Part shown: piece by piece, positions 1-47,389 of the stretch
Layout: every line of letters starts with the position of its first letter
Numbering within the stretch: position 1 is the first letter of the stretch
From: Deltaproteobacteria bacterium
Lineage (GTDB): Bacteria; Desulfobacterota; WTBG01; CAIYCZ01; CAIRTM01
Direction: 5' to 3'
NCBI GenBank assembly: GCA_024276465.1
Contig: JAJRXD010000013.1
Coordinates: 1-47,389, forward strand
DNA: 47,389 nt
Notes under the pieces: model-generated
Told to the model about the DNA's origin: nothing
The model's database searches: none
What the model saw: only the letters and a program-made list of their open reading frames with translations
Made by a program: the position numbers and the translations under genes

Positions 1-1358
1 ACACCAACCGTCATATCGCTTAATTTTCCGGCCCTGATCCTGCTGTCATTAAGATCAAGGCTGGAATATCTGCAGGCAATTTCCCACCCGCCCCAGTCTC
101 TGGTTCTAAAGTTATAGTTTTTCCTGGGGCTAACCCTGCTGAAAGTTCCTTTTGAGGTGCTGTACCTCCGGTGCTCACCTGTTAAAAAATAGCTGGCCTG
201 GATGTAAAAACCATCATAAGTTGGGTCAGGATACCCATCTGTACCCTCTACATCAGCCCTCATATACTCTGCCTGCACTGACACTGGGCCGTAAATCATG
301 GCAGCCTCCAGCCCTAAAAGACCCACCCTGTTGACCGTAATATCCCCAGTGTCAATAAAGTTGGGTGCAAGGTGTGCTTCTGGTTTTGATTTGTAGCGAA
401 CCGTGTCCCTGGGGTCCCGGAAGCTGTAGGCAGCCCCCAGATGCAGCAGCTTTGTTCCCTTGCCTTCATACCATGGCAGCGCTGTTATGCGGCCTGTAAC
501 ATTATGTCCACCCTCTGATGTGCCCCTGCCCTGGCTGTTGGTGTTCCGGAAAACTCCGACAGCCCAGGTCATGCGCTTGCGAAAGGCAGTTGAAGAAAGC
601 ATTATGCCTGTGTTTCTGCCCGGCCAGAACACTACAGGAAGTCCTCTTTCAAGAAAGGTGAAATACTTACTGCTGTCCTGTCCCTCCAGACTGAAAGGTT
701 CCTTGAAATGACCCATCTTCAGGTATCCTACGGGAAGATCTCTGATCCCAATGTATGCGTCTTTCAGGTGGGATGACCCATCGGCAAAATCAAACTGCAG
801 TTTGTAATCAATGTTACCATAGATTACTCCGCTCATGTAAAAACGAACACGCCTGAATTCTGTCCCATCCTTAAGATCTCCAACCTCATCTTTCATATCA
901 CTGTCCTGCCTCATCCAGGCCCAGTCATTCATGATTCTTCCGCCAATCTTGAGTTTGAACTCACCGGAGCGGTTCTCAAAACGAAGGCCGTTCTTCCAGT
1001 ATGCCCGTAAATCCAGCGGGCTTTCTTTCAGGCGTGGATCTTCAGCAAGAATTTTGCTGACAATTGTTTTTACCTGATTCTCATCAACTGCTGACCGGAC
1101 TTTATCTGCAGATTTAAGAGTCTTGCCTGAAAAATGCTGCTTCAAAAACTGGATTGTCTGCTGCTGATCCCTTATCTGCTCCTGCTGATGTTTCAGCTGT
1201 TTTTGCTGCTCCTGCATTCTTCTTTCCATATCGTTGAACTTCTCAAGCAGCTCTTCATCTGTCAGACAATATGCCTTCCCAGACAGGCTCAGTATTGTAA
1301 AAACAGTTAGACCCAGCAGCAGCAGCACTGCTTTTCTTATGCTTGATTGTCTCTGCAT
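1..1358 (-). CDS. Phosphate-selective porin (O/P family), 3' end cut by window
   Basis: This open frame runs off the left edge of the window; about 452 codons are visible. The start is the ATG at 1356-1358, preceded by a GGAGG ribosome site at 1369-1373. The protein opens with a signal peptide (LLLLGLTVFTILSLSGKAYC). A Gln/Glu-rich coiled coil of about 40 residues follows, and then a beta-barrel region. The barrel carries the phrases KIGGRIMNDWAWM, YKLQFDFADG and KDAYIGI, which are typical of the Porin_O_P (OprO/OprP) family. The family forms outer-membrane trimers that pass anions such as phosphate or pyrophosphate, and the coiled coil probably reaches into the periplasm. Family membership is secure, but the ion specificity is not shown by the sequence. 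It may be co-transcribed with the secreted protein just upstream. Confidence 0.85.
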   Translation of the reverse strand, partial: MQRQSSIRKAVLLLLGLTVFTILSLSGKAYCLTDEELLEKFNDMERRMQEQQKQLKHQQEQIRDQQQTIQFLKQHFSGKTLKSADKVRSAVDENQVKTIVSKILAEDPRLKESPLDLRAYWKNGLRFENRSGEFKLKIGGRIMNDWAWMRQDSDMKDEVGDLKDGTEFRRVRFYMSGVIYGNIDYKLQFDFADGSSHLKDAYIGIRDLPVGYLKMGHFKEPFSLEGQDSSKYFTFLERGLPVVFWPGRNTGIMLSSTAFRKRMTWAVGVFRNTNSQGRGTSEGGHNVTGRITALPWYEGKGTKLLHLGAAYSFRDPRDTVRYKSKPEAHLAPNFIDTGDITVNRVGLLGLEAAMIYGPVSVQAEYMRADVEGTDGYPDPTYDGFYIQASYFLTGEHRRYSTSKGTFSRVSPRKNYNFRTRDWGGWEIACRYSSLDLNDSRIRAGKLSDMTVG

Positions 1359-1394
1359 ATACTTGTTTCCTCCGGCTTGTAAATGGTTTTGTTA

Positions 1395-1895
1395 TTACTC
1401 TTCAGCTTCTTGCCTTTTTGAAACTGCAAACTTTATGGTGAATGGAACCGGCTTTTCAACTTCACCAACTATCTTCTCAATCTTTACCACCAGGCAGTAA
1501 ATACCAAAAATGGAGTTTATGGAAACAGTTGATGATAAATCACTGCCGGGAATTGCTCCTCCTGCAAATATCGATGCAAACCCCTCATCAACGCTGACTC
1601 CTGCTCCCATCAGAGAGTATACTACCCTTCCGGTAAACTCCTTTGTCGGAGCGCCAGAAACCGTTATTCTCAGATCCCCTGCCGGCTCATCAATACCAAC
1701 ACAAGAAACAACAAAATAATGACCATATGACAGGTTCCCGTAATCAAAAACATCATGAAGGTAAAATTCCCTTGTGGCACTTTCCCCGGCCACTACACTG
1801 ACAAAGTCCTGTGCAAAGGCTGACCCGGCTGTAAATGAAAACAGAACTGACAAAATTATTACAACATGGGCTAATGCAGTTTTTTCTCTTTTCAT
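1395..1895 (-). CDS. Secreted protein of unknown function
   Basis: This encodes 166 residues. I chose the ATG at 1893-1895 because an AGGAGA ribosome site precedes it, and because it puts a textbook signal peptide (VVIILSVLFSFTAGSAFAQ) at the N-terminus. An upstream in-frame start at 1970 would bury that signal. The mature part is rich in Val, Ser, Gly and aromatic residues in an alternating pattern suggesting a beta-sandwich. It has two cysteines (in VVSCVG and IYCLVV) that could pair in the periplasm. I do not recognise the family. It lies 36 bp upstream of the porin gene on the same strand, so the two may share a transcript and a cell-envelope role. That link is inference. Confidence 0.7.
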   Translation of the reverse strand: MKREKTALAHVVIILSVLFSFTAGSAFAQDFVSVVAGESATREFYLHDVFDYGNLSYGHYFVVSCVGIDEPAGDLRITVSGAPTKEFTGRVVYSLMGAGVSVDEGFASIFAGGAIPGSDLSSTVSINSIFGIYCLVVKIEKIVGEVEKPVPFTIKFAVSKRQEAEE

Positions 1896-2010
1896 GCGTC
1901 TCTTCTCCTTTTTTATTAATAGATCATCTTGTTCATTTGACAGCCATTGGTATAAAGAGCGGCCTCCCAAACTTCTTCTTCCCGAACTGCCTTATGATCC
2001 CCTGCCCTTC

Positions 2011-2086
2011 AACCCGGATTTTACAGTAGGATCGTAGCAAGGGGCAAAAGCCCCATAGCGAAACGCCTAATTGGAAATTCCGGGTT
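2011..2086. repeat. Short inverted-repeat element with inner GC hairpin
   Basis: Eight-base arms AACCCGGA (2011-2018) and TCCGGGTT (2079-2086) enclose a perfect hairpin, GGGGC-aaaa-GCCCC (2041-2054). Related fragments carrying AACCCGGA next to a TTGCAG or TACAG motif occur at about 5706-5722 and, inverted, near 34623-34645. It is probably a small dispersed repeat family. No ORF is involved. Confidence 0.5.
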
Positions 2087-2355
2087 TAAATGTCCGTTTA
2101 ATCAATTTAACAGGATTGCTTTCTCTGTTCAGTGAGAAAACCGCGAGTGTAAGCTGGCTGAAAGACCTTCTCATCTGCAGGAAACACACGCTCACCCATG
2201 TCAGGCAGAAAAAATCATATGGATTACAAAAACCATGCTGAATAGAAATTTGTCAAATTGATAATATCAATATTGTCAATACTGTTAATTGAAATTATCA
2301 ATAATTAAGTTGTGTACAAACAAAAGATCATGGAGTCGGAAGCATGAACGGATTG
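2087..2355. other. AT-rich intergenic stretch with palindromic motif
   Basis: There is no credible gene here. The part 2250-2310 is very AT-rich. It holds ATTGAT-aat-ATCAAT and repeated TGTCAAT motifs that could bind a regulator of the minus-strand secreted-protein/porin pair. No clear -35/-10 pair was found. Confidence 0.3.
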
Positions 2356-3249
2356 TTATTTCTGTTTGGACAGAAACCCAAGGAAAGCTTTACATAGTGG
2401 TGACGGTGTTCTTTTTTTATCCTGAACAATATAAAACGTGCGGATAAATTGCATGTTTTTAATGCCTGTTTTTTTTAATATTTTAAGCCGAAGTTCTTCT
2501 TCAACAGCCAGTTCTGAAATAATGGATATTCCTGCATTTGCCTTAACAGCCTGTTTCACTGCTGTGGTGCTTCCTACTTCGGCAACAATGTTGAGCTTTT
2601 CCGGCAAAACGCCAGCAAGTTGGAACATCCTTTCCATACTGATACGTGTCCCTGACCCTCGCTCCCGCATAATGAATGGTTCGTCAAGCAGTTCCTTAAC
2701 CTCAATGGAGGCTTTATTCCACCATCGGTGGCCAGGAGGCACAATTACAATCAATTCTTCCTGAGTATAACGCGAAAATTTAAGTTTTGAGTTCTTTAAT
2801 TTTGCACCTACGATTCCCAACTCTATCCTGTGGCTAAGAAGATCATCTGTGATTGTTTCTGTGTCCCCGATTTTCAAAGCAATCTTTATTTCAGGATAGA
2901 GGTTTTTAAAATGACCAATAATAGCTGGAAGAATGTATTCTCCGGGAATTGTACTGGCGCCAATAACAATATAACCGCTTTTTTTTCCTTTTAAAAGCTC
3001 AAGTGCCTGGAGAGCCTCCTCTGTCATACAGGTGATCTGCTTTGCATACCTGTAAAGAACATCACCTGCCTGGGTGAGACGTACTTCTTTGCCCATCCTG
3101 TCAAACAGGGTTAAGCCAAGATAGTTTTCAAGAGCTGCCATATGCTGGCTAACTGTTGGCTGGGTCAGATACGTTGCCCTGGCTGCAAGGGAAAAGCTCT
3201 TAAGCTCTGCAAGTTTTAGAAATATTTTCAGCCTGTGTATATCCAGCAT
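2356..3249 (-). CDS. LysR-family transcriptional regulator
   Basis: This encodes 297 residues, the normal LysR length. Residues 1-60 form the winged helix-turn-helix (LKIFLKLAELKSFSLAARA, then TQPTVSQHMAALE). Residues 90-295 are the periplasmic-binding-protein-like effector domain, with the family phrases GASTIPGEYILP and VGSTTAVKQAV. The effector domain resembles the CysB/CysL/CbbR branch, including regulators linked to selenium metabolism in deltaproteobacteria. A link to the selenium-dependent cluster about 27 kb away is only a guess. The gene is divergent from the kinase-like gene at 3429, the usual LysR arrangement, so autoregulation or control of that neighbour is possible. Its effector is unknown. 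Confidence 0.88.
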   Translation of the reverse strand: MLDIHRLKIFLKLAELKSFSLAARATYLTQPTVSQHMAALENYLGLTLFDRMGKEVRLTQAGDVLYRYAKQITCMTEEALQALELLKGKKSGYIVIGASTIPGEYILPAIIGHFKNLYPEIKIALKIGDTETITDDLLSHRIELGIVGAKLKNSKLKFSRYTQEELIVIVPPGHRWWNKASIEVKELLDEPFIMRERGSGTRISMERMFQLAGVLPEKLNIVAEVGSTTAVKQAVKANAGISIISELAVEEELRLKILKKTGIKNMQFIRTFYIVQDKKRTPSPLCKAFLGFLSKQK

Positions 3250-3428
3250 ATTAAAATGTTTGTATTGTCTTTAATTGATTTTTTGTGTTGCTGTTTCAAT
3301 ATAATGTGAAATTGATTTTCAGGCAAGAATAATGTAATCTGAACTGGTATTACTGTCAGTGCAAGTAAAGCTTGTTTTAAGAAAAACAACCTGCTGTAAA
3401 ACAGCATAAACCATACCTGGACTATTCC

Positions 3429-4664
3429 ATGGACAACTATACCTGTAAACAATTCGGCAGCTTTAAAATTCTGATAAAAAACAGCCTTTTACCGGCCTGT
3501 TCGGATGAGCAGTGGAAGGATCTGTGCCATAGATTTTTCAGTGATAAAAACAGGGATGAAATCCAGAAAGAGGGCGAATACAAAACAATTTTCAAGACAA
3601 CTATAAATAAAATGCCCTGCATTATAAAAAAATACAGGAACAATGGTTTTATCAGAAAAACAAAATCCCCCTTCTTCCCCTCAAAGGCAATGAATGAATT
3701 TCATGCTGCTGTCAATATCCACAACAGGGGCATACCCACAGCTTCTCCGCTGTTCATTGCTGAAGAAAAAAAATGGGGATTTGTCAGCCAGAGCCTTGTT
3801 GCACTGCCCTTTCTTTCAGGAACGAAGGAATTGAAAGATATTTTTTTTAACATGAAATGTTTTTCTTTTCCTGCAAAAAGGAAAATTCTGGAAAGCTTTG
3901 GTAGTCTTACCGGAAAAATATTTCAGCAGGGAATTTTTCAGTATGACTACTCTCTGAACAATTTTCTGATTCGCAAAGAGCAGGAAAAACATCAGATATA
4001 TTTTATTGATTTTGAAAGAGTTAAAATAAAAACAGCAATTCCTGAATCGGAAAAGCTTTTCCTGCTTGCAAAGCTTAACCGTATAGGAAGGGAATTAAGT
4101 CTTGCTGAGCGCATGCGTTTTTTGCGAGCTTATCTGAAAGCAGATTCAAAGCCTGTACAAAACGTTAAAGCACTTGCCAAAAAGCTACAGAAAAAGACAG
4201 CCGAAATACTGAAAAAAGATCTGAAGCGGGGAAGGCTGACCAGTATTTATACGCACGGCAACTATGAAAGAATAAAGATAGGGCAGTATAATGGCCTCTG
4301 CAAAAAAGGCTATGACGCTGAGGATATAATCAGGCAGGCAAAAAATATCCCTGATGGCCCATACCCTGCTAACATATCTTTAAAATTTGAGGAATCAGAG
4401 ACTGTGTTAAAAGCAGTGCAATTTAAAAAGCATGATGCGGAAAAAGTATGGTCAATCATCAGCACGCTCATTATTGCAGGGCTCCCGATGGAACTGCCGC
4501 ATGTGCTTGTTCAGAATGACTGCCGCGGGTTTATAATAGCAGGACCTCAGACTTTTGAAAAGTTAAGGCTTTTAACCTGTTCACAAACACCTGTGCTTCA
4601 GTTCATTACAGATAATTTTTCGGATGCTTTTGAAAAACTGAAAGTTTTTATTAAAAATATGTGA
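3429..4664 (+). CDS. LPS (Kdo/heptose) kinase-like protein
   Basis: This encodes 411 residues. The N-terminal half resembles the WaaP/RfaP/Kdo-kinase branch of the protein-kinase fold. A Lys in CIIKKYR fits the ATP-binding position. QYDYSLNNFLI corresponds to the HxDLHxxNF catalytic loop, and IDFERV to the metal-binding DFG/DFE element. These enzymes phosphorylate lipid A inner-core sugars at the cytoplasmic face of the inner membrane. The C-terminal 150 residues contain a second, more degenerate repeat of the N-terminal region (KFEESETVLKAVQFK, then ELPHVLVQ). The 3' end overlaps the convergent radical SAM gene by 14 bp. The substrate cannot be told from sequence. Confidence 0.65.
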   Translation: MDNYTCKQFGSFKILIKNSLLPACSDEQWKDLCHRFFSDKNRDEIQKEGEYKTIFKTTINKMPCIIKKYRNNGFIRKTKSPFFPSKAMNEFHAAVNIHNRGIPTASPLFIAEEKKWGFVSQSLVALPFLSGTKELKDIFFNMKCFSFPAKRKILESFGSLTGKIFQQGIFQYDYSLNNFLIRKEQEKHQIYFIDFERVKIKTAIPESEKLFLLAKLNRIGRELSLAERMRFLRAYLKADSKPVQNVKALAKKLQKKTAEILKKDLKRGRLTSIYTHGNYERIKIGQYNGLCKKGYDAEDIIRQAKNIPDGPYPANISLKFEESETVLKAVQFKKHDAEKVWSIISTLIIAGLPMELPHVLVQNDCRGFIIAGPQTFEKLRLLTCSQTPVLQFITDNFSDAFEKLKVFIKNM

Positions 4665-5691
4665 ACCCGTTTTCTTTGCAGATGTGACAGACAGTCTTTT
4701 TCCAATTCTCCTTTAGTGCAAGCTCTCTTCTGGCTGAAATATAGGCCTCACCATTCCAGATTTTTTTAAAGCCTTCTTTAAAGGCATTTCCAAAGGAGTA
4801 TTTTTCTTCATAAACTGAGCAGCAGGGGAGCACAGTCCCGTCCCAGTTTATAACTGTCTCTTTCCATGGAAGAGAGCAGAAGTTCTTTTTCTGCTTTGCT
4901 TCTTTTTTATCCAGGTCAAATGCGCAGTATTTCGGGTCCTCAGGTATCCATTCGCGGTCACGATCAATTGCCTTTTCTGCAGACTCAAAAATTTCTTTTC
5001 CCATATCTGTGCGCATCTTGTTAATCCGTATTTCCACACCCATGTTCCGGGCTGTCCCGGAAGCTTTCTCAACTTCATGTTCATTATGGCGGAACACATG
5101 AAAAAGCCAGATAATCCGTGTGTTGCACTGATGGAGCTTTTTTTTTTCTTCTGTGAGGATTTTTATATTCTCCAGGACTGTGCTGAAATTTCCTCCGATA
5201 TGATACTTTTTATAAGTCATATCGCTTGCCCCGTCACAGGAGACAAAAATTTTCTGCAGGCCAGCTTCAAGCAGATCACGGGCTGTCTGCCTCGTAAGAA
5301 TATTCAGATTTGTGCTGATCGTAACTCCTGTTCCCCTTTCACGGGCATATTTAATCATGGGAATAAGGTGCTTGTTAAGAAGGGGCTCACCCCAATTGTA
5401 AAGACGAACAAGAACCAGGTCTTTTGCAAGTTCATCAATGATTTTCTTGTAGTTTTCAAAGGACATAAACCCTCTGGAAACCCCTTTGTCCTTTCTTCCG
5501 GTCGGACAAAGGGGACACTGAAGGTTGCAGATATTACCGGTTTCAATCGATATTCTGGTTGGAAGACAGTAGAGTTTTGAACTTTTCAGGTAAAGCTGAA
5601 CAGCACCCATAATAATATTATACAGTTTTTTCACGCTGAGAACCCTTAGTTCCTCCTGAATTTTTCCCATGATAGATGCTTTTTTTGCCAT
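4651..5691 (-). CDS. Radical SAM/SPASM domain protein
   Basis: This encodes 346 residues from the ATG at 5689-5691, which has an upstream AAAGGA. An earlier in-frame start at 5763 adds 24 basic, unlikely residues. The AdoMet [4Fe-4S] motif CNLQCPLC (Cys 55, 59, 62) is present. It is followed by the radical-SAM barrel phrases YNWGEPLLNK and ISTNLN. The C-terminal SPASM region holds further cysteines in FCSLPWK, VLPCCSVY and CHICKENG, expected to bind auxiliary Fe-S clusters. The layout fits the MoaA/PqqE/AlbE-like superfamily. No peptide substrate gene is adjacent, so it may instead act on a lipid or cell-wall precursor. Specific activity is unknown. Confidence 0.85.
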   Translation of the reverse strand: MAKKASIMGKIQEELRVLSVKKLYNIIMGAVQLYLKSSKLYCLPTRISIETGNICNLQCPLCPTGRKDKGVSRGFMSFENYKKIIDELAKDLVLVRLYNWGEPLLNKHLIPMIKYARERGTGVTISTNLNILTRQTARDLLEAGLQKIFVSCDGASDMTYKKYHIGGNFSTVLENIKILTEEKKKLHQCNTRIIWLFHVFRHNEHEVEKASGTARNMGVEIRINKMRTDMGKEIFESAEKAIDRDREWIPEDPKYCAFDLDKKEAKQKKNFCSLPWKETVINWDGTVLPCCSVYEEKYSFGNAFKEGFKKIWNGEAYISARRELALKENWKKTVCHICKENGFTYF

Positions 5692-5782
5692 ATAAAGTGG
5701 TCCTTTAACCCGGAATTTGCAGTAGAACCTTAATTTTTTATCTGACAACAAACAATTTTGCAAGAAATTATTAACATCTTTC

Positions 5783-5811
5783 TTGACACTTTTACTTAAA
5801 AATTCTATTAT
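5783..5811 (+). promoter_or_regulatory. Sigma-70 promoter for tRNA-Leu (and tig)
   Basis: TTGACA (5783-5788), a 17-bp spacer and TATTAT (5806-5811) form a near-consensus promoter 34 bp upstream of tRNA-Leu. Readthrough could also feed tig. Confidence 0.75.
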
Positions 5812-5844
5812 TTACAGTCTGGTTAGTGCGTTAAGCAGCAATCA

Positions 5845-5923
5845 GCGAGAGTGGCGGAATGGCAGACGCACTGGGTTTAGGACCCAGCGGGTAACCGTGG
5901 GGGTTCAAATCCCCCCTCTCGCA
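5845..5923 (+). tRNA. tRNA-Leu (anticodon TAG)
   Basis: The acceptor stem GCGAGAG (5845-5851) pairs with CTCTCGC (5916-5922), with discriminator A at 5923. The anticodon stem CTGGG/CCCAG encloses the loop TTTAGGA, giving anticodon TAG at 5878-5880. A class-II variable arm and the T-arm sequence GGTTCAAATCC are present. No CCA is encoded. It lies 21 bp before tig. Confidence 0.95.
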
Positions 5924-5943
5924 TTGAGGAAAAAGAGGAATAA

Positions 5944-7215
5944 ATGAAAGTAGACATTGCAAGTGTTAATGGCGCAGAAAAAAGGGTTACTGTCTCTCTG
6001 CCTTCTGAATTGGTAGACCGTAAAATTGACAGTGTATATCTGGATTTAAGAAAAAATGTCAGGCTAAAGGGGTTTCGCCCCGGCAAAGCACCTGTTTCCA
6101 TTCTTGAAAGATATTTCAAGTCCCAGGTTGAGGAAGATGTTATCTCAGGCCTTGTTAAAGATACTTATCCAAAGGCATTGGAAGAGGTAAATGCTTCTCC
6201 TGTTTCTCAGCCAAAGATTGAAAACAGTGTGCTTGAAAGGGGAAAAGATTTTTCCTACACAGCAGTCTTTGAGATAAAACCTGAAATTGCTGTTAAGGAT
6301 TACACAGGCATAGACCTTAACAGGGACATTGCAAATGAGGCAACTGATGCAGATGTTGAAAAGGAAATTGCAGCTTTGCAAAACAATTTTGCAACAATGA
6401 AAGATGTGGAGGATCGTGCCTGTAAAAAAGGAGATTATGTTGTAATTGATTTTGACGGAACAGTTGATGGCAAGCCATATACTGGAAACAGCCAGAAAAA
6501 CTTCTTCCTGGAAATCGCCGGGGATTCATTCCTGCCTGGATTTGAGGAGCATATAACCGGGCTTGAAAAGGGCATGGAGAAGACCTTTGCACTTGCCATC
6601 CCTGAAGATTTCCCGAACAGGGAGCTGGCTGGAAAAACAATAAAATTTAATGTTCTGCTGAAGGGAATAAAAGAAAAAATTCTGCCGGAGGTGGATGATG
6701 AATTTGCAAAGGACCTTGGCAATTACACTGGTCTTGAAGATTTAAAGGTTAAGATAAAAGAATCAATTGCCGAAAGAAAAATACGGGATTCAGAAGCCAA
6801 AATCAAGGAGCAGATTTTTGATGTTTTGATAGATAAAAACCCTTTTGATGTTCCAAAATCAATGATAGAAACACAAGTCCGGAATATGATTATGAACACC
6901 CAGCAGATGCTTGAAGCCAGGGGACTGAAACTTGAGGACATGGGCCAGTCCCAGGAACAGCTTTTTGAGCAATACAGAAAGCCTGCAGAACGTCAGGTGC
7001 GCTCAGCACTTCTTCTTGAGGCAATTGCAGAAGCTGAGGGCATTACAACCCAAGAGGATGATCTGGAAAAAAAATACAGGGAACTTGCTGAACAGATGCA
7101 TCAGGATGTAAACTCAGTCAAAGCAAAAATTACCAGAGAGATGTTACAGCCGCAAATACTTGAACAGAAGGCAATTGAACTGATTATTTCACAGGCACAT
7201 ATAACCGAAATTTAA
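5944..7215 (+). CDS. tig: Trigger factor (ribosome-bound chaperone, PPIase)
   Basis: This encodes 423 residues, close to the E. coli length of about 432. The N-terminal ribosome-binding domain has the signature FRPGKAP (around residues 45-51). The middle part (about 150-245) is the FKBP-type prolyl isomerase domain, with [10 protein letters not shown] and [14 protein letters not shown]. The C-terminal helical arms follow. It binds uL23 at the ribosome exit tunnel and shields nascent chains. The start ATG has AGAGGA 7 bases upstream. It heads the conserved tig-clpP-clpX-lon order, coupling nascent-chain folding with ATP-dependent proteolysis. Confidence 0.97.
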
Positions 7216-7295
7216 CATATATTTTCCATAATTTATTCCGGTTGCCCAAACCATATGTGAAGGCAAATGGAATTGGTCTGAAAAAGGAGCTTCCA

Positions 7296-7940
7296 TTGTA
7301 TACCTCACCAAAAACTGCTCAAAATCCGTACAATTCAATCCACACAACCCCTTCAATGCAGCTTATCCCCATGGTTGTTGAACAGACAAACAGGGGGGAG
7401 AGGGCATATGACATTTATTCCCGTCTTCTAAAAGACAGAATAATTTTCCTTGGCGGAGCTATTGATGATCATCTTTCAAACATTATCATAGCTCAAATGC
7501 TGTTTCTTGAATCAGAAGATCCGGAAAAAGATATCAACTTATATATAAATTCCCCTGGGGGTCATGTTACTGCCGGAATGGCTGTTTATGACACAATGCA
7601 GTATGTTAAGTGCCCGGTATCAACGCTCTGTTTCGGACAGGCTGCCAGCATGGGAGCACTGCTTTTGGCTGCAGGGGCAGAAGGCAAAAGATTTGCCCTC
7701 CCCCAGTCCAGGATACTTCTTCACCAGCCTATGGGAGGGTTTCATGGCCAGGCAACAGATATAGATATTCATGCAAAAGAAATAATCCGCATGAGGGAGG
7801 AGCTGGAAAAAATCCTGGTACACCACACAAAACAGACACAGGACAAGATTCACGAAGATACAGAGCGGGATTTTTTTATGAGCGGTGAAGAAGCAAGGCA
7901 GTATGGAGTAATCGATAAAGTCATCAGAAAAAGAGAATAA
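7296..7940 (+). CDS. clpP: ATP-dependent Clp protease proteolytic subunit
   Basis: This is the serine peptidase of the ClpXP/ClpAP machines, forming a double heptameric barrel. The nucleophile Ser lies in GQAASMGA, the His in LLHQPMGG, and the Asp further on near the HEDTERDF block. The start is uncertain. The ORF is open from a TTG at 7242. A TTG at 7296 has an AAAGGAG site six bases upstream and gives 214 residues with a short propeptide. The ATG at 7356 matches the mature family N-terminus ([16 protein letters not shown]) but has no ribosome site. I prefer 7296. It lies 80 bp after tig and 24 bp before clpX. Confidence 0.95.
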
Positions 7941-7964
7941 ATCTCAGAAAAAGAAAGTACAAAA

Positions 7965-9221
7965 ATGGCTAATAAAAAAAGTTCGGGTAAGCACAGTCAG
8001 CTCTTCTGTTCTTTTTGCGGGAAAAGTCAGGAGGAGGTAAAAAAGCTTGTAGCTGGTCCATCTGTTTATATTTGTGATGAGTGCATTGAACTGTGCAATG
8101 ATATTATCGCTGAAGAACAGGAGAGAGAAGTTCTGGCTGGGCGACATACATCTGTACCAAAGCCGCATGAAATTAAAAAATTTCTTGATCAGTATGTTAT
8201 TGGCCAGAACAAGGCAAAAAAAATTCTTTCTGTAGCAGTATACAACCATTACAAAAGGATTGATTACAGAAAAGGAAAAGAAGGGGTTGAACTGCACAAA
8301 AGCAATATTCTCCTTGTCGGGCCGACAGGAACAGGAAAAACACTTATGGCTCAGACACTTGCACGTTTTTTACATGTCCCTTTTACCATAGCTGATGCCA
8401 CATCTTTGACCGAAGCAGGTTATGTAGGCGAGGACGTTGAAAATATAATTTTGAGTCTTCTCCAATCCGCAGACTATAATATTGAGAAAGCCTCCAGCGG
8501 CATAGTATATATAGATGAAATAGATAAAATTTCCCGGAAGTCTGACACTCCTTCCATTACACGGGATGTCTCTGGCGAAGGGGTTCAGCAGGCTTTACTG
8601 AAAATAATTGAAGGGACCGTTGCAAATGTGCCTCCTAAAGGTGGGCGCAAGCACCCTCAGCAGGATTTTCTGCAGGTTGACACATCAAACATTCTTTTTA
8701 TATGCGGTGGTGCTTTTAATGGTCTTGACACTATAATTGAACAACGAACAGGAAAAAAAACAATTGGTTTCGGTACTGAAATCAAAAAAAACAAAGGGGA
8801 AAAAATAGGTGATATTCTGGCCGGGCTTCAGCCAGAGGATTTAATCAGATATGGTCTTATCCCGGAATTCGTAGGCAGGTTCCCTGTAAATGCTCCGATG
8901 GATGACCTTGATAAAGATGCACTTGTTGAAATTCTGACAAAACCCAAAAACGCTCTTATAAAACAATACCAGAAACTTTTTGAATTCGAGAATGCCAAAT
9001 TGCGGATCACACCGGAAACATTAGAGGCTGTTTCGGAAATGGCCATAAAAAGAAAATCCGGTGCACGCGGACTGAGAGCAATACTTGAGGATATAATGCT
9101 TGACATAATGTATGATCTTCCATCCCGCAACAATATTGAGGAATGTATAATAAACGAGGAAGTGCTTACTAAAAGAGGAAAACCTATTTTCGTCTACAGC
9201 AAAAAAAAGGAATCAGCATAG
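7965..9221 (+). CDS. clpX: ATP-dependent Clp protease ATPase subunit ClpX
   Basis: This encodes 418 residues. The N-terminal zinc-binding domain has CSFCGK and CDECIELC. The AAA+ module has Walker A GPTGTGKT, Walker B VYIDEID, the pore loop GYVGEDVE and the sensor-2 box GARGLRAI. The IGFG loop for ClpP docking is present (KKTIGFGTE). It unfolds tagged substrates and feeds them into ClpP. It ends one base before the lon start, so the pair is transcriptionally and probably translationally coupled. Confidence 0.97.
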
Positions 9222-11525
9222 GTGATTTTCAACTCGCAAAAAAACAGTCCTTCTGTTTTTGTAACGATGCCTCTCAGGGATATTGTTGTATTTCCTCACA
9301 TGATTGTGCCCCTGTTTGTTGGACGACAAAAGTCTATCAGTGCAGTAAAAAAAGCTATTGACAGGGGGAAAAATATTTTTTTATGCACTCAGAAAGATGC
9401 ATCTATTGATGACCCTCAGGAAAAAAACATTTATTCCGTTGGGACCCTTTCAACTATCTTACAGATGCTAAAGCTTCCTGACGGAAGCATTAAGGTATTA
9501 GTGGAAGGGAAGAAAAGATGCGAAATAAAAAAACTCCGGTTGGAAGAAGAATATTTTTCAGCGTCTGTTGAAGAGATTGAAGATTTATTCAAAGAGACAT
9601 ATGAGATAAATGTATTTAAAAAAATAATTGTTTCATCTTTTGAAGACTACGTTAAGCTTAACAAACGCATTTCACGGGAAATGTGCTCATCAGTGTCTTC
9701 CATTGACTGCCCGGCCAAACTTGCCGACATACTTGCCCCCCAATTAAATATCAAACTTGAAGAAAAGCAGCAACTTCTGGAAACTGCAGATGTCAGGGAA
9801 CGCCTTGAGAGAATCTACGGCATTATGCAGTCAGATATTGAGATGCTTCGAGTTGAAAAGAGGATTAAAACCCGTGTCAAAAAACAGATGGAGAAAACCC
9901 AGAAAGATTACTACCTTACAGAACAGATGCGGGCAATCCAGAAGGAGATTGGAGGGAAAGACGAAAAATCAAGTGAAATAGATGAGCTTGAAGAAAAACT
10001 TAAGGCAAAAGGCCTTTCCGATGAAGCCAGGTCAAAAGTTGACAAAGAGATTAAGAAACTGAAGATAATGCCGCCCATGTCTGCAGAGGTTAATGTAGTC
10101 AGGAATTATGTTGACTGGATGCTCTCACTGCCATGGGGCGAAAAATCTGAAGCAAAAATGGATTTAAAAGAGGCTGAAAAGATCCTTAACGAAGATCACT
10201 TCGGTCTCAAGGAACCTAAGGAAAGGATACTTGAATACCTGGCAGTTCAAAGCCTGGTACAAAAAATTAAAGGCCCGATTCTCTGTTTTGTCGGACCTCC
10301 CGGAGTTGGCAAAACCTCTCTTGCAAAATCTATTGCCAGAGCTGCCGGACGAAAATTTGTTCGCCTGTCACTTGGCGGTGTAAGAGACGAGGCAGAGATC
10401 AGAGGCCACAGGCGGACATATATAGGAGCTCTTCCCGGAAAAATTATGCAACGCCTAAAAAAAGCCGGCACAGATAATCCTGTTTTTCTGCTGGATGAGG
10501 TTGATAAGATGAGCATGGATTTTCGCGGCGACCCGTCTGCTGCCCTGCTTGAAGTCCTTGACCCCGAACAAAATAACAGCTTTAACGATCACTATATAGA
10601 TGTAGATTATGATCTGTCTCAGGTAATGTTTATTACCACGGCAAACACACTTCAGGGTATTCCACCTGCTTTACAGGACAGAATGGAAACCATTCGCATC
10701 CCCGGGTACATGGAAAGCGAAAAACTTGCCATTGCCAATGATTATCTACTGTCAAAACAGATAGAGGCCAACGGACTGAACCCTGAAAATATCGAGTTTT
10801 CCGATATTTCTATTTTAAAAATCATCAGGCGCTATACAAGAGAGGCAGGGGTAAGGAATCTTGAAAGGGAAATTGCTTCCATCTGCAGGAAGGTTGCAAC
10901 AGAGGTGGTAAAACATGGCAGGGGGACCAGGGTAAAAATTGACAAGCATGCTGTGGAAAAGTATCTTGGAGTTCCAAAGTTCCGTTATGGAAAAGCCGAA
11001 GAAAAGAATAAAACAGGGATAACAACAGGACTGGCATGGACCGAGGCAGGAGGGGAACTTCTGGTAATCGAGGTTGCAACCATGTCAGGGAAAGGTGAGC
11101 TCACAATTACCGGAAAGCTTGGTGATGTCATGAAGGAATCAGCCAGAGCAGCAATGAGCTACGTAAGGGCACGGGCTCACCTGCTGGGGCTGGAAAAGGA
11201 TTTTTACCATAAAATAGATATTCACATTCATGTGCCTGAAGGAGCCATTCCAAAGGATGGGCCTTCAGCTGGTATTGCAATTGCGACATCTATTGTGTCT
11301 GCACTTACAAAAACCCCGGTAAACAAAGATGTTGCCATGACAGGTGAAATTACGCTGAGAGGCAGGATTCTGCCCATTGGCGGACTTAAGGAAAAGATTT
11401 TTGCAGCCCATAGAGGTATTATATCAACCGTTATTATTCCTAAAGAGAATGAAAAGGACATGAAGGAAATTCCGGATAAAATTTTAAAAAAAGTTAAGAT
11501 AATTATGGCTGATCATATGGATTAA
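9222..11525 (+). CDS. lon: ATP-dependent protease Lon
   Basis: This encodes 767 residues starting with GTG directly after the clpX stop. An AAGGA upstream supports the start. Domain order is the N-terminal substrate-binding LON domain (about 10-210), AAA+ with GPPGVGKT and [10 protein letters not shown], and the S16 peptidase domain. The peptidase domain has the catalytic Ser in PKDGPSAG and the Lys in PIGGLKEK. It is a LonA-type soluble protease for misfolded and regulatory proteins. The spacing shows it belongs to the same operon as clpPX. No CIRCE or heat-shock operator was seen upstream. Confidence 0.97.
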
Positions 11526-11651
11526 GTGCTGAAATTAGCACTTGTGTCTGAAGATCCTGAAAATTTTCTTAAACCAAAAGAGCAGGAAGTTACAACCTTC
11601 TTTTCTGAAAATGCTCCAGCAGAGGAACTGCCTGTTCATACTACACAATAA
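11526..11651 (+). CDS. Possible 41-aa ORF directly after lon
   Basis: A GTG immediately after the lon TAA opens a 41-codon frame beginning VLKLALVSEDPENF and ending in TTQ. No ribosome site of its own is visible, so expression would rely on coupling to lon. The opening looks faintly like the start of a receiver-type domain, so it may be a truncated gene stump. It may equally be a chance ORF. Confidence 0.25.
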   Translation: MLKLALVSEDPENFLKPKEQEVTTFFSENAPAEELPVHTTQ

Positions 11652-11711
11652 CTCTATGGGGGAATATTTTTCAGTCTGGAAAAAATTGTAATTTAATCGG
11701 CCTTTTACTGT

Positions 11712-11740
11712 TTGACATAATGCAAAAATTATTATATTAT
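11712..11740 (+). promoter_or_regulatory. Sigma-70 promoter for tRNA-Val
   Basis: TTGACA (11712-11717), a 17-bp spacer and TATTAT (11735-11740) lie 27 bp before tRNA-Val. This is a strong consensus match, typical of stable-RNA promoters. Confidence 0.75.
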
Positions 11741-11767
11741 GGTTAATTCAAATTAATCACTGAGCTT

Positions 11768-11843
11768 GGGCGGTTAGCTCAGTTGGGAGAGCATCGGCCT
11801 TACAAGCCGAGGGTCACTGGTTCGAGCCCAGTACCGCCCACCA
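11768..11843 (+). tRNA. tRNA-Val (anticodon TAC)
   Basis: The acceptor stem GGGCGGT (11768-11774) pairs with ACCGCCC (11833-11839). The discriminator is A, and CCA is encoded (11841-11843). The anticodon stem TCGGC/GCCGA encloses CTTACAA, giving TAC at 11801-11803. The 3' half is part of the duplicated 83-bp unit that follows. Confidence 0.95.
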
Positions 11844-11976
11844 TGGAAAATTTCGGGGGCGAAGAGAAGCACATCCCGACATAAAAGTCGGGAGGGTCAC
11901 TGGTTCGAGCCCAGTACCGCCCACCATGGAAAATTTCGGGGGCGAAGAGAAGCACATCCCGACATAAAAGTCGGGA
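11811..11976 (+). repeat. Exact 83-bp tandem duplication including 3' half of tRNA-Val
   Basis: Copy 1 is 11811-11893 and copy 2 is 11894-11976; they look identical base for base. A further GGGTC (11977-11981) starts a third unit before the sequence diverges. Each unit holds the tRNA T-arm, the acceptor 3' strand and the CCA, then about 50 bp of trailer with a hairpin TCCCGAC-ataaaa-GTCGGGA. Copy 2 has no 5' tRNA half and cannot fold as a tRNA by itself. Confidence 0.9.
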
Positions 11977-12031
11977 GGGTCGCCACTGAATTTACCGATA
12001 CACAGAGAATTATTGTTAAATTTGAAAATGC

Positions 12032-12109
12032 GGGGGCGTAGTACAGTTGGTTTAGTACGCCGGCCTGTCACGCCGGAGGTCGCGAGTTCGAGTCTCGTCG
12101 TCCCCGCCA
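12032..12109 (+). tRNA. tRNA-Asp (anticodon GTC)
   Basis: The acceptor stem GGGGGCG (12032-12038) pairs with CGTCCCC (12099-12105), including one G-U pair. The discriminator is G at 12106, and CCA is encoded (12107-12109). The D-stem GTAC/GTAC is present. The anticodon stem CCGGC/GCCGG encloses CTGTCAC, giving GTC at 12067-12069. Its 3' end faces an integrase remnant 55 bp away. Confidence 0.95.
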
Positions 12110-12164
12110 TTTTTTGTAGTTTAAACAGGATAGTTAGCTCTGACGGGTTGCTTCCCGTTTTGCT

Positions 12165-12410
12165 TCAGATGGTTTGTGTGTCCCTTTGTGTGTCCTTTTT
12201 TTCCGGAAGACTTACAGCACCCGCCAAATTATCATCAATATTTTTCAGATATATTTCAGTAGTAGACTGTTGCTTGTGCCTTAGCAGTCTCTGAAGTTTT
12301 TTCATTGAAACTTTATGGACATCGTTTAAGACAGAAGGACCAAACTTCCTGAACACTTTGAAATTAAAAGGTTTTACATCCGCTGTTTTACACAATTTGC
12401 GCAGGCTTTT
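12165..12410 (-). pseudogene. C-terminal stump of a tyrosine recombinase (integrase)
   Basis: The minus-strand frame reads SLRKLCKTADVKPF, then FKVFRKFG and KLQRLLRHKQQSTTEIYLKN. The last part is the integrase box with the conserved H-K/TT pattern and the nucleophilic Tyr. The upstream catalytic H-x-x-R position reads K-V-F-R, and the frame is closed upstream by stops. The N-terminal DNA-binding and core regions are missing. Location just 3' of tRNA-Asp is the classic position of an integrase next to an attachment site, so this is a relic of an integrated element. Confidence 0.7.
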
Positions 12411-12578
12411 CCTCTATCAATGTCTTGAGTAAACAGGGTCACCGTTTGACTCTTGAATGTGCTGCACAGGGGTAGGAGTGTAAATTTTACTCTCGGAGGA
12501 GATTTAACCCTATACCCTCCAAACATTGCTCACTTATCAAAATGCGGCACCTGCATTTTTTGTACGTTGATTTTTCCG

Positions 12579-12606
12579 TTGACAAAGTGTGTGTGGTGTG
12601 TATAGT
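12579..12606 (+). promoter_or_regulatory. hicAB promoter with overlapping palindrome
   Basis: TTGACA (12579-12584), a 16-bp spacer and TATAGT (12601-12606). GTAT-agtc-ATAC overlaps the -10 and could be a HicB operator. The expected start of transcription coincides with, or lies within a base or two of, the hicA ATG at 12614. Confidence 0.65.
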
Positions 12607-12613
12607 CATACTT

Positions 12614-12796
12614 ATGAATAGCTCCGATATCATAAAAAGATTGAAAAGCGAGGGGTGGCAGTTGGTACATGTAAAAGGCAGCCATCACAAATTCAAACAC
12701 CCAAACAAAGGGCACCCTGTTACAATTCCACATCCCAAAAAGGATTTTCCGAAAGGCACTTTGAAAAGTATATTCAAACAGGCAGGGTGGAAATAA
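12614..12796 (+). CDS. hicA: HicA-family mRNA interferase toxin
   Basis: This encodes 60 residues, the normal HicA size. The dsRBD-like toxin core is complete: the segment IIKRLKSEGW, the catalytic His motif KGSHHKF, and DFPKGTLKSIFKQAG. HicA cleaves mRNAs, often ribosome-independently. I chose the ATG at 12614 over the upstream one at 12542 because it matches family length and because the promoter lies in between. No ribosome site precedes it, so the mRNA may be leaderless. It sits 12 bp before the hicB antitoxin in the decayed island by tRNA-Asp. Confidence 0.9.
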   Translation: MNSSDIIKRLKSEGWQLVHVKGSHHKFKHPNKGHPVTIPHPKKDFPKGTLKSIFKQAGWK

Positions 12797-12808
12797 TGGA
12801 GGTAAATT

Positions 12809-13186
12809 ATGCTTTTCCCAGTTGTTGTACACAAAGACAAAGATAGCGGCTTTGGTGTAACCATCCCCGATATTCCCGGATGCTTTACGACAGGAGATAC
12901 TCTGGATGATGCCTTGGAAAATATACAGGAAGCTGTTGAATGCCATCTTAATGGTGAAACCGAAGCACCTGTGCCATCAAGCATTGAAAAATATATCAAG
13001 CATCGGGATTATAAGGGCGGCACATGGGTTATGGTAGACATAGATCTGTCTTTTATGTCAGGCAAGGCTGTGCGCATTAATATAACAGTACCCGAAAATA
13101 TTCTTCATAAAATTGATCAGGCAGCAAAAAAACGTGGTTTGTCTCGTTCTAATTTTTTAGTAAATGCTGCCAGCAAATCCATGTGA
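12809..13186 (+). CDS. hicB: HicB-family antitoxin with RHH DNA-binding domain
   Basis: This encodes 125 residues. The N-terminal partial RNase-H-like HicB domain (DSGFGVTIPDIPGCFTTGDT, then DALENIQEAVECHL) neutralises HicA. The C-terminal 40 residues (VRINITVPENILHKIDQAAK, then LSRSNFLVNAA) form a ribbon-helix-helix motif for operator binding. A strong GGAGG precedes the ATG, in contrast to hicA. That difference would favour antitoxin translation. Confidence 0.92.
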   Translation: MLFPVVVHKDKDSGFGVTIPDIPGCFTTGDTLDDALENIQEAVECHLNGETEAPVPSSIEKYIKHRDYKGGTWVMVDIDLSFMSGKAVRINITVPENILHKIDQAAKKRGLSRSNFLVNAASKSM

Positions 13187-13275
13187 ATTGCCTGTCATAT
13201 GCGTGGTAATGCCAAACTCAATAAAAACATAAGACACAAGGGTCAAATCTCCGTTTGCCTTTTGCATATCATGTT

Positions 13276-13488
13276 TTATATCTTTTTAAGCCGTTTTCTG
13301 AAAGTCCTTTCTTTTTTTAGTCTCAACCTTACCCGTTCAAGAACACTGCTTACAGAACTGTGTTTGTTTAATTTGAATTCTTTGCCGATCTCAAGCAGGC
13401 GCTCCCCCCTCAGTTTTCTTAATAAAAATATAGCAATATTTCTTGCTTCGTTTTCCTGCCCTCTTATTACATGATAAATATCTTTTTT
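13276..13488 (-). pseudogene. RAYT (Y1 transposase) C-terminal DnaA-like domain remnant
   Basis: The minus-strand frame IYHVIRGQENEARNIAIFLL, then LRGERLLEIGKEFKL and SSVSSVLERVRLRL, matches the DnaA-like helix-turn-helix tail found at the C-terminus of some REP-associated tyrosine transposases. The frame is closed upstream by TAG (13489-13491). The catalytic HUH/Tyr domain is absent here. It is a fragment inside the decayed island. Confidence 0.6.
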
Positions 13489-13491
13489 CTA

Positions 13492-13900
13492 AACAGCATA
13501 GCAACCGTTTTAGCATCAATTTAAACCTTCTGAAGCTCTGCCTTCCCTGTTGTAGCTATCTCCAGCCATTCGGTTATTGCTTCATTTATGCTCCTGTCGC
13601 CAACAACCTGTCTCATGAACTATCCTGACATATCGTCCAAACATTTAAACGACCCCCGACTCTGCCAGGCAGGATGCTGTAAAAGCAAGTGGGGACCAGC
13701 TGCCCGATCACCAAAACACAGGAAAGGCCTCTGCCTCGGAAAAATTCTTTCAGCCTGCAGTTAATTTCTTCCGGCGTGGGCGGTTTCTTCTTGTTCAACA
13801 GCCCTCCCTGGTCAATGTCATCTCCCCATGCTATGGCATTTCCAATCAATTATAAATTTAAAATAGATGCCCTTGAAGTAACAAGAGAACACGGTCATTT
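13492..13900. other. Degenerate DNA in decayed island
   Basis: There is no intact gene. Minus-strand fragments such as INEAITEWLEIATTGKAELQ (about 13527-13590) and LLNKKKPPTPEEIN (about 13760-13810) look like eroded coding sequence in different frames. I cannot assign a family beyond a possible connection to the neighbouring RAYT remnant. Confidence 0.35.
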
Positions 13901-14155
13901 TTATTTTTGTTCTTCAGTTTTCTTTTCTTCAACCGGCTTCTCTGATTCTGATTTTTCGCTTTCTTTTACTTCAGAGGCTTCTGGTTTAGCCACTTCATCC
14001 TTTTTTACTTTTGTGACTTCAGGCGTAGCATCTTCTGCTTTCTCTACAGCTTCTGTTATTTCAGCTTTTTCTTCTGATTTCTGTTCTCTGCTTCCACAAG
14101 CAAACAAAAACATAACCAATACCGCCACAGCAATAATTACAAATACTCTTTTCAT
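13901..14155 (-). CDS. Small Lys/Glu-rich lipoprotein
   Basis: This encodes 84 residues with a clear lipoprotein signal: FVIIAVAVLVMFLFACGS, where the Cys at about residue 20 is the lipidation site. The rest is low-complexity Glu, Lys, Ser and Val (repeats like EKSESEKPVEE), likely disordered or coiled. A GAGGAGG site precedes the ATG. Such proteins are anchored to a membrane and may act as spacers. There is no family assignment. The composition makes homology calls unreliable. Confidence 0.7.
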   Translation of the reverse strand: MKRVFVIIAVAVLVMFLFACGSREQKSEEKAEITEAVEKAEDATPEVTKVKKDEVAKPEASEVKESEKSESEKPVEEKKTEEQK

Positions 14156-14383
14156 GTTTCCTCCTCATTTAAAAGATTAACGAATAAACAATATAAATAT
14201 TTGTAAAATTTTAAGAAACCTGCTTTTTGACAGGACAAGTATAGAAAAAAGGTGCTTGAGCATCAATAAAAAACAGATTCATCTTAGTTTTGATTTTGAT
14301 CCCCAGTATTATCTTTATGCCCCGCCCGATGGACCCCGGTTCGCAATAGTAGAACGTTTCCTAAATAACATAGTATTACAACT

Positions 14384-14486
14384 GTCATTGCGAGCCCCGT
14401 TACTTAAAACAGGATAAACTCCGAGAAACAATCTCTATCCGACTGATATTTCATGAGATTGCCGCGGCCTTCGGCCTCGCAATGAC
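14384..14486. repeat. 103-bp inverted-repeat element (GTCATTGCGAG ends)
   Basis: GTCATTGCGAG (14384-14394) and CTCGCAATGAC (14476-14486) form perfect 11-bp terminal inverted repeats. A GC-rich palindrome GCCGcggccttCGGC lies near the right end. A second, half copy beginning GTCATTGCGAGGAGCCC occurs at 18859. It resembles the widespread small palindromic repeats seen in many bacterial intergenic regions. Confidence 0.7.
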
Positions 14487-14576
14487 TATCTTTGTTACGC
14501 CGTTACAGGTTTGACACAACACTATTCCTCAATCAAGCCTGTTTTATCATCCGGTCTGCTTTTTTTCATGCCGCGT

Positions 14577-15122
14577 TTACGTTATGGTTGATTTCCCAAG
14601 AATCTGAAAAGCGCTCTTCCGGTAAAAAAGCCACAGCCCACCCTGATAGAGGATAGAAACAATAATGATGGTTATATAAAACAAGCAATAGATTTGCGAG
14701 ATCACAGTTGTAAATGCTTGGGTAGGCAGATCAAAACCTGTTTCAATTATTTTTATTTGCCCCGGAGTCAGGATTTCAAGTAACTGTGCGGCATCGAAGT
14801 ATATCATCTGATAACAGGCATAACAGATGATGACTCCCAGGAGCCACAGCTGACTGGTTGCCAGCCACTTCCCAGCTTCAGGCTGTCCCTCTTTTATCAT
14901 TTTGCGGCCCATAAGCTCCATCACACCGGATGCGGTTATGAGCAGGCCAGTCAAGAAACCGACCCAGCTTCCCAGCAGCAGTGCAATGAGGGTGCCGGCG
15001 CCTGCCAAAAGAGCGATACTCCAGCCGTTCATCCCGGAAATAATTACAACGCGCCTCAAACGCTTATTTTGGCCCTCAGTATCTGCTACAGGCGAGATAC
15101 TATTTTGTTCTGTAAAGCTCAT
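14577..15122 (-). CDS. Four-TM integral membrane protein of unknown function
   Basis: This encodes 181 residues. A polar N-terminal stretch of about 25 residues precedes four hydrophobic segments: IALLAGAGTLIALLLGSWVG, FLTGLLITASGVMEL, LWLLGVIICYACYQMIYF, and the C-terminal IYCLFYITIIIVSILYQ. There are no catalytic motifs. It resembles small DUF-type inner-membrane proteins. The neighbours (a lipoprotein on one side, the divergent inositol operon on the other) do not suggest a role. The intergenic region of 477 bp toward the inositol operon could hold promoters for both. Confidence 0.65.
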   Translation of the reverse strand: MSFTEQNSISPVADTEGQNKRLRRVVIISGMNGWSIALLAGAGTLIALLLGSWVGFLTGLLITASGVMELMGRKMIKEGQPEAGKWLATSQLWLLGVIICYACYQMIYFDAAQLLEILTPGQIKIIETGFDLPTQAFTTVISQIYCLFYITIIIVSILYQGGLWLFYRKSAFQILGKSTIT

Positions 15123-15599
15123 TCTGATTTCTGTTTTTTAAGTAATTGGACATTGAATTAATTGATGTAAAATCTATTTTTACTAAAATATTGGCAGCCT
15201 TCTTCCCATACCTCCCCAAATCCTCATCCCATAAAATAAATCTTACAAGCATTTATAGATAAGATAAATATTACAGGTATAATTTACAAATTTAATCATC
15301 AAAATAGGCTAACAAACAAGGTGTGTCAATCTTTTTGCGTGTTTATATTTTTAAATACAGGTTTCAGATCCTGAAACAAAAATACGGGAGCAAATTTTAA
15401 TATTTCACTGATTAATTTTATATTGACAAACTGTGCATTTTATGATTATTCTTAACAGTTTCAGTGGCAACGATATTCACGCCTTGGGTTATCACTCGTT
15501 CGTCAAATCATTTCTTATTTATTTTATCAACTTTAGTCTTCAATTACCGGCTGAACAAACAGCAATCTGGGATACTTTCGTAAAAGGAGAAAACAAACT
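15123..15599. other. AT-rich divergent intergenic region
   Basis: No ORF or RNA gene was recognised. It separates the minus-strand membrane protein from the plus-strand inositol operon. It contains the promoter candidate at 15423 and is otherwise AT-rich without obvious repeats. Confidence 0.4.
15423..15451 (+). promoter_or_regulatory. Candidate promoter of inositol-phosphate operon
   Basis: TTGACA (15423-15428), a 17-bp spacer and a weaker TTATTC (15446-15451). The predicted leader is about 140 nt. The poor -10 would suit an activated, for example osmotically controlled, promoter. That is inference. Confidence 0.4.
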
Positions 15600-16766
15600 A
15601 TGAGTAACATTAAAATTGCTATTATCGGAATCGGGAACTGTGCCAGTTCCCTGATTCAGGGAATCCACTATTATCAGGACAGTAATTTGGATAAAATTAT
15701 CGGCCTAATGCACTGGCAAATCGGTGGTTACCGGCCGGGGGACATTGAGGTTGTTGCGGCTTTCGACATCGACAAACGCAAGATCGGCCAGGATGTGCAT
15801 GCGGCGATATTTACCGAACCTAATTGCACAACAATTTTTCAGCCGAATCTTCCCGAATCAGGAGTGAAGGTGCGGATGGGCAGAGTCCTGGACGGAATCG
15901 CCGAGCACATGAAAGACTATGATGAAGCCCGGACATTTTTATTGTGTGATGAACCGGAACCGACCGAGGAGGAAGTTGTCAAGGTTCTAAAAAACTCGGG
16001 TGCGGAAATCCTGCTGAACTATCTACCTGTCGGCTCGGAAAAGGCCACCCGGTTTTATGCCGGCTGTGCCCTGGAAGCCAGGACGGCTTTTATTAACAAC
16101 ATGCCGGTTTTCATTGCCAGTGACCCGGTGTGGGCTGAACGCTTTAAAGAAAAAAATATTCCAATTATCGGTGATGACATAAAGTCCCAGGTAGGCGCTA
16201 CGATTACCCACAGGGTTCTTACGGATCTGTTCAAAAAGCGCGGCGTTAAACTTGAGCGCACATATCAGCTCAATACCGGCGGCAATACTGATTTTCTGAA
16301 CATGCTCAGCCGCAGTCGTCTGGCCTCAAAAAAAATTTCCAAGACGGAGGCGGTTCAGTCCGTGGCTGCGCAACGTCTGAAAGATGACAATATCCATGTG
16401 GGACCCAGCGATTACGTGCCGTGGCAAAACGACAACAAGGTCTGTTTCCTGCGGATGGAGGGTAAACTGTTTGGTGACGTGCCAATGCATCTGGAAATGC
16501 GCCTGTCGGTAGAGGATTCACCAAACTCGGCCGGGGTGGGCATTGACGCTATCCGCTGCGCAAAACTGGCTTTAACCCGTGGCGAGGGCGGAATTCTTGA
16601 GGCCCCGTCCGCCTATTTCTGCAAACATCCCCCGAAACAGTTCACCGATGATGAAGCTTTTCAGATGACCGAAGAATTTATTAAAACAGACGGAAAAAAT
16701 ATATATGAAATGTCTGATTATCGCAGCGGGCAAGGGGAGCCGCCTGCAGGCCAGAGGGGAATGTAA
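15600..16766 (+). CDS. ino1: myo-Inositol-1-phosphate synthase
   Basis: This encodes 388 residues. The enzyme converts glucose-6-phosphate to L-myo-inositol-1-phosphate with bound NAD+. The NAD-binding Rossmann loop IIGIGNCASSLIQG lies at the N-terminus. Family-typical stretches are GDIEVVAAFDID, DIKSQVGATITHR, LNTGGNTDFLNM, and the catalytic Lys/Asp region with LEMRLSVEDSPNSAGV. It belongs to the short prokaryotic type of actinobacteria, archaea and Thermotogae. AAGGAG precedes the ATG. Its 3' end overlaps the next gene by 62 bp in another frame. By eye the operon is more GC-rich than its neighbours, hinting at horizontal acquisition. Confidence 0.93.
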   Translation: MSNIKIAIIGIGNCASSLIQGIHYYQDSNLDKIIGLMHWQIGGYRPGDIEVVAAFDIDKRKIGQDVHAAIFTEPNCTTIFQPNLPESGVKVRMGRVLDGIAEHMKDYDEARTFLLCDEPEPTEEEVVKVLKNSGAEILLNYLPVGSEKATRFYAGCALEARTAFINNMPVFIASDPVWAERFKEKNIPIIGDDIKSQVGATITHRVLTDLFKKRGVKLERTYQLNTGGNTDFLNMLSRSRLASKKISKTEAVQSVAAQRLKDDNIHVGPSDYVPWQNDNKVCFLRMEGKLFGDVPMHLEMRLSVEDSPNSAGVGIDAIRCAKLALTRGEGGILEAPSAYFCKHPPKQFTDDEAFQMTEEFIKTDGKNIYEMSDYRSGQGEPPAGQRGM

Positions 16767-18027
16767 ACCGCTTATCCCTATTTTAGGACTGCCGCTGATC
16801 GAGCGGGTCATCCACTGCGCCCGAGCAGGCGGTGTTGATGAGTTTATTGTGGTTACAGGGTACAAGGGGCAGCAGGTTTGCACTTTTCTGGACCAATTAT
16901 CAAAACGCCTGCAGATCCCCATTACCACGATTGCCAACGAGGGCTGGGAAAAAGAAAACGGCTTGTCAGTGCTCAAGGCCAGGGAATGCCTGCGGGAGCC
17001 TTTTCTGCTGCTGATGTCCGATCATCTGTTTGATCCGGCCATTGCACGAAAAATAATGAAACTTCCTATAGATGACGGGGAGGTTATTTTGGCCGTTGAC
17101 CTGGATATCCGCAACCCGCTCGTTGACCTGCAGGATGTCACCCGGGTCAAGACGGAAGGTGGGAAGCTGAGCAGCATCGGCAAGGATTTGTCGGATTACA
17201 ACGGGTTTGATACCGGTATTTTTTTATGCACGCCCACTGTTTTTGAGGCTCTGGAGCGCTGTGCAAGTGAGCATGGCGATACCACCCTGTCAGGGGCCAT
17301 GCGTATCCTGGCTGCGGAGAGCCAGGCCAAAACAAGCGATATTGGTGCTGACTTCTGGATTGATGTAGATGACCCGGCGGCCTACCGGCGGGCGGAAAAA
17401 GCCCTGCTGACCAGGATGCGAAACAAAATCAACGACGGCCCGGTATCGCGTCTATTAAACCGGCCTTTATCCAAAAAGCTTACCCGCCGGTTGGTAAACT
17501 CCCGCATAACCCCCAATCAGATATCGCTTTTTTCATTTCTGGTTTCCGTGCTGGCTGCGTGGCTGTTCGCTCTGGGGGGCTATCTCTGTCTTGTCATGGG
17601 CGGTCTCCTGGCCCAGTTCGCCTCGGTCGTAGACGGTTGTGACGGCGAAGTGGCACGGCTCACGTTTCAGAGCAGCGATTACGGTGGATGGCTTGATGCC
17701 GTATTGGACCGTTATGCTGACGCCTTCCTGCTTTTTGGGCTCACCTGGCACGCTTGTGCAGGCAATGCCGACAGCCCTGTTCTTTTTACCGGGTTTTTGG
17801 CGATTATCGGTTCATTTATGTTGAGCTATACAGCTGACAAACATGACAGCCTAATGCACGGCCGTATCAGCCGTGGCTGGGGATTGCGTATGGGTCGTGA
17901 TGTCAGAGTTTTTTTGATATTTCTGGGTGCCCTGTTCAATCAGGTTTACCTGACGCTTGTGGTGATTGCTTTCGTGATGAACGCGGAAACCCTGCGCCGC
18001 CTTATTGTTTGTCGTGATAATGGATAG
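16705..18027 (+). CDS. Bifunctional CTP:inositol-1-P cytidylyltransferase / DIPP synthase
   Basis: This encodes 440 residues. Residues 1-235 are a sugar-nucleotidyltransferase domain (LIIAAGKGSRL, then CKPLIPILGLPLIERV) that would make CDP-inositol from inositol-1-P and CTP. Residues 250-440 form a membrane CDP-alcohol phosphotransferase. Its motif is complete, DGCDGEVAR-x8-GxxxDxxxD, starting at Asp 310, and there are several TM helices. This fusion is the IPCT/DIPPS enzyme of DIP-making hyperthermophiles. It joins CDP-inositol to inositol-1-P, giving phosphorylated di-myo-inositol phosphate. The N-terminal catalytic loop begins at this ATG, so the start cannot lie later despite the overlap with ino1. 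Confidence 0.88.
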   Translation: MKCLIIAAGKGSRLQARGECKPLIPILGLPLIERVIHCARAGGVDEFIVVTGYKGQQVCTFLDQLSKRLQIPITTIANEGWEKENGLSVLKARECLREPFLLLMSDHLFDPAIARKIMKLPIDDGEVILAVDLDIRNPLVDLQDVTRVKTEGGKLSSIGKDLSDYNGFDTGIFLCTPTVFEALERCASEHGDTTLSGAMRILAAESQAKTSDIGADFWIDVDDPAAYRRAEKALLTRMRNKINDGPVSRLLNRPLSKKLTRRLVNSRITPNQISLFSFLVSVLAAWLFALGGYLCLVMGGLLAQFASVVDGCDGEVARLTFQSSDYGGWLDAVLDRYADAFLLFGLTWHACAGNADSPVLFTGFLAIIGSFMLSYTADKHDSLMHGRISRGWGLRMGRDVRVFLIFLGALFNQVYLTLVVIAFVMNAETLRRLIVCRDNG

Positions 18028-18592
18028 CATTTCGCACGCAAAACAAAAAATCAGAGAGATCATTGCGGGCTCCCATGTGCCGGAAGACCCCCACCATGCG
18101 GAAAACACCCTCTGTTGGCTATTAAAACTTGACCCCCTGGCTGATCAGTCACTTCAGATTGCCGCGCTTGCCCATGATATTGACCGGGCTGTTGAAGCAC
18201 ACAAGGTCCAGCGCGTGGATTTTAGTGATTACGATACTTTCAAATCCGCTCATGCCAAAAACAGTGCAATAAATTTACGAAAAATATTAAATGAATGTGG
18301 TGTTGAACGGGATGTTGTTGATGAAGCCTGCCGTTTGGTTGTGCATCATGAAACCGGGGGCGATTCCCGGTCCGATCTGCTCAAGGATGCCGACGGCATT
18401 TCCTTTTTTGAAGTCAATCTGCCCCTGTACTACCATCGTGAAGGTCCAGCTGAAACCAGACGGCGTTGTGTCTGGGGCTATCAGCGGCTTTCCTCCCGGA
18501 TGAAAAAAGTCGCTCAAAACATGACCTATGAATCTGAAGAACTAACACTTTTGTTCAAGGAGGCAATTATGGAAGCCTGCCACAAAGATTAG
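18005..18592 (+). CDS. HD-superfamily protein, candidate DIPP phosphatase
   Basis: This encodes 195 residues. Metal-ligand motifs of an HD phosphohydrolase can be seen: DPHH (25-26), AHDID with the HD doublet (52-53), VVHHETGGD around 115-122, and LLKDADGISF around 130. It overlaps the DIPP synthase gene by 23 bp, so translation is coupled. In the DIP pathway the product of the previous enzyme still carries a phosphate that must be removed. An HD phosphatase in this position is a plausible catalyst of that step. The family function is otherwise not known to me. A nucleotide or regulatory phosphohydrolase role is also possible. Confidence 0.72.
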   Translation: MFVVIMDSISHAKQKIREIIAGSHVPEDPHHAENTLCWLLKLDPLADQSLQIAALAHDIDRAVEAHKVQRVDFSDYDTFKSAHAKNSAINLRKILNECGVERDVVDEACRLVVHHETGGDSRSDLLKDADGISFFEVNLPLYYHREGPAETRRRCVWGYQRLSSRMKKVAQNMTYESEELTLLFKEAIMEACHKD

Positions 18593-18674
18593 ATACTTTG
18601 CAATCATATTGAATTGATGATCCAAAATCGATCTGTAATACCATTGGTAAGTTCATCCTGAATCATTAGAATCG

Positions 18675-18699
18675 TTTCCCGGTAAGGCTTACCGGGAAA
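18675..18699 (+). terminator. Hairpin terminator after inositol operon
   Basis: Perfect 10-bp arms TTTCCCGGTA (18675-18684) and TACCGGGAAA (18690-18699) with a 5-nt loop, followed by ATTATTTAT. It lies 83 bp after the HD gene. The T-run is imperfect. Confidence 0.55.
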
Positions 18700-18858
18700 A
18701 TTATTTATGATCTGAAAAACTATTCCTAAGAAAGAGAGTTCACTTTCAACCTGTCTGTTGTTAAAGTTGTATTTGCAAACGTTGAATCTTTTGCAAAAAT
18801 TTAGAAATTGACAGCTAAACTACTATTCCGTTCTGTAATTTTTATTGCATACGAACCT

Positions 18859-18875
18859 GTCATTGCGAGGAGCCC
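18859..18875. repeat. Half copy of the GTCATTGCGAG repeat
   Basis: The sequence matches the left end of the 103-bp element at 14384. No matching right end was seen before the IS transposase. The surrounding stretch 18700-18990 holds no gene. A short hairpin AGACT-ttttttc-AGTCT follows at about 18886. Confidence 0.5.
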
Positions 18876-18990
18876 CGATAAATCAGACTTTTTTTCAGTC
18901 TAATTTATTTGACAAAAACATTTTTCGTATTCATTTAAACTGAAAATCCAATTTAAAATCATACAGCCATGGAATATTTGGGTGTATGCC

Positions 18991-20091
18991 CTACGCTGCC
19001 AATTTGCCAGGCAAATTTTCATAAAGAGATTTCATCAACTCAGGGTTAGGAGCATTATAATACGTAACAACAATCGTGTCATGTTTTACTCGAATGTCAC
19101 CCTCCATGCCCCAGAAAAAACTTTTGGCCAGATGTTGCGCATCCCAGTTGGCAACAGGACCACCGATGCGTTGACGCATCATAAAACAAGCTGCCTGAGC
19201 CAGCAGGGCCATGCTCCTTCTGCCATATTGGATGTTCAGGTTCATGGTGTGGCCGCATCTATTCCATCCAAGTGCCTGTTCATTCTTAAAAAACTCTTCA
19301 ATGTTCCAGCGCTCAGGATAGTTCAGGGATAAATCCTGCACCTCATCTCTGGCCGCAGTACATAAAAATGCCTTATAATCATACTCAGACTTCCGCTCTC
19401 CCTTGCGCTGAATAAACTGATAATAGGGATCGCTGTTACTGCCCTTAAACTGATACCGGCAACATGCCGTTGCAAAGCCAGCCCAGTGCCGTTGAAACCT
19501 ATTGTTGGATACCTGTCCAATTGACCGTTTCACTGCACTACTGTAAGGCATGGGTACCAGCATGTCAAATGGGGTGCGTGTGCTCACCCAGTCAAAAAGC
19601 TCGGCTGTGTAGTGCTCAGTATCGGCCATAACAAGTGGCCGATCATCATCCTGAATTTTAAGAATATCTGTACTCAGGCTTAAAAGTTGCTGCGTTGTCT
19701 GAGTTATGGTACGTGAAGATGTCCCGGCAATAAAACACACTGGCTGCTGAGTGTCTGCGTCCAGACAGAAAAAGCTCTGGGCCATCTTCGTGGACATCGA
19801 ATCGGCACGGTGTGTTTTGCGGGGAACCATATGCCTTTTACTGTAGGAGGTGATGCGGTGCGGATCAACTGCCAGTAGTCTCCCCCTGAAATGACCATAG
19901 GTTTGCCGTATTTTGCCCAGTGCCACTTGCAGCCGCTGTGCTTCTGCCATCACTTTCCTATCAATCTTTGACAATTTGATCAGTTTATCCATCCTACCAA
20001 GGGTTTCTCGAAATATTTTATAATCTACATTGCCCGTGACATTTGGTAATGCTTGACGAAACTCATCCTGAAATGCTACTATTTCTCCCAT
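18991..20091 (-). CDS. DDE transposase of an insertion sequence
   Basis: This encodes 366 residues and appears full length. The RNase-H-fold acidic residues can be proposed in LLAVDPHR (first D), LVMADTEHY (second D) and WNIEEFFKNEQ (E), the last resembling the YREK-like region of IS4-related transposases. TCTCCCAT marks the start codon side, and an AGGAG precedes the ATG. Outer terminal inverted repeats and target duplications were not identified with confidence. A 17-bp inverted repeat covers the ribosome site. The element separates the inositol operon from pgi. Confidence 0.85.
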   Translation of the reverse strand: MGEIVAFQDEFRQALPNVTGNVDYKIFRETLGRMDKLIKLSKIDRKVMAEAQRLQVALGKIRQTYGHFRGRLLAVDPHRITSYSKRHMVPRKTHRADSMSTKMAQSFFCLDADTQQPVCFIAGTSSRTITQTTQQLLSLSTDILKIQDDDRPLVMADTEHYTAELFDWVSTRTPFDMLVPMPYSSAVKRSIGQVSNNRFQRHWAGFATACCRYQFKGSNSDPYYQFIQRKGERKSEYDYKAFLCTAARDEVQDLSLNYPERWNIEEFFKNEQALGWNRCGHTMNLNIQYGRRSMALLAQAACFMMRQRIGGPVANWDAQHLAKSFFWGMEGDIRVKHDTIVVTYYNAPNPELMKSLYENLPGKLAA

Positions 20092-20145
20092 AAGGCATGG
20101 CTCCTATAATTGTTTTTTTGGTGAAAAGAATTATAGCATGCCTTA
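20091..20145 (-). promoter_or_regulatory. RBS-sequestering inverted repeat of the transposase
   Basis: TAAGGCATG (20091-20099) pairs with CATGCCTTA (20137-20145), and CTATAATT (20104-20111) pairs with AATTATAG (20129-20136), with a 4-nt bulge. On the minus-strand transcript the AGGAG and start region fall inside this stem. Read-through mRNA would then be poorly translated, a known safety device of IS elements. Confidence 0.55.
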
Positions 20146-20311
20146 TTTTATTTTTGTCTCAAATACTGCTGCTATATTTTGTTTTTTCGCTTGCTTTGTT
20201 CTGTATATACAGGCCCCCCGGATTCGGGACAGGCTCTATGTAAATTATCAAGGACGAACAGGAGGTGTTAAAAATGATGTCACATAACGAACCTGTTTAA
20301 AAGGAGATAAT

Positions 20312-20491
20312 ATGAAAAAACAACTTTTAGCTGCATGGGGAGCAATCTGCCCATTTTGCAATATTGCCCGTAAATACCCAGATTCTTCAATCGGGAAAAA
20401 GGTAAGCAAACACTGGAAGGAAGGTTGCCCTGTTAATGAGGCTTACAAAGAGGTCTTTAAAAAAAAGAATGATAATAACAAGACCTCATAA
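20312..20491 (+). CDS. Small 59-aa Cys-containing protein, unknown
   Basis: It begins MKKQLLAAWGAICPFCNIAR and continues KYPDSSIGKKVSKHWKEGCP, ending in a Lys/Asn-rich tail. AAGGAGATAAT directly precedes the ATG, an excellent start. CPFC plus a later Cys (EGCP) and a His could bind a metal. Codon use and the ribosome site say it is a real gene, but I do not recognise it. It stands alone between the IS transposase and a 121-bp inverted-repeat element that may serve as its terminator. Confidence 0.65.
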   Translation: MKKQLLAAWGAICPFCNIARKYPDSSIGKKVSKHWKEGCPVNEAYKEVFKKKNDNNKTS

Positions 20492-20499
20492 AAAAATAT

Positions 20500-20620
20500 A
20501 ATAGCGTTTTATCCATCATCCCTTATTGCCTTTATCAAGTTGATTTTTTAGCATTTCCTGATATCCTCTTTGTTCAGTCTTTCCTTTATCGTCTTACGGG
20601 ACGATGGATAAAACGCTATT
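20500..20620. repeat. 121-bp MITE/REP-like element with 18-bp terminal inverted repeats
   Basis: AATAGCGTTTTATCCATC (20500-20517) and its exact reverse complement (20603-20620) bound the element. Homology of the two ends continues a few bases inward. A nested hairpin CGTC-ttacgg-GACG lies at the right end. No ORF is inside. It abuts the remains of a RAYT gene, the enzyme class that mobilises palindromic REP elements. Confidence 0.8.
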
Positions 20621-20636
20621 GGTTAGAAATGATTGA

Positions 20637-21020
20637 CGCCAATCAGAGATTCAGCAGCCCCGTCGAAAAAACAGCCTGATTGCTTATGAGAGGTTGAGCG
20701 TATTAGCAGGTTTTAACAGTTATTGTGAATTTCAAGATAGTCACAGGGATTGGGTATTAGCAGCTCTGGATAAGGGAAACAATGCTCGAGAGAGTATGTA
20801 GACTCAGAGTATAGCAGTGGGGAGTAAAGAATTTGTTGAGAGAACAAAAAATGAACTTGTCATAAGTGCTCAAGGTCGAAAGGTAGTAGACAGCGGTAAT
20901 ATTTTTCAACTTCGTGATCCTGCTGTTCCGTATAACCTTGATTTTGGTACTAAAAACGATGATATTGGGGTTGAAAACGGCTATTTATGGAATGAAAATA
21001 CTGATATTTCAATATGTTAG
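20637..21020 (+). pseudogene. RAYT (REP-associated tyrosine transposase) 3' part with internal stop
   Basis: The frame reads RRKNSLIAYERLSVLAGF, then HRDWVLAALDKG, a TAG at 20799-20801, and AVGSKEFVERTKNELVISA, GRKVV and LRDPAVPYNLDF to a natural stop at 21020. The order matches the C-terminal half of Y1/HUH REP-associated transposases. The site of the TAG is expected to be Trp in relatives (RESM-W), a single-base change. The N-terminal catalytic domain is missing, and the 121-bp inverted-repeat element lies just upstream of the surviving part. Confidence 0.7.
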
Positions 21021-21071
21021 CATGGCCCGACCCCAGTTACCCAGGTATTAACCCGGAAGGAGAAAATAACC

Positions 21072-22712
21072 ATGGCTGAACTCACAGAATTGGCTGCCTG
21101 GAAGGCACTGGAAAAACATCACCAGGAGATATCAGGTGTGCATATGAGGGATCTTTTCGCAAGTGATCCCGGGCGTTTTGAGCGGTTTTCCATTCAGTTT
21201 GGGGATATTCTTTTTGATTATTCCAAAAACCGTATTACGGATAAAACCGTTTCCCTTCTGACGGATCTTGCAAAGCAGGCTGGTCTTGCTGAAAAAATCA
21301 AGTCCATGTTCAGCGGTAAGAAAATAAACACTACTGAGGACAGGGCTGTGCTTCATACTGCCCTGCGAAACCGCTCAAACAGTCCTGTCCTTGTTGAGGG
21401 TATGGATGTAATGCCTGAAATCAACGATGTTCTTGAAAAAATGAGAATATTCAGTGAGGCTATGCGCTCAGGCAAGTGGAGGGGATATACTGGCAAACCT
21501 GTTTCTGATGTGGTGAATATCGGCATCGGCGGATCAGACCTTGGCCCCAAAATGGTAACCATGGCCCTTGCCCCTTATGCTCAACCAGGCCTGCAAAGTC
21601 ATTTTGTTTCAAACGTGGACGGGACTGACATTGCAGAGACTCTTAAGCACTTAAATCCTGAAACAACCCTGTTTCTCATTGCCTCCAAAACATTTACCAC
21701 TAAGGAAACAATGACCAATGCCCTTTCTGCAAGGAAGTGGTTTTTGGCAGCAGCCAGCGATGAGGGGGCTGTGGCCAGGCATTTTGCTGCCATGTCCACA
21801 AACAGAACTGGTGTTGCAGCATTTGGAATTGATACGGATAACATGTTTGAATTCTGGGACTGGGTTGGAGGCCGCTACTCTCTGTGGTGTGCCATAGGTC
21901 TGCCCATTGCTGTTTCTGTCGGCATGGAGCATTTTGAAGAACTTTTAAGCGGTGCCCACACAGTGGACGAACATTTCAGGACAGTGCCTTTTGAAGAGAA
22001 CATCCCTGTTATTATGGGTCTTTTGGGGGTCTGGTACAATAATTTTTTTAATGCACATACTCATGCTATCCTGCCATATGACCAGTACCTGTCACGGTTT
22101 CCAGCCTATTTTCAGCAGGGGGATATGGAAAGCAACGGCAAAAGCGTAACCCTGGACGGCAGGAGGGTAAGATATGAAACAGGACCAATAATCTGGGGTG
22201 AACCCGGGACCAACGGACAGCATGCTTTTTATCAGTTAATCCACCAGGGAACCAGGCTTATCCCCTGTGATTTTCTTGCTCCAGCCATAACCCATAATCC
22301 ATTGGACGACCACCATAAAATCCTTATTTCAAACTTTTTTGCCCAGACTGAGGCGCTTATGAAGGGGAAAACCGCTGAAGAGGTTAGGGCTGAGCTTGAG
22401 GATTCGGGGCTGCATGGAAAAAATCCTGAAAAACTCGCTGCTGCCAGGACATTTGAGGGCAACAAACCAACCAATTCGTTTCTGTTTAAAAAACTTACCC
22501 CACGTACACTGGGCTCCCTCATAGCCCTCTATGAACACAAAATATTTACTCAGGGTGTAATCTGGGGCATAAACTCCTTTGATCAGATGGGGGTGGAGTT
22601 AGGCAAACAGCTGGCAAAAAAGATTGAGTATGAACTTGAAGAAAGTGAACAGGTCAATACTCACGACTGCTCAACAAATGGCCTTATTAATCTTTTCAAG
22701 GCTATCTGCTGA
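21072..22712 (+). CDS. pgi: Glucose-6-phosphate isomerase
   Basis: This encodes 546 residues, the normal length of the large bacterial type. It interconverts glucose-6-P and fructose-6-P. Family motifs are [13 protein letters not shown], the catalytic Glu in [10 protein letters not shown], the phosphate/His region [16 protein letters not shown], and HDCSTNGLI near the C-terminus. AAGGAG precedes the ATG. It stands alone, but it manages the glucose-6-P pool used by the inositol synthase encoded 5 kb upstream. The IS and relics between them suggest the neighbourhood has been rearranged. Confidence 0.97.
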
Positions 22713-22858
22713 CCCATCCGTAATGCTTTAAAAAATGTTTTAGACCTAAAGCAAAGGAATTTGTGCAATGACCCGTTGACTTTTTTCGTAACAGATATAT
22801 CTTTTTAAAGAATTAATAAAATCGTCAACAGTTAAAAGATTAATTGCAGGAGGCAGCA

Positions 22859-23563
22859 ATGCAGACAGTGCCGTTTCAAAACACACAAACTCAGGCTGAA
22901 GTCAATTCCTTCATCCGCAGTGTTTACAACTGGATGGCAGCAGGACTTGGGATTACAGGTTTTATTGCATATTATGTGTCAGGCAGCGAGTCTCTGCTTC
23001 AGCTTATCTTTGGGAATCAGCTTGTATTTTTCGGGCTGATAATCGGAGAATTAGGCCTTGTCTTTTATTTGAGTTCGAGGGTGCAGAAAATGGAGGCTTC
23101 AACAGCAACCGCCTTGTTTATGCTTTATGCCGCGTTAAACGGGGCAACTCTTTCAGCTGTTTTTCTTGTGTTTACAAGTGAGTCAATAACATCAACATTT
23201 TTTGTCTGCTCAGCAACATTTGTTGCGTGCAGCATTTACGGCATGACAACCAAACGTGATCTTACATCAGTTGGAGGGTTCATGGCCATGGGCCTGATCG
23301 GGATTATTATTGCTTCTGTTGTAAACATTTTTATTCGCAGTTCAGCCATGAGCATGATTATCAGCTATATAGGTGTGTTTGTTTTTGTGGGTTTAACTGC
23401 CTATGATACGCAGAAACTTAAAGCAATGGCTCTTTCAGGTTCTTATGACCATGATGCAGGTGTGGCCAGAAAAGGAGCTGTTATCGGGGCTCTGGGGCTG
23501 TATCTGGATTTTATAAACATGTTTCTGTTTCTTCTCAGAATTTTCGGATCGAGCAGAGACTGA
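22859..23563 (+). CDS. Bax inhibitor-1/YccA family membrane protein
   Basis: This encodes 234 residues from the ATG at 22859, which has GGAGG eight bases upstream. A TTG at 22844 lacks one. Seven hydrophobic segments follow, with family marks NWMAAGLGITGF, ALNGATLSAVF and the C-terminal LYLDFINMFLFLLRIFG with acidic residues (AYDTQ, YLDF). Bacterial members such as BsYetJ are pH-sensitive calcium leak channels, and YccA modulates FtsH. Which role applies here is unknown. A GC-rich hairpin follows the gene. Confidence 0.92.
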   Translation: MQTVPFQNTQTQAEVNSFIRSVYNWMAAGLGITGFIAYYVSGSESLLQLIFGNQLVFFGLIIGELGLVFYLSSRVQKMEASTATALFMLYAALNGATLSAVFLVFTSESITSTFFVCSATFVACSIYGMTTKRDLTSVGGFMAMGLIGIIIASVVNIFIRSSAMSMIISYIGVFVFVGLTAYDTQKLKAMALSGSYDHDAGVARKGAVIGALGLYLDFINMFLFLLRIFGSSRD

Positions 23564-23588
23564 GTTTTTCAGCCCTCAGGATTGTTGT

Positions 23589-23626
23589 CAGCCCCCCACC
23601 CCCTTTTTTAACAGGGGGGTGGGCTG
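23589..23626 (+). terminator. GC-rich hairpin between convergent genes
   Basis: CAGCCCCCCACCCCC pairs with GGGGGGTGGGCTG around a TTTTTTAACA loop. It sits between the Bax-inhibitor gene and the convergent small enzyme-like gene, so it can stop transcription from either side. Confidence 0.55.
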
Positions 23627-23658
23627 TCGGATGCCGTGCTTGTGGAGCGCGGAAAGCA

Positions 23659-24138
23659 TTACTTAAACCTGGTAATTTTAAAACAGCATTCGCTGTCACC
23701 TGAGGGAATATGTTTTACTCTTTCCCATCTGGCCACATTGTATTTTTCCCCCATTGTACAATCCATATCGCAAACAATTGAACAGGGGTCAGGCAGTTTA
23801 TATTTTCTGGTTGCATCAAGATGCGGGCATTTTTCCAGATGTTCATACCAGACAGGCTCACCGTTTTCTTCCTGCTTTTCTATCCATATCTTCCACCCCA
23901 TAGCCGGAAACATATCAATTTCTGCCATCATGATGTCGCCTATATCCTTGCCCTCAAACTGCTTTGTCCTTTTTTTAAAATTTTCCTCAAAAAGCTCTTC
24001 ATAAATTTTAACCCCTTTTTCTTCTCCATAAGTTGCAACAAGTGATTGATGCAGGAGCGGGAGTTTTAAAGCACATCTGTCAACAAGTATGTCCCTTTGC
24101 TTTTCCAAAGGCATTTCCTTTCCAACTAATTTATCCAT
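23659..24138 (-). CDS. ATC-hydrolase-like (L-2-amino-thiazoline-4-carboxylate hydrolase family) protein
   Basis: This encodes 159 residues. AAGGAGG sits perfectly before the ATG. The C-terminal half has the family-like layout: Cys-rich CPHLDATRKYKLPDPCSIVC, a second DMDCTMGEKYNV block, and an ending ARWERVKHIPSGDSECCFKI. The last part is reminiscent of the conserved Gly-Asp-x-x-Cys end of ATC-hydrolase/V4R-like domains. The N-terminal helices carry the polar segments. Enzymes of this group act on cyclic thiazoline amino acids, but many members have unknown activity. The assignment is tentative. Confidence 0.5.
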   Translation of the reverse strand: MDKLVGKEMPLEKQRDILVDRCALKLPLLHQSLVATYGEEKGVKIYEELFEENFKKRTKQFEGKDIGDIMMAEIDMFPAMGWKIWIEKQEENGEPVWYEHLEKCPHLDATRKYKLPDPCSIVCDMDCTMGEKYNVARWERVKHIPSGDSECCFKITRFK

Positions 24139-24254
24139 TTTTTCCTCCTTTGCATAAAAGATTTTTTACATATTTATAGAACATATTACTGATTCTGTCA
24201 AAAAATGTTTGGCAGGGGGTGAGTACTCGAATTGCGCGCGTTGATTATTTTGCC

Positions 24255-24283
24255 TTGACACACGAAGCATCTTCCTCTATACT
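24255..24283 (+). promoter_or_regulatory. Consensus sigma-70 promoter with long leader
   Basis: TTGACA (24255-24260), a 17-bp spacer and TATACT (24278-24283). The next gene starts 244 bp later. The leader 24290-24526 can form the stem ATGTGCA/TGCACAT or the competing GCACC/GGATGC hairpin around 24397-24450. A weak 62-codon ORF (GTG at 24321, no ribosome site) runs through it. It may hold a regulatory leader or a small RNA. No known riboswitch class was recognised. Confidence 0.5.
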
Positions 24284-24526
24284 TTTCGCTCCAAATTGAA
24301 CTGCTGTAGGCAGCAAGCAGGTGAAGAAAAGACAAAAACATCAAAATTCCTGCTTACGCTGGGCACGCAGACAGACGACGCGCAGGCAGGCTCACCCGGG
24401 CCGGATGTGCAAACAAACAGCACCCTTCGGATGCACATTGCAATATTGGCCTGAAGGCGGCGGTTTTAAATCCCGATTGAGATTTTATAAAAGAGACTGT
24501 TCATTCTAACCAACGGAGATCTTTCT

Positions 24527-25855
24527 ATGAATTCTTCCCAAAATTCCCATCAGACCAGGAGAAAACTGTTTGGAATAGAAATGCCCGATGACTTGACAAA
24601 ACTCAATTTCTACTCTGTTTTCTGGTGTGCGATGGTGTTGATTTTAGCGCTATCCTATGTGAGTGTAATACAGCCCATATGTTTAAAAGAGGTTATAGGA
24701 ATATCCCCTGCCCATTTTGGAAAAATAAATGCTAACCTGATCTTTTTGAACGAGATAGCAGCCATTCTTTTTCTGGGGGTGGCGGGAGTTCTTTCGGATA
24801 AATATGGAAGAAAGATCCTGATGACCTTTGGTCTTTTTTTTGGCGGGATAATTTTCATATTATATGGTTATTCCGATCTGATCGCCAAGGCTTTAGGAGT
24901 TAATTCTCTCTTAATAGTCTTTATTATAAGATTCCTGTATGCAGCAGCTCTTGCCTTTGCATGGCCGCAAATCTATGCAATTATAGGTGACTATACCTTT
25001 CAGTCAAGCAGGGGCAAGGGGATGGCTGTGATGGGCATGTGCTGTGCCTTGGGGCCGCTGATTGCTTTTACGCTCATGGCGGCAATACCTGCCAGGTTCG
25101 GTATTCTTCCCGCTTTTTATGCGTGCGGGCTTATATGTATACTGGGTGCCCTTGCTTCCAGGTTCGGAGTAGTTGACAGAGTTCACAAAGATCATCGTAA
25201 AGTTGATGAATCCATGGGAGCCATAAAGCCTCTGAAGGAAGCATTTAAGGTTCTGAAGCATAACCCTGCGCTTAAGATGTGCTATGGGGCCGCGTTTACT
25301 TCGCGGGCTGATGTGGCAATCCTTGGAACATTTATGATCATGTGGTCCGTTAAAGTTGCGGATGATTTCAACATCTCAAACGCCAGGGCCACAATGCAGG
25401 CGGGGCTGACCGTGGGAATATCTGCTATTGTCGGGATTATTACAGCTCCTCTATGGGGTATTATAACTGACAGGTGGGGAAGACTCCAAAGCCTTGTCCT
25501 TGGCCTGGGACTGGTAGGCTCAGGATTTTGTCTCCTGGCAACAGCCTCCGACCCTTTCGGCATGTGGGCAAAGATTAGCATGGTAATCTGCGGAGCCGGC
25601 CAGTTTGGGGCATTAACCGCATCCACAACCCTTACAGCTGACCTGTCACCTAAAAAGATTCTTGGTTCTATTCTTGGTGGCTTTAACACATTTGGAGCAA
25701 TAGGAATTTTTATACTTGGGAATATCGGCGGACTCGTTTTCGACTCAATAGGCTATGGAAGCCCCTTCATGATCCTTGGCTCAGCCAATCTCGTGGTTAT
25801 GGCATGGGCGCTCCTGATATTAAAAGCTAAGCCTGCGATGGAAACAAACAGCTGA
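24527..25855 (+). CDS. MFS transporter
   Basis: This encodes 442 residues with twelve predicted TM segments. MFS motif A is present between TM2 and TM3 (GVLSDKYGRKILM), and a related GIITDRWGRLQSL lies between TM8 and TM9. CGUGG-type coupling residues cannot be judged by eye. A polar region near residues 225-245 forms the usual central cytoplasmic loop. The direction (import or export) and substrate are unknown. The gene stands alone behind the 24255 promoter and its long leader. CGGAGAT precedes the ATG. Confidence 0.88.
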   Translation: MNSSQNSHQTRRKLFGIEMPDDLTKLNFYSVFWCAMVLILALSYVSVIQPICLKEVIGISPAHFGKINANLIFLNEIAAILFLGVAGVLSDKYGRKILMTFGLFFGGIIFILYGYSDLIAKALGVNSLLIVFIIRFLYAAALAFAWPQIYAIIGDYTFQSSRGKGMAVMGMCCALGPLIAFTLMAAIPARFGILPAFYACGLICILGALASRFGVVDRVHKDHRKVDESMGAIKPLKEAFKVLKHNPALKMCYGAAFTSRADVAILGTFMIMWSVKVADDFNISNARATMQAGLTVGISAIVGIITAPLWGIITDRWGRLQSLVLGLGLVGSGFCLLATASDPFGMWAKISMVICGAGQFGALTASTTLTADLSPKKILGSILGGFNTFGAIGIFILGNIGGLVFDSIGYGSPFMILGSANLVVMAWALLILKAKPAMETNS

Positions 25856-25874
25856 CACTGTAATAAATGTGGAG

Positions 25875-25917
25875 CTGTAAAATTCTCTTATCTCGCTGAG
25901 AGGGGAAGTTTTTACAG
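25875..25917 (+). terminator. Hairpin after the MFS gene
   Basis: CTGTAAAA-TTCTCT (25875 on) pairs with AGAG-ggga-AGTTTTTACAG (ending 25917), followed by a T-rich stretch. It starts about 20 bp after the transporter stop. Confidence 0.45.
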
Positions 25918-26005
25918 TAATTGATTTTGATTGTTTTGGATACATACTTTATAGCCCCTGCACTAAAGTCCGGGAGTAAGTTAGGATGAATCCGGTAAGT
26001 TGATG

Positions 26006-26197
26006 CTATACAGCAAAGCGTCTTAATTTGTGTTTTCTGCGGGCCGCCTCAATGCTTTTGCGTTTCTTTTTGACACTGGGCTTCTCATAATATCTTCTTT
26101 GTCTAAGCTCCCGTTGAAGACCATCCCTCTGAATCTTTTTTTTGAGGATTCTGATGGCCTTTTCAATATCGCCCCTGACTTCAACCGTGATGGACAT
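26006..26197 (-). CDS. rpsU: Ribosomal protein bS21
   Basis: This encodes 63 residues. It is the small-subunit protein bS21 near the anti-Shine-Dalgarno region of 16S rRNA. The family pattern EKAIRILKKKIQRDGLQREL, RRYYEKPSVKKKRK and the basic end are all present. The ATG at 26195-26197 has a perfect AGGAGG. The longer frame to 26281 covers the promoter region and is not used. It is monocistronic here, not in the rpsU-dnaG-rpoD macro-operon. Confidence 0.96.
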   Translation of the reverse strand: MSITVEVRGDIEKAIRILKKKIQRDGLQRELRQRRYYEKPSVKKKRKSIEAARRKHKLRRFAV

Positions 26198-26248
26198 TAA
26201 ACCTCCTATTTCGTTGCTGATTTCACTCAAGTTTACATTAACTTTATT

Positions 26249-26277
26249 CTTATAAAATAAAACTGGTGAAATGTCAA
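26249..26277 (-). promoter_or_regulatory. rpsU promoter
   Basis: On the minus strand, TTGACA (26272-26277), a 17-bp spacer and TATAAG (26249-26254), about 50 bp before the rpsU ATG. Confidence 0.65.
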
Positions 26278-26311
26278 TCAAACAAAGGAATTATTATTAA
26301 TAGGTGAATCA

Positions 26312-26411
26312 CAGGCTGTTGAAAAATGCCCATCTGTCCCAATTATGTCGAAATTGCGCTCATTGTTCGCAATTTCGCGCGTCTTGCATCCGGACTTTTT
26401 TGAACAGCCTG
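26312..26411. repeat. 100-bp inverted-repeat element with nested hairpin
   Basis: CAGGCTGTT (26312-26320) and AACAGCCTG (26403-26411) are the ends, followed inward by A-rich and T-rich runs. Inside, CGAAATTGCG (26349-26358) pairs with CGCAATTTCG (26368-26377). No coding content. It is likely a small non-autonomous repeat. Confidence 0.7.
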
Positions 26412-26469
26412 AAAAAGCCTGATTTTTATTAATAGAAGTAGTCCTGCATAAAGAGGAATGGCTTTTTAT

Positions 26470-26497
26470 TTGACATACAGGAAATCTCTATGATAAT
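26470..26497 (+). promoter_or_regulatory. Promoter for the exported 252-aa protein gene
   Basis: TTGACA (26470-26475), a 16-bp spacer and GATAAT (26492-26497) preceded by T. It lies 40 bp before the ATG. Confidence 0.6.
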
Positions 26498-26536
26498 CTT
26501 TTGCCATATATTAAATGATTAAAGGCAGGGGATGTT

Positions 26537-27295
26537 ATGTTTTGTTTCAAAGCTGTAATAAAAAACAGAAGATTTTTGCAGTCTGCAGTAATTTTTTTAA
26601 ATTTTCTTTTCATTTCATCTGCCTGGGCTGAGACGCAAAGCGTATACCAATACATTGCTTCTCTGAGGGGAAGTTCATTGCCCGGTTATGCAAACAGCAA
26701 GTTAGATGAGATTGCTAACAGTCTGGAAACTGTTGGTAAAAAATTTATTACCACATCGAACGAAGAAGACTCTCTTCATGAAATCATCCGCATTCATAAT
26801 ACTACAAGATCCACATACGAGGCATTGAATCATTATGTATATGGCTGGAATACAACCATAGAATATATTTACCGTGCGAATATTGAAGCAGTAAAAAGGG
26901 GGGTTTCGGTTTCACGAACATTTATAATTTCCGACAACATTCTTGATGATTCTAAAAAACTCAATCATCTTCTTCGTATAATGGAGATACAGAATAAAGA
27001 TGGGATTAAGGTTTTTTATGGCCTGCAGAGGGATTTGAAAAAGGAACCGGATTATAACAAATATGTGTTTCTGGATGTTGGTCTCAGTGATGGCTCTGTT
27101 TTTGCCAAGGTTACTGCAGTAAGCATTAAAGGACCACAACCATACAGTGTTAATATTACGTGGAATAAAAATGAGATACAAAAACAAAGCCCCTTCCCGT
27201 TCCTAAAAAAATCCCGGTACATCCATCCTTTTGATGAAAGAGCAGAAAAGAAACTGTTAGAGATATCTGCGAAAAGCAGAGATTGCAGGCAATAG
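26537..27295 (+). CDS. Exported protein of unknown function, PLD-like in places
   Basis: This encodes 252 residues with a signal peptide (SAVIFLNFLFISSAWAET). The central part (about 85-170), with NTTRSTYEALNHYVYGW, the conserved AVKRGVSVSRTFIISD, and KDGIKVFYGLQ, resembles a domain in which a PLD-like fold is used without the HxK catalytic motif. Similar segments occur in some regulatory proteins. No HKD motif is present, so phospholipase or nuclease activity is unlikely. It stands alone with its own promoter. GGGGATGTT before the ATG gives only a weak ribosome site. Confidence 0.6.
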   Translation: MFCFKAVIKNRRFLQSAVIFLNFLFISSAWAETQSVYQYIASLRGSSLPGYANSKLDEIANSLETVGKKFITTSNEEDSLHEIIRIHNTTRSTYEALNHYVYGWNTTIEYIYRANIEAVKRGVSVSRTFIISDNILDDSKKLNHLLRIMEIQNKDGIKVFYGLQRDLKKEPDYNKYVFLDVGLSDGSVFAKVTAVSIKGPQPYSVNITWNKNEIQKQSPFPFLKKSRYIHPFDERAEKKLLEISAKSRDCRQ

Positions 27296-27339
27296 CAGTT
27301 TTTCTGATTTAAACTCAAAAAAACCAGCGGTTGTGTCTT

Positions 27340-28176
27340 TCAGGCAATAGTTTTTTTTGTCAGCCGGCTCAATTCATTCCACATTTTTTCCTGTGTTTTG
27401 CACCCCAGGAGGTTATTGCGTGAGGTTGCTTCGCGGAATGTTTCCATCAGGCCGGCAAGTAACTGAAGGTAAAAGGCACTTGCTGCAAGTGGAATAACGA
27501 TAAAAAAGATGATTTTTGTTAATCTGTTCTTTGGAGCCCCGAAATGCAAACCCTGTTTTTTAAGGCCGGTTGCAAAAATGAGCCCACCACCCTCAACTCC
27601 TCTTACATGGGGGAATGCAAGCCCGTGTTCTATTGCAGTTGGTACTATTGATTCTCTTCTTAATGCAGACTCAAGCAGGGTTTCAGGTTTTTCAACAAAG
27701 CCTTCTTCTGCCATTGTCATTAGTATTTCCGAAAGGGCCTCATCCCGTGTTGCACTGTTGAGCTGTGGAATCATAAGCCTGCTGGAGGAAAATCGGGCAA
27801 TACCGGCACTTGGTTTGGGGTGCTGCGATTTGATTCTTTTGAGCTGGCGCGGAAGGGCATCACGATAGTATATAATTCGGGTGCATCTTGGACACTGTGT
27901 CATCTTTTCCCCTACTTTGATCTCATATGCCATTATGGTGGGGACGGTTACTCCGCAGCCTGTACAAATACCTTCTGCCATGGGAACCACTGCTGTGGAA
28001 TAATGGTTCAGCAATTCATGGAAAAGTTTGTTTATTTCTTTGGGGAGATCATTTGAAAGTGCCTGGATTGAATTCTCAAGATCTTTTAAATAAGAGTCAG
28101 TGGTTAAAGCCTTTTGTTCTTCAAGGGTGAAGTGAAGGTCCTGCAGCTGTATTAATTCGTTGATTATTTGTTTCAT
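27340..28176 (-). CDS. Zinc-ribbon / PTS EIIA (fructose-mannitol type) fusion protein
   Basis: This encodes 278 residues. The N-terminal 60 residues are helical coiled coil. A C4 zinc ribbon follows (CTGCG at about 71-74 and CPRC at about 95-98) of the zf-RING_7/CdsZ type. The C-terminal 145 residues form a PTS EIIA type-2 domain (residues about 130-275), with the phospho-accepting His in EHGLAFPHVRG. No EIIB/EIIC transporter gene is adjacent. A regulatory, PtsN-like role in a phosphorelay is therefore more likely than sugar uptake. GGAGAT precedes the ATG. Confidence 0.75.
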   Translation of the reverse strand: MKQIINELIQLQDLHFTLEEQKALTTDSYLKDLENSIQALSNDLPKEINKLFHELLNHYSTAVVPMAEGICTGCGVTVPTIMAYEIKVGEKMTQCPRCTRIIYYRDALPRQLKRIKSQHPKPSAGIARFSSSRLMIPQLNSATRDEALSEILMTMAEEGFVEKPETLLESALRRESIVPTAIEHGLAFPHVRGVEGGGLIFATGLKKQGLHFGAPKNRLTKIIFFIVIPLAASAFYLQLLAGLMETFREATSRNNLLGCKTQEKMWNELSRLTKKTIA

Positions 28177-28423
28177 CTATTAATATCTCCATGGTAATAT
28201 GTTTTCAGGCTTGTGCTGTACGGATAAGGGTTGTTGCGTATCACAGTGTACACACCCAGATATGTTTCAGATAAAGTCAGCTAATTTAACAGCATTGAAC
28301 GGAAGTGATATGTTGTTAAATTAATCCCGACACAGCGGGATTTATGGAATCATGTTTTTAGAATCGCTCAATTCAGGTTTACAGAATAGTGAATAAGAAA
28401 AGATTTTACAAGGAAAATTTGCA

Positions 28424-29398
28424 ATGGCTTTAAAAATCAGGAGTACTTCAGTTTCGCTTAAAGAAATCAGTAAAGAGGAGATGTCCTTTGTTGTTACTGC
28501 AGGCAGAAGCATAAAAAGCCTTAAAACCTCAATAGCTAAAATTGGACTTGCAGCTCCCCCATACCTTGTTTTTTCTGAGGCAGATGGCTGTTACAGAATT
28601 GTTTGCGGTTTTTTACGCATCAAAGCTGTTACAGAGCTTGGATGGACAGAGGTGCCTGCAATGATTTTTGATTCCAAATCAGAGGAAGCTGAGCTGTTTC
28701 TGTTTTCGTTTTTTGAGAACCTTCCGCACAGAACATTTAATCCGGTAGAAAAAGCTAACATTGCTGAGAGGCTCCTTGAATATTTTTCTTAACAGATCAT
28801 AATTGAAACATATCTCCCACTTATGGGTCTTTCCCCGTCTGTCAGGGCAATGGATGACCTGCTGTCCATTATGAAGCTTGAAAACGAAATCAAGGAAGCC
28901 GTCATGAACGGAACCATAGCAGAAAAAAATGCAATCAGGCTTTCCCGGATGGAAAAAAACGACAGAATCTGTTTTTTCAGGATGTTTTGCAAGGTAAACA
29001 TGAGTTCCAGCAAGCAGGCAGAGATAATTGAAAACTGTTGTGATATAGCCCTCAGGGATAACATCTCCCTTAGAGATATTGCAGAAGACAGGGAGGTGGA
29101 GAGGATACTGGAGCAGGACTGTCTGACCCTGTCACAAAAGGGTGACAGCATCAGACAGTGGATAAGGTAAAAACGGTTTCCACGTCTCAGCAGTTCTGAG
29201 GAAAAATTTTTAAAGCTCAGAAAGAAACTTGACCTTCCGAAGAATGTTAAGATCACCCCGCCCCCATTTTTTGAAGGCGTGACCTGCAGCATACAGATTG
29301 ATTTTAAAACAGTTGAGGATCTGGTCAAGGCTGTGAAAAAGGTGAAAAAGGCGACCGTCTCTACAGCACTTAAGGAGTTTCTGGGGGGGAATCATTGA
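28424..29398 (+). pseudogene. ParB-like gene broken by two in-frame TAA codons
   Basis: One continuous frame of 325 codons is interrupted only by TAA at 28790-28792 and 29168-29170. Part 1 has the ParB N-terminal domain (IAKIGLAAPPYLVF, CGFLRIKAVTELGWTEVPAM, then FENLPHRTFNPVEKANIAER). Part 2 continues with the helix-turn-helix-like region (ETYLPLMGLSPSVRAMDDLL). Part 3 reads RFPRLSSSEEKFLKLRKKLD and VEDLVKAVKKVKKA to a TGA at 29396-29398. Both stops fit C-to-T changes of CAA. The last codons overlap the SPL gene start, as expected of an old operon. AAGGA precedes the ATG, and the first 122 codons could still be translated. Confidence 0.75.
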
Positions 29399-30489
29399 AC
29401 CATTTCATGCCGGAGAAGATTTTTGTAGAAGAAAGTGTAAAGAACCTGCCGTTTGCAAGGCAGGTTCTTGAGCGCTGCACAGGTTCCAGCGTTGAAACAG
29501 TTTCCAGCGCAAGAGAGTTAATCAGGTCTTTTCAAAAAAAAAGGGTGGCGGGTTTTGATGGAAAAAAAAATCTTCTGCTCTGCCAGAACAGGGGCCGGTT
29601 TCTTGAGCCCTGTCCAGGGACAAAAAAGCAGTATCTGTGCTGTGGCTATGCTATCCTGAACACTGGAACCGGATGTCCTTTGGATTGCTCCTACTGCGTA
29701 CTGCAGGCATATCTGAACAATCCTTTCATCACGCTTTTTGTTAACCGGGATGACATGATGGAAGAACTTGAAGCAAATGCTGCACTGATTAAGGGGAAAA
29801 TTGTTCGCCTGGGCACAGGTGAGTTTATGGACAGCCTTGCTCTTGAGCATCTGACAGGTTTTATTGCCTTTATAATGCCTTTTTTAAGAAAAAGGAAGCA
29901 GACAGTGCTTGAGCTGAAGACAAAAACCATTCATATTGAAAACCTGCTTGGCCTTGATCACGGCGGGGCAATTATTGTTTCATGGTCCCTTAATACTGAG
30001 GAGATAATACAAAGCCAGGAGAGGGGTACAGCACCTTTAAAGAGAAGGATATCTGCTGCATGCAGGATGATCGGAGATGGCTACAGGGTGGGCTTTCATT
30101 TTGACCCCTTGATATTTTATCCTGGCTGGGAAGACGGCTATAGAAGTGTTGTAGATTTGGTAGCAGAAAGCATCCCTCCATCAAGCATATCATGGATAAG
30201 TATCGGCTCCCTGCGCTACATGCCTCAGCTGAAAAATTCAGCGTATAAACGCTGGCCTGACACCAGAATCTTTTCTCAGGAATTTATTCCCGGGCTTGAT
30301 GGAAAGATGCGTTATATGCAGGATATAAGGGTTGAGATGTATTCGAAAATGACCGGGTGGCTGAGAGCATACTCTGAAGGACTTTTTATATATTACTGTA
30401 TGGAAAGCATGGATGTGTGGGATAAAACCCTTGGCTTTGCCCCATCATCCAATGCAGAGCTGAAAAAACTTATGGATCAGAGGCTTTAG
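29395..30489 (+). CDS. SPL-family radical SAM protein (spore photoproduct lyase-like)
   Basis: This encodes 364 residues. The radical SAM cluster motif is CPLDCSYC (Cys 94, 98, 101), as in spore photoproduct lyase. Flanking phrases are GTGCPLDCSYCVLQAYLNNP and VRLGTGEFMDSL, with the C-terminal SPL region VRVEMYSKM-like (IRVEMYSKM). The start is probably the TTG at 29395 with GGGGGGA upstream; an ATG follows at 29407. SPL repairs UV thymine dimers in dormant spores. Relatives in non-sporulating bacteria, often next to ParB-like genes as here, may repair DNA or do something else. The partner ParB-like gene is broken. Confidence 0.85.
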   Translation: MNHFMPEKIFVEESVKNLPFARQVLERCTGSSVETVSSARELIRSFQKKRVAGFDGKKNLLLCQNRGRFLEPCPGTKKQYLCCGYAILNTGTGCPLDCSYCVLQAYLNNPFITLFVNRDDMMEELEANAALIKGKIVRLGTGEFMDSLALEHLTGFIAFIMPFLRKRKQTVLELKTKTIHIENLLGLDHGGAIIVSWSLNTEEIIQSQERGTAPLKRRISAACRMIGDGYRVGFHFDPLIFYPGWEDGYRSVVDLVAESIPPSSISWISIGSLRYMPQLKNSAYKRWPDTRIFSQEFIPGLDGKMRYMQDIRVEMYSKMTGWLRAYSEGLFIYYCMESMDVWDKTLGFAPSSNAELKKLMDQRL

Positions 30490-30821
30490 TTCAATATAGA
30501 AACCCCTGCCCTCCTGCGAGGCCAGAATTTACAGGCTTTGCCGTGTGAACTGCATGTTTGAAAAGAGAAAAAATATGAACTGTTTTTAATATCGAATGCA
30601 GAATTTCGAATATCGAAGCAAAAAAACTTTATCATTGGGAATTTCCTGTTCGGAATTAATGCTGCACTCTGCTTGACATGTCTGGAAATTTACTCTATAT
30701 TTTTTGCAGTCAGAGGTATGTCATTATCTCTGTGCCAGGACAATAGTAGTGAGAATCTTCCATTATTTTTTTTACAAAAACAATGGGACACATCAATAAC
30801 TTCAATCATCGGGGTTAGAAA
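30490..30821. other. Intergenic region before the Mo-hydroxylase cluster
   Basis: This stretch has no gene. It has AT-rich sequence with a repeated ATATCGAATGC/TTCGAATATCG motif (about 30589-30618) of the kind seen in dispersed repeats, and the promoter at 30673. Confidence 0.4.
30673..30701 (+). promoter_or_regulatory. Promoter of the selenium/molybdenum hydroxylase cluster
   Basis: TTGACA (30673-30678), a 17-bp spacer and TATATT (30696-30701), about 120 bp before the first gene. Confidence 0.65.
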
Positions 30822-31832
30822 ATGAGACTTCCACGATTTGAATATGTAAAGGCATCAACAACAGGCGAAGCCCTGGCAGCACTGCAGGCAGGTGACGGGC
30901 AGACCCGGATTCTTGCGGGCGGCACAGACCTTTTGGTAAATATGAAATACCGCATAGAGCGGCCGGCAACAGTGATAGGGATCAGGACAATTGATGAGCT
31001 GTGCTCGGTGACAACGGGTTCTGACGGGTCGCTGCATCTGGGCGCAGGCGTCACGCTGAGCAGTCTTGCTGAAAACAGCCTTATAAAAGAGAGCTGTCCT
31101 GGCCTGGGCAGGGCCATAACAGCGGTAGGCTCAAAGCATATACGCAATATGGGTACCATAGGTGGCAATGCATGTCTGAACACCAGGTGCTGGTACTACA
31201 ATCAGTCGCAGCTGTGGCGGGATGCGAGGGAGGTGTGCCGCAAGGCGGGCGGGAATGTGTGCCACGCCATCAATGGCTCAGAGCGCTGCCACGCGATTAA
31301 CAGTTCAGATACGGCACCGATGCTGGTGGCTCTGGATGCAGAAATGGTGATACAGAACCGGGAAGGGGAGCGGCGGGTGTTAGCCCGGGAATTTTACCGG
31401 AATGACGGGGTGAGGTACAATGCTCTTGAGCCGGAAGAGATGTTAAGCAGGATAGAGATACCGCGTGGAAACACTGAGCGCAGGACAGCGTTTATCAAGA
31501 TTTGCAGCCGCAGGGGGCTTGATTTTGCCATGGCAAACATAGGGGCAGCAGTTAGTGTGAAGGCAGGCAGGTGCTCACAGGTCAGAATTGTTATAGGAGC
31601 TATTGCGTCACATCCTCTGATTCTGGAGAAGACTGCGGCAGTGGTGGAGGAGGGCGGCTTGAGCGAGGGGGGCATGGAGCAGGCAGCCGATACAGCGCGT
31701 ACAGAGTTAGGGACGCTTACAAATCTGTTTAGCAGCGCAGGGTACAAGCGGCAGCTGGCGCAGGTGCTGGTAAAGCGGGTATTACAGGAGCTGAAGGGAA
31801 GCAGCAGGAATAAAAGGAGGGCAGGGAAATGA
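30822..31832 (+). CDS. Mo-hydroxylase FAD subunit with extra [4Fe-4S] insertion
   Basis: This encodes 336 residues. It binds FAD through ILAGGTDLLVNM (about 30-41) and the loop GTIGGN, as in the CoxM/XdhB family. Residues 123-156 hold an insertion with Cys 123, 139, 147 and 156. The spacing (15, 7 and 8 residues between) is that of the [4Fe-4S] ligands in 4-hydroxybenzoyl-CoA reductase beta subunit, with the same CWYYNQSxxW and SSDTAP surroundings. It likely passes electrons between flavin, [2Fe-2S] and an external partner. It overlaps the next gene by 4 bp. The substrate of the complex is unknown. Confidence 0.88.
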   Translation: MRLPRFEYVKASTTGEALAALQAGDGQTRILAGGTDLLVNMKYRIERPATVIGIRTIDELCSVTTGSDGSLHLGAGVTLSSLAENSLIKESCPGLGRAITAVGSKHIRNMGTIGGNACLNTRCWYYNQSQLWRDAREVCRKAGGNVCHAINGSERCHAINSSDTAPMLVALDAEMVIQNREGERRVLAREFYRNDGVRYNALEPEEMLSRIEIPRGNTERRTAFIKICSRRGLDFAMANIGAAVSVKAGRCSQVRIVIGAIASHPLILEKTAAVVEEGGLSEGGMEQAADTARTELGTLTNLFSSAGYKRQLAQVLVKRVLQELKGSSRNKRRAGK

Positions 31833-32323
31833 AAAGGATGATAACACTGCAGGTAAATGGCGACACCTGCGAAGTGGCGGTAGAGCCATGGCATACGCTT
31901 CTTGATGTGCTGCGTGATCAGTTGCGTCTGACCGGGACCAAGAAGAGCTGCGGGATAGGGACATGCGGGGTGTGTACAGTAATTATGGATGGCCTGGCGA
32001 TACTATCCTGTTTGAAGCTGGCAATAGAAAGCCAGGGGCATGATATAACAACCATAGAGGGCCTTGGCAGTGCTGATGAATTAGACCCTGTGCAGCAGTC
32101 ATTCATAGAGCATGGTGCGATTCAGTGCGGATTTTGTACACCCGGGGTGATTATGAGCGCGAGGGCACTGCTGGATAAGAATCCCCAGCCGAGTGATGAG
32201 GATGTCCGGGAGGCGCTGTCAGGGACATTTTGCCGGTGCACAGGCCACATCAAGACAATTGAGGCGGTGAAGCATGCAGCGGAGAAGCAGGCAGGAGCGG
32301 GGGGCACAAGTGATGGTCAGTAA
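31829..32323 (+). CDS. Mo-hydroxylase 2x[2Fe-2S] subunit
   Basis: This encodes 164 residues, the normal CoxS/HcrC/XdhC-small-subunit length. The plant-type [2Fe-2S] domain has Cys 41, 46, 49 and 61 (CGIGTCGVC then C). The four-helix second-cluster domain has CGFC (100, 103) and CRC (135, 137). It carries electrons from molybdenum to FAD. Overlaps with both neighbours (4 bp upstream, 11 bp downstream) show tight operon coupling. Confidence 0.95.
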   Translation: MKRMITLQVNGDTCEVAVEPWHTLLDVLRDQLRLTGTKKSCGIGTCGVCTVIMDGLAILSCLKLAIESQGHDITTIEGLGSADELDPVQQSFIEHGAIQCGFCTPGVIMSARALLDKNPQPSDEDVREALSGTFCRCTGHIKTIEAVKHAAEKQAGAGGTSDGQ

Positions 32324-34583
32324 GTACAGCGTGGTGGGGCAGAGGCATCCGAGACTTGACGGAAGGCAGAAGGCAACAGGACGTTCTGAGTTCAGTGATG
32401 ACGTGTATTTGCCGGGGATGCTGCATGGGAAGATTGTGAGGAGCTCGATCCCGCGGGGCAGAATAGTCAACATAGACACCTCCAGAGCAGAGCAACTGCC
32501 GGGAGTCAAGGCGGTTATTACCCATAAAGATACGGGTGGGCTTATGCCCGGACCTGATACTGTGCTGCTATGTGATGAGATGGTTAATTATTTTGGTGAC
32601 GAAGTTGCCGCGGTAGCGGCGGTGGATGAAGACACGGCGGCTGAAGCAGCAGAGCTGATTAAAGTAGAATATGAGCCAATGACACCGCTTTTTTCCATGA
32701 AAGAAGCCATGGCCGAAGGGGTTCCCCCTATTCACAATTATATAGAGGACAACTGTGCCGATGATATTTCAATGGCATTTGGCGATGTTGACAAAGCATT
32801 TTCAGAGTCTGAACATATACGCACTGACGAGTATGTCATTCATCCTTCTCACAGCTCTTTTGCAGAGCACCATGTTGTGGTTGCAGATTATTCCCTTCCG
32901 GAAAAGCTGACGGTCTGGACCCCTGTACAGTCTTCCGCGATTATTCAAATGAGTTTAGCCCAGAATTTCGGGCTTTCCTCAAGTAATGTCAGGATTATGA
33001 ACCTGAATACCGGTGGTGCTTTCTGCGGCAGAGGATCAGAAAGACCGCACCATTACATTGCCGCTATTCTCTCAAGAAAAACTGCAAAGCCGGTAAAAAT
33101 AATATGCACTGCTGATGAGGAATTTATTATTTACCGGGGTGGTGGAAAATACAATTTTACTTTCAAAACCGGTGTAATGAAAGATGGCAGGCTGAAGGCA
33201 ATAGAGGCTGATCTTCTGCATGATTGCGGCCCTTATGTGGAAACTCAGTTTATCATGCTGCGCTTTACCGGGTTTCAGCTTCAGATGCTCTATAAAGTGG
33301 AAGCCTCAAAATTTACAGGAAAGCTTGTGTATACAAACAACCCACCCTACTTTTTCCACCACGGGGCAGGACTTGTGGCCATGCGGTTTGCCTTTGGTGC
33401 GCAGCTTGATGCCATAGCAAAGGATTTAGGGATTGACCCAGTGGAGATAAGGCTGAAAAATGCCGTAGATAAAGGTTATACAACCTTAAGCGAAATGCAT
33501 TTTGCCAGCTGCGGTTTAAAGGAATGCATACAAAAAACAGTAAAAAAATCAGGCTGGAAGAAAAAACATGGAAAACTTCCTCCCTACAGGGGGATTGGTA
33601 TTGGATGCGGTGTATTGCGTGCCGGTGGAAAAGGCATGTTTGATCATGATACATCAGCTGTATTTATCAAGATAGATGAGGACGGAAAAGTCTCACTTGT
33701 TACTGGTTTACCGGACATGGGGCAGGGCTCACATACTGCCATGGCTATCATTGCAGCTGAAAGCCTGGGGATAACCCCTGAGGATATTAAAGTAATTGCA
33801 GGTGATACTGATATTACTCCCTTTGATGCCGGAGCAATTTCCCAGAGAGGAACATTTACCACAGGTAATGCTGTTAAGAATGCCTGTAGTGATGTCAAAA
33901 AGCAGCTTGGTAAAACAGCTGCAACAGAGATGGGTGTTAAACCATCCGAGCTTGTTTTTAAAGATGGAAAAATTTTTTCCAAAGGCAAACCTGAAAAAGC
34001 CATATTATTTGAGGATGCAGTATATAACACCCTTCATTCTTCTGAGGGCAGATTTGTCATGGGCAGAGGCTTCTATAATCCCCCGACAGAGGGCGTTTCC
34101 GGTGGAGATTATAAAGGCAACCCTGCACTTGCTTACTCCTTTGGAGCCCAGATAGCAGAGGTGGAGGTTGACCCTGAAACCGGGATAGTAAAGCTTCTTA
34201 ACATGACGGTTGCCCATGATGTTGGCCGTGCCATAAACCCCATGGCAGTAGAGGGACAGCTGGATGGGCAGGTTTTCAGCGGTATGGGGCAGACGCTGTT
34301 TGAAGAATGCATCATGGAAAATGGACGGGTATTGAACCCGTCTCTGCTGGATTACAAGCTGCCCAGACCTTTCGAAGTGCCCGGGATTGAACATATTATT
34401 GTAGAGACTAATGACCCATATGGACCTTTCGGAGCAAAAGAAGTGGGGCAGGGTCCTATCCAGTGTACTTCACAGGCAATAGCTAATGCTGTAAGCAATG
34501 CGATTGGACACCATATAAAAGAACTTCCCATAACCCCCGAACGAGTATTAGAGGCAATCAGGCAGAAAAATAAAAACCAGTAG
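32313..34583 (+). CDS. Mo-hydroxylase catalytic subunit, paralog 1 (Glu-to-Gln)
   Basis: This encodes 756 residues from the ATG at 32313; an ORF start at 32274 would overlap the iron-sulfur gene more. It contains the aldehyde-oxidase/xanthine-dehydrogenase a/b hammerhead (TGRSEFSDDVYLPGMLHGKI) and the molybdopterin-binding domains (NTGGAFCGRGSERPHH, then PDMGQGSHTAMA, ISQRGTFTTGNA). At the C-terminal catalytic site, where the family has Glu (as in the VGE motif), this protein has Gln 713 (KEVGQGP). The loop GGAFCGRG departs from the usual GGGFGGK. It may be inactive, structural or specialised. A highly similar paralog follows 104 bp later. Confidence 0.88.
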   Translation: MVSKYSVVGQRHPRLDGRQKATGRSEFSDDVYLPGMLHGKIVRSSIPRGRIVNIDTSRAEQLPGVKAVITHKDTGGLMPGPDTVLLCDEMVNYFGDEVAAVAAVDEDTAAEAAELIKVEYEPMTPLFSMKEAMAEGVPPIHNYIEDNCADDISMAFGDVDKAFSESEHIRTDEYVIHPSHSSFAEHHVVVADYSLPEKLTVWTPVQSSAIIQMSLAQNFGLSSSNVRIMNLNTGGAFCGRGSERPHHYIAAILSRKTAKPVKIICTADEEFIIYRGGGKYNFTFKTGVMKDGRLKAIEADLLHDCGPYVETQFIMLRFTGFQLQMLYKVEASKFTGKLVYTNNPPYFFHHGAGLVAMRFAFGAQLDAIAKDLGIDPVEIRLKNAVDKGYTTLSEMHFASCGLKECIQKTVKKSGWKKKHGKLPPYRGIGIGCGVLRAGGKGMFDHDTSAVFIKIDEDGKVSLVTGLPDMGQGSHTAMAIIAAESLGITPEDIKVIAGDTDITPFDAGAISQRGTFTTGNAVKNACSDVKKQLGKTAATEMGVKPSELVFKDGKIFSKGKPEKAILFEDAVYNTLHSSEGRFVMGRGFYNPPTEGVSGGDYKGNPALAYSFGAQIAEVEVDPETGIVKLLNMTVAHDVGRAINPMAVEGQLDGQVFSGMGQTLFEECIMENGRVLNPSLLDYKLPRPFEVPGIEHIIVETNDPYGPFGAKEVGQGPIQCTSQAIANAVSNAIGHHIKELPITPERVLEAIRQKNKNQ

Positions 34584-34618
34584 TTTGAGATGCCCCATTC
34601 CTGGCAAAATAATTTTCT

Positions 34619-34665
34619 GCAATATCCGGGTTTAAAAATACTGCAAATCGTAAGCAAGGCGTCCT
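34619..34665. repeat. Partial copy of the AACCCGGA repeat
   Basis: TATCCGGGTTT followed by TACTGCAAATCGTAAGCAAGG resembles the end of the inverted-repeat element at 2011-2086 and a fragment near 5706. It lies between the two catalytic-subunit genes. Confidence 0.35.
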
Positions 34666-34687
34666 GAAAACCACAGAAAGTTAAAAA

Positions 34688-36940
34688 ATGGCCAGAAAAA
34701 GTAATCCATACAGTGTAATAGGCAGGCGGCAGCCAAAGCTTGACGCTCCTCTCAAGGCAACAGGACGTTCAGTATTTAGCGATGATGTGTATCTTCCGGG
34801 AATGCTCCATGGGAAGATACTCAGAAGCACCATCCCCAGGGGAAAGATACTCAACATTGACACATCGCAGGCAATGCGACTGCCTGGTGTGAAAGCAGTA
34901 ATTACCCATAAAGATTCGGGTGGTATTATGGCAGGGCCTGATCAGCAGGTGCTCTGTGATGATCAGGTCTGTTATGTTGGCGATGAAGTCGCAGCTGTAG
35001 CAGCGATTGATGAAGACACTGCAATAGAGGCGGCAGAGCTCATTAAAGTTGAGTATGAGCCCATGCAGGCAGTTCTCACTATAGAAGAAGCTGTTGCAAA
35101 AGGAGCGCCTGTATTGCACCAGTACTTTGAAGATAACTATGCAGATGAGAAAGATTTAAAGTTTGGTGATACTGAAAAAACATTTGACGAGTCCGATCAT
35201 ATAAGGACCGATGAATTTACCATCAACCCGACGCACAATTGTTTTGCGGAGCTGCATCTTGCACTTGTCGATTACTCCATGCCTGACAAGCTTACCATCT
35301 GGACACCCAATCAAACAGCAATTCTTATTCAGCAAAGCATGGCAACGAGCCTTGGTATTTCTCAAAGCAAGGTCAGGGTCTGCAGCCTTAACACGGGAGG
35401 AGCTTTTTCCGGGAGGGGAACAGTCAGACCTCACCATTTGATCGCTGCACTTCTTTCCCGCAAAGCAGCAAGACCGGTGAAAATTATGGCTGATGCTGAT
35501 GAAGAGTTTATTATTTGCAGGTCGGGAGGCAGAGACAAAATTGTTTTAAAAACGGGTGTAAAAAATGACGGCACCCTGAAAGTCATTGAAGCAGATTTTA
35601 TGCATGACTGTGGTGCCTATGTTGAGACACAGTTTATCATAATGACTATTGTCAGTGCAAACCTGCAAATGCTTTTTAAACTTGAAGCCATGCGTTACAG
35701 GGGAAGACTTGTTTATACAAACAATGCTCCCTGTTTTTTTCATCATGGTGGAGGGATTGTACCGGCCCAGTTTGCCTTAGGTCAGCATCTTCATTGTGTG
35801 GCACACGACCTGGGTATAGATCCTGTTGATTTCTACCTCCATAATGCTGTAGGAAAAGGACATACAACACTCAGTAAAACTTATTATGCCAGCTGTGGTT
35901 TAAAGGAGTGTATACAAAAAACCGCCAAAAAATCAGGCTGGAAGAAAAAGTATGGGAAACTTCAGCCTTACAGAGGTATTGGGATAGGCTGCGGAGTGAT
36001 GAGCTCCGGCGGCAAGGGGATGTTCCAGCATGATACATCTGCTGCTTTTCTTAAAATAGATGAAGATGGCAGGCTTTCTCTTTTTACCGGTCTGCCTGAC
36101 ATGGGGCAGGGTTCGCATACCACTATGGCAATGATTGCTGCAGAAACACTCGGGATAAGTGCTGAAGATATAACGGTTGTATCCGGAGATACAGATATTG
36201 CGCCATTTGACGTAGGAGCATTTTCGCAGCGGGGTACATTTACCACGGGCAATGCCGTTAGAGCAGCATGCAGGGATGCTAAAAAACAGCTTGAAAAAAC
36301 AGCTTCACAAAAACTCGATGTTAAGCCGTCATTACTGGTTTTTAAAGATAATAAGGTATATCCCAGGGGCTTCCCTGAAAAGGCCATTTCATTTGAAGAT
36401 ATTGTTTTTGATACGCTGCACTCCCAGGAGGGGAGATACGTAATGGGGAGAGGTTTCTATAATTCACCCACCCAAAAGCCTGCCCTTGCTTATTCCTTCG
36501 GGGCCCAGATTGCAGAGGTGGAGGTAGATCCTGAAACAGGCATAGTAAGACTCCTCAGAATGACAGTGGCCCATGATGTTGGCCGGGCCATAAATCCTCT
36601 GGCTGTGGAAGGCCAGATGGATGGACAGGTTTTCAGCGGAATGGGACAGACGCTGTTTGAGGAACGTCTGGTTGAAAATGGTCAGGTTTTAAACCCTTCT
36701 ATGGCAGGGTATAAGAACCCCCGGCCTTTCGAAGTACCTGAGATTGAACATATTATTGTTGAAACCATTGATCCTTATGGTCCTTATGGGGCCAAGGAGG
36801 TTGGGGAAGGCCCTATTGCGTGCGTTCCCCATGCAGTAGCAAATGCTGTGAGCAGTGCTGTAGGGTACTGTTTCAGGGAACTTCCCCTTACTCCTGAAAG
36901 AGTATTAGAGGCAATCAGGAAAAAAAACAGACAGCAATAA
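34688..36940 (+). CDS. Mo-hydroxylase catalytic subunit, paralog 2 (Glu present)
   Basis: This encodes 750 residues, close in sequence to the preceding gene along its whole length (for example GRSVFSDDVYLPGMLHGKI, NTGGAFSGRG, PDMGQGSHTTMA and KNPRPFEVPEIEHIIVET). Here the expected catalytic Glu is present, E707 in KEVGEGPI. It is the likely active molybdopterin subunit of the complex formed with the FAD and [2Fe-2S] proteins. Only a weak ribosome site precedes it, and the 104-bp gap holds a repeat fragment. The pair is a tandem duplication followed by divergence. Confidence 0.9.
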   Translation: MARKSNPYSVIGRRQPKLDAPLKATGRSVFSDDVYLPGMLHGKILRSTIPRGKILNIDTSQAMRLPGVKAVITHKDSGGIMAGPDQQVLCDDQVCYVGDEVAAVAAIDEDTAIEAAELIKVEYEPMQAVLTIEEAVAKGAPVLHQYFEDNYADEKDLKFGDTEKTFDESDHIRTDEFTINPTHNCFAELHLALVDYSMPDKLTIWTPNQTAILIQQSMATSLGISQSKVRVCSLNTGGAFSGRGTVRPHHLIAALLSRKAARPVKIMADADEEFIICRSGGRDKIVLKTGVKNDGTLKVIEADFMHDCGAYVETQFIIMTIVSANLQMLFKLEAMRYRGRLVYTNNAPCFFHHGGGIVPAQFALGQHLHCVAHDLGIDPVDFYLHNAVGKGHTTLSKTYYASCGLKECIQKTAKKSGWKKKYGKLQPYRGIGIGCGVMSSGGKGMFQHDTSAAFLKIDEDGRLSLFTGLPDMGQGSHTTMAMIAAETLGISAEDITVVSGDTDIAPFDVGAFSQRGTFTTGNAVRAACRDAKKQLEKTASQKLDVKPSLLVFKDNKVYPRGFPEKAISFEDIVFDTLHSQEGRYVMGRGFYNSPTQKPALAYSFGAQIAEVEVDPETGIVRLLRMTVAHDVGRAINPLAVEGQMDGQVFSGMGQTLFEERLVENGQVLNPSMAGYKNPRPFEVPEIEHIIVETIDPYGPYGAKEVGEGPIACVPHAVANAVSSAVGYCFRELPLTPERVLEAIRKKNRQQ

Positions 36941-36976
36941 AGCGGAGAGGCGGCATACCTGGACTGGAAAAATTTT

Positions 36977-37780
36977 ATGGGCAATATCAGAGTTGTTGTC
37001 AGAGGTGGCGGTGATATGGGAACCGGGGTTGCACACAGGCTTTACAAGAGCGGTTTTTGTGTCACTGTGCTGGAAATAGAGCAGCCTGTTGTCATAAGAA
37101 GAAAAGTTGCTTTTGCTCAGGCAGTATTTGATGGTCAGGTGGTTGTGGAGAATGTAAAAGCCGTTAAAGCAGCCGGCAGCAGGGAGATAGAGGATATAGT
37201 AATGGCTGGAGCTGTCCCGGTTTTAGTTGACCCGAATTGCACTGTTTTGCAGGACAGCGGGTCAGATGTCTTTATAGACGCTACATTATCAAAAAAAAAC
37301 ACAGGTGTACATCGGGACATGGCACCCATTACCATTGCTTTGGGGCCTGGCTTTAAAGCCGGGGAAGATGTGGATGCTGTCATTGAAACCAATCGGGGAC
37401 ATGCCCTGGGAAAAGTTATATATGAAGGCTATGCTGAACCGAATACAGGGGTGCCGGAGGCTGTTAAGGGATATACTGAAGAGAGGGTTCTCAGGGCGCC
37501 ATGTGACGGCATTGTTCGTAATGCTGTTGAGATAGGCAATGTCATCCGGAAAAGCGATGTGGTATGCTGTGTTGACAAAACGCAGGTTCTTGCCGCAATT
37601 AATGGTGTTCTCAGAGGTGTAATAAGGGAGGGGATGCAGGTTAAGAGGGGTTTAAAAATCGGTGACATCGACCCAAGGGGAGTTAAAGAATATTGCTGTT
37701 TGATATCGGATAAAGCCAGGGCAGTTGCCGGAGGAGTTTTAGAAGCAATACTGCATTTGAAAAAGACTGAAAAATTATAA
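36977..37780 (+). CDS. yqeB: Selenium-dependent Mo-hydroxylase maturation protein YqeB
   Basis: This encodes 267 residues. It opens with a Rossmann-type loop VVRGGGDMGTGVAHRL. It contains the family stretches EIEQPVVIRRKVAFAQAVFD, DATLSKKNTGVHRDMAP and VLRAPCDGIVRN, the last with a conserved Cys. YqeB-family proteins occur only with selenium-dependent molybdenum hydroxylases and are thought to help place a labile selenium on molybdenum. Position directly after the two catalytic subunits, followed by xdhC and yqeC, supports this. It is the best single marker that this hydroxylase uses selenium. Confidence 0.88.
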   Translation: MGNIRVVVRGGGDMGTGVAHRLYKSGFCVTVLEIEQPVVIRRKVAFAQAVFDGQVVVENVKAVKAAGSREIEDIVMAGAVPVLVDPNCTVLQDSGSDVFIDATLSKKNTGVHRDMAPITIALGPGFKAGEDVDAVIETNRGHALGKVIYEGYAEPNTGVPEAVKGYTEERVLRAPCDGIVRNAVEIGNVIRKSDVVCCVDKTQVLAAINGVLRGVIREGMQVKRGLKIGDIDPRGVKEYCCLISDKARAVAGGVLEAILHLKKTEKL

Positions 37781-37813
37781 TCCCAGGCAAGGTTTTTTGC
37801 TTAAGGACCAGAT

Positions 37814-38605
37814 ATGGATATTTTTGAAGAAATTATTGCAGTAAAAAATGCCGGTACATCAGCGGTTCTGGCAACAGTTGTTGAAGTGATAGCGTCAGCT
37901 CCGGGCAGGCCCTGTGCAAAAATGCTTATTAAAGCTGATGGTTCCATTACAGGCACTATAGGGGGTGGTGCTGTTGAAAAGAAAATTGTCGATGAAGCGA
38001 TGGAAATAATGCATGGCACTGAATCTAAACTGCTGCGTTATAATCTTGAAGATATCGGTATGTCCTGTGGCGGGTCTATGGGTGTTTTTCTTGAACCTCT
38101 AAAGAATGCCCCTGATTTAATCATTTTTGGCGCAGGGCACATCGGACGTGCTTTAAGCAAAACAGGCAAAATGATAGGGTTCACCACAATCGTTGCTGAC
38201 AACCGCCCTGAGTTTGCCAATAAGGAGCGATTGCCATGGGCTGATAAAGTCTTAGCCAAAGACTATGAGAAGTTACTGCCAGAGCTTGTGCTTTCAGAAA
38301 ACACGTATCTTGCAATTCTTACGCATAAACATATCCATGATTTTGAAGTTCTGGAGTATTGTGTGCGCCAGCCCTTTTGTTATCTTGGTATGATCGGCAG
38401 CCGCAATAAAGTGGCAAAAGCTTTGCAGCAATTAAAAGATAACGGGATAAGCGATGAGGCCATAGGGCGCATTCATGCCCCGATAGGCCTTGGTATCGGG
38501 GCAAACACTCCGGATGAAATAGCAGTGTCAATTGCTGCGGAACTAATAGCCGTAAGAAGCGGAGCAGATGTTGCCAGCCTGAAAATGGCTAAAAAAAGCC
38601 GGTAG
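37814..38605 (+). CDS. xdhC: XdhC/CoxI-family molybdenum cofactor maturation protein
   Basis: This encodes 263 residues. The N-terminal XdhC/CoxI domain has SAPGRPCAKMLI, TIGGGAVE and SCGGSMGVFLEP. The C-terminal Rossmann domain has LIIFGAGHIGRAL, ADNRPEFANKERLPWAD and GMIGSRNKV. XdhC proteins bind the molybdenum cofactor and insert its sulfurated (or here perhaps selenated) form into the hydroxylase. It lies in the maturation part of the SDMH operon, 33 bp after yqeB. Confidence 0.93.
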   Translation: MDIFEEIIAVKNAGTSAVLATVVEVIASAPGRPCAKMLIKADGSITGTIGGGAVEKKIVDEAMEIMHGTESKLLRYNLEDIGMSCGGSMGVFLEPLKNAPDLIIFGAGHIGRALSKTGKMIGFTTIVADNRPEFANKERLPWADKVLAKDYEKLLPELVLSENTYLAILTHKHIHDFEVLEYCVRQPFCYLGMIGSRNKVAKALQQLKDNGISDEAIGRIHAPIGLGIGANTPDEIAVSIAAELIAVRSGADVASLKMAKKSR

Positions 38606-38696
38606 ACTCCTTCGCTTTTGACGGATCTTTCCTTCTTCTCATTTTCACGATTGATAGCAGTTTCATAGCCAGACAGTTTTTTTGCCAGGTGATAGT

Positions 38697-39449
38697 ATGT
38701 ATATCTATAAGGCTTTGGACATAGATCTTGGTAAGCAGGAGTTAATATGCTTTGTCGGTGCTGGCGGCAAAACCACAGCAATGTTCTGCCTGGCAAAAGA
38801 ATTGAAAGGCCGGGGTAAACGTGTTCTTGTTACGACAACTACCGCAATATTATCTCCTGATGAGGATACTTGTGATGCAGTAATAATTGATGCTTCTAAA
38901 AACAGCGATGTTTTTTCAGGCCAGCAGAAAAGCATGATCATTGTTGCCGGCAGGGAACGCTCTTCAGAAAATAAACTGCTGGGCATGGACAGGCAGTTTA
39001 TCAGCATACTGTTTGGCAGGGGTTTATTTGACTATGTGCTTGTAGAAGCTGACGGTGCACGTCACAAGTCTGTCAAAGCACCCGCTGCTTACGAGCCGGT
39101 CATACCCTGTGCGACTACTAAAATTGCCGGGGTTATAGGCCTTGATGTTTTGGGCAAACCTATTAGCAGTGAATATGTTCACCGCCCCGAAATTTTCAGT
39201 AAGGTAGTGGGCAGTACAATAGGAGCCAGGATAGATGAGAGTACAATATTTCGTATCATTGTTTCAGAAGAAGGTCTTTTCAAGGCAGCGCCGCAAAACT
39301 GCCAAAAATATCTGCTGCTCAACAAAGCTGAAAATGATGACAAAAAAAAAGCAGCGAAAAACATTATTGAACTGCTCAAAAAAGCTGATATCATCTGCAG
39401 CGGCTTTATTGTAGCCAGCATGCACAACAGCAGATTCGAGAGATTGTAA
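38697..39449 (+). CDS. yqeC: Selenium-dependent hydroxylase accessory protein YqeC
   Basis: This encodes 250 residues from the ATG at 38697 with AGGTGA upstream; a TTG at 38682 has none. A P-loop, CFVGAGGKTTAMF, opens the fold. VTTTTAILSPDE, VLVEADGARHKSVKAP and the ending MHNSRFERL match the putative ATPase YqeC, found beside YqeB in selenium-dependent hydroxylase loci. Its exact chemistry is unproven. Confidence 0.88.
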   Translation: MYIYKALDIDLGKQELICFVGAGGKTTAMFCLAKELKGRGKRVLVTTTTAILSPDEDTCDAVIIDASKNSDVFSGQQKSMIIVAGRERSSENKLLGMDRQFISILFGRGLFDYVLVEADGARHKSVKAPAAYEPVIPCATTKIAGVIGLDVLGKPISSEYVHRPEIFSKVVGSTIGARIDESTIFRIIVSEEGLFKAAPQNCQKYLLLNKAENDDKKKAAKNIIELLKKADIICSGFIVASMHNSRFERL

Positions 39450-39465
39450 TAATGGAGGGAGGATA

Positions 39466-40038
39466 TTGATTACCGGTATTATTCTGGCATCGGGTTTGGC
39501 AAAAAGGATGCAAAGAGAAAAGCTTTTGCTTGATGTTGGAGGCATGCTAATGGTAGAGAGGGTTATTAGCGCTGCTGCAGGTTCAAAGCTTGACGAGGTG
39601 ATTCTGATTTACCGAAGAGATGAGATCAGAGAGATAGCAAAGCATTACAGTATAAGGTCTGTCTATAACGGCAAGTCACAGGAAGGCCAAAGCGCAGCAA
39701 TGAAGCTGGGGATTGCCATGTCAGGTCCTGATACAGATGCATTTATGTTTCTGGTTGGGGACCAGCCGTTTCTTAATATTAAGACTATTAATACATTGAT
39801 TGAATGCTTCAAGCAGGGGGATTCTCCCATAGTTGCTCCTTTGTATCAGGGTCGAAGAGGCAATCCAGTAATATTTTCTTCTGCGCTAAAACAGGATTTG
39901 CTTGGTATTGAAGGGGACCGCGGCGGTAGAATGCTGATTGAACGTATGCCGGAAAAGGTGAAACTGGTTCCGATCGAGGAAAGCATCGAGGGGTTGGACG
40001 TTGATACTCCGGAGGTCTATAATTCGGTCAGCCACTAA
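39466..40038 (+). CDS. mocA: MocA-family molybdenum cofactor cytidylyltransferase
   Basis: This encodes 190 residues. It is a nucleotidyltransferase with the N-terminal loop ILASGLAKRMQREKLLL, VYNGKSQEGQSAAMKLGI and VGDQPF (metal-binding Asp), and an ending DVDTPEVY. The family (MocA/YgfJ) makes molybdopterin cytosine dinucleotide, the cofactor form of such hydroxylases. The start is a TTG at 39466 with GGAGGGAGG in front. It is the last gene of the cluster and overlaps the convergent SGNH gene by 4 bp. Confidence 0.92.
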   Translation: MITGIILASGLAKRMQREKLLLDVGGMLMVERVISAAAGSKLDEVILIYRRDEIREIAKHYSIRSVYNGKSQEGQSAAMKLGIAMSGPDTDAFMFLVGDQPFLNIKTINTLIECFKQGDSPIVAPLYQGRRGNPVIFSSALKQDLLGIEGDRGGRMLIERMPEKVKLVPIEESIEGLDVDTPEVYNSVSH

Positions 40039-41201
40039 TAATCCAGCTTCTCAAAAATGGAGCGTGCCAAGACATGATAGCCGAGCCGGTTAAGATGTTT
40101 CCAGTCGTGAGGACCATGCACAAGTTTCCTGCGGGCGGCTTTTCTGATATCGGCTCGTGTATCAATAAACTGCATTCCGTTTTTTGTTGCCATGGACCGC
40201 ACTTTTTCAGCTATAAGGCCGCTGTTTTCAAACATTTCCTCAGTTGAAAAAATCCGATCGCCTGATTTCGATCCTTGCACAGCCTCTGATACTATTGTAT
40301 AGCTTGACAGCACAGACGGAATATAGACGACAGCAAACCGTGATTCTTTGAAGTAGCCTCTGATATATTTCAGGCTCTGGTCAAGCACATAAAGGGCCAG
40401 CTTCATCTGCTCGCTGTCAAGGCCAAGCGCTGGACCCTGCAGGGATGATGGCAGCACCAACTCTTTTTCACCAACAGCAGCCCGGTTTGTTTCCTCTGAA
40501 TAATCAAACTCAATGCTGTCTTCCGGAGGTTCCGACTCGTTTTTTCTGCTAAAAAGTCTCTCAATATTTTCTGACAGCATTGTTTGAATAAAACGTCCGA
40601 AGATAAAATTCTTGAAAAAGTTAAACAATGTTGCTTTTTGCACAGAGCCATCAATAAACATCCTGAAGTAGTCCTGGTCATATATTTTTGTGTAGTCGTA
40701 CTCCCCCCTGTATTTTCTCCGGATATACTCAAGATTGTCTTCCAGATCATTGCCCTCATAAAAGTACAAGCAGACGATGCCCGGCTTTGAAAGCTCAAAG
40801 AGCCAGAGGTTGTTTATGTATTTAAATTTTTTAATTGGCTCGATTACGAATCCTCCCAGACTCCCTCGGCCGCTTTGCCCGAAGGATACCACGTCCTTTC
40901 CGGTCAGATCGTGAAGAACGTGGGCACTGTTAAACGGAGAATTTTTTTTCGGGTCAGCTTCCATAAGCCAGTCACCATAGCCCATTGCATAGGAATCACC
41001 AAAAATAGCGATGTAGTCTTTCCGGGGAACGATATCATGTTTCGAGCTTTGTGCTAAAATCCGTACTGGCTTGGGGAGGAACAGATGCTTGTTGAGCGGA
41101 AGGTGTCTGATAACGTGCCTGAACACCAGGAACTCAATTGCAGAATAAGTGATAAGTATACTGACAAACACAAGAATAAAATTATTAAACTTTATCTTCA
41201 T
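40035..41201 (-). CDS. Membrane-anchored SGNH/GDSL-family hydrolase
   Basis: This encodes 388 residues from the ATG at 41201. An N-terminal anchor (FILVFVSILITYSAIEFLVF) is followed by an extracytoplasmic SGNH domain. Block I is IAIFGDSYAMGYGD (nucleophile Ser), block II-like is FGQSGRGS, block III is YFYEGNDL, and the C-terminal D-x-x-H is HDWKHLNRLG. Such proteins often add or remove acyl groups on polysaccharides. A TTG at 41261 would lengthen it by 20 residues, and neither start has a good ribosome site. It is downstream of the TPR membrane protein, with which it may act in envelope polymer modification. Confidence 0.75.
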   Translation of the reverse strand: MKIKFNNFILVFVSILITYSAIEFLVFRHVIRHLPLNKHLFLPKPVRILAQSSKHDIVPRKDYIAIFGDSYAMGYGDWLMEADPKKNSPFNSAHVLHDLTGKDVVSFGQSGRGSLGGFVIEPIKKFKYINNLWLFELSKPGIVCLYFYEGNDLEDNLEYIRRKYRGEYDYTKIYDQDYFRMFIDGSVQKATLFNFFKNFIFGRFIQTMLSENIERLFSRKNESEPPEDSIEFDYSEETNRAAVGEKELVLPSSLQGPALGLDSEQMKLALYVLDQSLKYIRGYFKESRFAVVYIPSVLSSYTIVSEAVQGSKSGDRIFSTEEMFENSGLIAEKVRSMATKNGMQFIDTRADIRKAARRKLVHGPHDWKHLNRLGYHVLARSIFEKLDY

Positions 41202-41270
41202 ATCAGGATTTTTCAGTTGATGTTGGACTGCATCCAGTGAACTGTTAAATTCGAGGAACAAACCCCCACG

Positions 41271-43007
41271 TTAATTTTTCTTCCCCGTGTTTCCATGCCC
41301 TGCAGCCTGCGCCTTCATAAGGTTGTTCCGGGCGTAAGAATAATCAGGCTTTATCTGTAATGCTTTTTGAAAATGGACAACAGCATTTTTGATTTTCCCC
41401 TTCCGGAAAAGAGCAATCCCTATGTTGTTATGTGCCTTTACATTATCAGGGTTCAGCCGCAGTGCCTCCCTGTAGTGAGTTATTGCCTTGTCTGTCATGC
41501 CAAGTTGGGCCAGAGCGATCCCCAGGTTGTAGTGTGCATCGGCGTAATCAGGGTTCAGCCGCAGTGCCTCCTGATAATGCTTAATTGAATCCCCGGTTCT
41601 GCCCAGCCTGGCCATGGCAAGGCCAAGGTTGTTGTGCGCCCTGGTGTCAGCAGGTGCTATCCGAAGAGCTTCATTAAAATGAAACGCAGCTTCCCTGATC
41701 CTTCCTTTCTGAAACAAAGCAAGTCCAAGGGTGTGATGGGTAACATTGTTGTCAGCAGTTACATTAAGAGTGTGCTTGTAAAGGGTAATGCTGTCAGACC
41801 AGTATTTGACCTGAACCCGTGTTATTGTCATAAGGGCCGGAATGAGTACAGCTGTTATTACAGCAAGGCATGTCTTTTTGTAACTCCAGCCCGCAAGAAG
41901 TTCAGGAACACCCCATGCAATGATGATAAAAAGACCTGTAAGAGGAATATAAGTGAAACGGTCAGCCATGGCATGGGCTCCTGTCTGCACCAGCCCTATT
42001 ACAGGAACAAGGGTGCCGATATACCAGAACCATCCAACAGCAAGATATGGTCTTCTCCTCAAAGCTTTAAGTGTTAGCAGGGATGCGGACAATATCAAAA
42101 AACCGGACCATGCGGTTTTCCACCATGGTATAGAGTCAGGATAGGGATAAAAGACCGCAAGATTAAATGGGAGGATCATTTTCCAGGCATAGACAATACA
42201 GGAGATGAGCGCATTGGCAATTCTGATGTTCAGAGGATGCACATCCATGGAAACTATGGCACCTCCTTTCTGGTGGATGAAAAATGTCAATAAACTTGAC
42301 AGTGCAGCAAAGATGAAGAATGGAATTTTTTCTAAAAACAGCCGAGAAATTGTTGTTGAATTGTGTGATGCGTGACGCTCAAGGCGGCCCAAAGGCCAGA
42401 AATCAAGCAGAAGCAGTACAAACGGCAGGGTTACAAGCATTGGCTTGGCCATAAGACCCAGGATAGAAAATAAAAGGGCAGGCAGCAGTCTGACAATTCC
42501 AGGATGAGCAACATAGCGCACGTAGCCCCACAGGGTCAGCATCCAGAAAAAGGTACTTAACATGTCTTTTCTCTCTGCAACCCATGCTACTGACTCTACA
42601 TGGAGGGGATGAAAAGCAAAGAGGGCAGCAACAAAAGCGCTTGGCCATAAATCTCCTGTCATTTTCCTGAAAACAAAAAACAGCAACAGGGTATTGGCAA
42701 TGTGCAAAAACAGGCTGGTCAGATGAAACCATCCAGGATCACTCCCATGCAACTGAGAGTCTATCATGAATGAAATCCACACCAGTGGCTGCCATGTGGA
42801 TTCATGCAGGGCAGTGAAAGCCCATTTGATGCTGGCCAGACTCAGCCCGGAGCGCACATGCTGATTTGCGCTGATATATACGTCATCATCAAAATTAATC
42901 AGTTCATAGCTGCTTACCTGCCAGTAAACAGCAAATGTAGCTGTTAAAAGAAACAGACAGACAAGGACATCACTATGTGCTTTAAAAAAAGTTTTTTTAC
43001 AGGCCAT
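41271..43007 (-). CDS. TMTC-like membrane protein with C-terminal TPRs
   Basis: This encodes 578 residues. The first 400 residues hold about ten TM helices of a GT-C-like fold, with the acidic motif NFDDDVYI near residue 38 in the first periplasmic loop, where lipid-linked-sugar glycosyltransferases have catalytic Asp residues. The rest is four TPR units (HHTLGLALFQKGR, HNNLGLAMARLGR, HYNLGIALAQLGM, HNNIGIALFRKGK). The same layout occurs in TMTC O-mannosyltransferases and many bacterial proteins annotated only as TPR proteins. A protein glycosylation or polymer role is suggested but unproven. Confidence 0.8.
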   Translation of the reverse strand: MACKKTFFKAHSDVLVCLFLLTATFAVYWQVSSYELINFDDDVYISANQHVRSGLSLASIKWAFTALHESTWQPLVWISFMIDSQLHGSDPGWFHLTSLFLHIANTLLLFFVFRKMTGDLWPSAFVAALFAFHPLHVESVAWVAERKDMLSTFFWMLTLWGYVRYVAHPGIVRLLPALLFSILGLMAKPMLVTLPFVLLLLDFWPLGRLERHASHNSTTISRLFLEKIPFFIFAALSSLLTFFIHQKGGAIVSMDVHPLNIRIANALISCIVYAWKMILPFNLAVFYPYPDSIPWWKTAWSGFLILSASLLTLKALRRRPYLAVGWFWYIGTLVPVIGLVQTGAHAMADRFTYIPLTGLFIIIAWGVPELLAGWSYKKTCLAVITAVLIPALMTITRVQVKYWSDSITLYKHTLNVTADNNVTHHTLGLALFQKGRIREAAFHFNEALRIAPADTRAHNNLGLAMARLGRTGDSIKHYQEALRLNPDYADAHYNLGIALAQLGMTDKAITHYREALRLNPDNVKAHNNIGIALFRKGKIKNAVVHFQKALQIKPDYSYARNNLMKAQAAGHGNTGKKN

Positions 43008-43097
43008 TATTATTGTTTATGGTTGAAAGCTGAACATGGACTCGTTTTCAGAAAAATGAAATGTTAGACTTGAAGGAACACCGGAAATATACTACAT

Positions 43098-44039
43098 ATG
43101 GTTGAAAAAATAAAGTCGCTGGTTCAGACAATGGAAAGCTTGTTTTTTTGGGGTCTTAAAGCAGGATTCGGAGCCGTCCTTCTTCTAACGGCTGCTATCA
43201 TTTTCTACAATGTTTATATCTCCCTGTCCATTGACAGGGAAGAGAAAGCGTTTCAGAAAAAAGGGTGCAAGCAGAAATCTTCTGAGTTTTCAGGAGATGG
43301 GAAGCCGCCTGCTTTTCTGCTTATTCACGGATTCAGTAATACTCCCTATGACATGAAGCCAGTTGCACTGAAGCTTGAACGGCTGGGGTTTGCTTACAAG
43401 GCAATTCTGTTGCCCGGACATGGAACAAGCCCGAGGCAGTTGCGCTGTGCCACTGCCAGGAAATGGACAGAGAAGGCTGACAGGGAATATAATTTACTTA
43501 AAAAGCGCTATGGTTCTGTCTCTATTGCAGGGTTTTCCATTGGAGGGGATATTGCCCTTGATATTGCCGCCAGGCAGGAGGTTTCAAGACTTGTTATAAT
43601 CAGCCCCTTTTTTAAATTTAAAGAGAAGTGGTTTGGTTGCGGGCTTGTTGAAAGGCTTTTGAGGTGGTTGCAACCAGTACTGCCGTATGTAAAAAAAATC
43701 CGGGTCGGCATGATAAACGACCCGGAAAAGCTCAGGCAATATCATGCATACTGGCATGTGCCCCTTGCATGTCTTGATGAAGTGTTCAGGGTAGCAGAAA
43801 CATCTGTGAAAAAAGCAGAAAACGTAAAGAGCGATACTCTGTGGATTCACTCAAGGGGTGATATGGTCGCGGATTTCGCAGCCAGCAGGGAGGTCTTTAA
43901 AAAGCTTCCATCCCGCAACAAGCAGTTTGTTGAATTCAGAAGGAGCGATCATGTTGTTTTGCATGACTATGATTCGGAAGCAGCTGTGGAACGGATTGTG
44001 GCATTTATAAGGGATGATAAAACTGACAGGGTCCCGTAG
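43098..44039 (+). CDS. Membrane-anchored alpha/beta hydrolase
   Basis: This encodes 313 residues. An N-terminal TM (AGFGAVLLLTAAIIFYNVYI) precedes a hydrolase fold. It has the oxyanion-hole HGFSNTPYD, the nucleophile elbow GFSIGG (Ser), Asp in HSRGDMVAD and His in RSDHVVLHD. The arrangement fits carboxylesterase/monoacylglycerol-lipase types. The gene is divergent from the TPR membrane protein. The substrate is unknown. Confidence 0.88.
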   Translation: MVEKIKSLVQTMESLFFWGLKAGFGAVLLLTAAIIFYNVYISLSIDREEKAFQKKGCKQKSSEFSGDGKPPAFLLIHGFSNTPYDMKPVALKLERLGFAYKAILLPGHGTSPRQLRCATARKWTEKADREYNLLKKRYGSVSIAGFSIGGDIALDIAARQEVSRLVIISPFFKFKEKWFGCGLVERLLRWLQPVLPYVKKIRVGMINDPEKLRQYHAYWHVPLACLDEVFRVAETSVKKAENVKSDTLWIHSRGDMVADFAASREVFKKLPSRNKQFVEFRRSDHVVLHDYDSEAAVERIVAFIRDDKTDRVP

Positions 44040-44102
44040 GAAGGCTGCTTATATCTGCCTCGAGCGATTCTCAAAAAACATGGTCCCACAAACAGCAGCT
44101 TA

Positions 44103-44246
44103 GTGTAACAGTATTGAACGGATTTAAGCATTACATAAACTTCACCCCCCTCTTTCCCCCCTTGATAAGGGGGGATGGTAAAGCGTAAAAACAACTTAGC
44201 AAGCAGACATGGATGTCTGCCTGAAATGAGTGAAATACTGTTACAC
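44103..44246. repeat. 144-bp inverted-repeat element with two inner palindromes
   Basis: Ends GTGTAACAGTATT (44103-44115) and AATACTGTTACAC (44234-44246) are exact complements. Inside lie TCCCCCCTT-gat-AAGGGGGGA (about 44155-44175) and GCAGACAT-gg-ATGTCTGC (about 44203-44220). It sits between two convergent genes and may also stop transcription in both directions. Confidence 0.75.
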
Positions 44247-44271
44247 TTGCCTTCCTGATCTGGAAAATCTT

Positions 44272-44838
44272 TCAGCCGGGGTTATACTCCGGCAGTAAGT
44301 TCTCTGGTGTCTCCTGTAACATTGGCAGTGCCTTGTCCTTGGCAGACAGTATTGGATTTTCCACCGGCCATTTGATATTGATTGTCCTGTCCGACCAGTT
44401 AATGCCCCTGTCATCATCAGGGTGGTAGAAATCCGTACATTTATATATGAAGTCAGCTGAATCACTTAATACGCAGAATCCGTGTGCAAAGCCTTCAGGG
44501 ATATAAATCTGGCGCTTGTTTTCTTCCGAAAGAATTTCACCTACCCAGTGCCCGAAAAAAGGTGATCCGCGGCGAATATCAACGGCAACATCAAAAACTT
44601 CACCCTTGATTGCAAAAACAAGCTTTCCCTGGGGATGATCAAGCTGATAGTGCAGCCCCCTGAGAATGCCTTTTGCTGAATGGGAGCAGTTATCCTGCAC
44701 AAATGTACAATTAAGGCCAAGCCCCCTGTATTTTTTTTCATGGTATGTTTCCATGAAAAACCCCCTGGAGTCGCCTAAAACATCGGGCTCAAGAACAACA
44801 ACACCAGGTAAAGCTGTTTTAATAACACTGATTGACAT
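44272..44838 (-). CDS. rfbC: dTDP-4-dehydrorhamnose 3,5-epimerase
   Basis: This encodes 188 residues from the ATG at 44838 with GGAGAT upstream. The longer frame reaching 44913 lies inside rfbA. The cupin-fold epimerase has [33 protein letters not shown] (catalytic His) and the Tyr/Asp region [15 protein letters not shown]. It makes dTDP-4-keto-L-rhamnose for LPS or other glycans. It overlaps rfbA by 20 bp. rfbB and rfbD are not in the window. Confidence 0.96.
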
Positions 44839-45718
44839 TATGTTCAATCTCCTCTTCCTCAAGTATCGCAGAAAGATATTTGCCATAGGAACTGAGAGCC
44901 ATTCCATCAGCAAGTTCGGTTAGCTGCATCCTGTTGATATATCCCCTGCGGTAGGCTATTTCCTCGATACACGCTATTTTAAGTCCCTGACGAGCTTCAA
45001 TAGCTTCCACATAACTTGCTGCCTGCTGAAGAGATTCGTGGGTGCCGGTATCAAGCCATGATAAACCGCGCCCTATTAATTCCACCTTTAACTCGCCCAT
45101 GCGAAGATATTCCAGATTAACGTCGGTTATTTCAAGCTCTCCCCTGTCAGAAGCTTTCATGTTTTTCGCTATGTCTGTTACCCTGTTGTCATAAAAATAC
45201 AGACCCGGCACTGCAAATCTTGATTTTGGATTTTCAGGTTTTTCTTCAATTTCAGTTACATTTCCGTTCCTGTCAAAATGCACAACACCATATCGCTCAG
45301 GATCCTTTACCGGATATCCGAAAATCAACCCCCCTTTTTTTAGTTTTGCGGCTTTTTTAAACATTTCAGGAAAGCCGTGTCCGTAAAAAATATTATCTCC
45401 AAGAATAAGGCAGACTGAATCACTGGCTATAAATGAGTTGCCGATAATAAAAGCCTGGGCAATACCTTCAGGCCGGGGCTGTTCAGCGTAAAAAAAAGAC
45501 AGTCCAAGTTGAGTGCCATCCCCCAAAAGACTTTTAAATTTAGGAAGATCCTCAGGCGTAGATATTATCAGTATATCTCTTATCCCTGCAAACATCAGAA
45601 CAGAGAGAGGGTAATATATTAAGGGTTTATCATAGACTGGCAGAAGCTGCTTGCTTACTGCTCGCGTTACCGGATAAAGGCGGGTGCCTGATCCACCGGC
45701 AAGAATTATTCCTTTCAT
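44819..45718 (-). CDS. rfbA: Glucose-1-phosphate thymidylyltransferase
   Basis: This encodes 299 residues, typical RfbA/RmlA length. The nucleotidyltransferase loop [30 protein letters not shown], the metal site [12 protein letters not shown], and EEKPENPKS are all present. It makes dTDP-glucose from dTTP and glucose-1-P, the first step of dTDP-rhamnose synthesis. It is the first gene of the visible rfbAC pair, with the rest of the pathway elsewhere. Confidence 0.97.
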
Positions 45719-45944
45719 TTGTGTCTCCCTGAAAATTAAAGTAAAAGTCTCATGAAACTACCATAAATTTTCTTTGCTGAGAAGCTTTTTTGAAATAGTT
45801 ATTGTCTTTTTTGCTTTAATTTGATATAAGTTATCTACCGGGCAAACAATAAAATCAATTTATTTTCTGACATGGTGGATTCCCTTATGAATAAGGAAAA
45901 AAATCCCTCAAAATGTTATTAATAATCTTTTTTCGGGAGGGAAA

Positions 45945-46433
45945 ATGTTTAAAGTAGGCGATATGGCAGTATATCCTGCCCATGGTGTTGGCACTATAGA
46001 AGCAATTGAAATAAAGACAATTTCGGGCAAGGACCAGAAGTTCTACATTATGAGAATAACAGGGAATGGTATGACAATAATGATTCCAACAGATAATGTT
46101 GAGCAGGTTGGTCTGAGAGAGATTATTTCCTGCAAGGAGGTCACCAAGGTCTACAGAATTTTAAATAATAAAAAGCAGGTGGCGGTTGATTCTCAGACAT
46201 GGAACAGGAGATACAGGGAATATACTGAACGGATAAAAACAGGATCTGTTTTTGAAGTTGCGACTGTTTTAAGAGATCTTTTTGTACTAAAAGTAGGCAA
46301 AGACCTTTCTTTTGGAGAGCGGAGGATGATGGATATTGCAAAAACGCTGCTTGTTAAAGAACTGTCAATTGCCCAGGAAATACCCGAAGACAGTGTTCAG
46401 CAAAAAATAGAATCAATTTTCGAAACAGCTTAA
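45945..46433 (+). CDS. CarD/CdnL-family transcription factor
   Basis: This encodes 162 residues. The N-terminal Tudor-like RNA-polymerase-interacting domain (VGDMAVYPAHGVGTIEAIE, then YIMRI and IMIPTDNVEQVGLR) is followed by a helical DNA-binding domain (RRYREYTERIKTGSVFEVAT, then LSFGERRMMDIAK). CarD proteins stabilise open promoter complexes, notably at rRNA promoters. GGGAGGG precedes the ATG. The order carD-ispD-ispF is common in deltaproteobacteria. Confidence 0.95.
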   Translation: MFKVGDMAVYPAHGVGTIEAIEIKTISGKDQKFYIMRITGNGMTIMIPTDNVEQVGLREIISCKEVTKVYRILNNKKQVAVDSQTWNRRYREYTERIKTGSVFEVATVLRDLFVLKVGKDLSFGERRMMDIAKTLLVKELSIAQEIPEDSVQQKIESIFETA

Positions 46434-46544
46434 CTATCCTGTCCCACGATTTAGCTGACTGTGGGTGGACTGCTTTAATCCTCTCCCCTTACGTTCGGAT
46501 TGTATAAAAACTGCTGAAGAACAACACATTTATTTGCAGGGCAC

Positions 46545-47255
46545 ATGAATATTAGCGCCATAGTTCCCTCTGCAGGAACTGGCAGGAGAATGAAACGCGG
46601 GCTTAAAAAACCCTATATCAGCCTTCTGGGCCTGCCTGTTCTGGCTCATACATTAAAGGTTCTGAACAGCGTTTCGATTTTTAAACAGATAATTATACCA
46701 GTATTCCCCGGAGAAGAGAACTTTTGTCAAAAAAAAGTTGTAGAAAAAATAACCTTAAGCACAGAGCCTGTAATAGTGCCTGGCGGGGATACCAGGCAGG
46801 AATCAGTGAGAAAGTCGCTTGAATTTTTACAGGGCAGTTGCGATATGGTGCTTATTCACGATGGTGCACGACCGCTGGTGTCAAAGGCTACGGTGAATAA
46901 TGTCATTGAAGCAGCAAAAATAAAAAAGGCAACTACCGCAGCAGTACCGGTTAAAGACACAGTTTCCATGGTGTCCGAAGCAGATCATATAATTACAAAA
47001 ACCCTTCCAAGGGGGAGTCTGTATGCAATTCAAACGCCCCAGGCCTTTGAAAAGGACCTGATTGTTAATGCGCACAATAAAGCACTGGAAGATGGCTTCA
47101 GGGGCACGGATGATGCTTCGCTTGTGGAGAGGCTTGGAATTTCAGTGGCAGTGATAACAGGTTCATATGCAAACATAAAAGTAACAACACAAGAGGACCT
47201 TCTGTTTGCAGAACAAATTCTCAGATACGGTGATGATACAGGAAGACAACGATGA
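46545..47255 (+). CDS. ispD: 2-C-methyl-D-erythritol 4-phosphate cytidylyltransferase
   Basis: This encodes 236 residues. It is the MEP-pathway enzyme forming CDP-methylerythritol. The loop [20 protein letters not shown], the catalytic [14 protein letters not shown], the IspD signature [12 protein letters not shown] and [12 protein letters not shown] are present. It ends in an ATGA overlap with ispF, showing translational coupling. Confidence 0.96.
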
Positions 47256-47389
47256 GGATTGGTCTGGGGTACGATGTCCACAGGCTTGTTGAAGGCAGGT
47301 CATTGATTATAGGCGGGGTTGCAATTCCCTTTTCAAAAGGGTTGCTGGGACATTCTGATGCAGATGTTCTTGTACATGCAATAAGCGAT
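47252..47389 (+). CDS. ispF: 2-C-methyl-D-erythritol 2,4-cyclodiphosphate synthase, 5' part
   Basis: Forty-six codons are visible before the window ends. GYDVHRL holds the zinc-binding Asp and His near the N-terminus, and [10 protein letters not shown] is the IspF signature. It is the next step after IspE in isoprenoid precursor synthesis. Its start overlaps the ispD stop by 4 bp. Confidence 0.95.

Follow-up and report, generated by a model that had tools for sequence, protein, structure and literature searches.

To our knowledge, the active-site Glu of the XO family of molybdenum enzymes is regarded as indispensable. During hydroxylation this residue activates the Mo-bound oxygen, and the same Glu has been proposed as proton donor in a reductive reaction, that of nitrite (PMC10420851). 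In the mouse AOX1 variant E1265Q, activity was undetectable while 60% of the Moco was retained (PMC2671166). Judging from this variant, a subunit with Gln at the catalytic site would be expected to bind cofactor and not to perform base-catalyzed hydroxylation. Two further described systems come close to the locus reported here, namely 4-hydroxybenzoyl-CoA reductase (4-HBCR; HcrABC, PDB 1rm6) and the selenium-dependent Mo hydroxylases with YqeB/YqeC. No description of a natural loss of the Glu or of tandem Mo subunits, in the selenium-dependent systems or elsewhere, was found in the literature searched, which was mainly open papers.

The operon and its cofactor maturation genes

The window, by which we mean the whole 47,389-nucleotide stretch of DNA analyzed, contains an operon in which Pfam and NCBIfam profiles identify the following genes in this order:

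30822..31832, + strand: FAD subunit, 4-HBCR beta-like (Pfam FAD_binding_5 and CO_deh_flav_C; best PDB match 1rm6_B)
31829..32323, + strand: [2Fe-2S] subunit, gamma (Pfam Fer2_2 and Fer2)
32313..34583, + strand: Mo subunit 1 (Mo1), Gln type, XO family, 4-HBCR alpha-like (Pfam Ald_Xan_dh_C, MoCoBD_1 and MoCoBD_2, all over cut-off; 756 aa counted from the MVSKYS start)
34688..36940, + strand: Mo subunit 2 (Mo2), Glu type (Pfam domains; 750 aa)
36977..37780, + strand: YqeB, selenium-dependent Mo cofactor maturation (NCBIfam TIGR03309, 354 bits against a cut-off of 220)
37814..38605, + strand: XdhC-like, XdhC-family maturation factor (Pfam XdhC_C and XdhC_CoxI)
38682..39449, + strand: YqeC, selenium cofactor biosynthesis (TIGR03172, 198 bits against a cut-off of 73)
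39466..40038, + strand: MocA-like molybdopterin cytidylyltransferase (Pfam NTP_transf_3; TIGR03310 at 179.6 bits, slightly below the cut-off of 186.45)

The domains of Mo1 and its large-subunit fold place it in the XO family. AlphaFold models of Mo1 and Mo2 are confident (pLDDT 89.7 and 89.0), and the Mo1 model superposes on 1rm6_A with Z 45.2 and rmsd 1.9 over 748 residues; its matches to XO-family chains (Z 34-46 over 690-750 residues) are silent on activity. The top PDB sequence match of Mo1 is 4-HBCR, at 450 bits versus 290 for the next. The FAD subunit likewise has all four cysteines of the extra [4Fe-4S] cluster (Cys122/138/146/155, aligned with 1rm6_B), as do all five sampled orthologs. 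Differences from 4-HBCR are the presence of two Mo subunits, Gln at the Glu726 position in one of them, Cys or Ser at the Gly246 position and His at the Arg358 position. Scores also fall below the NCBIfam 4-HBCR equivalog cut-offs for alpha (663.5/994.55 bits), beta (241.7/404.55) and gamma (167.8/257.8), so we refer to the locus as 4-HBCR-like and not as 4-HBCR. Since the extra [4Fe-4S] cysteines are kept, electron flow toward a reductive reaction is possible. The first-pass annotation had described a single hydroxylase, a term which is perhaps too narrow given that the nearest relative of known structure is a reductase.

As in the selenium-dependent Mo hydroxylases, YqeB, YqeC, XdhC-like and MocA-like genes lie downstream of the Mo genes and SelD is encoded in the same genome (383 bits). 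With YqeB and YqeC scoring over their cut-offs and SelD present, a selenium-dependent Mo cofactor is indicated, selenium being predicted here from genes, and the MocA-like gene implies an MCD cofactor. By its gene content, the locus encodes a molybdenum enzyme of the XO family, 4-HBCR-like in type and probably selenium-dependent.

Apart from the maturation genes, the genes flanking the operon vary among genomes. In the window, a spore photoproduct lyase-like gene lies upstream of the operon (29395-30489), preceded by an ORF with a ParB_N domain (28424-28792). The SelD gene of the window's genome (G000:C42:28437-29360) contains one in-frame TGA, which is likewise found in five related genomes (G005, G006, G008, G012 and G013) and suggests a SelD that may contain selenocysteine. 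In G013, YqeB follows an ABC-transporter ATPase domain in a fusion that adjoins a permease gene (L039 4983-6551) and may be a transport-linked variant of this selenium/molybdenum maturation factor.

Gln713 and the Mo pocket of the Gln lineage

Mo1 and Mo2 are 69% identical and are separated by an intergenic gap of 104 bp (34584-34687). EVGQGPIQC in Mo1 stands opposite EVGEGPIAC in Mo2 in a region aligned without gaps, and in a phmmer alignment residue 713 of Mo1 pairs with Glu726 of 1rm6 chain A (4-HBCR alpha). Thus, the catalytic Glu that is a hallmark of the XO family is absent in Mo1 and present in Mo2. The first-pass annotation had reported Gln in the first paralog and Glu in the second, 104 bp downstream, and its residue numbers, codons and spacing proved exact. 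Active-site contacts were assigned via sequence alignment and general knowledge, and the positions discussed below are:

33024..33026, + strand: Cys238 of Mo1, codon TGC, in GGAFCG; Cys throughout the Gln lineage and Ser throughout the Glu lineage
33360..33362, + strand: His350 of Mo1, codon CAC, at the family-invariant Arg of the MRGxG loop; His in 11/11 members of both lineages
33837..33839, + strand: Ile509 of Mo1, codon ATT; Ile throughout the Gln lineage and Phe throughout the Glu lineage
34449..34451, + strand: Gln713 of Mo1, codon CAG, at the catalytic-Glu position (Glu726 of 1rm6_A), by phmmer and Mo1/Mo2 alignment
36806..36808, + strand: Glu707 of Mo2, codon GAA, the canonical catalytic Glu, by Mo1/Mo2 alignment

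Full-length Gln-type orthologs were identified in G013, G005, G010 and G004 with 70-75% identity to Mo1 of the window, giving a set from uncultured bacteria which, with the window, spans five genera in three families. A sixth sequence of the lineage, from G014, ends ahead of the residue-713 site and is not counted. The motif EVGQGPIQCT[ST]QA is found in all five, while the six Glu-type sisters have EV[GA]EGP. Gln is therefore fixed in 5/5 sequences, and the Glu-bearing orthologs of Mo1 that would have spoken against its fixation were looked for and none were found among these five. A sequencing or assembly error at this one codon, which the draft state of the assembly (181 contigs) might have favored, has a negligible probability: CAG recurs in four other independent assemblies among differing synonymous neighbors, and this difference in codon context rules the error out.

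Nor is Mo1 decaying. Of 56 residues invariant in 15 canonical relatives, the Gln lineage retains 47 and the Glu lineage 44. Pairs of Gln-type sequences have a dN of 0.14-0.19 with dS about 2 or saturated, and Glu-type pairs are alike; as NG86 dS is saturated, the safe statement is limited to dN being far below dS. Both lineages are under strong purifying selection, and the intact frames together with dN well below dS rule out a pseudogene. Gln713 is real and conserved, and these observations point to a specialized, still functional active site.

Only seven positions (14, 17, 181, 238, 496, 509 and 713) show fixed differences between the five Gln-type and six Glu-type sequences. Three of these fall inside Mo-pocket motifs, namely 713 (Q/E), 238 (C/S) and 509 (I/F), each given as Gln/Glu lineage. 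The probability of finding three of seven in the pocket by chance is about 0.0005-0.004, if the pocket, assigned by alignment rather than coordinates, comprises 20-40 of 750 residues. At position 238, within the GGxFGG motif, 20/20 sampled relatives have Gly; position 509 lies in what we take to be the loop flanking Mo, comparable to the Ala1078/Ala1079 region of bovine XO. His replaces Arg in the MRGxG loop of both subunits (residue 350 in Mo1, 353 in Mo2), Arg being found in 20/20 sampled relatives, and is a clade-specific pocket change common to both Mo lineages. The change at 713 is identical to that in mAOX1 E1265Q, and at the equivalent catalytic position. However, the mouse variant is engineered and inactive with the substrates tested, whereas the Gln of Mo1 arose naturally, is fixed and comes with further changes in the pocket.

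A maximum likelihood tree of 32 sequences recovers the Gln-type clade with 98% bootstrap, separate from five Glu types (97%). From G013, the Glu-type sequence attaches beside the Gln clade, though weakly supported (71%). The Mo pair would be the product of an old duplication, and the simplest history suggested by the tree would be a single change from Glu to Gln in the ancestor of the Gln-type sequences. Among 17 genomes of the class, both types co-occur in five, one genome that is 73% complete has only the Glu type, and one that is 59% complete has only a truncated Gln type (Fisher P = 0.005, merely indicative as the genomes are related). All five genomes with a full-length Gln copy also have the Glu type.

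These results come from one class and five Gln-type sequences in draft genomes, with searches that covered one phylum and exact-pattern scans. Among 395 genomes of the phylum, a pattern search detected the Gln motif in seven. Five of these belong to the Gln clade; the others, G050 and G208, have an unrelated single-Mo lineage with Gln, so the motif is not unique to this class. In a wider contig scan with exact 8-residue patterns, only two class members matched, which does not show absence elsewhere, and a search of plasmids returned solely relatives below 60% identity.

Electron-transfer subunits and the role of the Gln subunit

The first-pass annotation proposed that the altered subunit was a specialized, chaperoning or decoy partner, or that two alternative complexes share the same FAD/Fe-S subunits. 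Sharing of FAD and Fe-S genes by two Mo subunits is supported by gene counts in these draft genomes. The window's genome (G000, 95% complete) has one XO-type FAD gene, one Fe-S gene and two Mo genes, and the [2Fe-2S] subunit gene of the window is the sole Fer2_2 gene in the assembled genome. The same counts were obtained for G013 (98% complete) with its split Glu-type gene, located on two contigs that overlap by exactly 141 bp, counted once. Gene order in G013 is FAD-FeS-Mo(Glu)-Mo(Gln), and Mo(Gln) starts 14 bp upstream of the Mo(Glu) stop codon, a 17-bp overlap with the stop codon counted. Operons with the order Mo(Glu)-FAD-FeS-Mo(Gln) and one FAD/FeS set are found in G004 and G010.

In G005, separate FAD and FeS genes accompany each Mo subunit, the Gln set being assembled from contigs C40 (FAD) and C3 (FeS-MoGln) joined by a 174-bp overlap at 99.4% identity. 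This set is the strongest argument for a Gln subunit that joins electron transfer. Together with equal purifying selection and the 47/56 versus 44/56 residues retained, it makes a pure decoy or chaperone less likely, and this part of the original proposal has lost ground.

On balance, we lean toward a Gln subunit that would be redox-competent, with altered chemistry or an altered substrate, taking turns with the Glu subunit, or pairing with it, on FAD/Fe-S components that both use. A single FAD/[4Fe-4S] subunit and a single [2Fe-2S] subunit would serve both types of Mo subunit. Following duplication, the Gln lineage would have altered its Mo pocket (Gln 713, Cys 238 and Ile 509) and then held it constant. 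The Gln subunit presumably binds Mo cofactor and could catalyze a reaction, or accept a substrate, that can do without Glu as general base. A reductive or dehydroxylating step in which protons are delivered differently would be one example. The canonical step would fall to the Glu subunit. The single electron wire could serve both through alternative alpha-beta-gamma complexes or through a dimer that combines alpha(Q) with alpha(E). We put forward more tentatively, as possible rather than probable, that the locus represents a natural two-Mo-subunit XO-family enzyme in which the Gln subunit would do Mo redox chemistry without the Glu base beside a Glu subunit, along a shared FAD/[4Fe-4S]/[2Fe-2S] chain.

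The main rival is a mixed dimer with a silent, cofactor-loaded Gln subunit as the catalytically dead pseudoenzyme half of alpha2, which would tune or stabilize the Glu half. Such an inactive subunit has a precedent in mAOX1 E1265Q with its retained Moco, and would fit both the invariable company of a Glu type in genomes with a full-length Gln copy and the overlapping Mo genes of G013. We nevertheless consider it rather unlikely, as FAD and FeS genes of its own, found for the Gln gene of G005, would be superfluous for a dead partner, the pocket residues changed and then froze instead of drifting, and relatives lacking the Glu occur on their own with complete redox sets. Still less probable are two canonical isoenzymes acting on different substrates, with Cys238 or a nearby acid replacing the base and the chemistry unchanged. 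Fixation of Cys238 solely in the Gln lineage would suit this, as would the unusual HHG loop that both lineages have instead of MRG; yet Gly is invariant at 238 in the relatives and Ser occupies it in the Glu lineage, so Cys238 may be mere packing, and no precedent for such compensation was found in the literature searched. A non-redox chaperone or decoy for cofactor delivery is very improbable. The Gln gene does share an operon with maturation genes, but these (YqeB, XdhC, YqeC and MocA) are dedicated factors already in place, the full-length fold and the conservation are those of an active subunit, and G005 again provides the Gln gene with its own FAD/FeS set. A Gln lineage that is natural, under strong selection and, in G005, equipped with electron-transfer subunits of its own would mean that the family either does Mo chemistry without the base or employs a dedicated partner that does not hydroxylate, and either outcome would alter the annotation of Glu-less members.

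Other relatives with tandem Mo genes or without the Glu

Outside the clade, 15/20 sampled relatives have Glu at the catalytic site. Elsewhere in the phylum sample it is replaced by Met (G036, G023 and G021), by Leu (G037 and G028) or, in the unrelated lineage, by Gln (G050 and G208). The loci concerned, together with a further tandem pair, are:

L060 6539-10379, L061 8197-11964, L053 6638-8926 and L054 7167-9824: Met/Leu lineage without the catalytic Glu or the pocket Gln
L051 6418-11780 and L052 6220-10276: a further Gln lineage, unrelated to the first, with the motif GQGPLLPVIPA and one Mo gene in the order FeS-Mo-FAD
L056 (G021:C523) 1-5287: independent tandem pair, FeS-Mo(Glu)-Mo(Met)
L055 (G039:C413) 1804-7966, minus strand: further tandem pair, FAD-FeS-Mo-Mo

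Complete single-Mo gene sets of Glu-less type are present in G023, G028 and G208, so a stand-alone arrangement is compatible with absence of the Glu; by locus, the stand-alone sets are L060 (Met), L061 (Leu) and L051 (Gln). In L060 and L061 the Met/Leu lineage comes with FAD and FeS genes of its own. The Met-type set in L060 lies beside genes of the class-III aminotransferase and saccharopine-dehydrogenase-like types, and a gene for a UbiD-family decarboxylase adjoins the second Gln-lineage set in L051. In the tandem pair of G021, the Glu type has the motif GAKGVGEPG and the Met type GAKEAGMSI, with Ala replacing the conserved pocket Gln. The second Mo subunit of the G039 pair has Thr at this pocket position and carries the motif YGHKGGGE.
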